From positions 1 through 35,488 of the IMG/VR virus record IMGVR_UViG_3300010158_000184: DNA of 35,488 nt. The stretch is one strand, 5' to 3'. This stretch comes from a virus. Under the pieces are notes generated by a model. It ran no database searches. It was given only the letters and a program-made list of their open reading frames with translations, and was not told the origin of the DNA. Made by a program: the position numbers and the translations under genes. Position 1 is the first letter of the stretch; every line of letters begins with the position of its first letter. Positions 1 to 35,488 of this stretch are shown one piece after another.

Positions 1-1
1 T

Positions 2-241
2 AGTGAGACAGATTATTTCTCTCAGGGCTTGTGTTATGGTTATATTCGTGGTATCAATCACACTCTTGATATGTGGGCGTATACCAACAAGGCGCAGCCA
101 TTCTGTCGTCCTAATAATGTAACTTTCCAACAACTTAGGGATATCGTTGTTTCATATATTGTAGCATATCCTGTAAAGCGTACAGAGCCTTCTGCATTAC
201 TTGTAACTGAAGCTGAAGCTGCCGCATGGCCATGTCAATAA
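2..241 (+). CDS. Rap1a/Tai-like immunity-domain protein, 5' end outside window
   Basis: The frame is open from the left edge, so this is the C-terminal ~79 residues of a longer protein. The visible part has the Rap1a/Tai arrangement: a Cys followed by GYIRGI, then FCRPNNVTFQQLRDIVVSYI, then a P..R....A..LV...A..AWPC end, with three Cys at the usual spacing. Rap1a/Tai proteins are periplasmic immunity proteins that bind and block T6SS peptidoglycan amidases (established knowledge). A signal peptide would be expected upstream but cannot be seen. A TTG at 29 could be read as a start, but the homology-like sequence continues before it. The role in a phage is unknown; blocking a wall amidase is one possibility. 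Confidence 0.6.
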   Translation, partial: SETDYFSQGLCYGYIRGINHTLDMWAYTNKAQPFCRPNNVTFQQLRDIVVSYIVAYPVKRTEPSALLVTEAEAAAWPCQ

Positions 242-252
242 ACGAGGAAATC

Positions 253-417
253 ATGACAATCGAACAAACACAAGAAGAACTTGCAACTCTAAGAGCAACC
301 TTAGCTAAGATCAACAAGATCGCTGACGATGCTCGAAATGGTGTCAATGCTGCCGACTGGCGTAAGGATTGGCAACGTAACGAATGGATCAAGGTAAGAG
401 ATTTATCCAATGTTTGA
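253..417 (+). CDS. Small hypothetical protein, 54 aa
   Basis: I do not recognise it. The start at 253 is chosen because a GAGGA ribosome-binding site precedes it; ATGs at 226 and 232 in the same frame lack one and overlap the upstream gene. The protein is helical and charged, with a Trp-rich tail (DWRKDWQRNEW). Its stop overlaps the start of the next gene by 8 nt, which suggests translational coupling in an early operon. Confidence 0.5.
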   Translation: MTIEQTQEELATLRATLAKINKIADDARNGVNAADWRKDWQRNEWIKVRDLSNV

Positions 418-808
418 TGAACCAAAACTTAATAAAATGAAAGAATATTTGGCTAGTCCAGAGTTTGCAGAGCTTGCTAGGCAAGCACAAGAAGCAGATG
501 CTAGATATGCTGCTGATTGTGAAAAATACTGGGATGGTTTGTCTTATGATGACAGACTGATGGCATTTAGTTCTGTTGTTAAACGTATTGTTAAAGGAGA
601 CCTTAAAGATCGTGGAAGCTATAGGTATGTGTTGTATGATGTGTTTGGGTTTGATATGGACTCTTACGGTATAGGTATGCAATGTGGGTATATGGACCTT
701 CATAACTCTGTTGTTGATATCGACGAACTAGAACAACTTAGGCTAGAAAATGGCGAATTAAAATCTCTAATTGAGACTAATAAAAATAACGAAGAAAATT
801 ACAAATAG
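410..808 (+). CDS. Hypothetical phage protein, 132 aa
   Basis: No function recognised. The protein has an N-terminal charged helix (about residues 1-40), a central segment with YWDGLSYDDRLMAFSSVVK, an aromatic GYMDLHNSV stretch and a C-terminal Glu/Leu-rich probable coiled coil (about 105-130). The start overlaps the preceding gene. The next gene has its own promoter, so this may end a transcription unit. Confidence 0.6.
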   Translation: MFDEPKLNKMKEYLASPEFAELARQAQEADARYAADCEKYWDGLSYDDRLMAFSSVVKRIVKGDLKDRGSYRYVLYDVFGFDMDSYGIGMQCGYMDLHNSVVDIDELEQLRLENGELKSLIETNKNNEENYK

Positions 809-811
809 GTG

Positions 812-839
812 TTGACTCTCTGTCTGGATGTGGTATTAT
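812..839 (+). promoter_or_regulatory. Sigma70-like promoter for the ATPase operon
   Basis: TTGACT at 812-817 and TATTAT at 834-839 are 16 nt apart. It lies just after the upstream stop and about 30 nt before the ATPase start. The same TTGAC(A/T)/TATTAT pattern recurs before tRNA-Leu. Confidence 0.65.
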
Positions 840-869
840 ATGAATGTAAGCAACAGAGAGAGATAACAA

Positions 870-1736
870 ATGCCTAGAGGTGTTCCTTCTAATGGGTTCC
901 GTAAGACCAAGAAGCGTCTTGCCAATCCTAATTTTGCAGCGTCTTTGATTACTCCAATCCGCGAAGAAGAAACTGATTCTCAGATTCTTGCCAAGCTTAA
1001 GGAGCGGTTCGAGGTTCTGACTTCTCTAACCAATGCGTCAATTTCTGGCGTGTCTCGTTCGTTAATTGTGTCTGGTCCTGCTGGACTTGGCAAGTCATTT
1101 ACAGTCGAAGAGGCACTGAACGAGGACGATCCAGATGGCAATCGTCATACCATTATCAAGGGCTATGTCCGTGCTACTGGGTTGTTCCGTTCTTTGTATG
1201 AGCATCGTCACCCGCATAGCATCCTCGTCTTTGATGATGCAGACAGCGTGTTTTTCGATGATACCTGTCTTAACCTTCTTAAGTCGGCTTGTGATAGCAC
1301 TGACCGCCGCCGCATCTCTTGGATGAGCGAAACAAGGTTTGAGACAGAAGAAGGCGGCGTTATTCCACGCACGTTTGAATTTGAAGGCACTGTTATTTTT
1401 ATCTCTAATCTGGATTTTGATTCCATGATTGATAAAGGTCATAAGCTAGCCCCTCACCTTCAGGCACTTATTTCTCGGTCACACTATATTGACCTTGCAA
1501 TGAAGACCAAAAGGGACTATCATATCCGTATCAAGCAAGTTGTCGCTGAAGGCATGTTGTCTGATAAAGGATATAGTCCAGAAATCGAACAAGATGTTTT
1601 GCATTTTATTAATGATAATCTGGACAGCCTCCGCGAATTGTCTCTTCGTATGGCGCTAAAGCTAGCTGCTTTGCGTAAGGCTAACGAAGGTTCGTTTCAT
1701 AAGTTTGCTAAAATCACTTGCTGTAAGAACGGATAA
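870..1736 (+). CDS. AAA-family ATPase, 288 aa
   Basis: Walker A GPAGLGKS is at residues 69-76 and Walker B ILVFDDAD at about 119-125, followed by a sensor-like ISNLDFDS stretch and an ISRSHYIDL segment that may carry an arginine finger. The C-terminal ~80 residues look like a small helical lid domain. This is a single-domain P-loop NTPase of the kind found in many large phages; the target it remodels is not evident. It has its own promoter and an AGAGAG ribosome-binding site, and it sits 2 nt before a nucleic-acid 3'-phosphatase gene. A link to nucleic-acid repair is inference from that neighbour only. Confidence 0.75.
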   Translation: MPRGVPSNGFRKTKKRLANPNFAASLITPIREEETDSQILAKLKERFEVLTSLTNASISGVSRSLIVSGPAGLGKSFTVEEALNEDDPDGNRHTIIKGYVRATGLFRSLYEHRHPHSILVFDDADSVFFDDTCLNLLKSACDSTDRRRISWMSETRFETEEGGVIPRTFEFEGTVIFISNLDFDSMIDKGHKLAPHLQALISRSHYIDLAMKTKRDYHIRIKQVVAEGMLSDKGYSPEIEQDVLHFINDNLDSLRELSLRMALKLAALRKANEGSFHKFAKITCCKNG

Positions 1737-1738
1737 AA

Positions 1739-2182
1739 ATGGAAACTGTAATTTTTGATATCGATGGAACCCTTGCTGATGCATCGCGGCGACAGCATTG
1801 GGTTTCTTTTAAGCCCCATCAATTCGATGCATTCTTTGCTGACATTGAAAACGATCCTGTTATCTTGCCTGTCAAGCGCATGATCACTGTTATGGCTAAT
1901 GCTGGCTATAAACTTGTGGTGTCCACTGGTAGGGCTGAGAAGTACAGAGAGGGTACACTGCGGTGGTTAGAAAAAAACGGAATGGGGTTTGATTTTGATG
2001 ACTACTGGTTCCGAAAACAAGGCGATTATCGTGATGACGCAATTGTTAAATACGAAATGCTCTTGGAAATGAGAGCAAAGGGATATAACCCTGTTTATGT
2101 CTTTGATGATCGTGACCGAGTGGTTAAGATGTGGCGTGACAATGGTCTTACCTGTTTTCAAGTAGCAGAAGGAAATTTCTAA
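1739..2182 (+). CDS. Polynucleotide 3'-phosphatase-like HAD protein, 147 aa
   Basis: HAD motif I FDIDGTLAD lies at the N terminus (nucleophile Asp7, acid/base Asp9), motif II is STGR, and motif IV-like VFDDRDRVVKMWRDNGL is followed by CFQVAEGNF. The last block matches the C-terminal 3'-phosphatase domain of T4 PseT (polynucleotide kinase/phosphatase) in my memory of that family. The 5'-kinase half of PseT is missing, so this is a stand-alone phosphatase expected to remove 3'-phosphates or 2',3'-cyclic phosphates from nucleic acid ends before ligation. It is 2 nt from the ATPase and shares TAATG with the next gene. Confidence 0.75.
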   Translation: METVIFDIDGTLADASRRQHWVSFKPHQFDAFFADIENDPVILPVKRMITVMANAGYKLVVSTGRAEKYREGTLRWLEKNGMGFDFDDYWFRKQGDYRDDAIVKYEMLLEMRAKGYNPVYVFDDRDRVVKMWRDNGLTCFQVAEGNF

Positions 2183-2364
2183 TGGCGTTTTATGTTAAAA
2201 AAGAAAATACACAAACCCGATCTTTTGTCACGGCGATTGATGCAATTAATTTTGGTATCGGTCTAGGTGGCAATTTTAAGGTTATTGACGAACTAGATAC
2301 GGTTATCTATTCATCATATGCCCTAGCAGAAGAAAAAGATAATCGTTCATTTCTTCAAGATTAG
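2182..2364 (+). CDS. Small hypothetical protein, 60 aa
   Basis: Start overlaps the phosphatase stop (TAATG), so it is coupled to it. There is an amphipathic central segment with a GIGLGGNF turn and an acidic C terminus. No family recognised. Confidence 0.55.
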   Translation: MAFYVKKENTQTRSFVTAIDAINFGIGLGGNFKVIDELDTVIYSSYALAEEKDNRSFLQD

Positions 2365-2366
2365 GC

Positions 2367-2394
2367 TTGACATTCCCTCCGAATAGTATATTAT
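2367..2394 (+). promoter_or_regulatory. Sigma70-like promoter for tRNA-Leu
   Basis: TTGACA at 2367-2372 and TATTAT at 2389-2394 are 16 nt apart, ending about 20 nt before the tRNA. Confidence 0.65.
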
Positions 2395-2415
2395 AAGAGG
2401 GTAAACAGAGTTTCA

Positions 2416-2500
2416 GTCCTTATGGGGGAATTGGTAGACCCGACAGACTTAAAATCTGTTTCCGTATGGAGTGTCGGTTCGACTCCGACTAAGGATACCA
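2416..2500 (+). tRNA. tRNA-Leu (anticodon TAA)
   Basis: The acceptor stem pairs GTCCTTA (2416-2422) with TAAGGAT (2490-2496). The anticodon stem is ACAGA/TCTGT with loop CTTAAAA and anticodon TAA at 2450-2452. A long variable arm of class II type, a TTCGACT T-loop and an encoded CCA (2498-2500) are present. It reads UUA, a codon frequent in AT-rich phage genes. Confidence 0.93.
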
Positions 2501-2558
2501 ATCGGTGCAACACAGCGTGAGATGATAACAACGCATCGTCCGTGGTAGTGGGTTAAAT

Positions 2559-2582
2559 GTTGGTATGAAACATAAGACCAAC
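2559..2582 (+). repeat. Hairpin GTTGGT/ACCAAC with shared loop motif
   Basis: A 6-bp stem encloses a loop beginning ATGAA and ending TAAG. The core GGTATGAA...TAAGACC recurs at 5578-5596. It sits in the 94-nt gap between tRNA-Leu and the next small gene. Function unknown. Confidence 0.4.
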
Positions 2583-2606
2583 AGCCATTAGTTTATGGAA
2601 GTGAAT

Positions 2607-2792
2607 ATGGAAGTAACACAAGAAGTTCCTACTGAAGAATATTTCAATATCCAGATAAGCGATCTTGAAAATCAAATCATTCAAGGAATTGAATTGAACG
2701 AAGAGTTTGACATCATCTTGTTTTTCGAGCATGTTATAGACTCGTTATACGAAGACCTAAAGAAATATTATCCAGAAAGCGTGAGGATTTAA
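2607..2792 (+). CDS. Small acidic hypothetical protein, 61 aa
   Basis: The start at 2607 has GGAAG at good spacing; an in-frame ATG at 2595 would add four residues but lacks a ribosome-binding site. The protein is strongly acidic (many Glu/Asp) with an FFEHVIDSLYEDLKKYY helix. It is followed 1 nt later by another small gene. No family recognised. Confidence 0.5.
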   Translation: MEVTQEVPTEEYFNIQISDLENQIIQGIELNEEFDIILFFEHVIDSLYEDLKKYYPESVRI

Positions 2793-2793
2793 G

Positions 2794-2961
2794 ATGCCTA
2801 AGTGGTATGATACAGCAGTCAATGAATTGGAAGATGCACTAGAAGCTGGTGCTATCACCCAAAAGCAATATAAGTTATTTGTTCGTGACCTTAACGAAGA
2901 ACTAGAAGAAGTTAGTTATTCTAACTCATATGATCCACACGAAGAGAGGGATGGCTGGTAA
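2794..2961 (+). CDS. Small acidic hypothetical protein, 55 aa
   Basis: ATG at 2794 follows a GTGAGGATTTAAG ribosome-binding region and reads MPKWYDTAVNELEDALEAG at its start, ending ...DGW at TAA 2959-2961. The stop shares its last base with the next ATG (TAATG). Acidic and helical; unknown function. The tight overlap on both sides supports it as a real gene. Confidence 0.55.
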   Translation: MPKWYDTAVNELEDALEAGAITQKQYKLFVRDLNEELEEVSYSNSYDPHEERDGW

Positions 2962-3386
2962 TGCGTACCGCAGCAATTATTAAGATTGAAAACGGCTGGC
3001 GTGTCGTATGTATGGATAATGACGAAGTAGAAAAGACACTTGATCTTTTTGATTATAGTTATTCTTACGTTAAAGAAGTTGCAGAAAATTGGGCTAATGG
3101 TATAATCAAGAGTGAAATAAAGAAAGAGGAAGTCGATATGTTGTATATTGAAAATGCCGACGAAGCAAAAGATCGCATTATGATCGAAAATCTAACAGAA
3201 TGTGCTCATAATTTGGTCGATAACATTCATCGCAGCATCGCTGATTCAATCGATGAGAATGCTAATATCGTTCCTTATCTTGCACAAGACGTACAAGACA
3301 GCATTGATGCACTAAATGCAATCAATAAGGTTCTTGAATATTTTGGTGGTGATTTTGTAAGCTGGACTGGATATGCCCGTGGCTAA
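2961..3386 (+). CDS. Hypothetical protein, 141 aa
   Basis: Starts with a beta-type segment (RTAAIIKIENGWRVVC) and continues with acidic helices (about 40-140). It overlaps the preceding gene by 1 nt and the following gene by 14 nt. An internal ATG at about 3139 has an upstream GAGGAAG and could give a shorter second product, but this is speculative. No family recognised. Confidence 0.55.
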   Translation: MRTAAIIKIENGWRVVCMDNDEVEKTLDLFDYSYSYVKEVAENWANGIIKSEIKKEEVDMLYIENADEAKDRIMIENLTECAHNLVDNIHRSIADSIDENANIVPYLAQDVQDSIDALNAINKVLEYFGGDFVSWTGYARG

Positions 3387-3903
3387 TCACGTTCACCAAC
3401 AACTCACAATTTACAGCACCAATTTTGATTGCCATGAACGATTTGATGTTATCATGAGCAACGAAAATCCAGAATTGGTGCTTTTTCCTGATTTAGATTC
3501 TCTCCGTGATAGTTACATTGAAGTCTTGGGTGCTAAGTGGGTTGTCTTTGAAGATCACGAAGTTCCGTCTATAGATGCTCATGGGATGATGGAATCCACT
3601 GCAAATCTATACAGCGCATGGAGTGTGGTTGACGGGTTCATCGAAGAACTATCTAATCAACTATCAGAAATTGATCCTGAAGTCGTAATCACTACATTCT
3701 ATTATGACGAAGGATTTAATTTTGCTGGTGCTAGTAAGCTTTATGATGGCGACATGATTGAAATCAAGGAACATACATATGATGAACTTCTTGAATTAGG
3801 TTTGTTGCTTCCAGAAGAACTTCCTGAAGGCGAAGAGTTTGATCCTGAGTCTGTTCGTTATGACGCTGATTGGGAAAAGATGTACGATTACTTCGACCGA
3901 TAG
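3373..3903 (+). CDS. Api92-like protein, 176 aa
   Basis: The N terminus (NHVHQQLTIYS) resembles the first strand of the ferredoxin-like fold of phage Api92/YubB-type proteins, which typically begin with an NHV..LTI-like sequence. The rest is acidic with alternating helices and strands and an aromatic C terminus (WEKMYDYFDR). Function of this family is unknown. The assignment rests only on the N-terminal pattern and overall acidity. Confidence 0.45.
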   Translation: MPVANHVHQQLTIYSTNFDCHERFDVIMSNENPELVLFPDLDSLRDSYIEVLGAKWVVFEDHEVPSIDAHGMMESTANLYSAWSVVDGFIEELSNQLSEIDPEVVITTFYYDEGFNFAGASKLYDGDMIEIKEHTYDELLELGLLLPEELPEGEEFDPESVRYDADWEKMYDYFDR

Positions 3904-3912
3904 TTTGGTTAA

Positions 3913-3987
3913 GTCTCAGTCGTTCAACGGATAGGACATCAGATTTCTACTCTGATTATGGGAGTTCGATTCTCTCCTGAGACGCCA
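3913..3987 (+). tRNA. tRNA-Arg (anticodon TCT)
   Basis: Acceptor stem GTCTCAG (3913-3919) pairs with CTGAGAC (3977-3983). Anticodon stem TCAGA/TCTGA encloses loop TTTCTAC with anticodon TCT at 3946-3948. T-loop TTCGATT and encoded CCA (3985-3987). It reads AGA, common in AT-rich phage genes and usually rare in alphaproteobacterial hosts. Confidence 0.92.
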
Positions 3988-4039
3988 ATCATATATACCT
4001 TATTAACTTTAAGAAGTATCGTGGACAAGGAAGACCATA

Positions 4040-4105
4040 ATGCATCCATTTTATATTTGTTTAATTGGTCTTGGAATTTGTTGGTTTTTAATTGTTACTA
4101 AGTGA
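4040..4105 (+). CDS. 21-residue single-span membrane microprotein
   Basis: ATG at 4040 follows AAGGAAG at workable spacing. The product MHPFYICLIGLGICWFLIVTK is almost entirely one hydrophobic helix with a terminal Lys. It lies between tRNA-Arg and the tmRNA promoter. Short length limits certainty; the ribosome-binding site and clean transmembrane composition favour a real gene. Confidence 0.4.
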   Translation: MHPFYICLIGLGICWFLIVTK

Positions 4106-4114
4106 AAATAATGC

Positions 4115-4142
4115 TTGACATTATTCGTTGATGTGATATAAA
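4115..4142 (+). promoter_or_regulatory. Sigma70-like promoter for tmRNA
   Basis: TTGACA at 4115-4120 and TATAAA at 4137-4142 are 16 nt apart. Transcription would begin near 4149, just upstream of the tmRNA acceptor piece. Confidence 0.7.
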
Positions 4143-4148
4143 TAGTTT

Positions 4149-4211
4149 GTTCGTTGATGCGGACTGATAACTGGTTGTGACGCGAAGGGCGGTACTTCGC
4201 CGCCTCCACCA
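4149..4211 (+). ncRNA. tmRNA acceptor piece
   Basis: The T-arm is a 6-bp stem GCGAAG/CTTCGC (4182-4187/4195-4200) with a non-canonical 7-nt loop GGCGGTA instead of TTCRANY. I recall alphaproteobacterial two-piece tmRNAs having such a loop, but could not verify it. The mature 3' end is the encoded CCA at 4209-4211. The 5' end is approximate, placed at the predicted transcription start. Confidence 0.75.
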
Positions 4212-4312
4212 CAGATACATTAGACGAGTTTAGCCTAGGAAGCGGCTCGGTTACTTTGACGAGTAGCGAACGATAGTGCGTCAACACTATTCATATCTAG
4301 TGTATCTTTGAT
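4212..4312 (+). other. tmRNA intervening segment (removed in processing)
   Basis: A 12-bp helix pairs AGATACATTAGA (4213-4224) with TCTAGTGTATCT (4296-4307), with one G-U pair. It brings the CCA end and the coding-piece 5' end together, as expected of a precursor loop cut out by host RNases. Confidence 0.7.
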
Positions 4313-4506
4313 GGGGGCGAAATAGGATCGAGCAGCAGTGCCTAGGAATGTGGAGAACACGGTAAGAAACGACCGACAATCAGTTCAAAACGAGAAATGC
4401 TAACTTTATTGCTAGCAATGACAACGAGTTTGTAGCTATGAAAATGGCTGCTTAATCTGAGTTATTTGGAGCTTCGGGGATGTGCTCTATAACCTAAACA
4501 TCCTCA
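4313..4506 (+). ncRNA. tmRNA coding piece with tag frame and 3' pseudoknot
   Basis: It starts at GGGGGCG and carries the 18-codon tag (4399-4452, stop 4453-4455). After the tag, GAGC (4469-4472) pairs with GCTC (4484-4487) while GGATGT in that loop (4478-4483) pairs with ACATCC (4498-4503), giving an H-type pseudoknot. The 3' end overlaps the stop codon of the opposing endonuclease gene. Confidence 0.75.
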
Positions 4507-5001
4507 CTTATCTGGGTACACCCAATATTTTGTACCATCTTTCCTAGATATCAGTTTTCTTCCTGTTACTGTTTGGCTTTGCTTATAAGCACCTTTTTTA
4601 CCATTATCTGCGGAGTTTTTTGGAGATAAATATTTTGAAGATATTTGACCAAGACCAAGAGTTTTACGAGTTTCACTAATTTTGTTTTTTTGTTCAGTTG
4701 TCATTGGCATATTTTTATTTTGTCCGCCGCCAACTGCATTTTCTGGAACCATATTAGCCCATTCAGGCGATTCAACAATATTATGTTCTTCTGAAAACTT
4801 TAATGCAAACTCAGTGCACAGTTCTTGATCATCAAAACCCCAAACTTCTAGAGTTTTGATATGATCTTTGCCGTGCTTTTTAAAATGATTTGACCAATAT
4901 GTACCAGAACCATTATATGTGTAAGGATCAGGTTTAATAGTTTTTCCGAAATATTTTAATTTTGTTACGGAATGCTGTTTTACATACAAATAAATATTCA
5001 T
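4504..5001 (-). CDS. GIY-YIG homing endonuclease, 165 aa
   Basis: The N-terminal ~90 residues carry a GIY-YIG-type nuclease fold: IYLYVKQH for the GIY strand, KLKYFGKT for YIG, then YNGSGTYWSNHFKKHG and a Glu in the helix after it. The C-terminal part (about 110-165) has NUMOD3-like DNA-binding segments (TEQKNKISETRK; GKKGAYKQSQTVTGRK). Such enzymes cut intron-less or intergenic homing sites and spread their own gene. It faces the tmRNA and ends exactly at its pseudoknot, which may mark its insertion point. A late promoter and a structured leader precede it on this strand, with AGGAG as ribosome-binding site. Confidence 0.85.
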   Translation of the reverse strand: MNIYLYVKQHSVTKLKYFGKTIKPDPYTYNGSGTYWSNHFKKHGKDHIKTLEVWGFDDQELCTEFALKFSEEHNIVESPEWANMVPENAVGGGQNKNMPMTTEQKNKISETRKTLGLGQISSKYLSPKNSADNGKKGAYKQSQTVTGRKLISRKDGTKYWVYPDK

Positions 5002-5024
5002 AGCTGATCTCCTAGTGGGTTAGA

Positions 5025-5058
5025 GCTAGTAGGCTTCAGGGACGTTGCCGTGACTAGC
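5025..5058 (-). promoter_or_regulatory. Structured leader RNA of endonuclease 1
   Basis: On the minus strand a 6-bp stem GCTAGT/ACTAGC encloses 22 nt that include a GCAA-capped minihairpin (ACG/CGT) and a CCC.GAA.CC string. The same layout with different stem bases precedes endonuclease 2. It starts at the predicted transcription start and ends 23 nt before the ATG. Confidence 0.6.
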
Positions 5059-5073
5059 ATTACTATTTATAAT
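5045..5073 (+). promoter_or_regulatory. Sigma70-like promoter for structured RNA
   Basis: TTGCCG at 5045-5050 and a perfect TATAAT at 5068-5073 are 17 nt apart. It overlaps the opposing late promoter, so the two should compete. Start expected near 5081. Confidence 0.55.
5064..5071 (-). promoter_or_regulatory. T4-type late promoter for endonuclease 1
   Basis: TATAAATA on the minus strand, an exact T4 late consensus, about 65 nt before the endonuclease start; transcription would begin near 5057. Confidence 0.65.
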
Positions 5074-5080
5074 AAACTTA

Positions 5081-5248
5081 TTATCTTGTCTGGTCTATTG
5101 ATGCAGGGTAGCGTGTACAGACGTGTACACTAGTCGAGCACAATTAGCGAGAGACGTGTTCTAAGATAACTGACTGTCGCCAGTGCGGAGGTAAGCTCTC
5201 TGAGCACGAAAAGGTCAGCATCAATAGTCCAAACAAGATATCTTGTTT
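5081..5248 (+). ncRNA. Structured RNA, ~165 nt, unknown class
   Basis: A long closing stem pairs 5083-5104 with 5218-5239 (20 of 22 positions). Inside are a hairpin GTGTAC/GTACAC (5113-5118/5125-5130), GAGCAC/GTGTTC (5136-5141/5156-5161), CTGAC/GTCAG (5170-5174/5214-5218) and a nested GTGC-GGAG/CTCT-GCAC hairpin (5183-5207). The right arm is also half of an 18-bp perfect palindrome (5231-5248), so it has two possible partners. It could be a stable RNA or the 5' leader (riboswitch-like) of the membrane protein at 5279. I do not recognise any known class. Confidence 0.55.
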
Positions 5249-5278
5249 ACCTTAATAATGATCCATAGGAGTGATCAA

Positions 5279-5509
5279 ATGTCTAAGTTTTTTGGTTGGT
5301 TACGAACACACGCTTCTAGCATTTATTTTATGTTTCTAGGTTTAGCCTTAATTGCAGTTGTCGGTGGTGCTTGGCGGCAGGAGGCTAGAGAACGAGAGCA
5401 AGTTATTTCTGAGCATCCTCAATGTTTGCTACTTGACAAATCCAATCGAGATAGCTATTATTACATGGTATGTGATGGTGCTGTTGTTATCGTAAAGCCA
5501 AACAGCTAA
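5279..5509 (+). CDS. Small membrane protein, 76 aa
   Basis: The start at 5279 follows TAGGAG at proper spacing; an upstream ATG in frame (5243) lies inside the structured RNA and lacks a site. One transmembrane helix (about residues 13-33, IYFMFLGLALIAVVGGAW) is followed by a charged stretch and a small C-terminal domain with two Cys (HPQCLLLD, YMVCDG). Probably inner-membrane with the C-terminal part periplasmic or cytoplasmic; function unknown. The long structured leader before it may control it. Confidence 0.6.
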   Translation: MSKFFGWLRTHASSIYFMFLGLALIAVVGGAWRQEAREREQVISEHPQCLLLDKSNRDSYYYMVCDGAVVIVKPNS

Positions 5510-5512
5510 ATA
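5506..5512 (+). promoter_or_regulatory. Late promoter candidate CTAAATA
   Basis: CTAAATA overlaps the stop codon of the preceding gene and points toward the gene at 5750. Confidence 0.45.
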
Positions 5513-5749
5513 AATTTGTGGTAAGGAAAGCCAGCACGTCAGGGAAATAGGTCGCAACTTACTCTTAGCACGACTGGATGGTATGAATAAGACCATAAAA
5601 GGAGCATGGGAGACAGCAACAAGGTTTTGCAGTCGGATACCGCACCTGCCACTTCAATGTTCGATCTAGATACCAGCAATGGTCACAATCCTAGAAGGAA
5701 TTCGGATCAAAGATGTGCGATCCACACACACAAACACAGGAAATATAAT
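5513..5749 (+). other. 237-nt leader without a convincing gene
   Basis: The frame of the next gene is open back to an ATG at 5606, but that ATG is only 1 nt from its AGGAG and the encoded sequence looks non-protein-like. The stretch holds an ATGGT/ACCAT hairpin (5578-5596) sharing its loop with the one at 2559, and a GGATC/GATCC hairpin shortly before the ribosome-binding site of the 5750 gene. It is probably an untranslated leader. Confidence 0.4.
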
Positions 5750-6001
5750 ATGACTAAGACACCTTTTGAAATACGCCTAGAACTATTGAAGCTAGCTAAG
5801 GATATTATTAGCGAAGACTTTTATAATACTAGGCAAGCTATTGAAACACAATATCATGTAGATATGGATAACTGGAAAAAGAACTATCAAATCGGTAGGA
5901 CTGAGCCACATATTAAGTTTCCAGATATTCCATATACAGTGACACAAGAAGCAGTTGTTGCTATGGCTACAAAGCTAAATGAGTTCGTTTCAAACGGCTA
6001 A
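5750..6001 (+). CDS. Hypothetical protein, 83 aa
   Basis: ATG at 5750 follows CAGGAAA at good spacing. The N-terminal TPFEIRLELLKLAKDII is a recurring start in small T4-like phage proteins of unknown role. The rest is helical (DNWKKNYQIG, VTQEAVVAMATKLNEFV). No catalytic motif seen. Confidence 0.6.
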   Translation: MTKTPFEIRLELLKLAKDIISEDFYNTRQAIETQYHVDMDNWKKNYQIGRTEPHIKFPDIPYTVTQEAVVAMATKLNEFVSNG

Positions 6002-6011
6002 AACACTCATG

Positions 6012-6018
6012 CTAAATA
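6012..6018 (+). promoter_or_regulatory. Late promoter candidate CTAAATA
   Basis: CTAAATA 28 nt before the next start; expected transcript start near 6025 gives a short leader with AGGAGAAGG. Confidence 0.55.
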
Positions 6019-6045
6019 AATCACCTCTAAAACAGGAGAAGGTAC

Positions 6046-6252
6046 ATGATAGTTCTTATTCTTTTACTGGTGATGGGTACATTTTATTTCTATCAGCATA
6101 AAAAACTTATGACTAATGAAATAAATATTTTGCGTTCTACAATAGAAAAGTTAGAAAGCAAGCTTGCCGATGAATTATCCTTAAACGCATCCAATGCAAC
6201 TAAGGAACAAATTATTCAGAGGCTAAAAGAAGCAAAAGCTTCAAAAAAGTAA
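6046..6252 (+). CDS. Membrane-anchored coiled-coil protein, 68 aa (possible i-spanin)
   Basis: An N-terminal transmembrane helix (about 2-16, VLILLLVMGTFYFYQ) is followed by a coiled coil (about 22-66). The strong AGGAGAAGG site and a late promoter indicate late expression. It directly precedes a wall hydrolase, so it could be an inner-membrane spanin or holin accessory; size and topology fit an i-spanin but no o-spanin lipoprotein is visible nearby. Function is inferred from position only. Confidence 0.5.
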   Translation: MIVLILLLVMGTFYFYQHKKLMTNEINILRSTIEKLESKLADELSLNASNATKEQIIQRLKEAKASKK

Positions 6253-6271
6253 AAAACCACTTTACAAATTG

Positions 6272-6338
6272 GTCAAGAGGGGTTACACTCTCTTGACTAC
6301 CACTACTGAGCGTCTCAGTGAAACAAACATTCGTTTGT
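6272..6338 (+). repeat. Three consecutive hairpins
   Basis: GTCAAGAG/CTCTTGAC (6272-6297), ACTGAG/CTCAGT (6305-6319) and ACAAAC/GTTTGT (6323-6338) are perfect stems in the 143-nt gap before the hydrolase. They may form a structured leader or a weak terminator; no U-tract follows. Confidence 0.5.
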
Positions 6339-6395
6339 ATGTACTCTTTATTTTATTCTTTTTAATGATGGGGACGCCAAGAAAAAGGAAAGACT

Positions 6396-6947
6396 ATGCA
6401 CGATCTACTAAGGAAAAATACACTAGCGTTTGGATTTTTATTCGGCATTATAATTGGTATTTTATCTACTGCCAATGCTCACCAAAAGCAAGTTCCAATT
6501 GTTCCCGTGGTTATCGAAAAGCAAGTAATTGTTAAAGTTCCCGTGAGACTAACTAATTTCGATAAAAAACAAATTGCCTGTCTAACAGACAATATATCTT
6601 ATGAATCTAATAACCAATCCGATAAAGGTAAAGCTGCCGTAGCTCATGTTGTTTTAAATAGAATTAAAGAACGTAAGTTTGGTAACACAGCCTGTTCGGT
6701 AATCACACAAAAGAGAAATAACACTTGTCAATTCTCTTGGGTGTGTCATACTAAAGCCAAGATTGATTCGGACGATAGAATTGAAAATAAGCGCATCGCT
6801 GAAGATGTATATCTAGGAAATACTCCTGATAACACTGGTGGTGCAACTTATTATCATGCAAAATGGATGAAAACATATCCTATGTGGTCTAATAAATTCA
6901 AAAAAACCACAAGAATAGAAAGTCATATATTCTATTCAGATTCGTAA
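6396..6947 (+). CDS. SleB-type cell wall hydrolase with membrane anchor, 183 aa
   Basis: Residues about 9-28 form a signal-anchor-like hydrophobic segment ([19 protein letters not shown]). From about residue 60 the Hydrolase_2/SleB pattern follows: [13 protein letters not shown] with the catalytic Glu, [13 protein letters not shown], a Cys before [21 protein letters not shown], and IESHIFY at the C terminus. SleB-family enzymes are lytic transglycosylases that cut peptidoglycan; in phages they act as endolysins. The N-terminal segment suggests export by Sec, possibly as a signal-arrest-release endolysin. Start has AAGGAAAG before it. A second, different endolysin is encoded at 14609. Confidence 0.82.
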
Positions 6948-7564
6948 AAACATTTACTTAGTGTAGTGTGCCTTTTGTAGTTTCCAGGATTAAATCCTTT
7001 TCTACAAAAGGCACATACATTTTCTTTTTGTTTTTGACGATTGCTAAGTGCTTTTTTTTGAGATTCTGTGTTTGGTAACATAATCTGAAGTTTTCTTTTT
7101 TCTCTTATTTTTTGTTTTGTTTCTTCAGACATAGGTTTTCTAGCTGATGGATTTGAAATACCTGTTTTGGTTTTTCTAATTTTATCAACAACTTCTTTGG
7201 GTTTTGATTTTCCTAGATGAGATTTTCTTATTTTTTGTTTTGTTTCTTCAGAACAAGGATGGCGGTATAATCCTGTCTTTCCTTTATTCCACGGAATTCT
7301 TCCAACAGCAGTTTCTCCGCCATCTGTCATGTTTCTTAATATTCCAGTATTATTATCTTTTCTTCCATACCAACGAATATATCTACGTTCTAATGCGAGA
7401 GCGCCAAGTTCCGACAAATTGCTTTCCATTATTACAATACGTTCTTTTTTTGTAGGAAGATTTACTCTATGATTACTAGAATATGCTCTTTTATGCTTAC
7501 CCTTACCAATATAGTAAGGTGTGTTATCTTTTCTAAGATAAGCATAAACGTAATAAATAAACAT
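6932..7564 (-). CDS. GIY-YIG homing endonuclease with C-terminal zinc finger, 210 aa
   Basis: The N-terminal GIY-YIG fold is visible ([20 protein letters not shown]; then [11 protein letters not shown] with the catalytic-type Arg, and LRNMTDGGE). Two NUMOD3-type repeats follow ([16 protein letters not shown] near residue 110; [12 protein letters not shown] near 150). The C terminus has a Cys2-His-Cys motif, [16 protein letters not shown] then KC. This is a mobile endonuclease inserted convergent to the SleB hydrolase, overlapping its 3' end by 16 nt. It has an AGGAG site, a late promoter and the same leader RNA fold as endonuclease 1. Confidence 0.87.
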
Positions 7565-7590
7565 AGCTGATACTCCTTGAAAGTGTTAGA

Positions 7591-7624
7591 GTAGATGGGA
7601 TTCTGGGGAGTCTCCGCGATCTAC
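7591..7624 (-). promoter_or_regulatory. Structured leader RNA of endonuclease 2
   Basis: On the minus strand stem GTAGAT/ATCTAC encloses 22 nt matching leader 1 at 14 of 22 positions, including a GAGA tetraloop position and the CCC.GAA.CC string, while four of six stem pairs differ but remain paired. Confidence 0.6.
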
Positions 7625-7629
7625 AATTA

Positions 7630-7636
7630 TATTTAG
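7630..7636 (-). promoter_or_regulatory. Late promoter for endonuclease 2
   Basis: CTAAATA on the minus strand; the predicted start near 7623 falls at the first base pairs of the leader hairpin, as for endonuclease 1. Confidence 0.55.
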
Positions 7637-7684
7637 AAAACAGCAAACCCCAACAGCACACATTTTTTACAGAGGCTAAAGTGA

Positions 7685-7912
7685 ATGATTAATATTAGGT
7701 CAGAAGATACGTTCTATGAGCAAGTTGAGGATTTAGTCTGGCAACATGATATTAACTATATTGATGCTATTGTTATGTTCTGTGAAACTAATAACTTAGA
7801 AATCGAAAGCGTTGCTAGTCTTATTCTAAGAAACGAAAATCTTAAGAGTAAGCTAGCAGATGATGCTGAAATCTTGAATTACTTGCCCAAGACCAGCAAA
7901 CTTCCCATCTAA
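7685..7912 (+). CDS. 33: Late transcription coactivator gp33, 75 aa
   Basis: The pattern FYEQVEDLVWQ..INYIDAIVMFCE..N.EIESVASLI, then LKSKLADDAEILNYLPK and SKLPI, matches phage late-transcription coactivators of the T4 gp33 type (small, acidic, helical). gp33 links the late sigma factor gp55 on host RNA polymerase to the sliding clamp gp45, coupling late transcription to replication. It is directly followed by gp59, the same order as in T4. Late promoters found here are consistent with such a system, although gp55 is not in the window. Confidence 0.75.
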   Translation: MINIRSEDTFYEQVEDLVWQHDINYIDAIVMFCETNNLEIESVASLILRNENLKSKLADDAEILNYLPKTSKLPI

Positions 7913-8493
7913 TGGACGCTTTTGATTGCTATGTTTGTTACCTAGCTATGAAGCGGCATTTCTCAGATACAGAATACGACTTCATAAAATATCGTGGAAA
8001 AGTGAAGGCATCCAGATCATCTTTTCAAAATAGAAGAGATATGTTTATGTTTGAAAAACTAGTAAAACATAAACACGTTCATCAATATCTGTTGGCTAAC
8101 TTTGTCAAGAGAGGACCAAAGGTATACGTTTCTGATTTGGTCCAAGACCAAGAAAGTCAGCGTATATATATTGAGTGGAAAAGACGACAAGAATCATTGT
8201 CTAGATCATATAAGAATGAGTTAGAGCATCTAATAGAACCTTTTGATGATAACTTTAAAAGTAAGGATGGCAAACATCCACACCTATTGAAGGTGTACTT
8301 TGCAGGTAAAATATCATTAGAAACATTAATTATATTGAATAATATGCTTGACTTTTTTCCTAGATGGTGTAAATATATGAGGGGCGACCCAATATGGGAA
8401 GAACTGTGGTTTAAATGCGTAAAGTATGAACCATTCTTACAGTACGACAAACAGAAAATGAAAAAGATAACACTAGATAGTGTTTATGAATGA
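7912..8493 (+). CDS. 59: Replicative helicase loader gp59, 193 aa
   Basis: Similar in layout and length to T4 gp59 (about 217 residues): an N-terminal AFDCYVCYLAMKRHFSD.EYDFIKYRGKVKAS segment followed by FQNRRDMFMFEKLVKH, a central YIEWKRR region and a helical C-terminal domain with ISLETLIILNNMLDFF and IWEELWFKCVKYEPFL. gp59 binds fork DNA and loads helicase gp41 onto gp32-coated ssDNA. The start overlaps the gp33 stop (TAATG). In T4 the order is 33-59-32; here gp32 lies almost 7 kb downstream. Confidence 0.82.
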   Translation: MDAFDCYVCYLAMKRHFSDTEYDFIKYRGKVKASRSSFQNRRDMFMFEKLVKHKHVHQYLLANFVKRGPKVYVSDLVQDQESQRIYIEWKRRQESLSRSYKNELEHLIEPFDDNFKSKDGKHPHLLKVYFAGKISLETLIILNNMLDFFPRWCKYMRGDPIWEELWFKCVKYEPFLQYDKQKMKKITLDSVYE

Positions 8494-8506
8494 AAGAGGA
8501 TTAAGT

Positions 8507-9424
8507 ATGGTTGAGATTACGTTTAATACAAACCCACAACAAAAACAAAGTTTTACCCCCATGACTATTCCAGCTCCAATCTTTCCAGATTTTAATTATA
8601 ATTCGTTAAATTCTGAAAAAATGGCAAATGCAAAACGAATTAATAATGAAACATTTTGGCCAGTTATGCGAGAAGTTTTTGCACACGACTTTAATACATT
8701 GCCTCTTGAGCGATTTAAAGTTTGGGCATCTACGATGACTGTTCCTTTTATGGCTGGAGGCGACTTCAAACAATATGTGGATATTGCTAATCAAATCATT
8801 GATTCTGGAGATGAATTATACATTAATGCATTACTAGAACCAATGATTGGTCTTACAGAAGAAGACTTTAAACTATACTCCTCTTCTGATAGAATTAAGA
8901 CAACCCTGAATCGTATGATGAATATTGCACATCTGGTTATTTGTAATATTACTTCTGATGATCTTAGTAAGATGAATACCATTGTTGAACTTGGCGGTGG
9001 TATTGGTGAGATGGCAGATGTCGTTTACAAGCTAGGGTTTAAAGGAAAATATATTCTTTATGATTTTCCAGAAATCGGAAATATTCAAAAATGGTTTCAT
9101 GATCAATTAGGTCATACAAACATTCTCCACACGTCAAATATTGATGATTTGATTGATGCTGATCTTTGTATCGCTACTTGGTCTTTCACTGAAATGCCGT
9201 TGTCTTTACGGAATGAACTCATGGAAAAAATTGGTAAGACAAAGAATTGGTTGATTGCATATAGTAATTATATTTTCTCTATTGATAATAATGATTATAT
9301 CAAGAATACTTTTGCTCCTCAATTTACAAATCATGAGTTCACATACATCGATGTTCCTTTCATGCCTTGGAACGATGGAACATTTTATCTAACTGTCAAA
9401 CAAAAAACAACTGGAGAAATTTAA
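8507..9424 (+). CDS. SAM-dependent methyltransferase (sugar O-methyltransferase-like), 305 aa
   Basis: The SAM-binding motif TIVELGGGIGEMADVV lies near residue 157-172, with YILYDFPEI as the acidic-loop motif and DADLCIATWSFTEMPL as the post-II region. The N-terminal ~150 residues are a helical extension. The combination resembles putative sugar O-methyltransferases involved in surface glycan decoration. The ATG at 8507 follows AGAGGATT and is preferred over upstream ATGs that overlap gp59. The adjacent methyltransferase suggests a small modification module; the substrate is not evident. Confidence 0.65.
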   Translation: MVEITFNTNPQQKQSFTPMTIPAPIFPDFNYNSLNSEKMANAKRINNETFWPVMREVFAHDFNTLPLERFKVWASTMTVPFMAGGDFKQYVDIANQIIDSGDELYINALLEPMIGLTEEDFKLYSSSDRIKTTLNRMMNIAHLVICNITSDDLSKMNTIVELGGGIGEMADVVYKLGFKGKYILYDFPEIGNIQKWFHDQLGHTNILHTSNIDDLIDADLCIATWSFTEMPLSLRNELMEKIGKTKNWLIAYSNYIFSIDNNDYIKNTFAPQFTNHEFTYIDVPFMPWNDGTFYLTVKQKTTGEI

Positions 9425-9426
9425 TA

Positions 9427-10038
9427 ATGGTTAAGTATTACGCAGAACAAGAAGTGGCATATGAAAGTCACGATCACATTGACCCAAAGGGAACAATGGC
9501 GGATAATTTACATAGTCCAGGCTTTGCAGATAAGATTGTCTCTCTCTTAGGGAAAGACATGAATTATTGCGACCTTGGTACTGCTGGCGGCGGAATTGTT
9601 AAGGATTTCGTTGATCGTGGAATTGTTAATGCTTATGGTATTGACGGGTCTGACTATTCAAAGAAGATAAGTCGGGCTGAGTGGGCAACTATTCCCAACA
9701 ATCTGTTTACTGGTAATATCTGTAAGACATTTAATTTTAAGGATGATGCAGATGAACTAATTAAGTTTGATCTAATCACTTCTTTCGATGTTCTTGAACA
9801 TATTCACGAAAAAGATTTGACAGGTCTTATTGAAAACCTTCATAACAATCTAAAGGTTGGCGGATACTTCTTGTCGTCTATTGCTGAATTTGAAGATGAA
9901 GGATATCATGTTACCCTAAAGCCTGAGCAGTGGTGGGTTGATTTGTTTGAAAGTAACGGATTTGTTCGTGATGAAATCATTCAATCTTATCAATATGCTC
10001 GATCAAGCAGCTTTAACATTACTTTTAGGAAGCTCTAG
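9427..10038 (+). CDS. Class I SAM-dependent methyltransferase, 203 aa
   Basis: Motif I is YCDLGTAGGGIVKDFVDRG, followed by YGIDGSDYS, FDLITSFDVLEHI (typical of Methyltransf_11/23) and LKVGGYFLSS. The start at 9427 has GGAGA at proper distance; a longer frame from 9367 would overlap the previous gene. It follows the sugar O-methyltransferase-like gene by 2 nt, so the two are co-transcribed. Substrate unknown; a glycan or nucleotide-sugar is plausible by pairing. Confidence 0.7.
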   Translation: MVKYYAEQEVAYESHDHIDPKGTMADNLHSPGFADKIVSLLGKDMNYCDLGTAGGGIVKDFVDRGIVNAYGIDGSDYSKKISRAEWATIPNNLFTGNICKTFNFKDDADELIKFDLITSFDVLEHIHEKDLTGLIENLHNNLKVGGYFLSSIAEFEDEGYHVTLKPEQWWVDLFESNGFVRDEIIQSYQYARSSSFNITFRKL

Positions 10039-10052
10039 TTTATATTCACTTA

Positions 10053-10060
10053 TATAAATA
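10053..10060 (+). promoter_or_regulatory. Late promoter TATAAATA
   Basis: Exact T4 late consensus 39 nt before the virion protein gene at 10099. Confidence 0.65.
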
Positions 10061-10098
10061 ATATAACATTCTTGAGACAAATAAAGGTTATATTATAG

Positions 10099-10923
10099 AT
10101 GGATGAGAAAGAACAAAAACTTCTTAAGGGGTTATCAAAACTATTAGGTAATCCTGAAGTTTCTGAATCCGTCATTAATGAAATCGAAGCTAACGCTAAA
10201 AAGCGTGAAAAAGAAAAGAAGATATTAGAAGGGTTAGAAAAAGCCCTTTTAAATATCAATGCACCAAAAAACAAAACTGAAGTTATAGAAGTAGTAGAAG
10301 TAGAAACAATTGAGATTGTTGAAACTCCTGCTCCTTTTATAGCTCCAGTTATTGTTGAATCTAAGTTCACTGATATAGCTATTGATAATTCTAAAAAAGT
10401 AACTGAGCCTACTTTTTCTGCCGTCGAAAGACAACCAGAACTTCCAGAAAAAGATTTTGTTACTAAGTCGGTAGAAGCTATAAGCAAAGAAACCGAAAAC
10501 AAACCAAAAAAACAAAAAGTACAAGATGAAATACCAGCATCTTTCAGAAGAGAAATGGACTTATTAAAAAAGTCTGTTATGGATTTGCATTCTTTTGCGT
10601 CCAGAACTTCACAAATGGCTGGTGGTGGCGGTGCTGGTTCCGTTGAAGAACTAGATTTTAGAACCATTCTTGTAACAACAGATTACACTGCAAATAACAA
10701 AGATTATTATATCGGCGTGAATTGCTCAACTGCTTGCACCATAACTTTACCAAAAAATAAGAAGAATGGCAGACACCTTGTTGTAAAAGACGAGAGTGGG
10801 CTGTGTTCTATAAATAATATAACAGTTGTTGGTAGCAGCATCGATAATGATACAACAGCAGTGATGGGCATAAACAATATGGCATTACACTTTGTGTATA
10901 GAAATGGTTGGAGAATTATATAA
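10099..10923 (+). CDS. Putative virion structural protein, 274 aa
   Basis: The N-terminal ~170 residues are charged, Glu/Lys-rich and probably coiled coil; a Gly-rich hinge (AGGGGAGS, about 176-183) leads into a C-terminal beta domain with DYYIGVNCSTACTITLPKN, LVVKDESGLCS, ITVVGSS and the ending LHFVYRNGWRII. That C-terminal pattern is common in tail or capsid-associated proteins of cyanophage- and pelagiphage-like T4 relatives, where it forms a fibre- or decoration-like domain. A late promoter precedes it. The next gene overlaps by 1 nt. Confidence 0.6.
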   Translation: MDEKEQKLLKGLSKLLGNPEVSESVINEIEANAKKREKEKKILEGLEKALLNINAPKNKTEVIEVVEVETIEIVETPAPFIAPVIVESKFTDIAIDNSKKVTEPTFSAVERQPELPEKDFVTKSVEAISKETENKPKKQKVQDEIPASFRREMDLLKKSVMDLHSFASRTSQMAGGGGAGSVEELDFRTILVTTDYTANNKDYYIGVNCSTACTITLPKNKKNGRHLVVKDESGLCSINNITVVGSSIDNDTTAVMGINNMALHFVYRNGWRII

Positions 10924-11519
10924 TGTCTTATTTGTATAGCAACGCTGTATCAATCAATAATAGTAACAATTCACCTATTACTAATACTGCTCCGTTACCT
11001 GTTACTGGTACAATTATTACTACAGATCAAGTTGGCGATTTATATTCTTTTAACAACCATGCAACAAACACAAATCGTGGTTGGACTATGGACGATACTA
11101 TGCGTCCTGTTGTTAGTTTTAAAAATGGTAGTCCCAATCTCGCAGATTTAATTAAAATTGTCGAATATGAAATCGGTAATAATAATGCAAGTGCAAGTAC
11201 AATTATATACGAATGGTATGAAGGTGATATAACAATCTCAGGTGCTGCCGTACCTGCTTGGACTACGTTTGGTGTTCACAGTCAATATCGTGTATATCAA
11301 GACAAATATTCTTCTAATGCAGGAAATACATTTACTCCGAATGGAGCAATAATGAGACATAGCGGTATTATAATTGGTAAAAATGCCGCTGCGGATGAAG
11401 CTCCTGCATCAATGCATGGCGGAGGAACTCCAAATATGCTTACTTTGTGTATGAGACGAGTTGATAATTCTACTAAATTAGATGTGTGGTTTGCCTTTAC
11501 TATTAAAGAGCTAATATAG
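10923..11519 (+). CDS. Putative virion structural protein, 198 aa
   Basis: ATG at 10923 shares its A with the upstream stop, so it is coupled to the preceding structural gene. Composition is beta-rich, Asn/Thr/Ser-rich and low in Lys, as in adsorption or capsid-decoration proteins. No recognised domain. The assignment as structural rests on composition and the shared operon with a late promoter. Confidence 0.5.
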   Translation: MSYLYSNAVSINNSNNSPITNTAPLPVTGTIITTDQVGDLYSFNNHATNTNRGWTMDDTMRPVVSFKNGSPNLADLIKIVEYEIGNNNASASTIIYEWYEGDITISGAAVPAWTTFGVHSQYRVYQDKYSSNAGNTFTPNGAIMRHSGIIIGKNAAADEAPASMHGGGTPNMLTLCMRRVDNSTKLDVWFAFTIKELI

Positions 11520-11530
11520 TAAAAAAGTGC

Positions 11531-11559
11531 TTGACTTTAGCATTTTGTCGTGTTATAGT
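11531..11559 (+). promoter_or_regulatory. Sigma70-like promoter for outer-membrane protein
   Basis: TTGACT at 11531-11536 and TATAGT at 11554-11559 with 17 nt between them, directly upstream of an operator-like palindrome. Confidence 0.7.
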
Positions 11560-11565
11560 CTGATC

Positions 11566-11581
11566 ATGGTGATATCACCAT
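11566..11581 (+). promoter_or_regulatory. 16-bp perfect palindrome, possible operator
   Basis: ATGGTGATATCACCAT is perfectly self-complementary and begins 7 nt after the -10 box, where a repressor or the start-site hairpin could regulate the OMP gene. Confidence 0.45.
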
Positions 11582-11613
11582 ATAATAATATTAACAATAA
11601 AAGGTAATACAAT

Positions 11614-12183
11614 ATGAAGAATACACTATTGGCTCTAACTGCCGTTTCTGCTCTAGCAATTGCTGCTCCTGTAATGGCTGCTTCAGTCACTTCTGAAGTT
11701 CGTTTTGGTGATGTTAGTGGTAATACTACTGATTCTCGTGAATATAAGCTAGAGTATTCTGCTCCTGCTCCGATCTTCACAAAGCTTAATCTTGCTACAG
11801 AGCTTACTGTAAAGCAAGGCGAACATGAAGGTGCAATTACTTCGAAGCTCGCTTCACGTCTAGAAACTCCTACGATTAACGTGTTCGGTGTTGTTCCAGT
11901 TGCTTACGGTGAATTCGGTAGCTCTTTCAAGCAAGGCAACAATTTTAACTTTGTCGGTGCTGGTGTTAAGGCAAGCAAGCAAATTGCTGGTCCTCTATCT
12001 GCAACAGTAGGCTATCGCCATCGTCAAGGTCTAGAGACAACTCGTGATCTTAATGAAGATCGTCTAAATGCTGGTCTAACTTATGCTGTTAATAAGGATT
12101 TCGGTCTCGGCGTTCAGTATTATCGTACCACTGGTGCGGTTGACTTTGACCAAGTTGGTCTACAGCTAGTCCGCAAGTTTTAA
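11614..12183 (+). CDS. Outer-membrane beta-barrel protein with signal peptide, 189 aa
   Basis: A Sec signal peptide is clear: MKNTLLALTAVSALAIAAPV then MA|A cleavage. The mature part alternates polar and hydrophobic residues in about eight strands (VTSEVRFG, REYKLEYS, LNLATELTVK, AYGEFGSSFK, FVGAGVKAS, SATVGYRHR, LNAGLTYAV, FGLGVQYYR) and ends LQLVRKF, with the C-terminal Phe used by the BAM machinery. Length fits an 8-stranded OmpA/OprG-like barrel. It has its own sigma70-like promoter, palindrome and 3' hairpins, so it is expressed as a single-gene unit, probably early. Altering the infected cell's surface (for example receptor masking) is a guess. Confidence 0.75.
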   Translation: MKNTLLALTAVSALAIAAPVMAASVTSEVRFGDVSGNTTDSREYKLEYSAPAPIFTKLNLATELTVKQGEHEGAITSKLASRLETPTINVFGVVPVAYGEFGSSFKQGNNFNFVGAGVKASKQIAGPLSATVGYRHRQGLETTRDLNEDRLNAGLTYAVNKDFGLGVQYYRTTGAVDFDQVGLQLVRKF

Positions 12184-12186
12184 ATA

Positions 12187-12255
12187 ATTCGGCTTCGGCT
12201 GAATTGGCGAGGGTGGCAACACCTCAGATACCCCTTGGCGAAAGTCAAGGGGTAT
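12187..12255 (+). terminator. Three-hairpin 3' structure after OMP gene
   Basis: ATTCGGC-TTCG-GCTGAAT (12187-12204), GAGGGTG-GCAA-CACCTC (12209-12225) and a 12-bp stem capped by GAAA (12228-12255). Each loop is a stable tetraloop class. No U-run follows, so it may protect the mRNA end as much as terminate. Confidence 0.6.
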
Positions 12256-12274
12256 TCTAAAGAAAGAAAATACT

Positions 12275-12724
12275 GTGAAGTTTGAATTCTACATGAAACG
12301 TGGTTCAATTAATTTGGATGACATTTTTGAAGTAAGTACACGATATGCTATCGGTACTGCCATCAAATTATCTAAAGCAGGATTACATGAGAATGCCGTA
12401 AAGGCTTTGCCTGAATTGGAATTTGAATGGATTTGGTCTAATTGTGATAAAGGCAGTTCTGATATTTTTGTAAATAATGAAGACTTCACGATTAAACTAA
12501 CACCAGAAAATTCTACAGTTCGATGTGGTGCTGTTGATGACTATTTCTTACTTACATTATCAGTTATGTTTGATATGGAAGTTAAAGAAGGCGTAACAGA
12601 AGAAGAAGTAGAACACTTTATAAATGAACAAGGTGGATTATACTGCGCTTATGTTGGGGGCGGTTGGTCTTATCTAGAAGACGATGGAATATCTTTACAT
12701 GTCTTAACAGACGATACTATATAA
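12275..12724 (+). CDS. Hypothetical protein, 149 aa
   Basis: GTG start at 12275 (an ATG at 12293 is an alternative) after a weak AAAGAAAG site. The protein is acidic with mixed alpha/beta segments (DIFEVSTRYAIGTAIKLSKAG; FEWIWSNCDKGSSDIFV; an acidic EEEVEHFINEQGG). No family recognised. Confidence 0.5.
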   Translation: MKFEFYMKRGSINLDDIFEVSTRYAIGTAIKLSKAGLHENAVKALPELEFEWIWSNCDKGSSDIFVNNEDFTIKLTPENSTVRCGAVDDYFLLTLSVMFDMEVKEGVTEEEVEHFINEQGGLYCAYVGGGWSYLEDDGISLHVLTDDTI

Positions 12725-12735
12725 AAGGAAAGAAA

Positions 12736-12831
12736 ATGAAGACTGAAACATTCTTAAAAGTTGCTATTCCTGCAATTTTGTGTTATATTGCAATTCTAGT
12801 AACTGTTGTAGTAGTAGCCGTTCTAGGTTAA
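12736..12831 (+). CDS. 31-residue membrane microprotein
   Basis: ATG at 12736 follows AAAGGAAAG. The product has a short polar start (MKTETFLK) and then one hydrophobic helix (VAIPAILCYIAILVTVVVVA). It sits 11 nt after the previous gene and just before tRNA-Asn. A strong ribosome-binding site and the transmembrane composition support it. Confidence 0.5.
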   Translation: MKTETFLKVAIPAILCYIAILVTVVVVAVLG

Positions 12832-12838
12832 GTTTTGA

Positions 12839-12911
12839 TGGATAGTAGCTCAGTTGGTAGAGCGTAGAGCTGTTAACTCTAATGTCGTAGGTTCGAACCC
12901 TACCTGTCCAG
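12839..12911 (+). tRNA. tRNA-Asn (anticodon GTT)
   Basis: Acceptor TGGATAG (12839-12845) pairs with CTGTCCA (12904-12910), discriminator G at 12911. Anticodon stem TAGAG/CTCTA encloses loop CTGTTAA with GTT at 12872-12874. Canonical D-arm and TTCGAAC T-loop. CCA is not encoded (CAT follows), unlike the other three tRNAs here. Confidence 0.92.
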
Positions 12912-12915
12912 CATC

Positions 12916-12970
12916 AGTTCCCGAATATTATAAATAAGCATAGGTAAGACTTATTGAATATTCGGGAACT
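12916..12970 (+). promoter_or_regulatory. Inverted repeat around late promoter, sequesters ribosome-binding site
   Basis: 14-bp perfect arms AGTTCCCGAATATT (12916-12929) and AATATTCGGGAACT (12957-12970). The late promoter TATAAATA is at 12929-12936 and the SD-like GGGAA lies in the right arm. Read-through mRNA would hide the site, late mRNA would not. Confidence 0.6.
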
Positions 12971-12974
12971 TTAA

Positions 12975-13646
12975 ATGCACTATACAATTTATAAAATAAC
13001 TAACAAAATTAATAACAAATTTTATATCGGAAAACATAAAACTGATAACTTAGACGACGATTATATGGGGTCAGGTAAATATCTATTACATTCCATAAAA
13101 AAATATGGTGTAGATAATTTTGTAAAAGAGATATTGTTTGTTTTTGATAAAGAATCTGAGATGAATGCTAAAGAAAAAGAATTAGTATCGAAAGAATTTT
13201 GTTTACGAGAAGATACCTATAATATTTGTGAAGGTGGTCAAGGTGGATTTAGTTATATAAATGAAAATAAACTAAATTTTGGCGATTCTCATAAACAAAG
13301 TTCTTTAGAAAGTTTAAAAAAAGGCAGAAATACTCGATCAAAAAAGTTACTTGATGATTCAGTTTATCGCCAAGAACAAATAAATTTGATGAGCGAAAGT
13401 AAAAAAAGATATTATTCGACACATGATGGGGCATTTACGGGCAAAACTCATAGCGAAGAAACTAAGAAAAAAATTGGTGCAATAACATCATCTGCTCAAT
13501 CTGGTAGTGGTAATTCTCAATATGGTTCTAAATGGATAACTGATGGAACTAATAATAAAAAAATAAAATTGTCGGAAGAAATCCCACATGGATGGAACCG
13601 AGGTCGAGCTAATTGTGCTTTTTTAAAAAGCCTTATAGTCTCATAA
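12975..13646 (+). CDS. GIY-YIG homing endonuclease, 223 aa
   Basis: N-terminal nuclease domain: YTIYKITNKINNKFYIGKHK, then YMGSGKYLLHSIKKYG and a Glu-rich helix (EKELVSKEF), ending NICEGGQGGF. The C-terminal half has NUMOD-type segments (GKTHSEETKKKIG near 155) and a WITDGTNNKKI...GWNRGR module common in phage homing enzymes. It lies between tRNA-Asn and the HicA-like gene, a typical intergenic homing position. Expression appears limited to late transcripts by the inverted repeat before it. Confidence 0.87.
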   Translation: MHYTIYKITNKINNKFYIGKHKTDNLDDDYMGSGKYLLHSIKKYGVDNFVKEILFVFDKESEMNAKEKELVSKEFCLREDTYNICEGGQGGFSYINENKLNFGDSHKQSSLESLKKGRNTRSKKLLDDSVYRQEQINLMSESKKRYYSTHDGAFTGKTHSEETKKKIGAITSSAQSGSGNSQYGSKWITDGTNNKKIKLSEEIPHGWNRGRANCAFLKSLIVS

Positions 13647-13649
13647 ATA
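13642..13649 (+). promoter_or_regulatory. Late promoter candidate CATAAATA
   Basis: One mismatch to TATAAATA; a start near 13656 would give a short leader before the HicA-like gene. Confidence 0.45.
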
Positions 13650-13669
13650 ACAATAAAAAGGATTGAATT

Positions 13670-13894
13670 ATGTTATCTTTTAAAGAGTTTATTGTCGAGA
13701 AAAGACCCGTTATATCAACAGATGGTCCTGACCTTAGACGAAGGCTGTCTAGAGATGGTTGGGTTTCCAGTGGTGGAACAAACCACGAAAAGTTTAAACA
13801 TCCAGATAAGCCAACTCCAATTCTTCTCCCATATCATAGAGATATTAGTATTGGTGTTGCTCGACAGGCACATAAGATTGCTGGATATATCTAA
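13670..13894 (+). CDS. HicA-like mRNA interferase with capsid-targeting leader, 74 aa
   Basis: Residues ~19-74 follow the HicA dsRBD-like pattern: DLRRRLSRDGW, then GGTNHEKFKHPDKP with His39 in the place of the catalytic His, PYHRDISIGVARQ and HKIAGYI. HicA toxins cleave mRNA and are normally held by HicB, which is absent here. The first ten residues MLSFKEFIVE closely parallel the T4 internal-protein capsid-targeting sequence (MKTYQEFIAE), which is cut after the Glu by prohead protease gp21; the I-x-E site is present at 8-10. This predicts packaging in the head and delivery with the DNA. Lys at P1' is atypical. HicA fold likely; packaging is inference. Confidence 0.68.
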   Translation: MLSFKEFIVEKRPVISTDGPDLRRRLSRDGWVSSGGTNHEKFKHPDKPTPILLPYHRDISIGVARQAHKIAGYI

Positions 13895-13902
13895 ATTAAT
13901 AC

Positions 13903-13931
13903 TTGACATTCGTTCACAGAGATACTTGGAT
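13903..13931 (+). promoter_or_regulatory. Possible sigma70-like promoter for tRNA-CAT
   Basis: A perfect TTGACA (13903-13908) but a poor -10 (TTGGAT, 13926-13931, 17 nt spacing), ending 15 nt before the tRNA. Confidence 0.45.
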
Positions 13932-13945
13932 AAAAAAGAAATTAA

Positions 13946-14021
13946 ATGCGAGTAGTTCAATTGGTAGAACCTTCTGCTCATAACAGAACAGTTATCGGTT
14001 CGAACCCGGTCTCGCATACCA
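13946..14021 (+). tRNA. tRNA with anticodon CAT (Met or Ile2)
   Basis: Acceptor ATGCGAG (13946-13952) pairs with CTCGCAT (14011-14017), with A discriminator and encoded CCA (14019-14021). Anticodon stem TTCTG/CAGAA, loop CTCATAA, CAT at 13979-13981. The paired first position argues against initiator tRNA. Whether it is elongator Met or lysidine-modified Ile reading AUA cannot be told by eye. Confidence 0.9.
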
Positions 14022-14028
14022 AGTCCTG

Positions 14029-14040
14029 TCTCGCGTACCA
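14029..14040 (+). repeat. Duplicate of tRNA 3' end
   Basis: TCTCGCGTACCA repeats the tRNA end TCTCGCATACCA (14010-14021) with one change, 8 nt after it. It may be a remnant of a tandem tRNA or of recombination at the tRNA 3' end. Confidence 0.5.
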
Positions 14041-14057
14041 ACATCAAAGGATATATA

Positions 14058-14228
14058 ATGCTCAGTAGCGTAGACTTTCAAATCAGTACCGTTTTTGTTA
14101 ATGAAATCAATAATATAAAAACAGTATTGAAATATAATAATGTTTCTGAAAAGAAATCTATTGAAATGCTAGCTGCTAAACATTACCTTGAAGAACGACT
14201 AATCGAAATCAAAAATAAAGATAAGTGA
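14058..14228 (+). CDS. Small hypothetical protein, 56 aa
   Basis: ATG at 14058 after AAAGGATAT; stop TGA 14226-14228. Helical and charged (NNIKTVLKYNN; KKSIEMLAAKHYLEERLIEIK). Followed closely by a membrane protein. It does not look like HicB. No function recognised. Confidence 0.5.
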   Translation: MLSSVDFQISTVFVNEINNIKTVLKYNNVSEKKSIEMLAAKHYLEERLIEIKNKDK

Positions 14229-14236
14229 GAAATAAA

Positions 14237-14443
14237 ATGAAATATGGTGAACTTGTTAATGCAATCGGACTTATCGTATTGTTTGTCCTATTAGCTATTA
14301 TTAGTCCAATATTAACTATTTGGGCTTGGAATACTTTGTTTGGTGCATACGTTGCTGTCGAACTTACTTGGAAGACTTGGTGTGCTGTTATTCTTTTAGG
14401 CGCGTTCTTTAAGACTACGATACAGCGAAAGAAAGCAGAATAG
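14237..14443 (+). CDS. Two-span small membrane protein, 68 aa (holin candidate)
   Basis: Two hydrophobic helices (about 9-30 and 45-60), the first with SPILTIWAWNTLFG, the second with WCAVILLGAFF, and a basic C terminus (QRKKAE). The start at 14237 is preferred to a GTG at 14225 inside the previous gene. It precedes the GH19 endolysin by one small gene, so a holin role is possible; another holin-like protein is at 19070. Position-based inference. Confidence 0.55.
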   Translation: MKYGELVNAIGLIVLFVLLAIISPILTIWAWNTLFGAYVAVELTWKTWCAVILLGAFFKTTIQRKKAE

Positions 14444-14445
14444 AG

Positions 14446-14634
14446 TTGGGCGATGTTGAGTGTATCAGATGCAGTTGGATAGGATACCTCGACGAAATCA
14501 ACTCAATAAAAGATAACAATAAATGTTGTCCTGAGTGCGAAGGTTTGATTGAAGAAATATCAAACAACAACTTGATAAATACATGCAAAAACTCAACTGG
14601 AGATATGCATGTCAATCAAAGATTTACAAACTAA
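14446..14634 (+). CDS. Zinc-ribbon protein, 62 aa (TTG start)
   Basis: Two Cys pairs, CIRC near the N terminus and CPEC about 25 residues later, form a zinc ribbon. The only start before them is TTG at 14446, with a poor ribosome-binding site, and the frame overlaps the endolysin start by 26 nt. The conserved-looking CxxC pairs argue that it is real; the function is unknown. Confidence 0.45.
   Translation: MGDVECIRCSWIGYLDEINSIKDNNKCCPECEGLIEEISNNNLINTCKNSTGDMHVNQRFTN
14574..14581 (+). promoter_or_regulatory. Late promoter candidate GATAAATA
   Basis: One mismatch to the late consensus, placed about 28 nt before the endolysin start. Confidence 0.45.
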
Positions 14635-15223
14635 AATAGGTGTAACTGCCGATGGTGCTTTCGGTAAAGGAACTTTACAGGCTGCTGCGAAGTTTTTTAA
14701 TCTAACCAATAATCGTGCAGCCCACTTCTTCGCACAGACAGCACATGAAACTGGCGACTTTCGATTATTCTCTGAAAATTTAAACTACTCCGTTGAAGGA
14801 TTGCTTGGAACTTTCAAGAAGTATTTCCCAGACACCGCCACTGCTTCAAAATATGCTCACAACACAGTAATGATAGCTAACAAAGTTTATGCTAATCGTA
14901 TGGGCAATGGAGATGAAGCATCTGGCGATGGTTGGACATATCGTGGTCGTGGTGCTATTCAGTTAACAGGTAAAGCTAACTATCAGGCATTTTCTTCTCA
15001 TATCAATCGCCCAGATGTTATGACTAATCCTGATATTGTTGCAACAGAACTTGCTTTCGAATCTGCTATATTCTTCTTTGATAAGAACAATCTCTGGACA
15101 ATATGCGATAAAGGTGTTGATGATGCTACCATTACTATCGTGTCAAAAAGAATTAATGGTGGTACATTGGGTCTTGAAGATCGTAAGGCAAAGACAAAAA
15201 AATATGCAATTCTTCTACAATAG
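14609..15223 (+). CDS. GH19 endolysin (chitinase-like lysozyme), 204 aa
   Basis: The GH19 signature is clear: AQTAHETGDFRLFSENLNY with catalytic Glu47, and GDGWTYRGRGAIQLTGKANY near 106-125. The first ~30 residues (MSIKDLQTKIGVTADGAFGK...AAAKFF) resemble a short peptidoglycan-binding repeat. Phage GH19 enzymes hydrolyse the glycan of peptidoglycan at lysis. No signal peptide, so it needs a holin. Good TGGAG site and a late promoter-like box upstream. Confidence 0.88.
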   Translation: MSIKDLQTKIGVTADGAFGKGTLQAAAKFFNLTNNRAAHFFAQTAHETGDFRLFSENLNYSVEGLLGTFKKYFPDTATASKYAHNTVMIANKVYANRMGNGDEASGDGWTYRGRGAIQLTGKANYQAFSSHINRPDVMTNPDIVATELAFESAIFFFDKNNLWTICDKGVDDATITIVSKRINGGTLGLEDRKAKTKKYAILLQ

Positions 15224-15226
15224 GGC

Positions 15227-15255
15227 TTGACTTTCTCTAAACAATAGAGTACTAT
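15227..15255 (+). promoter_or_regulatory. Sigma70-like promoter for gp32
   Basis: TTGACT at 15227-15232, TACTAT at 15250-15255, spacing 17. The ~75-nt leader contains GGAC/GTCC, a possible part of an autoregulatory fold as in T4 gene 32. Confidence 0.6.
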
Positions 15256-15331
15256 ATACAAATGGACCAAGTGTCCAGCATATAATGAATACTGTGGATA
15301 CAAATCATACAAAAATAAGAGGGTACTACAT

Positions 15332-16279
15332 ATGACAAAAACTACATCTTTTGCTGACCTCAAGAAGGGTCGCCAAAACAATCTTGAGAAGCTAACTCAA
15401 GAACTACAGAAGATGACCACTAATTCCAGTAGTGGTAATGATGATCGTTTCTGGCAACCAACTGCCGATAAGACAGGCAATGGCTCTGCTACTATTCGTT
15501 TCCTTCCTGCTCCCGCCAATGAAGATGTTCCTTTCGTTCGTGTTTTCGATCACGCATTTAAGGGTCCAACTGGCAAGTGGTATATTGAAAAGTCTTTGAC
15601 TACCATTGGTCAGACTGATCCTGTTTCAGAACTTAATAGCAAGTTGTGGAATAAGTCTGATGATGATAATTCTCCAGAGCGTAAGCAAGCTCGTACTCAA
15701 AAGCGCCGTCTTCATTATATTAGCAACATCTATGTTGTTAAGGACCCAGCTAATCCTGCTAATGAGGGTAAGGTATTCCTTTATAAGTATGGCAAGAAGA
15801 TTTTCGATAAGCTAAACGATCTTATGAATCCTCAGTTTGCTGATGAGACTGCGGTCAATCCTTTTGATCTTTGGGAAGGCGCTAACTTCCGTCTTAAGAT
15901 TCGTCAGGTTGAAGGATATCGTAACTACGACAAGTCTGACTTCTCTGATTCTTCTCCACTATTGGATGATGATGAAGAACTAGAAGCAGTTTGGGGTAAG
16001 GAATATGGTCTCGGTGAGTTTATTGACCCCAGCAAGTATAAGCCATACGCAGAACTAAAGAAGCGTTTGGTTGAGGTTCTTGTTCTTGAAGATGAATATG
16101 AGGCTCCTGCTCGTCGGGCAGCTCCTGCTCAAAAGAAGACAATTGATGAAACTCTAGACGACGATGATATTCCACCATTTGAGCCAACAAAGAAGAAGTC
16201 TGTACCAGTTATTACAGATGACGACGATGATGATGAAGATGTCATGAAGTATTTTCAAAAGCTAGCTGACGAAGACTAG
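15332..16279 (+). CDS. 32: Single-stranded DNA-binding protein gp32, 315 aa
   Basis: Length, order and composition match T4 gp32: an N-terminal basic LAST-type segment (SFADLKKGRQNNLEKLTQEL) for cooperativity, an OB-fold core with FLPAP, FDHAFKGPTGKWYIEKS, KRRLHYISNIYVVKDP and NFRLKIRQVEGYRNYDKS, and a long acidic C-terminal tail (DDDDIPPFEP, DDDDDDEDVM) for contacts with replication partners such as gp59. It coats ssDNA during replication and recombination. The Cys3-His zinc ligands of T4 gp32 appear absent; the protein has no Cys. It has its own promoter and a strong terminator, so it is expressed as one gene. Confidence 0.92.
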   Translation: MTKTTSFADLKKGRQNNLEKLTQELQKMTTNSSSGNDDRFWQPTADKTGNGSATIRFLPAPANEDVPFVRVFDHAFKGPTGKWYIEKSLTTIGQTDPVSELNSKLWNKSDDDNSPERKQARTQKRRLHYISNIYVVKDPANPANEGKVFLYKYGKKIFDKLNDLMNPQFADETAVNPFDLWEGANFRLKIRQVEGYRNYDKSDFSDSSPLLDDDEELEAVWGKEYGLGEFIDPSKYKPYAELKKRLVEVLVLEDEYEAPARRAAPAQKKTIDETLDDDDIPPFEPTKKKSVPVITDDDDDDEDVMKYFQKLADED

Positions 16280-16285
16280 ATAGAG

Positions 16286-16315
16286 AAGAGGGGATTTAGG
16301 TCCCCTCTTTTTTTA
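16286..16315 (+). terminator. Rho-independent terminator after gp32
   Basis: Stem AAGAGGGGA/TCCCCTCTT (16286-16294/16301-16309), loop TTTAGG, followed by a T-run. It separates gp32 from the convergent tape measure gene. Confidence 0.9.
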
Positions 16316-19066
16316 TGCGTAATATGCTATGTTCAATGAACCTCTTGGTCCTGCCGTTGGCATATTGATAGCATTATTTTCATTGTTATTGTTAACATTT
16401 GTTGTTGAAATAGAAGTTACTGTTGGAGAACCTTTGTCTCCTTTTCCTCCTTTTTCTTTCATTTTAGTATTATTGCCAGTATTATTAGCAAGATCGGTTG
16501 TCTTCTTATCAAAGTCTGGTGCTTTTACTTGTTCAATACCAAGCTTTCCACTAGGTCCACGCTTAAGTGGCATAATAGCTTCTGCTCCAGCTTCGCCCAT
16601 AAGACCCTTCTTGCCTTCGCCATAACCAAATAATGTTGGCTTATCGACAATACCACCATCAGCAAACTTTCTAACCCCGCCCTTATCAAAGGCAGACCCC
16701 AAAGCAGATTTCATATCTGGCTGTGAATTTTCATTTGGTGCGGGGACTGCATCTGGTGGAACATCTTCTTGTGGTGCGCTCATAGCATCTTTTGCAGCCA
16801 ATGCAACATCGATACCAACGCTTGCCGCAGTTCCTACACCAGGAACAGTACTTGCAAGACCACTGGCAGCTTCCAGACCCGCTCCAACAATATCACCCTT
16901 CATAAGACGACCAATAGCTAATGCGCCGCCTACGAGTGCTCCAATTACAGGTATTTTCTTCAATAATGATTTACCAACAGCTTTACCAGCTATTTTAGCC
17001 AAACCTTTACCGCCAACCTTTAGTAGTCCTCTTTGAGCTACTCTGGCTAATCCTCTTCCACCAACTTGTCCAATTTCTTTTCCTGCAAATTTAGAAAGAA
17101 CTGATGATCCCTCTTTTTGCATAAATTTTGAAACTATTCCACTAGAACTTTTTCCTGCAAATTTTGAACCAGCATCTTTTCCTAAAACTTTAGAAATAAT
17201 ACCTCCACTTTTTCCTCCAGTAATTTTTGAAAAAAGTTCTTGTCCTTTTTTACCTAAAATAGATTGTTCTTTTTTAATAAATCTTCCGTCAGGTCCTCTC
17301 AATTGTTTTTTTCTAGAAAATGCTTTTTGTAGTGGACTTTCAGCTTTTTTTGTTTCTGAAATAAATGGTTCAGCGTCTTTTTTAATAAATCTACCACGAG
17401 CATCTCTTTTTTGAGTTGCGGCTTTTTGTTTTTGTTGTGGTTCTAAATCTTGAGAAGATTGTTTTGCTTCAGGTTTAGATTTTTGTTTTTTTCGTGGTTC
17501 TGAATCTTGAGAAGATTGCTGCGAAACAGGTTCAGCTTTTTGTGTTTCAGGTTCAGATATTTGAGAAGGTTGTTGTGAGACAGGCTCAGATATTTGAGAA
17601 GGCTTCTGTGTTTCGGGTTCAGATACTTGATAAAGTTGTTGTGAAACGGGTTCAGCATCTTTTTTAATAAATCTACCACGATTATCTCTTTTTTGACCTG
17701 AGACAGATTCTGTTTGTTGTGAGACAGGTTCAGCATCTTTTTTAACAAATCTACCACGGGCATCTCTTTTTTGAGTTGCAGTAGGTTCTGTTTGTTGTGA
17801 AACAGGTTCAGCATCTTTTTTAGTAAATCTTCCGCTAGAATCTCTTTTTTGAGTTGCAGTAGGTTCTGTCTGTTGTGTCTGTTGTGTCTGTGATGGTGTT
17901 TCAGATACTTGAGAAGGTTGTTGTGAAACAGGTTCAGCAACTCTTTCACTAGTGTCTCTTGTTTGTTTTGATGTAGGTTCTGTCTGTTGTGTCTGTTCTG
18001 GTGTTTCAGATGGTTTTCGTGTAGGTTGTGTTGAAGTTTGATTAGCAACTCTTTCACTAGTGTCTCTTGTTTGTTTTTCTGTTACACCTTTAGGCATCAG
18101 AGAACTTAGCTTTTCAGCTATAGCATCTGCTAATTTTGTAACAACAGAATCTGAAATGCTAACAATAGAAACATCTTTTCCTTTATTTCTGGAAGAACTA
18201 GATGGACCAGAAGGTGCTGGTTTTGCATCAGTAGCTTTTCCCGCAGATTCTTCTTTGAGACCTTGAACTCTATTTTGTTCTTTTTGAGCAGTTTCTTGTT
18301 CTCTTTGCATTTCATTACTTCTGGCATATATTCCAGTAATGTCTGCGCCTTCAGCAACAGTTTTTAGTCCTTGTCCAAGACCTTTTACTCCCGCCGTCTT
18401 GAATGCTTCCATTCGGCTAGGTCTGTTTCTAAATCTTTCTTGTTCGGCAAGATAATCTTTTTCAGAATGTTCTTTTTTAGTTTTTGTATTAAAATATTTA
18501 CCGCTGGCTTCGTCTTTTACAATTTCAGGTTTGCCACGTAATTCTTGGTAATTTTTAATAAAACTTTCACCAATAGTACCTTGTTTGGCAATACGTTCTT
18601 TAGCAGATGCCTTTAGTCTTTCACCAAAAGTCATTTTTTCTGTTGGTGCTGTAAAATCTGTTTCTTTAGATTTGCCTTGATCTGGTTGTACAGCAGTTCC
18701 AATAGTAGTATCTAAGGTATCATTTAAATTACCTATTGATTTATTTAAATTTTTCATAGTCTGAATTAAAGACTTGAAAGTATTTTGCATTTCTTTAGTT
18801 TGAAGATTTGGTGTTGTTGGTGCTTTAGGCGAACTATCTGCTTTCGCTTTTCCCGCTACAGTTGAAGTTGGAGCAGAAGAAGTTGAAGAAGGAGCACTAG
18901 TTTCTGCTGGTGAATCTTTCTCCATTTGAGCAGAAACTTGATCCAACATTTTGGAAAATTCTGTCGTTACTGGTTTTTTACTTTTAGTGTCAACCCAAAC
19001 TCCCGCATCATTTTTGATGTAAGATTCGTTTTTACCGAGTATTATGGGAGTTTGGTTATTTGCCAT
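16313..19066 (-). CDS. Tail tape-measure protein, 917 aa (gp29-like)
   Basis: Very long, low-complexity protein in the tail gene cluster just after the gp26/gp51 chaperone genes. The C-terminal block FADGGIVDKPTLFGYGEGKKGL then GEAGAEAIMPLKRG is the usual tape-measure ending. A hydrophobic Gly/Ala-rich stretch (about 680-790) may be the membrane-active part. The middle (about 340-620) is built of imperfect repeats with (K)RD.RGRF(I/V/T)KK, at least five copies, alternating with EPVSQQ/PSQ.SEP units. It sets tail length in contractile phages. Larger than T4 gp29 (about 590). It ends 3 nt from the gp32 terminator. Confidence 0.75.
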   Translation of the reverse strand: MANNQTPIILGKNESYIKNDAGVWVDTKSKKPVTTEFSKMLDQVSAQMEKDSPAETSAPSSTSSAPTSTVAGKAKADSSPKAPTTPNLQTKEMQNTFKSLIQTMKNLNKSIGNLNDTLDTTIGTAVQPDQGKSKETDFTAPTEKMTFGERLKASAKERIAKQGTIGESFIKNYQELRGKPEIVKDEASGKYFNTKTKKEHSEKDYLAEQERFRNRPSRMEAFKTAGVKGLGQGLKTVAEGADITGIYARSNEMQREQETAQKEQNRVQGLKEESAGKATDAKPAPSGPSSSSRNKGKDVSIVSISDSVVTKLADAIAEKLSSLMPKGVTEKQTRDTSERVANQTSTQPTRKPSETPEQTQQTEPTSKQTRDTSERVAEPVSQQPSQVSETPSQTQQTQQTEPTATQKRDSSGRFTKKDAEPVSQQTEPTATQKRDARGRFVKKDAEPVSQQTESVSGQKRDNRGRFIKKDAEPVSQQLYQVSEPETQKPSQISEPVSQQPSQISEPETQKAEPVSQQSSQDSEPRKKQKSKPEAKQSSQDLEPQQKQKAATQKRDARGRFIKKDAEPFISETKKAESPLQKAFSRKKQLRGPDGRFIKKEQSILGKKGQELFSKITGGKSGGIISKVLGKDAGSKFAGKSSSGIVSKFMQKEGSSVLSKFAGKEIGQVGGRGLARVAQRGLLKVGGKGLAKIAGKAVGKSLLKKIPVIGALVGGALAIGRLMKGDIVGAGLEAASGLASTVPGVGTAASVGIDVALAAKDAMSAPQEDVPPDAVPAPNENSQPDMKSALGSAFDKGGVRKFADGGIVDKPTLFGYGEGKKGLMGEAGAEAIMPLKRGPSGKLGIEQVKAPDFDKKTTDLANNTGNNTKMKEKGGKGDKGSPTVTSISTTNVNNNNENNAINMPTAGPRGSLNIAYYA
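17340..18070 (-). repeat. Tandem imperfect coding repeats in the tape measure
   Basis: Copies of the unit encoding KRDxRGRFxKKDAEPVSQQ and shorter Q/S/E/P-rich units recur across this interval. The repetition explains the long spurious frames on both strands. Confidence 0.65.
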
Positions 19067-19069
19067 GAT

Positions 19070-19351
19070 TTATGAAGGGTCCGATGTGCCGTCAGTTCTA
19101 ACAACTTTTTTTGTAAACTTCTCAAGACCAGTAAATCCTAGTCCAGCGATAGCAAGATCACGAACGCCATCAAAGATAAACTGATCTATCTTGAAGCCTC
19201 CAAATAAATTTGCAAAAAAAGCAATAAGAACTGCAATCAAACAAATTAAAGTTGCATATCTTTTTGATGATGGATTACCATCAACGTCTTTCATAATTCC
19301 GCTTAGATAATCTGTAACTAATTTAGGTGAGATCATTTTGTTATCCGCCAT
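19070..19351 (-). CDS. Holin-like membrane protein, 93 aa
   Basis: Two hydrophobic segments (about 30-50, ATLICLIAVLIAFFANLFGG, and 60-78, DGVRDLAIAGLGFTGLEKF) after an NPSSKRY turn; this S-x-R plus GLGF.GLEKF pattern is seen in holin superfamily III-type and HP1-like phage holins. A charged C terminus follows. The ATG overlaps the end of the gp51 frame. In this position it could also be a tail-associated membrane protein. Holin role is probable but not proven. Confidence 0.55.
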   Translation of the reverse strand: MADNKMISPKLVTDYLSGIMKDVDGNPSSKRYATLICLIAVLIAFFANLFGGFKIDQFIFDGVRDLAIAGLGFTGLEKFTKKVVRTDGTSDPS

Positions 19352-19523
19352 TTCTTAATCGTTCGTTTTCTTCTTCTAGGTGTGCGTTTAACATAATAAC
19401 GTAGATATCACGTTCAAATGGAATTAGGTTATCTATTTCAGTAAGAGACCAATTGTGATGGTGTGCTAAGTTAAAGTTTAATACATAAAAATTACTTAAT
19501 GTATTGTGACTTAGCCCTACTGA
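19341..19523 (-). CDS. 51: Baseplate hub assembly protein gp51 frame (no start codon; reached by -1 frameshift)
   Basis: 60 sense codons follow gp26 in the -1 frame and end at TAA 19343-19341. The region with HHNWSLTEIDNLIPFERDIYVIML then LEEENERL matches gp51 of T4-like cyanophages as I recall them. No ATG, GTG or TTG occurs before the conserved block, so independent initiation looks impossible. The gp26 frame crosses a T-TTT-TTT slippery site two codons before its stop, and a -1 slip there leads directly into this frame. T4 gp51 is needed for hub assembly and has been proposed to act with gp26 as tape-measure chaperone. Confidence 0.75.
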   Translation of the reverse strand, partial: SVGLSHNTLSNFYVLNFNLAHHHNWSLTEIDNLIPFERDIYVIMLNAHLEEENERLRNGG

Positions 19524-20218
19524 AAAAAATCATTAACTCCTTCCAGAGTAATGCTCCTATTGTTTCCAAGACTATTTATATAGCTGATTGTGTGTTCAAT
19601 CTTTGGAAGAGATTCAAAAAAATCATAAATCTTTTCCATCTGTTGTAATGAAAGAGAAGACAGAAACTCTTTCATTTCTTCTATCGTATGTTCACTAGCC
19701 TTATAAACTGAATCATCATTATAAATGCTCTCAATACATTCAGAAACAACTTCTAAAACTTCGTCTGGATCATTTTCGTCAAATTCGGTGAATTTAATCA
19801 TCATTTTGAAATTTGGATATTTCATAACAATACCAACATCATCTGTTATTTGAATAGTCTTATTGTTAGATGGGTCTTTTGTTACCTTAATATCATCAAG
19901 ATCAAGAGCAAAATCATATATCTTATTGTCTTCATTATCTTTATATTTTAGTTCTACAATATTATTAACAGACTTAGCTCTTAATTTTAAGAATAGATAT
20001 TCAATGTCAAAAATAGGAAGATCGTCAATATTAATTTTAGATAGAACACAGTTGCCAATAATTTGACTCATTGCACGAATAGAATCTTCAACTTCATTGC
20101 TTTGTTGAGCCAATAGTAAAATCTTTTCTTCCTTTACTAGGAATGGTCTAAACGTAATCTTTTCACCAGTAGATGGAAGAATGTCAGTGAATGTTGGATA
20201 ATCAATTTTAGGTAACAT
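19517..20218 (-). CDS. 26: Baseplate hub assembly protein gp26, 233 aa
   Basis: The N terminus LPKIDYPTFTDILPSTGEKITFRPFLVKEEKILLLA is the hallmark of the T4 gp26 family; FDIEYLFLKLRAKSV, an acidic middle, and LEGVNDFFQ at the end also fit. It helps assemble the hub with the tape measure. The last codons are GAT TTT TTT CAG TAG, giving a T7 slippery heptamer (19529-19523 on this strand) with AAGGAG 7 nt upstream (19542-19537), the layout of the dnaX-type -1 frameshift. Two products are expected: gp26 of 233 residues and a gp26-gp51 fusion of 292. Confidence 0.88.
   Translation of the reverse strand: MLPKIDYPTFTDILPSTGEKITFRPFLVKEEKILLLAQQSNEVEDSIRAMSQIIGNCVLSKINIDDLPIFDIEYLFLKLRAKSVNNIVELKYKDNEDNKIYDFALDLDDIKVTKDPSNNKTIQITDDVGIVMKYPNFKMMIKFTEFDENDPDEVLEVVSECIESIYNDDSVYKASEHTIEEMKEFLSSLSLQQMEKIYDFFESLPKIEHTISYINSLGNNRSITLEGVNDFFQ
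19523..19542 (-). promoter_or_regulatory. -1 frameshift signal (internal SD plus T-TTT-TTT)
   Basis: On the minus strand AAGGAG (19542-19537), 7 nt, then TTTTTTT (19529-19523), phased with the gp26 frame as T_TTT_TTT and followed by CAG TAG. Confidence 0.7.
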
Positions 20219-20232
20219 TATTAATAATTCCT

Positions 20233-20784
20233 TTATGAATCAGAAATTGAGAAACTCTTGTAAACAAAAGTAACGGGCAATTCGGTTATTTGGTCGGTTG
20301 CAGCCCAGTTTAAGTTTACACTTGACACTGATGCTGGAAAGGCTTCTTTGATAGTATATCTAGCAGAAATGTTTCCAACACCATCGAACTGATCAATGAT
20401 TATGGTAGACAAGTAATCAGAACGATAGTTTATTCTAAAGCTTTCATCAGAAGTTGTTTGTCCAATATCAACAATATTTGCTGACCATTCTCTAAATAAC
20501 TTTAAAATTTTACTGTCTTCATCATTAAAAAATACCATGTTTATCGGAGAAAAGTTTACACCAATAGGAAAAAACTCAGATGCCCCAGAACCCTTTGTTC
20601 TAGCACTGAATAGTTCTACGTCAGTTCCTGGCAAATTTACAGAATAACATCTAAGCTTTAAAAAATCAGAATCTTGGTATCCTTTAGCTTGCGCCCATGC
20701 TGGTAAAGTAATGGAAGCTTCAAAGTGTGCTGATCTAGTATAACCTGTAAATTTTTTAGAGAAATCTCCAATGTTAAATGACAT
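20233..20784 (-). CDS. Tail-tube-fold baseplate protein, gp54-like (gp19 superfamily), 183 aa
   Basis: The start at 20784 overlaps the stop of the preceding gene (TAATG); a longer frame from 20874 lies inside that gene. The sequence has the T4 gp19/gp54 tube pattern: FEASITLPAWAQAKGYQDSDFLKLRCYSVNLPG, a loop, INMVFFNDEDSKILKLFREW, then YRSDYLSTIIIDQFD and Y.IKEAFPASVSSVNLNW. Because it sits with gp4, gp26, gp51 and near gp48 rather than with sheath genes, the tube initiator gp54 is more likely than the main tube gp19. Shorter than T4 gp54 (about 320). Confidence 0.65.
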   Translation of the reverse strand: MSFNIGDFSKKFTGYTRSAHFEASITLPAWAQAKGYQDSDFLKLRCYSVNLPGTDVELFSARTKGSGASEFFPIGVNFSPINMVFFNDEDSKILKLFREWSANIVDIGQTTSDESFRINYRSDYLSTIIIDQFDGVGNISARYTIKEAFPASVSSVNLNWAATDQITELPVTFVYKSFSISDS

Positions 20785-21389
20785 TATTTTGCTGCCTTTG
20801 CGCTGTCTGCCCAAACTTGTTGGTTTGTGGCTTTTTGGAATCTTTCGGTTGGTAAAAACAATCCAATGTCCCATTCTTGTGGCTGTATCAAAATAAACTT
20901 AGACCTAACGTGGCTTCTCAAATATCGCTTTAGACACGGCTTATACATATTTGACTTTGCTATAGACTGCAAAGCTTGATAGCTTAAATTAATTTTTGTT
21001 TTTTCATCATATCTATTATCGGTAGTTATGCTGTATAGAGCATCCATAAGTTTTGCTCTCAACATAGGTTGTAGATAGTGCATGTTAAGACCATAGAAAC
21101 CATTCTCAGTATATTCAATTGGAAATATCAAAGGAAACGCATCCCAGTATGGTAGTTTGTCTTTTGTCTTCGCGTCATACATAAACAAGTACATCTTACC
21201 AGGAATAACAACATTAGTTAATTCCGCAGCCTTTTCGCTCATTAGACGTGCTTCACTTACGCCTGATGCTCGTCTCGCACGGCTTCTATACCAATCTCTG
21301 GCTTCTTGTGTCTTATTTGGAATAATATTTTGCTTAATCCCACGATTTAGGATTGAAGTAAAAATATATTTGTCCGTTACGGAAGCCAT
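20784..21389 (-). CDS. T4-like gp2-like DNA end protector candidate, 201 aa
   Basis: Central pattern PGKMYLFMYDAKTKDKLPYW then FPLIFPIE, GFYGLNMHYLQPMLRAKLMDAL, YDEKTKINLSYQAL, LKRYLRSHVRS and EWDIGLFLPTERFQ is well conserved in T4-like phages in my memory; I associate it with the protein annotated as DNA end protector (gp2). Adjacent gp4 supports this, as genes 2 and 4 are neighbours in T4. gp2 protects DNA ends from RecBCD and completes the neck. The name is less certain than the family. Confidence 0.5.
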   Translation of the reverse strand: MASVTDKYIFTSILNRGIKQNIIPNKTQEARDWYRSRARRASGVSEARLMSEKAAELTNVVIPGKMYLFMYDAKTKDKLPYWDAFPLIFPIEYTENGFYGLNMHYLQPMLRAKLMDALYSITTDNRYDEKTKINLSYQALQSIAKSNMYKPCLKRYLRSHVRSKFILIQPQEWDIGLFLPTERFQKATNQQVWADSAKAAK

Positions 21390-21419
21390 CAGTTGTCCTT
21401 TTGATGTTCAAATCTTATA

Positions 21420-21426
21420 TATTTAG
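21420..21426 (-). promoter_or_regulatory. Late promoter for the gp2-like gene
   Basis: CTAAATA on the minus strand in the gap between gp4 stop and the next start at 21389. Confidence 0.55.
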
Positions 21427-21431
21427 TTGGT

Positions 21432-21872
21432 CTAATACTTAATATTTAGTTCTTTTTCCGTGATAATTTTGAACTCGTAGTTATTCTTTTGGCAATATAT
21501 ATCAGCAGCAGACCACTTAGCTAGATTAGTAGCATAGGTCATTACTTCGTTTAAATATTGACGAGTTTGTCTAGACTTCTTTTCTGGTTCTTGTGTTTGC
21601 TTGAAAGGTTTTACTTCAATAACATAAGTAGCCAATTTGTTATCTGGTGTTCTTACTGTCATCTTAAAATCTGGAAAATACCTATGAATACGATTATCAA
21701 CAGGAGATCGATAGGGAATACAAAATTCTTCAGATTGCCATTCAATTATGTTTGGATCGCTATCGCATCTATTCATAAAAGTCAATTCATAACTTGAGCG
21801 AAATACTATCTTGGTTGGATCACCTTTATATTTCTTTGGATTTTTTGGAGTGAACTTGCCTTGGTTTGCCAT
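21432..21872 (-). CDS. 4: Head completion protein gp4, 146 aa
   Basis: Matches the T4 gp4 (gp50) family throughout: FTPKNPKKYKGDPTKIVFRS, YELTFMNRCDSDPNIIEWQSEE, IPYRSPVDNRIHRYFPDF, YVIEVKPFKQT and NEVMTYATNLAKWSAAD, ending ITEKEL. The fold is nuclease-like, with D (in FPDF), E and K (in IEVKP) in the places of a PD-(D/E)xK site. gp4 is required to complete DNA-filled heads before tail joining. Length is as in T4 (about 150). Confidence 0.9.
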   Translation of the reverse strand: MANQGKFTPKNPKKYKGDPTKIVFRSSYELTFMNRCDSDPNIIEWQSEEFCIPYRSPVDNRIHRYFPDFKMTVRTPDNKLATYVIEVKPFKQTQEPEKKSRQTRQYLNEVMTYATNLAKWSAADIYCQKNNYEFKIITEKELNIKY

Positions 21873-21880
21873 GCTATCAT

Positions 21881-21887
21881 CTAAATA
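21881..21887 (+). promoter_or_regulatory. Late promoter for the gp48 operon
   Basis: CTAAATA on the plus strand 31 nt before the gp48 start; forms one half of a divergent pair whose two transcripts start at nearly the same point. Confidence 0.65.
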
Positions 21888-21902
21888 CTCTTGAAACTTC
21901 TG

Positions 21903-21909
21903 TATTTAG
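21903..21909 (-). promoter_or_regulatory. Late promoter for the gp4 operon
   Basis: CTAAATA on the minus strand, 31 nt before the gp4 start; mirror partner of the plus-strand box at 21881. Confidence 0.65.
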
Positions 21910-21918
21910 GGATAAAAA

Positions 21919-22749
21919 ATGGCAGCGTTCTTAAAAGACCCAAATAAAGCTCCTAAGTTGGGTCAATCGTTTAATCAAATGCGGTTTCCATCTGATATCA
22001 AAACGGAATACTGTAGCATTTCTGCGGTAAAATATCAAAGAACTTTGCCTTCTGACCCAGCACTTTTGGTTTCTACTGGCGCATCTGTCATTCTTCCTAT
22101 TCCTTTTTCTGGATTAGATGATAATTATGGGATGAATTATAAAGAAGTTGATACTGGAGCTATGGGTGGCGCTTTAAATACGCTAATGAGTAATTCTTTA
22201 CTTGGTGGAGTAAAAAAATTAATTGGTGGTGGTGCTCTTGCTGGTATTGATGAAATTGCTAAAGGTGCTGCTGGAGGTCTTGCTGGTGCAGTCGGATTAA
22301 ACCAAGATACTGCTAGACAAATGACACAACAAGCTCTTGGTCGTGTTGCTAATCCAAATATGTCATTATCTTTTCAGGGTGTAAATTCAAGATCACATAG
22401 ATTTTCTTGGAAATTAGTTGCTAAAAGTCCAGCAGAAAGCAAAACTATTCAAGATATATTAAGATTTTTTAGATCAAATTCTTTACCAAGTAAAGCAGCA
22501 GGTGCTGATATTCAATTAAACTATCCGCATATTTTTCTTATTGAATTTTATGGTCCAAACCAAAGACTTATTATGTTTAGTAAGCAGGGTCTTTTCTTGA
22601 ATGATTTAAATATATCATACGCAGATGAAGCTCACCCTGTATTTTTTAAAGAAACTGGACTACCAGCTTCTATTACTCTTACAGCTAACTTCCTAGAGCG
22701 TATGCTTACTACTGCTGATGATGCCGATGCTTATTTTGGTGGCGTTTAA
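21919..22749 (+). CDS. 48: Baseplate tail-tube cap gp48, 276 aa
   Basis: The region NPNMSLSFQGVNSRSHRFSW followed by KLVAKSPAESKTIQDILRFFR and NYPHIFLIEFYG corresponds to the gp48 tube-fold (tube-cap) domain. A Gly/Ala-rich insert (about 75-130) precedes it, and the C terminus has DLNISYADEAHPVFFKETGLPASITLTANFLE, typical of tube-like baseplate proteins. gp48 caps the baseplate hub and starts tube growth with gp54. It is the first gene of the plus-strand baseplate operon under a late promoter. Confidence 0.8.
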   Translation: MAAFLKDPNKAPKLGQSFNQMRFPSDIKTEYCSISAVKYQRTLPSDPALLVSTGASVILPIPFSGLDDNYGMNYKEVDTGAMGGALNTLMSNSLLGGVKKLIGGGALAGIDEIAKGAAGGLAGAVGLNQDTARQMTQQALGRVANPNMSLSFQGVNSRSHRFSWKLVAKSPAESKTIQDILRFFRSNSLPSKAAGADIQLNYPHIFLIEFYGPNQRLIMFSKQGLFLNDLNISYADEAHPVFFKETGLPASITLTANFLERMLTTADDADAYFGGV

Positions 22750-22781
22750 GTCACCACCAACCTTTAATTAAAGAGAAACTT

Positions 22782-23429
22782 ATGAAATACTTCGAAAACT
22801 TTCCTTCAATTAAATATGGAAATACGGCAGTAACAAATATTTCTGCTCGTGTTAAATTTTTGGAAACTGCAAAAAAACAAAATGTTCTTTTTTATCCTTA
22901 CACCATTAAAGATGGCGAAAGAGCAGAAAATCTTGCCTTTGACTATTATGATAGCACAGATTTTGTTTGGTTGGTTTATTTGATAAATGATATTGTTGAT
23001 CCATATTATGACTGGCCATTGTCCAGTAAAAATTTAGATAAGTTCATCGCACAAAAATATGAAACAAGCGCAGGTATCAATGATGGTATTGCTGCTGCTT
23101 TAGGTACTACTGTTTTTTATCAAAAAGTTCCAAAAGTTTATTATATAAACCAAGTAAATTTAAATTTCTACACAGAAACAGAATATTTGGCAACATCTAT
23201 AGCTGATCCTTGGAATTGGACAAAGGTGACACAAGATGATTCTATCTACGTGTCTCCAGATTCTCTGGCTGCTGCTATGGATGCTGATCCAGGATCACAA
23301 TGGACAGCCCTTGATGCGTATACATATGAAACTAATTTAAATGATGCCAAGAAATTTATTAGATTACTAGACAAAACATATACAACAGAAGTTAGTTATG
23401 AATTGAAAGAGTTATTGAGCAATGGCTAA
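22782..23429 (+). CDS. 53: Baseplate wedge protein gp53, 215 aa
   Basis: Typical gp53 pattern: YFENFPSIKYG...VTNISARVKFL, YPYTIKDGERAENLAFDYY, DSTDFVWLVYLINDIVDPYYDWPLS and NLDKFIAQKY. The N-terminal domain is LysM-like in the family. gp53 joins wedges into the baseplate ring. The end overlaps the next start by 8 nt, indicating coupling. Length close to T4 gp53 (196). Confidence 0.88.
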   Translation: MKYFENFPSIKYGNTAVTNISARVKFLETAKKQNVLFYPYTIKDGERAENLAFDYYDSTDFVWLVYLINDIVDPYYDWPLSSKNLDKFIAQKYETSAGINDGIAAALGTTVFYQKVPKVYYINQVNLNFYTETEYLATSIADPWNWTKVTQDDSIYVSPDSLAAAMDADPGSQWTALDAYTYETNLNDAKKFIRLLDKTYTTEVSYELKELLSNG

Positions 23430-24900
23430 TCAGAATAATGAAACCTACGAACAGTTAGGTTATTTAAAAAATATTACTGTAAAATTGCTTAATGTTGACA
23501 AAACAAAAGTAATCGACATAACTTTACAAATGTTGAATATGGAAATATATGAAGATATATTTTCTAACACTTTGTATGGATTGATCAATGTCGATGACTC
23601 AATTGGTTTGATGAATGGTATTCCTGGTGGGTCGCAAACTAATATTCATTTTCCTATAGTTGGAGAAGAATTTCTAGATATCACATATGAAATAGTAGGA
23701 AGACCAGCAGTAAAATTGTTATTTTCAGTATACAATATAGAAGAAATTATTAACAGCGACAACTTCAAAAATAGAAAATACAAGTTAAAGTTTGCAAGTT
23801 CCGAACATATTGATGATGCCAAAACACTTATTCAAAAAAGTTATAAATCGCCATTGAGCGATATGGCTAAAGATATATTTACAACATTCTTAAAGACAAC
23901 AAAGACTTTAGACATAGAAGATACACAAGGGCAACAACAAATAATCATCCCTAGACTTAGCCCATTTGAAGCATTAAATTTTCTAGCTAAAAGGTCTCTC
24001 TCTAATAACGATAAGAAGAAATCTGCTTCATATGTCTGTTTTGAAAATACAGCAGGATTTCATTTCTGTGATATCGAAACATTAATTCAAAATGGATTTA
24101 AACAAAAAGACGCAGCAGAGAAAACCAAAGACGATAAAAATTTATACACATATATTATAAAAAATCCAAATATTGCAGAATCACAAGCTGATGCTTTTAA
24201 AACAGTTATAACATTTAAAATTAAAAATAGATTTGATACTGTTGAAAAGCTAAAGCGTGGTTATTTTGAAAGCGATACTATCGTATATGATTTTATCAAC
24301 CATCAGATTACACCAACAAGATTTAAGTTTAAAGATACTGCTAATTCTACTTTGTCTGTTGCACCTTATCCAGAAAACTCATCTGATTTTATTGATAAGA
24401 GCACAAGCACTGCAAACAATGATGTATATGTCAAGAAGTTTATGGTTGCTAAGGATTTAAGTACTGGAACTCCAGACACATTTTTGGAAAACATATACGC
24501 TAACAAAGCAGCCTATATGACTAGATTAAATCAAAATATGACTACCATCGAAACATATGGCGATCCTAAAATTAAAGCTGGAGATGTTGTTACTGTAAGA
24601 TACCCAGAAATTGTTGGTACAACTTTGAAAAAAGGCGACAGCAACGATAAGTATTTAAATGGTGAATTTCTGATAGGAACTATTCAGCACAGGTTTACTC
24701 CTCGTGCTTATGTTACTTCTATGGATTTATATAAAAATGGATATAATGAAAAAGTTGTACAGTCTGAAACAAATAAGGGAATTTTTGGTTCTGATAGCGC
24801 ACAAGATATGAAGTCAGATAGAAATAAACTTATTAATCAAGCAAATCAAGAAGACACTATAAATACAATAGTTTCCCCATTAGTAAAGATTTTTAAATAA
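23422..24900 (+). CDS. Baseplate hub protein gp27-like, 492 aa
   Basis: Fold features of the gp27/gpD hub family: an N-terminal beta-rich part (LLNVDKTKVIDITLQMLNMEIYEDIFS), a second domain with FEALNFLAKRS and YVCFENTAGFHFCDIETL, and a C-terminal part with KAGDVVTVRYPEI, YLNGEFLIGTIQHRF and YVTSMDLYKNGY. It lies directly before the gp5 homologue, as gp27 partners gp5 in the hub. Longer than T4 gp27 (391) but in line with other T4-like hubs. It shares TAATG with the next gene. Confidence 0.78.
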   Translation: MANQNNETYEQLGYLKNITVKLLNVDKTKVIDITLQMLNMEIYEDIFSNTLYGLINVDDSIGLMNGIPGGSQTNIHFPIVGEEFLDITYEIVGRPAVKLLFSVYNIEEIINSDNFKNRKYKLKFASSEHIDDAKTLIQKSYKSPLSDMAKDIFTTFLKTTKTLDIEDTQGQQQIIIPRLSPFEALNFLAKRSLSNNDKKKSASYVCFENTAGFHFCDIETLIQNGFKQKDAAEKTKDDKNLYTYIIKNPNIAESQADAFKTVITFKIKNRFDTVEKLKRGYFESDTIVYDFINHQITPTRFKFKDTANSTLSVAPYPENSSDFIDKSTSTANNDVYVKKFMVAKDLSTGTPDTFLENIYANKAAYMTRLNQNMTTIETYGDPKIKAGDVVTVRYPEIVGTTLKKGDSNDKYLNGEFLIGTIQHRFTPRAYVTSMDLYKNGYNEKVVQSETNKGIFGSDSAQDMKSDRNKLINQANQEDTINTIVSPLVKIFK

Positions 24901-25919
24901 TGAACCAAGATCATAATGATAATAATTTTCTAGGAAGAAACGGTTTCTATTATTTCTTCGGTATTGTAGAAGATAGAGATGATCCACTTACTCTTGGCAG
25001 AATTAAAGTAAGAGTGTTTGGAACTCATCCAGATGATAAGACTTTGGTTCCAACTGAAGATTTACCTTGGGCAATGCCAATCCAACCGATTAATTCTGCC
25101 GCAGCACATGGTGTTGGGCATTCTCCTGTTGGTCCTATTCCAGGAACACACGTTTTTGGTTTTTGGGCGGACGGTAGAGATTGCCAAATTCCATTTATTT
25201 TAGGTACTATTGCTGGTGGTACAGGTCAGTTTAATTATGGCGTACCCCAACAGGATAGTTTAGACGGACAAATAGCAGCATCTCCAGTTGGTCCAAATGG
25301 CGCACCAATCAATCTTCCAAAAGGAAGTAAAGCAATTCCACAAAGAGCAGCGACATTTTCTAAACTAGTTCAAGATAGATACAAATTAACAGATTATCAA
25401 GCATGTGGTTTAATTGGAAACCTTTGGCACGAGTCTGGTGGTTTTAGGGCTATTAGAGAATATGGTAAAGGCTCTGGTCCACAAGATCAGCCTCCTCCAA
25501 AAGGAACCAAGAATACAGGTTACGGATGGGTCCAATGGACAAATTCAAGACTTGATGACTTTTTAAATTTCTGCGAGTCTACAGGACATGCACCACAATC
25601 CGATGAAGCAAATCTTGGTTTCTTTTTAAAGGAATTAGATAAAGCCAAAGTCATCAAGGGGCTAAAGACAAACGCTCCAGTTACAGTTAGTGGGTATTGG
25701 GCAGGAACATATGATTGCTCTAATATTGAAGGAGCAACGAGATATGTTATGGCTGAGTTTGAAAGACCAAAGAAAGGTCTAGATCATATTGGAGAACGCA
25801 TTCAATATGCAAAAATGGCATTAGTCGCTATGAATAAAACTTCTGTTCCTCAAGGCGGAGCACCAAGTAAAGACCCAAATGCACAGGTTCCAACAAATAA
25901 TAATCCGAAAGCACAATAA
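24900..25919 (+). CDS. 5: gp5-like hub: OB-fold plus tail lysozyme, 339 aa
   Basis: Residues 1-110 form the gp5 OB-fold (GFYYFFGIVEDRDDPLTLGR, then IKVRVFGTHPDD, LPWAMPIQP, GTHVFGFWADGRDCQIPFILGTI). Residues about 155-320 are a phage tail lysozyme domain: TDYQACGLIGNLWHESGGF with the likely catalytic Glu, TGYGWVQWTNSRLDDFLNFC and DEANLGFFLKEL. It digests peptidoglycan during tail penetration. In T4 the beta-helix spike is in the same polypeptide; here it is in the next gene, so gp5 is split genetically. The C-terminal tail is Pro/Asn-rich. Confidence 0.85.
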   Translation: MNQDHNDNNFLGRNGFYYFFGIVEDRDDPLTLGRIKVRVFGTHPDDKTLVPTEDLPWAMPIQPINSAAAHGVGHSPVGPIPGTHVFGFWADGRDCQIPFILGTIAGGTGQFNYGVPQQDSLDGQIAASPVGPNGAPINLPKGSKAIPQRAATFSKLVQDRYKLTDYQACGLIGNLWHESGGFRAIREYGKGSGPQDQPPPKGTKNTGYGWVQWTNSRLDDFLNFCESTGHAPQSDEANLGFFLKELDKAKVIKGLKTNAPVTVSGYWAGTYDCSNIEGATRYVMAEFERPKKGLDHIGERIQYAKMALVAMNKTSVPQGGAPSKDPNAQVPTNNNPKAQ

Positions 25920-25921
25920 TT

Positions 25922-27958
25922 ATGAGTTTAATTGGCAATCTTACTGACGCTGTTTCTACTATTATAACAGACGTTGTTTCTGGTTTAGATTCTACAGTAC
26001 ATGTTACACTTGATAATGTGGTTGGAAATTTCCAAGTAGACGAACAAGTTCAGCATAATCTTTCTATTGGTAGGGTTACTTCTTACGATAGAAATAGCTT
26101 GACTATGAACATCAAGACTGAAGTTGGAACTTTTGAAAAAGGAAATATTATTATTGGTCTGACCTCTCTTGCGGTCGGAACTATTACTGGAACAGGTTCA
26201 GCAAACCCATTTGATTTTCTAAATCTTTTTCCAAACGGAACTCCAGATAATTTTAGTTTTTCTGATTATATTTTGTCTGTTCCGTCTGCTGCAAATCTTA
26301 CGCCTGTAGATAGCATAATGAAAATTTCAGATGCTATATCTGGAACAGCAGAAGTTGATTTAGTTTATAGAGAGGCAGCGGTAAAGGTAACAAATCCTGC
26401 AAATGTTTTTGCTGTAAGTGTTCCATCTCAGACGGATAGGCATGTTCAAACTCATGGCACAGAACCAACCTTTCAGTTTAAAGGACAATATCCGTATAAT
26501 AAATCAAACAGAACAGAATCTGGACATCTTCTAGAAATTGATGATACTCCAGGTGCTGAAAGAATACTTCAACATCATAAGTCTGGTACATATGAAGAAA
26601 TTCATCATGACGGACAAAGAGTAATGAAGATTGTAGGTAAGAACAACCACATCACCTTACAAGATGAAAATATCTTTGTTGAAGGCGAGGCTGTAGTCAA
26701 TATTAAAGGAAACGTTACTTTAAGAATTGGCGGAACTCTTACTATTCAAGCAGAAAAAGGTATGCACCTCATTAGTCCTGCTGATATTAGGATGAAGGCA
26801 AACAACATTGTAATGGAAGCTACCAACGGAAATGTTGACATGTTGGCAAACAAAGATATTCGTGCCACCGCTAAAGGTAACACGAATATTACTTCTATTA
26901 ATAATTTGTTAACGGCATCTGCTAATACTGAAATTTCTTCTGGCGCAGATTTAAATCTTCTATCTAAGAATAATTATTTTTCTTCTGGTTCCAATACAGA
27001 AATCTTTACTGGTGGAAATCTAGATCAGTATGGGACTGCTGGAGTGTCTATCAATTCTGCTAAAGATATGAATATGCTATCACAAACAGATTTTAAGATT
27101 AACTCTGCGGCTGCTATGAATATTAGTGCGTCTGGTAACTTCAACGCAGATGCTGCTCAAATTCATTTCCAAGAAGGTGCAGCAACAGCCCCAACAATGC
27201 CGTCAGTGACCACTGCAATCGTAACCACAGCCAATCCTACATTAGGTACGGGTATTACCTTCAGTGCTATTGTCGAGCATATGTTTACAGAATCTGACGA
27301 TGATCCAGAAGCATTCGCTAAGGCTACACAAGATGCAATCAATGCTGGATTGATTGATAAAGATGCTTTAAACAGAAAACCAACAGTAACTGGTTCTCCA
27401 GATACAACAGCAGCAGGAAATGTTAAGATTGATTACAGAGATGCTCCTGTTGCAAAATTGTCCAGCTTTCCCGTAAACTTACAATTGTCTCCTCACTTTA
27501 CTCTAGGCAAATTGACCGTGCAAACTCCTGCTGGTTCTCACTTGCTTAAGGCACAATATGGTTACACTGAAGCACAGCTTGCAGGAAACTTGCAGCTATT
27601 GGCTCTAAATGTATTAGAAAAAATATATGCCAAATATCCAGATATGACTGTCACAAGTTCATTTAGAACAGGAAATACAACAGGAAATAAAGTATCGCAG
27701 CACTGTAAGGGAATGGCAGCAGATATTCAATTTGCTTCTGCACAGCAAAATAAGCAATTATATCTTCAATATGCTCAGTGGATCAGAGACAATTGTGTAT
27801 TCGATCAGCTATTGCTAGAACATAATAATTTTGGAAATAAACCATATTGGATTCACCTCTCGTTCGATCCATCTAAGACAAAACAGCGTGGTCAAATTAT
27901 GACTTTGTTTAATAACAAGACCTATAGCCAAGGTCTAATATTCTTACAGGATAGCTAA
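25922..27958 (+). CDS. Spike protein: gp5 beta-helix plus M15-type peptidase, 678 aa
   Basis: The N-terminal ~180 residues are a hub-attachment part; from about 205 (LLEIDDTPGAERILQHHKSGTYEEIHHDG) to about 440 it is a VgrG/gp5C-like triple beta-helix with short repeats (GNVTLRIGGTLTIQAEKG, IRMKANNIVMEA). The C-terminal ~150 residues are a peptidase M15/D-Ala-D-Ala carboxypeptidase-like domain: SSFRTGNTTGNKVSQHCKGMAADI carries the SxHxxGxAxD zinc motif, and WIHLS supplies the third His. It thus adds a peptide-cutting activity to the glycan-cutting lysozyme of the preceding gene. Confidence 0.82.
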   Translation: MSLIGNLTDAVSTIITDVVSGLDSTVHVTLDNVVGNFQVDEQVQHNLSIGRVTSYDRNSLTMNIKTEVGTFEKGNIIIGLTSLAVGTITGTGSANPFDFLNLFPNGTPDNFSFSDYILSVPSAANLTPVDSIMKISDAISGTAEVDLVYREAAVKVTNPANVFAVSVPSQTDRHVQTHGTEPTFQFKGQYPYNKSNRTESGHLLEIDDTPGAERILQHHKSGTYEEIHHDGQRVMKIVGKNNHITLQDENIFVEGEAVVNIKGNVTLRIGGTLTIQAEKGMHLISPADIRMKANNIVMEATNGNVDMLANKDIRATAKGNTNITSINNLLTASANTEISSGADLNLLSKNNYFSSGSNTEIFTGGNLDQYGTAGVSINSAKDMNMLSQTDFKINSAAAMNISASGNFNADAAQIHFQEGAATAPTMPSVTTAIVTTANPTLGTGITFSAIVEHMFTESDDDPEAFAKATQDAINAGLIDKDALNRKPTVTGSPDTTAAGNVKIDYRDAPVAKLSSFPVNLQLSPHFTLGKLTVQTPAGSHLLKAQYGYTEAQLAGNLQLLALNVLEKIYAKYPDMTVTSSFRTGNTTGNKVSQHCKGMAADIQFASAQQNKQLYLQYAQWIRDNCVFDQLLLEHNNFGNKPYWIHLSFDPSKTKQRGQIMTLFNNKTYSQGLIFLQDS

Positions 27959-28227
27959 TGCCAGCAGTAGCAAGAGAAGGCGTTGATATTTGCGGTGGTG
28001 TCATTCAACCATCTGGATCAACAAAATTTAAAGTAAATGGTAGTCCAGTGGCTGTAGTTGGAGACGCAATAGCACCGCATGGAACTTCTCCACACAGTTC
28101 AGCCACTTTAATTTCTGGTTCTGGAACTTTTACTTTTGGTGGAAAGAAAGTCTGTCGAGTTGGAGATTCCGCTTCATGTGGACACACCGTCTCGACAGGC
28201 TCTTCTAATTTTTTTGTAGGTTCTTAA
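27958..28227 (+). CDS. 5.4: PAAR-domain spike tip, gp5.4-like, 89 aa
   Basis: PAAR pattern: ICGGVIQPSGSTKFKVNGSPVAVVGDAI, HGTSPHSSATLISGSGTF, FGGKKVCRVGDSASCGHTVSTGS. His and Cys residues at the usual places would bind the tip metal ion. It caps the spike encoded just upstream (TAATG overlap). Its last 4 nt overlap the end of the convergent membrane-protein gene. Confidence 0.92.
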   Translation: MPAVAREGVDICGGVIQPSGSTKFKVNGSPVAVVGDAIAPHGTSPHSSATLISGSGTFTFGGKKVCRVGDSASCGHTVSTGSSNFFVGS

Positions 28228-29162
28228 TTTTCAAAAAAAAGTTTACTCGTATTCTCTTTACACTTATCGCCATGAAATCTAGCGAACGGACCAGGAGAAA
28301 CTTGTTTCTTACAATGCTGACACCTAATCTTAGTTAATGGCGCTCTACGTCTGATTATATCATTTGGTTGATCATCAAAGACAAAGGCACGTTTATTTTC
28401 AATAATGGTAACATCAGTTGGCTTTTCAATGTCAATTTCTGGCTTCTTGCGTAAACTAAAGCCATGATTAGCAGACATCAAAAGAATAATAGCCAACGGA
28501 TCAAACACAGAAACAATCATTAGGATCAAGGCACGAACAGTCTTATCAAAGTTTGCTTGCCCATCCTTACCATAAAACATTTCTGCAATGTAAAGAAGAG
28601 GACCAAGCTCAGACTTGGTTTTTTGTGCTGATACTTGTAGTGGCAATAGTTGCTCATTGATCTTATCAATATTTGCCAATGATGTTTGAATGTTGTCATT
28701 AAGAACAGCACGTTCTCTCTTTTGACGATTACGAACAACATTATCCTTAACATTCAATTCAGAGACAGTATCCAACTGATTAAGGCTTCGTTGTGAATTA
28801 GCAACGATGCGTTTTTCATTGTCAACCTTAGACTGAAGTTGTTGAACTTGAATCATAGAAGTTTCAGACGTGTTTTGATTTTGCAGATGTGCTTTTGACA
28901 AATAACCAAAGGTTCCCATGCTTGTGATAAGCATCAGGATAACCACAGCAAAGATCAAGTATGTTTTGATCATAATTGGAGAAGTCTTCCAGTTACTATT
29001 AAGCCAACTGACAGACACGACCTTACATGCCTCTAGCATTACCCCAAGGACAACGATTGACCAAAAAGCTCCAGAGAACAAGGTTGTCAAACCGACAACA
29101 GAATAGAATGCAGATACGACAGACAACAAGAGTGCCGCACCTAAAACAACGTAGTTAATCAT
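28224..29162 (-). CDS. Polytopic membrane protein with coiled coil and zinc motif, 312 aa
   Basis: Three N-terminal transmembrane helices (about 3-22, 30-50, 68-88), a central coiled coil (about 95-195), a fourth helix (about 208-232) and a cytoplasmic-type tail with a Cys2-His-Cys motif (CQHC, then RFHGDKC). The layout resembles DUF4407-like phage membrane proteins. The zinc motif is close to that at the C terminus of endonuclease 2. Strong AGGAAAAC upstream site region. Function unknown; a membrane-stress or exclusion role is only a guess. Confidence 0.6.
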   Translation of the reverse strand: MINYVVLGAALLLSVVSAFYSVVGLTTLFSGAFWSIVVLGVMLEACKVVSVSWLNSNWKTSPIMIKTYLIFAVVILMLITSMGTFGYLSKAHLQNQNTSETSMIQVQQLQSKVDNEKRIVANSQRSLNQLDTVSELNVKDNVVRNRQKRERAVLNDNIQTSLANIDKINEQLLPLQVSAQKTKSELGPLLYIAEMFYGKDGQANFDKTVRALILMIVSVFDPLAIILLMSANHGFSLRKKPEIDIEKPTDVTIIENKRAFVFDDQPNDIIRRRAPLTKIRCQHCKKQVSPGPFARFHGDKCKENTSKLFFEN

Positions 29163-29181
29163 TTGTTTTCCTGTAGGTTGG

Positions 29182-29209
29182 TTGGGCGGCGCATTATTAC
29201 ACCGCCCAA
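29182..29209 (-). terminator. GC-rich hairpin after PhoH gene
   Basis: TTGGGCGG/CCGCCCAA 8-bp stem with a 12-nt loop in the 60-nt gap between PhoH and the membrane protein on the minus strand. No U-run, so attenuation or mRNA protection are alternatives. Confidence 0.5.
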
Positions 29210-29222
29210 GTTCACTTAATAA

Positions 29223-30023
29223 TTAATATAACTTTAACTCTTCACATGCAACAATAAAATCTTTAACCAACTTAGAACGAACGATGTCTTTCTGAGTAAA
29301 GATAATCGTTGAGAATTGATCAAGACGATCAATAACTTTAACGAAGTCTTTTAATCCTACACGTTCTTGTTCTTTTGTCAAGTCCGATTGTCTAAAATCA
29401 CCAGAAAAAATAATACGACAATTATCACCAACACGGGTCATAATGGCAGACAGTTCTGCCCAATTCATATTCTGAATTTCATCAACAACAACAATACAAT
29501 CTTTTAAGGTTATACCACGAACGAATGAGGTAGTAATAAATTCAACTTGTCCCTTTGCCTTTAAGAGACCATAAGCATCGCCACGATTAAACAGTTCACC
29601 GCAAATAGAATGATAAGGAAGTTCATATACTTTTTGCTTTTCTGCCACGCTACCAGGAAGGAAGCCTTGATCTCTGCTTTGAACAGCAGACCGAACAACA
29701 ACAATCTTTTTATAATCTTCATCAGAATATAAAACTTCACTCAAACCAAGATAAAATGAGAGGAATGTTTTTCCTGTCCCTGCTGACCCGATAAGCAATA
29801 AATGCTGTCCCGAACAAGACTGATGGAATACATCAGCCTGATTTTCTGTCATAGGTCTAATGTCTTTTAAATCCAACCCCTTAAATTCTGTAGTAGGTTG
29901 TTGGGTTTTAGTTTGTCTAGGTTGTCTTGTAGTTTGCTGTATTTTTTTCTTTCCTGCTTTTCTTTGGCGTCTTGATGGGTAGACTGAAGATTCGTCTAGT
30001 TCGTCCGAGTATGCTAGAACCAT
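29223..30023 (-). CDS. phoH: PhoH-like ATPase, 266 aa
   Basis: Walker A GSAGTGKT at 79-86, IVVVRSAVQSRDQGFLPG with the PhoH-specific GxLPG, VEFITTSFVRGITL, Walker B IVVVDEIQN at about 178-186, and IIFSGDFRQSDL as sensor motif. A basic, Gln/Arg-rich N-terminal extension (about 15-50) is unusual. PhoH-like proteins are common in marine and other large phages; many are RNA-helicase-like NTPases, but the role in infection is not settled. Start follows an AGGAGC site. Confidence 0.9.
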   Translation of the reverse strand: MVLAYSDELDESSVYPSRRQRKAGKKKIQQTTRQPRQTKTQQPTTEFKGLDLKDIRPMTENQADVFHQSCSGQHLLLIGSAGTGKTFLSFYLGLSEVLYSDEDYKKIVVVRSAVQSRDQGFLPGSVAEKQKVYELPYHSICGELFNRGDAYGLLKAKGQVEFITTSFVRGITLKDCIVVVDEIQNMNWAELSAIMTRVGDNCRIIFSGDFRQSDLTKEQERVGLKDFVKVIDRLDQFSTIIFTQKDIVRSKLVKDFIVACEELKLY

Positions 30024-30079
30024 GATAGCTCCTGTGCCTTAAGTTAAAGTTAATTCACAAGTTTCATAATAAATTATTC

Positions 30080-30117
30080 TAAGATGAACAGGTACAGCTA
30101 TTTTTGTGTTCATCTTA
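30080..30117 (-). repeat. 11-bp inverted repeat before PhoH gene
   Basis: TAAGATGAACA and TGTTCATCTTA with a 16-nt spacer in the 103-nt gap between two minus-strand genes. Without a U-run; may be an mRNA processing or attenuation hairpin. Confidence 0.5.
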
Positions 30118-30126
30118 AAAATCTGT

Positions 30127-30447
30127 TTATGGAGTCTTAGTTGTCATTCCATATTTTATCTGATTTTTCTTTACGGCTTCACGAACTTTAGTTGCTCGTA
30201 TTCCTTTGTCGCCATATTTTTCTGATAGTGGTGATGTTGGGTTTGCTCTAGCTATACGCCCAAGCAGATCATTCATGCCAGCATCTGGCTTAACACGATC
30301 TCCATGACCACCAACCAACATCGGTGCGCCATTTACCATTCTTTCAATGTTTGGATTTTCTTCTAGATAGGTATCACAGGCAGAAATGCCCATAAGCTCT
30401 TCCCACTCTTCGCCTGTAGTATGGTTCTTAAACAAATAATAGGGCAT
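30127..30447 (-). CDS. FmdB-like small protein, 106 aa
   Basis: N terminus MPYYLFKNHTTGEEWEELMGIS resembles the first strands of FmdB-type regulatory zinc ribbons, but the CxxC pairs are replaced. The middle (PMLVGGHGDRVKPDAGMNDLLGRIARANPTSPLSEKYGDK) is a pattern I recall from T4-like phages. Function unknown. A CTAAATA late promoter lies upstream. Confidence 0.65.
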   Translation of the reverse strand: MPYYLFKNHTTGEEWEELMGISACDTYLEENPNIERMVNGAPMLVGGHGDRVKPDAGMNDLLGRIARANPTSPLSEKYGDKGIRATKVREAVKKNQIKYGMTTKTP

Positions 30448-30471
30448 CTTGCCTCGCTTCTGTTACTATCA

Positions 30472-30478
30472 TATTTAG
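30472..30478 (-). promoter_or_regulatory. Late promoter for the FmdB-like gene
   Basis: CTAAATA on the minus strand, 25 nt before the start at 30447. Confidence 0.6.
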
Positions 30479-30513
30479 AGTTTAGGGGAGCTACAGAAGT
30501 AACTCCCCATTTA

Positions 30514-30876
30514 CTATGCTTGTCTTGTCAAGAAATTTACACGAACACTCTTCGGATTGAAGAACCTCTTAATAACTTCTACGGCAATATTGATATCATA
30601 TTCTTTACAAGAAAATACATCAATATATCCTTCACCCGTATTGTCACAAAAGTGAGCGATAATGTTACTGGTTTCAATCAATTGAATGACTGTCCATCCT
30701 GCCAAATGATCTGCGTTATGTCCAAAGTGAATAATCTGTGGTTCCCCATAAGGAATCATTTCAATCTCTTCAACTAAAGCTTTGGCAAAATCCCTGAGCG
30801 TATCAGGATTAGTAATTGCCTCTAGATCACATTCAGCACAATCAATTAAGGAGTGCCATCCCCAAAAGTTTCCCAT
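30514..30876 (-). CDS. speD: S-adenosylmethionine decarboxylase (SpeD)-like, 120 aa
   Basis: SpeD pattern from end to end: WGWHSLIDCAECD, LVEEIEMIPYGEPQIIHFG, GWTVIQLIETSNIIAHF, YIDVFSCKEYD and FFNPKSVRVNFL. SpeD is a pyruvoyl enzyme that self-cleaves before a Ser and makes decarboxylated SAM for spermidine synthesis. Here the cleavage region reads ETSNIIAH instead of the bacterial ESHxSxH: the Ser is kept, the following His is Asn. Similar forms occur in cyanophages as I recall. Polyamines may help DNA condensation or alter host physiology. AAGGATAA site upstream. Confidence 0.8.
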   Translation of the reverse strand: MGNFWGWHSLIDCAECDLEAITNPDTLRDFAKALVEEIEMIPYGEPQIIHFGHNADHLAGWTVIQLIETSNIIAHFCDNTGEGYIDVFSCKEYDINIAVEVIKRFFNPKSVRVNFLTRQA

Positions 30877-30891
30877 CTATATCATTATCCT

Positions 30892-31050
30892 TTAATAATC
30901 TTCATCGTCTTCTGATAGTGCATCTATATCAAGTCGCTTTAGTGCGCTTTGAATTCGTTTTTCTTTACGGCGTTGTTGAATTTCAGAACGATCCGTTTGG
31001 TATTCTTCTTCATCATAATCACCATGAGTATGATTTCTTGACTTGCCCAC
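30892..31050 (-). CDS. Small charged hypothetical protein, 52 aa (GTG start)
   Basis: GTG at 31050-31048 follows AGAGGT at good spacing. The protein reads MGKSRNHTHGDYDEEEYQTD at its N terminus, then an Arg/Lys-rich helix (RRKEKRIQSALKRL) and an acidic end (SEDDEDY). Stop TAA at 30894-30892 lies just before the SpeD start. Helical polyampholyte; function unknown. Confidence 0.6.
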   Translation of the reverse strand: MGKSRNHTHGDYDEEEYQTDRSEIQQRRKEKRIQSALKRLDIDALSEDDEDY

Positions 31051-31074
31051 TTGTGTTACCTCTTAAAGATATTT

Positions 31075-31635
31075 TTAAATGCGAACTTTTGGCTTTGGAC
31101 CTGGCTTGCGGCGTTCTGGTGGTCCGACCACTCCCTTAGCTTCAGAAACGAACTGAGTTTCGTTACTTGTCGGCTCAACGAATGGCTTAACTTCTTCCCG
31201 AAATGGAACGTTAGGCAACAAGCCTGGAAACGCCCTTCGTACCAATGCTTCAGTAAGATTGGGATAAGGCATCTTCTTATCTTTCATACCAATAAGAAGT
31301 TCTGCATCATCTGGATCGACAGTTTCTAGGATTTGAAGAAATATCTGTTCCTTCTTATATCTTGGAATGTTAGCGACACCATTTTTTTCAAAGATGTACA
31401 ACTTCTTCATTTCACGATATAAGCGTCCTTGTGCGTCTGTGCTCTTCGGCAATCCACGATAAGGAGGCGATCCTGGAGGAAGATCAAATTGAATAGTAGG
31501 ATCGTAGAAACACTTTAACATCATAATCATGCTCTTATTTTGTTCATGACTAGTTAAAATTTGTTGACGATATAGATCATTTGGCTCGTCTGAAACTGCT
31601 TTAAAAATCTCAGCGAGACCTGGTAATTTTGCCAC
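31075..31635 (-). CDS. DUF6433-like conserved phage protein, 186 aa (GTG start)
   Basis: GTG start after AAGGATAAG. The pattern LPGLAEIFKAV, MMLKCFYDPTIQFDLPPGSPPY, GRLYREMKKLYIF, FLQILETVDPDDAELLIGMKDKKMP and LTEALVRRAFPGLLP is one I recall from T4-like phages under DUF6433. A Pro/Lys-rich basic tail (PERRKPGPKPKVRI) may bind nucleic acid. It lies directly after RNase H, so a replication link is possible but unproven. Confidence 0.65.
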   Translation of the reverse strand: MAKLPGLAEIFKAVSDEPNDLYRQQILTSHEQNKSMIMMLKCFYDPTIQFDLPPGSPPYRGLPKSTDAQGRLYREMKKLYIFEKNGVANIPRYKKEQIFLQILETVDPDDAELLIGMKDKKMPYPNLTEALVRRAFPGLLPNVPFREEVKPFVEPTSNETQFVSEAKGVVGPPERRKPGPKPKVRI

Positions 31636-31646
31636 TTTGCTTATCC

Positions 31647-32492
31647 TTAAAAATCGTTAATGTCTGTTAATAGGTTTTTTAGTTTGTATTTAATAAAATA
31701 ATTGAAAAGCTTGCTTCTGCCTTTGTCGGCTTGTTCATTATATGCTTTTACAACATCTACTTCAATACTTTCTGGGATATAATCGAAATCGACCAGAGTT
31801 TGATTGCGCTTGAAATTCCTCATCATGTATTCATCACAAAACGATTCAGGTTCTTGAGCAAGCCACTCGACTAACTTCTTACTACTTATGCTTTTCTGAC
31901 GGACACCTAAAACAAAGGTATTATCTTCAGAAAGAAAGTTTGGTACTCCGTCTCCAGAATCACCTCGAATGATATGTTCCTTCAAGAATAATTTTGGATT
32001 ATCACAAACAATAAACTTCTTCCTAGTAGGATCATATTGCTTGATCCTAGCATACTGCTGTAGCTGAGAGAAGTCCTTATCACCCGATAAGATCAAAACA
32101 CCTTCAGCATGATATTCCTTAACAAGGGTAGCAATAACATCATCTGCTTCTGCGCCCTCAATTTGAATAACACGATAGGGGAAAAATTCCTGAAGTTCAT
32201 CACGAATACGCCCAAGTGTTTCGAAAATCATAGTCCAATTTAGTTCAGACTCTTCCCTATTCTTTCGACGATTTGCCTTATAATAAGGAAAGATTTCTCG
32301 ACGCCAAGAATTTCTGGAATCACAGGCAACAATAAGTTCTCCATATTCATGTGAGAATTGCTTCTTGTTTGCTCTGATAGAGTTTAGCACCATATGACGA
32401 AGAAGATTTTCGTCTATTTCTGCATTATGGTGGTTGCCGATCTGCGCCATAAGGTTTGAGATCATAACCTGACTTAGGTCCAATATAATCAT
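31647..32492 (-). CDS. rnh: RNase H / 5'-3' exonuclease, FEN-type, 281 aa
   Basis: FEN-family acidic residues are visible in order: LDLSQVM near the N terminus, VACDSRNSWRREIFPYYKANR, GAEADDVIATL, LSGDKDFSQL and GDSGDGVPNFL (H3TH-like helix-hairpin motif follows, LGVRQKSISSKKLVEWL). T4 RNase H (305 residues) removes lagging-strand RNA primers together with gp32. A consensus sigma70 promoter precedes it on this strand, so it is likely expressed early. Confidence 0.88.
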   Translation of the reverse strand: MIILDLSQVMISNLMAQIGNHHNAEIDENLLRHMVLNSIRANKKQFSHEYGELIVACDSRNSWRREIFPYYKANRRKNREESELNWTMIFETLGRIRDELQEFFPYRVIQIEGAEADDVIATLVKEYHAEGVLILSGDKDFSQLQQYARIKQYDPTRKKFIVCDNPKLFLKEHIIRGDSGDGVPNFLSEDNTFVLGVRQKSISSKKLVEWLAQEPESFCDEYMMRNFKRNQTLVDFDYIPESIEVDVVKAYNEQADKGRSKLFNYFIKYKLKNLLTDINDF

Positions 32493-32515
32493 TTTTTCTC
32501 ACTTTCAATCTCATC

Positions 32516-32543
32516 ATTATATAGAAACAATAAGAAATGTCAA
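32516..32543 (-). promoter_or_regulatory. Consensus sigma70 promoter for RNase H operon
   Basis: On the minus strand TTGACA (32543-32538), 16 nt, TATAAT (32521-32516): both boxes match the consensus perfectly. It lies in the 54-nt gap after the upstream gene. Confidence 0.8.
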
Positions 32544-32546
32544 CCC

Positions 32547-32936
32547 CTAATCTTCATCTTCATCTTCATTGAGTGCAGAAATAGAAGAAGGATCAAACGT
32601 AAACTCACTTTTTCCAGCTTCCATTTCGTCAAGATCAATAGCGGCATCAACTAATTTTTGAACAAAATGATCAATCTTTTGTGTTCGATATAGCATTGAA
32701 GTGATGGCTTCCGCGACCATGATTGAATCGCGGATACCCTCATCATCTTCTAGAACTGCATAACCTGCCATTTGACACTTAGCCAATAGCACACCCATAA
32801 GATCATCGACAATCATTTCACAATAATATGCCTTGGCATTTTCTGCCTTTTCTACGGCTTCTTCTATACTAGAAACCTGTGCTGCATCAATGTTATCTCG
32901 TGTTGGAAATCTGATAACATTTGTTGGTTCTGTCAT
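32547..32936 (-). CDS. Acidic hypothetical protein, 129 aa
   Basis: The N terminus (TEPTNVIRFPTRDN) contains a VIRFP-type short motif, followed by helices (SSIEEAVEKAENAKAYYCEMIVDDLMGVL; SIMVAEAITSMLYR) and a very acidic tail (NEDEDED). The start overlaps the previous stop by 4 nt (ATGA). The acidic C terminus resembles protein-interaction tails of replication proteins, but no function is recognised. Confidence 0.6.
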   Translation of the reverse strand: MTEPTNVIRFPTRDNIDAAQVSSIEEAVEKAENAKAYYCEMIVDDLMGVLLAKCQMAGYAVLEDDEGIRDSIMVAEAITSMLYRTQKIDHFVQKLVDAAIDLDEMEAGKSEFTFDPSSISALNEDEDED

Positions 32937-34054
32937 TTTTCTACTCGCAATAGGATTACGTCTGATGTGATACGACCAGACAATTGAACTTCAGCAGCCT
33001 TCGACATATTTAGGTCTTTCACTATCTTCTTTAGTTGAGGCTTTGTAGCCTTTAGAATAGACGGACAAAGTTCTTCTGGTTTCCTGTAACGCTTTCGTAT
33101 AGACAACGTTTCGTCATAGCCAAGAATGGTTGTACCCTTTACGCTTAGACCACCTTCACTGATATAAGCAGTGAATAGATTATACTTAGGATTAAAGGTC
33201 CATAGTTGCTTTGCTCCAACGATTTGTGCTGGATCAATAGAAGCAATCTTATATTCTGCATTTTCTTTAGCGTAACTTAGCTTTGAAACTACTTGAACGG
33301 AAGACTTGGCTTTTGGCTTACGGGGAGTACGGGTTGCCTTGATGACATAAGACATAGATTCTGCTGCCTTGATGATCTTGGTCAGAAACTCGATAAACCT
33401 TGTTTGTTGCGCTCGATTAATATGAGCATAACCTTCCTTTTCTTTCTTGGCATAAACCAACTCATCAATGACTGGCTTATAATAAGAAATGATCTTATTG
33501 GTTTGTGCAGCCTTAAGATCATGAGTCTTCATAAAGGAAAAAGGATCAAACTCACTATTATAATCATTGGTTGTAAAAGTATCAACCTCTGCTTCTAGTT
33601 CAGCGATAGCATTGTCTGTTTTTTCACGGATACGATCCTGAACAGAAACCACAGACTTAGTTGTAGTTGCTTCTGGAACCTTTACTCGTGCAGCCAAACT
33701 AGAAATTAGTTTTTCGTGAATACGATCAAGACTTCTTTGTTCAATTTCCGTACCATTATTAACAATACGACACATTGACATCGTAGTCATACCAATCTTC
33801 TTAAAATCAACACGACGAATATCATTCACCTGTTGCTTCGTGTAGATCGGATTTGCCTTCATATAAACCATGACCCAATCGATACCATCATTCAATTCGT
33901 ACATATAATTGTACCAATTAAGGGCAAAGATCATTTCGCTTTGGCTGTAACCGTGCTTTACAATAGGTTCTGGACCCATGTACTTATCGCTAGCCAATTT
34001 GGATGCAAGCGATCCCATACGGATTGGCTTTTTATTTTTTGTACTCTTAATCAT
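32933..34054 (-). CDS. Conserved hypothetical protein, 373 aa
   Basis: Basic N terminus (STKNKKPIRMGSLASKL), then helical domain with YSQSEMIFALNWYNYM, a long middle helix region (RIREKTDNAIAELEAEVDTF), a basic linker (RTPRKPKAKSS) and a C-terminal beta-rich part with AKQLWTFNPKYNLFTAYIS, GLSVKGTTILGYDE and SIRKRYRKPEE. I recall similar-sized unknown proteins near rnh in T4-like cyanophages. Nucleic-acid binding is plausible from the basic linker; no catalytic motif seen. Confidence 0.65.
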   Translation of the reverse strand: MIKSTKNKKPIRMGSLASKLASDKYMGPEPIVKHGYSQSEMIFALNWYNYMYELNDGIDWVMVYMKANPIYTKQQVNDIRRVDFKKIGMTTMSMCRIVNNGTEIEQRSLDRIHEKLISSLAARVKVPEATTTKSVVSVQDRIREKTDNAIAELEAEVDTFTTNDYNSEFDPFSFMKTHDLKAAQTNKIISYYKPVIDELVYAKKEKEGYAHINRAQQTRFIEFLTKIIKAAESMSYVIKATRTPRKPKAKSSVQVVSKLSYAKENAEYKIASIDPAQIVGAKQLWTFNPKYNLFTAYISEGGLSVKGTTILGYDETLSIRKRYRKPEELCPSILKATKPQLKKIVKDLNMSKAAEVQLSGRITSDVILLRVEK

Positions 34055-34063
34055 GATAAACCC

Positions 34064-34225
34064 TTATTGAGTTAAAACGGTGTTAGCCCAATCCATCCAA
34101 TCAAGTTGTTCTGGATTTAAATTTTCTCCAGATCGCTTTCGACTTAGAAGATCACAGTATGTTTCTTCTACCTTATCGTTGCCGTCCCTCACAGGATCAG
34201 GAAACTTAAAAATTACAAACTCCAT
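34064..34225 (-). CDS. Small hypothetical protein, 53 aa
   Basis: ATG at 34225 follows a near-perfect AGGAGG site at 7 nt. It starts MEFVIFKFPDPVRDGNDKVE and ends WMDWANTVLTQ at TAA 34066-34064, 9 nt before the next start. The strong site and own promoter support it. Function unknown. Confidence 0.65.
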   Translation of the reverse strand: MEFVIFKFPDPVRDGNDKVEETYCDLLSRKRSGENLNPEQLDWMDWANTVLTQ

Positions 34226-34249
34226 TTAGACCTCCTCATTCTATCCCTT

Positions 34250-34279
34250 AGTATATAGGAAGAAAAGGAGAAAGTCAAT
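34250..34279 (-). promoter_or_regulatory. Sigma70-like promoter
   Basis: On the minus strand TTGACT (34278-34273), 17 nt, TATACT (34255-34250), upstream of the 53-aa gene and the genes that follow. Confidence 0.7.
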
Positions 34280-34301
34280 AGGTAAAATGCAGTTTAGCAA
34301 A

Positions 34302-34724
34302 TTATAATGTTAGGGTCTTAGTTTTTCTGACCCTTACCATGATCCAAGAATTGTACCACTTGTCGCTTAATAGAACATCGTGGTCAAACTGCATCTTTGC
34401 TTCATAGTATGATAGTTCTGTTTTAGAGAAACACAGCCTAACGATTTCTCGTGTAAAGTTTTCTTTACCTAACTTAACAACATCTGCCGTTAGTTCATCA
34501 CTCGAACCATAATAATCTAGCCAATCAGAATCAATCTGTGACTTTATTTTCTTTTTCTTTTTGATGCCATTTTTTTGGGTTATGACTTTGTATTTTGTCT
34601 TACTAAACTTAGACAGCTTTTTTCCAATATATTTTCTATCGGTTAGGTTGTTTGTTATAATATAGACAAACCCTACAGTTGTTTCGGGCAACTGTAGGGT
34701 TTCTTCACCGTTGTATAACCACAT
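34302..34724 (-). CDS. SegE-like GIY-YIG protein, 140 aa
   Basis: N-terminal GFVYIITNNLTDRKYIGKKL gives GIY (VYI) and YIG (KYIGKK) strands; a Lys-rich insert (KNGIKKKKKIK) and DWLDYYGSSDELTADVVKLG, then REIVRLCFSKTELSYYEAKMQ with a helix Glu follow. This is the SegE-type GIY-YIG family of T4-like phages, shorter and without NUMOD repeats. It may be a stable resident endonuclease rather than a recent invader. GGAGGT site upstream of the ATG. Confidence 0.75.
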   Translation of the reverse strand: MWLYNGEETLQLPETTVGFVYIITNNLTDRKYIGKKLSKFSKTKYKVITQKNGIKKKKKIKSQIDSDWLDYYGSSDELTADVVKLGKENFTREIVRLCFSKTELSYYEAKMQFDHDVLLSDKWYNSWIMVRVRKTKTLTL

Positions 34725-34748
34725 GCAGTACCTCCATAAAAGAAGTAC

Positions 34749-34919
34749 TTAGTCTTCCCAATCTTCTCCTGAAAGGAAGTCTTCAGAGTTCATTTCTGTG
34801 TTTTCTAGAATGGAACCGCAGAAGCAACAATACTCAATTGGAGCATTTGCTTCTGAGTTTGCGGGAACAATTTCAAATTCTGCATCACACATATTACAAG
34901 TAACTTCTGTAGAGTGCAT
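34749..34919 (-). CDS. Zinc-ribbon protein, 56 aa
   Basis: ATG at 34919 after AAGGATAAC; stop TAA 34751-34749. Two Cys pairs (CNMC at 8-11 and CFCG starting at 32) form a zinc ribbon, followed by an acidic tail (NSEDFLSGEDWED). Such small ribbons are common in phages and of unknown role. It sits between NrdB and the SegE-like gene. Confidence 0.65.
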   Translation of the reverse strand: MHSTEVTCNMCDAEFEIVPANSEANAPIEYCCFCGSILENTEMNSEDFLSGEDWED

Positions 34920-34948
34920 TTGTTATCCTTTTAACTTTTTTAATTCGG

Positions 34949-35488
34949 TTATAAACTCATATCACTAAAGGTTGTAGTGTCTACGTCTTTCTTCAGTCCC
35001 CCAATAATATATTGGGAAATTTCAACTTCTTGTGGCGCTGTTTGAACTTCACTGCCACCGATCCACTTCTGTGTCCAAGGGAGGGGATTTGACTTTACAC
35101 CTTTAACAGATGGAGTCAAACCAATAGCAAGCATTCTCTTGTTCGCAATCCAATCAACGTAATCGCATAGAAGCTCTTCGTTAAGACCAATCATAGAACC
35201 ACCTTGGAACAAGTATTTAGCCCAATCCTTTTCTTGTTGAATGACCATATTGAACATTTGTCCAACTTCTTCAGCACATTCTTCTTTGATTTTTACAAAA
35301 TCAGGATCATCCTTTGGAAGCAACTTAAGCATCTGTTGGGTAGAAGCTAGGTGGACATTCTCATCACGAGCAATGAACTTGATGATCTTGGCGTTGCCTT
35401 CCATTTGCTTTAGTTCAGCAAAAGCCCAAGAACACGCGAAGGAGACATAGAAACGAATACCTTCTAGAGCATTAACAGCATTGAGGCA
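34949..35488 (-). CDS. nrdB: Ribonucleotide reductase beta subunit NrdB, 5' end outside window
   Basis: The frame stays open to the right edge, so the N-terminal part is missing; about 179 residues are visible. NALEGIRFYVSFACSWAFAE, then the iron-binding RDENVHLASTQQ segment (E and H ligands) and CAEEVGQMFNMVIQQEKDWAKYLF fit class Ia R2. The C-terminal tail ends FSDMSL, the peptide that docks on NrdA. It holds the diiron-tyrosyl cofactor that drives deoxyribonucleotide synthesis for phage replication. Confidence 0.92.
   Translation of the reverse strand, partial: CLNAVNALEGIRFYVSFACSWAFAELKQMEGNAKIIKFIARDENVHLASTQQMLKLLPKDDPDFVKIKEECAEEVGQMFNMVIQQEKDWAKYLFQGGSMIGLNEELLCDYVDWIANKRMLAIGLTPSVKGVKSNPLPWTQKWIGGSEVQTAPQEVEISQYIIGGLKKDVDTTTFSDMSL

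Follow-up and report, generated by a model that had tools for sequence, protein, structure and literature searches.

In trans-translation, an alanine-charged RNA carrying an open tag frame (tmRNA) releases ribosomes held up on broken messages and labels their product for degradation by ClpXP-type proteases. Permuted, two-piece forms of this RNA borne by phages are already known as a kind and are common in viral metagenomes. The two-piece tmRNA of the Methylophilales phage Melnitz (MZ577097.1) has been published, with its gene order noted and its promoter called early only by its authors (PMC9004378); 53 two-piece genes were counted in that paper, and 79 unique phage tmRNAs have been listed elsewhere (PMC11915505). 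The question posed is whether such a phage RNA serves ribosome rescue or the writing of a tag of its own. The window analysed here, a 35,488-base IMG/VR record, is a fragment of a T4-like myovirus and, like the T4-like myophage Melnitz, carries an alpha-type permuted tmRNA gene with gp33, gp59 and gp32 downstream (directly so in Melnitz).

Genomic context

The window encodes the T4-like myovirus proteins gp32, gp59, gp33, gp53, a gp5-type hub/lysozyme, a tail tube cap, PhoH and ribonucleotide reductase. Its nearest isolate, judged by the tail protein at 23422-24900, is Caulobacter phage Cr30; a permuted tmRNA is absent from both Cr30 and Sinorhizobium phage phiM12. At the DNA level, megablast of positions 1-20000 returned only the gp32 of a cyanophage and the tmRNA region gave no match in phage records. 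A 19-base word of the tmRNA gene was found in more than 120 IMG/VR contigs. Of the 90 loci with sufficient sequence, 62 have gp33, gp59 or gp32 downstream of the tmRNA on the same strand. The three genes are pushed apart by insertions in the window, where gp32 is the third gene of the T4-like module and is preceded by a 6.8-kb insertion. A gene whose product starts MTKTPFEIR directly follows the tmRNA in L055, L056 and L119; about 1.2 kb, including a homing endonuclease, is interposed in the window (4456-5750). The window also harbors tRNA genes for Leu(TAA) at 2416, Arg(TCT) at 3913, Asn(GTT) at 12839 and Met(CAT) at 13946, the tRNA-Arg gene preceding the tmRNA promoter by about 130 bp. Near the tRNA and tmRNA genes, positions 1739-2182 encode a domain resembling a polynucleotide kinase phosphatase (HAD_PNKP, phrog_505), of the sort known from T4 tRNA/RNA repair.

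Identification and anatomy of the tmRNA gene

An earlier note, made from the letters alone, had placed at positions 4115-4506 a phage-borne permuted tmRNA that specifies a tag of its own, and had proposed a covariance search with the Rfam alpha tmRNA model. That search, together with the parts collected in Table 1 and the T4-like contig, bears the reading out. The window matched RF04321 (tmRNA_permuted) at 4148-4455 with 83.6 bits (E 8.9e-15) and RF01849 (alpha_tmRNA) at 4111-4508 with 61.2 bits (E 1.3e-14), both above the curated thresholds of 47 and 50 bits, respectively. Sequence comparison thus confirmed an intact, promoter-bearing gene for a permuted (two-piece) tmRNA. ARAGORN called the four tRNAs of the window and made no call of a permuted tmRNA at 4115-4506. 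No riboswitch or other RNA family was detected in or near the tmRNA gene at E values up to 1.

Table 1. Features of the tmRNA locus and its surroundings (window coordinates)
Feature	Position	Strand	Evidence or remarks
Composite promoter: sigma70-like -35 box TTGACA (4115-4120), 16 nt, T4 late-type box TATAAATA (4137-4144)	4115-4144	+	
Acceptor piece: P2 strand, T-arm, acceptor 3' strand, A73, encoded CCA	4148-4211	+	RF04321 alignment
T-arm: 6-bp stem, GGCGGUA loop (loop used by alpha tmRNAs)	4182-4200	+	
Acceptor 3' strand CGCCTCC (RNA CGCCUCC)	4201-4207	+	followed by A73 (4208) and CCA (4209-4211)
Intervening segment, 101 nt, presumably removed on maturation	4212-4312	+	
12-bp helix closing the intervening segment, AGATACATTAGA/TCTAGTGTATCT	4213-4224/4296-4307	+	0 of 300 shuffles as good
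5' module of coding piece	4313-4398	+	RF04321 and RF01849 alignments
Acceptor 5' strand GGGGGCG	4313-4319	+	pairs with 4201-4207
TAGGATCGA	4323-4331	+	in 5' module, with P2 strand and PK1
PK1, S1 CGGU/ACCG	4360-4375	+	
Tag frame ANFIASNDNEFVAMKMAA (18 aa) and stop TAA (4453-4455)	4399-4455	+	gapless Rfam alignment to the resume codon; pattern in 7 related contigs
3' pseudoknot (4467-4505), S1 UGGAGC/GCUCUA	4467-4472/4484-4489	+	pseudoknot: 2 of 150 shuffles as good
3' pseudoknot, S2 GGGGAUGU/ACAUCCUC	4476-4483/4498-4505	+	
Candidate GIY-YIG-like homing endonuclease, convergent	4504-5001	-	phrog_314, E 1.5e-6; no Pfam GIY-YIG match
gp33 (late-transcription coactivator) and gp59 (helicase loader)	7685-8493 (starts 7685 and 7912)	+	phrog_254, phrog_269; synteny
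gp32 single-strand DNA-binding protein	15332-16279	+	phrog_224, E 7e-113; used for the tree

The individual parts that the note had named, namely the T-arm and A-CCA end upstream, a 12-bp helix across the intervening segment, acceptor strands pairing across that segment, the TAGGATCGA element, an open tag frame and a 3' pseudoknot, were all recovered at or near the positions given there, with a G3-U70 wobble in the acceptor stem, and the folded precursor is more stable than its shuffles (z = -3.9 and -4.8). In related loci the acceptor strands covary across the intervening segment (GGGGATG/CATCTCC, GGGGACG/CGTCTCC, GGGGGTG/CACCTCC, GGGGCCG/CGGCTCC and GGGGTCG/CGACTCC), with the G3-U70 wobble unchanged in 116 of 116 phage genes and in the 163 bacterial genes compared. 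The helix of the intervening segment begins at a constant position and differs in its letters among relatives, with compensatory changes. Compensatory changes in the 3' pseudoknot occur in L125, L349 and others; in S2, GGGGATGT/ACATCCTC of the window corresponds to TGGTGCTGT/ACAGCACCA in L125. In the Rfam alignment, only part of the P2 helix that joins the two pieces has canonical pairs, and its region pairs otherwise when folded freely as a single strand; P2 apart, every feature tested places the predicted RNA in the permuted tmRNA family. Intervening segments of phage permuted tmRNAs have a median length of 80 nt and mostly contain a helix of at least 9 bp (loci L001-L127 and L269-L349), whereas in an even sample of 73 alphaproteobacterial genes the median is 27 nt and only two segments reach at least 60 nt. 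In L123, L119 and L136, the 193-nt intervening segment contains the acceptor 5' strand (GATGGGGGCG) a second time, an arrangement resembling a partial gene duplication.

Tag sequence and resume codon

The tag belongs to a group of 18-19 aa with the consensus A-x2/3-A[SH]NDN-x3/4-AMK[IMV]AA, formed with phage relatives of similar C-terminus. Standard phage tags in the compared set have 10-15 aa, most commonly 14, and three tag sequences have 29-31 aa; the description of the window tag as longer than usual at its N-terminal side therefore holds. Tag length alone is not unique, since long tags are also present in a few alphaproteobacteria. Among the very long phage tags are one of 31 aa (ANDNVAQPKFMKKRNTFARKVGFTKGMALAA), one of 29 aa (ANDNALSNVTFVDFSAPVTAVNEDFALAA) and a group containing ...FASILP..VERVSLV... 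and ending in ASA (loci L086, 4098-; L064, L076, L099, L115; L058, L084, L085).

The resume codon is most plausibly GCU 4399-4401, which gives the 18-residue tag originally read. This codon is favoured because the Rfam alignment runs from PK1 to the first GCU at the consensus spacing without a gap, and because L055 and L056 have 5' modules of the same length that are 94% identical up to the first-GCU codon and are followed by different tags. Resumption at GCU 4411 of a real tmRNA, with a 14-residue tag ASNDNEFVAMKMAA and the ANFI part as untranslated spacer, would begin the tag at the A[SH]NDN motif that is kept by all relatives of this tag type and resembles the usual ANDN start, and would yield the commonest phage tag length; L125, moreover, carries GUC rather than GCN at the position of the first GCU. 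Against these points stand the gapless PK1 spacing, the extent of the L055 and L056 modules, and the presence of both candidate codons in frame in 8 of 8 relatives, which together make the downstream start unlikely.

Cassette exchange of the tag block

AMK-type tags are scattered among phages. A gp32 tree built from 39 loci requires seven changes for them, six of which are forced by well-supported branches, and a single origin was recovered in none of the bootstrap trees. Between L055 and its sister L056, identity is 93-94% across the acceptor piece and 5' module and falls to 51-58% in the tag and pseudoknot, whereas L055 and the unrelated L122 share an identical tag (100%) and a 91% identical pseudoknot, with a 5' module of 54% identity. 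From this mosaic it follows that tag and pseudoknot move as one block, which behaves as a cassette swapped between unrelated phages. A comparable mosaic is present in other locus pairs with standard tags.

The long AMK-type tag might alternatively be that of an unsampled host, captured whole, its scatter reflecting several phages of that host. The ANDNAPFAMAVAA tag of some phages resembles the ANDNRAPAMAVAA-type tags of Rhodobacteraceae, and the long tags of a few alphaproteobacteria would suit such an origin. However, the pattern NDN..AMK[ILMV]AA was found in 0 of 385 alphaproteobacterial genomes, 215 of which contain the standard ANDN..AA pattern, and a stricter AMK-tag pattern anchored on GGATCGA had no match in 84,980 species, while a looser control pattern gave more than 120. 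Furthermore, L055 has its tag DNA in common with L122 and its 5' module with L056, pointing to exchange between phages rather than capture of a whole gene. An origin from a host tag is thus improbable, and exchange of the tag block among phages is the preferred reading.

Neighbouring homing endonucleases

The convergent endonuclease gene beside the window tmRNA places its stop codon within the final bases of the pseudoknot and has its own TATAAATA box near 5071. The position of such genes varies among relatives: a GIY-YIG gene lies just downstream of the tmRNA in L348 and L349, just upstream in L122, L126 and L127, and 844 bp downstream in L029, and in L125 an HNH-type gene in antisense orientation overlaps the tmRNA pseudoknot. 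About five of eight AMK lineages have an endonuclease neighbour, compared with one or two of some 50 standard loci (p about 1e-4, with small counts and an approximate standard total). An earlier test of these neighbours was biased, its queries having been drawn from AMK-type loci; in a PHROGs scan of neighbouring ORFs that is free of this bias, phrog_314 matched 4 of 25 ORFs beside AMK-type genes, and no homing-endonuclease family appeared among the best 25 families listed for 148 ORFs beside standard-tag genes. The 35 kb of the window contain four homing endonuclease genes of GIY-YIG or Seg-like type (4504-5001, 6932-7564, 12975-13646 and 34302-34724), those at 4504 and 12975 with a TATAAATA box just upstream.

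Exchange of the tag cassette is probably helped by these neighbours. L055, L123 and L124 have no homing-endonuclease neighbour, so homing is put forward here as a hypothesis only. Tentatively, the tag and pseudoknot block could be a mobile allele, the adjoining endonucleases converting ANDN..LAA alleles of co-infecting phages to A..A[SH]NDN..AMK[IMV]AA and thereby yielding a phage-specific degron, unlike that of the host, on proteins made during infection. If true, movement of a tag block among phages in company with homing endonucleases would open a new way for a quality-control signal to diversify.

Composite promoter

The sigma70-like promoter named in the earlier note is present as a TTGACA box, and what follows it is a T4 late-type box. 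TATAAATA occurs upstream of the tmRNA in 86 of 115 phage loci, nearly always 65-82 nt before the CCA end, and at the corresponding place in none of 72 bacterial permuted tmRNA genes. A -35 box with at least five of six matches accompanies 51 of 76 distinct TATAAATA sites at tmRNA genes, in 48 cases at a distance of 17 nt, compared with 12 of 139 other TATAAATA sites (Fisher p = 3e-19, a value that ignores kinship and serves as a guide only). Most simply, one start would serve host sigma70 early and the T4-type late machinery afterwards, and the late box supports expression of the window tmRNA late in infection. Given the composite early/late promoter, the fixed site near late-transcription genes and an exchangeable tag, the purpose of a tmRNA in a lytic phage becomes testable.

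Proposed function

The gene with its component parts and tag frame, the boxes of its promoter, the synteny and the exchange of the cassette are established by comparison of sequences, and the window very probably encodes a working permuted tmRNA of alphaproteobacterial type in a T4-like myovirus, whose processing, charging, tagging, proteolysis and timing we infer. Its most likely role, in the early as well as the late phase of infection, is trans-translation in partnership with host SmpB. A single transcript would begin just after the TATAAATA box, with the sigma70-like -35 box and the T4 late box keeping the gene on in both phases. Host tRNA-processing enzymes would excise the 101-nt hairpin, leaving the acceptor piece (about 4149-4211) and a coding piece from 4313 to about 4505 joined by base pairs, and host AlaRS would charge the RNA via G3-U70. 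No SmpB or SspB was found in eight phage records, most of 104-217 kb, so the window RNA would use host SmpB, which may bring the charged RNA to ribosomes halted on broken mRNAs. Translation would then resume at GCU 4399 and append Ala-ANFIASNDNEFVAMKMAA, a predicted C-terminal degron whose hydrophobic-Ala-Ala end fits a ClpXP-type signal. The tag block itself is exchanged among phages as a cassette, probably with the help of neighbouring homing endonucleases. Rescue of late translation, replacement of host tmRNA and redirection of tagged proteins, as suggested in the earlier note, are roles that the RNA might serve.

That the gene is instead a passenger or decoy, diverting SmpB or stalled ribosomes from host tmRNA or decaying as a functionless host copy, is very unlikely: a tag-less tmRNA of phage DS6A does inhibit host tmRNA (PMC11915505) and the window tag is unlike all bacterial tags examined, but the promoter, acceptor stem, G3-U70, CCA, open tag frame and pseudoknot are intact, with compensatory conservation in diverged phages and a tmRNA locus conserved among them.

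Comparison with known systems

To our knowledge, the new points are the AMK tag group, the apparent exchange of the tag block as a cassette beside endonucleases, and the putative composite promoter upstream of gp33-gp59-gp32; in the open-licence literature we found no prior report of such a promoter, of the group of long AMK-type tags, of their mosaic distribution or of their neighbouring homing endonucleases. In the order of acceptor piece, intervening segment and coding piece, the window gene resembles Caulobacter ssrA and the RF01849 family, and it shares with alphaproteobacterial RF01849 tmRNAs the acceptor stem, the T-loop GGCGGUA, TAGGATCGA, PK1 and the resume context. In contrast, the alphaproteobacterial genes have a short intervening segment (median 27 nt), no TATAAATA at the corresponding place (0 of 72) and tags mostly of the form ANDN..[AVLI]AA, none being AMK-type.

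The neighbourhood recalls the intronless homing of T4 Seg endonucleases (PMC2988022, PMC3037559) in having a free-standing GIY-YIG-like gene by the locus, a T4-like phage and scattered alleles nearby. Unlike Seg homing, it involves several unrelated endonucleases (GIY-YIG and HNH) on different sides of the tmRNA, and the case for homing at the tmRNA consists of association and mosaic alleles. Melnitz and the window both have a long hairpin in the intervening segment and similar promoters, with TTGACA and TATAAATA separated by 17 nt in Melnitz and 16 nt in the window. They differ in that Melnitz has no homing endonuclease beside its tmRNA, a glutamine riboswitch reported in the 3' domain (PMC9004378) that finds no counterpart in the window, and a tag of 14 aa (ANDNYVPVDYALAA), compared with the 18 aa of the window tag.
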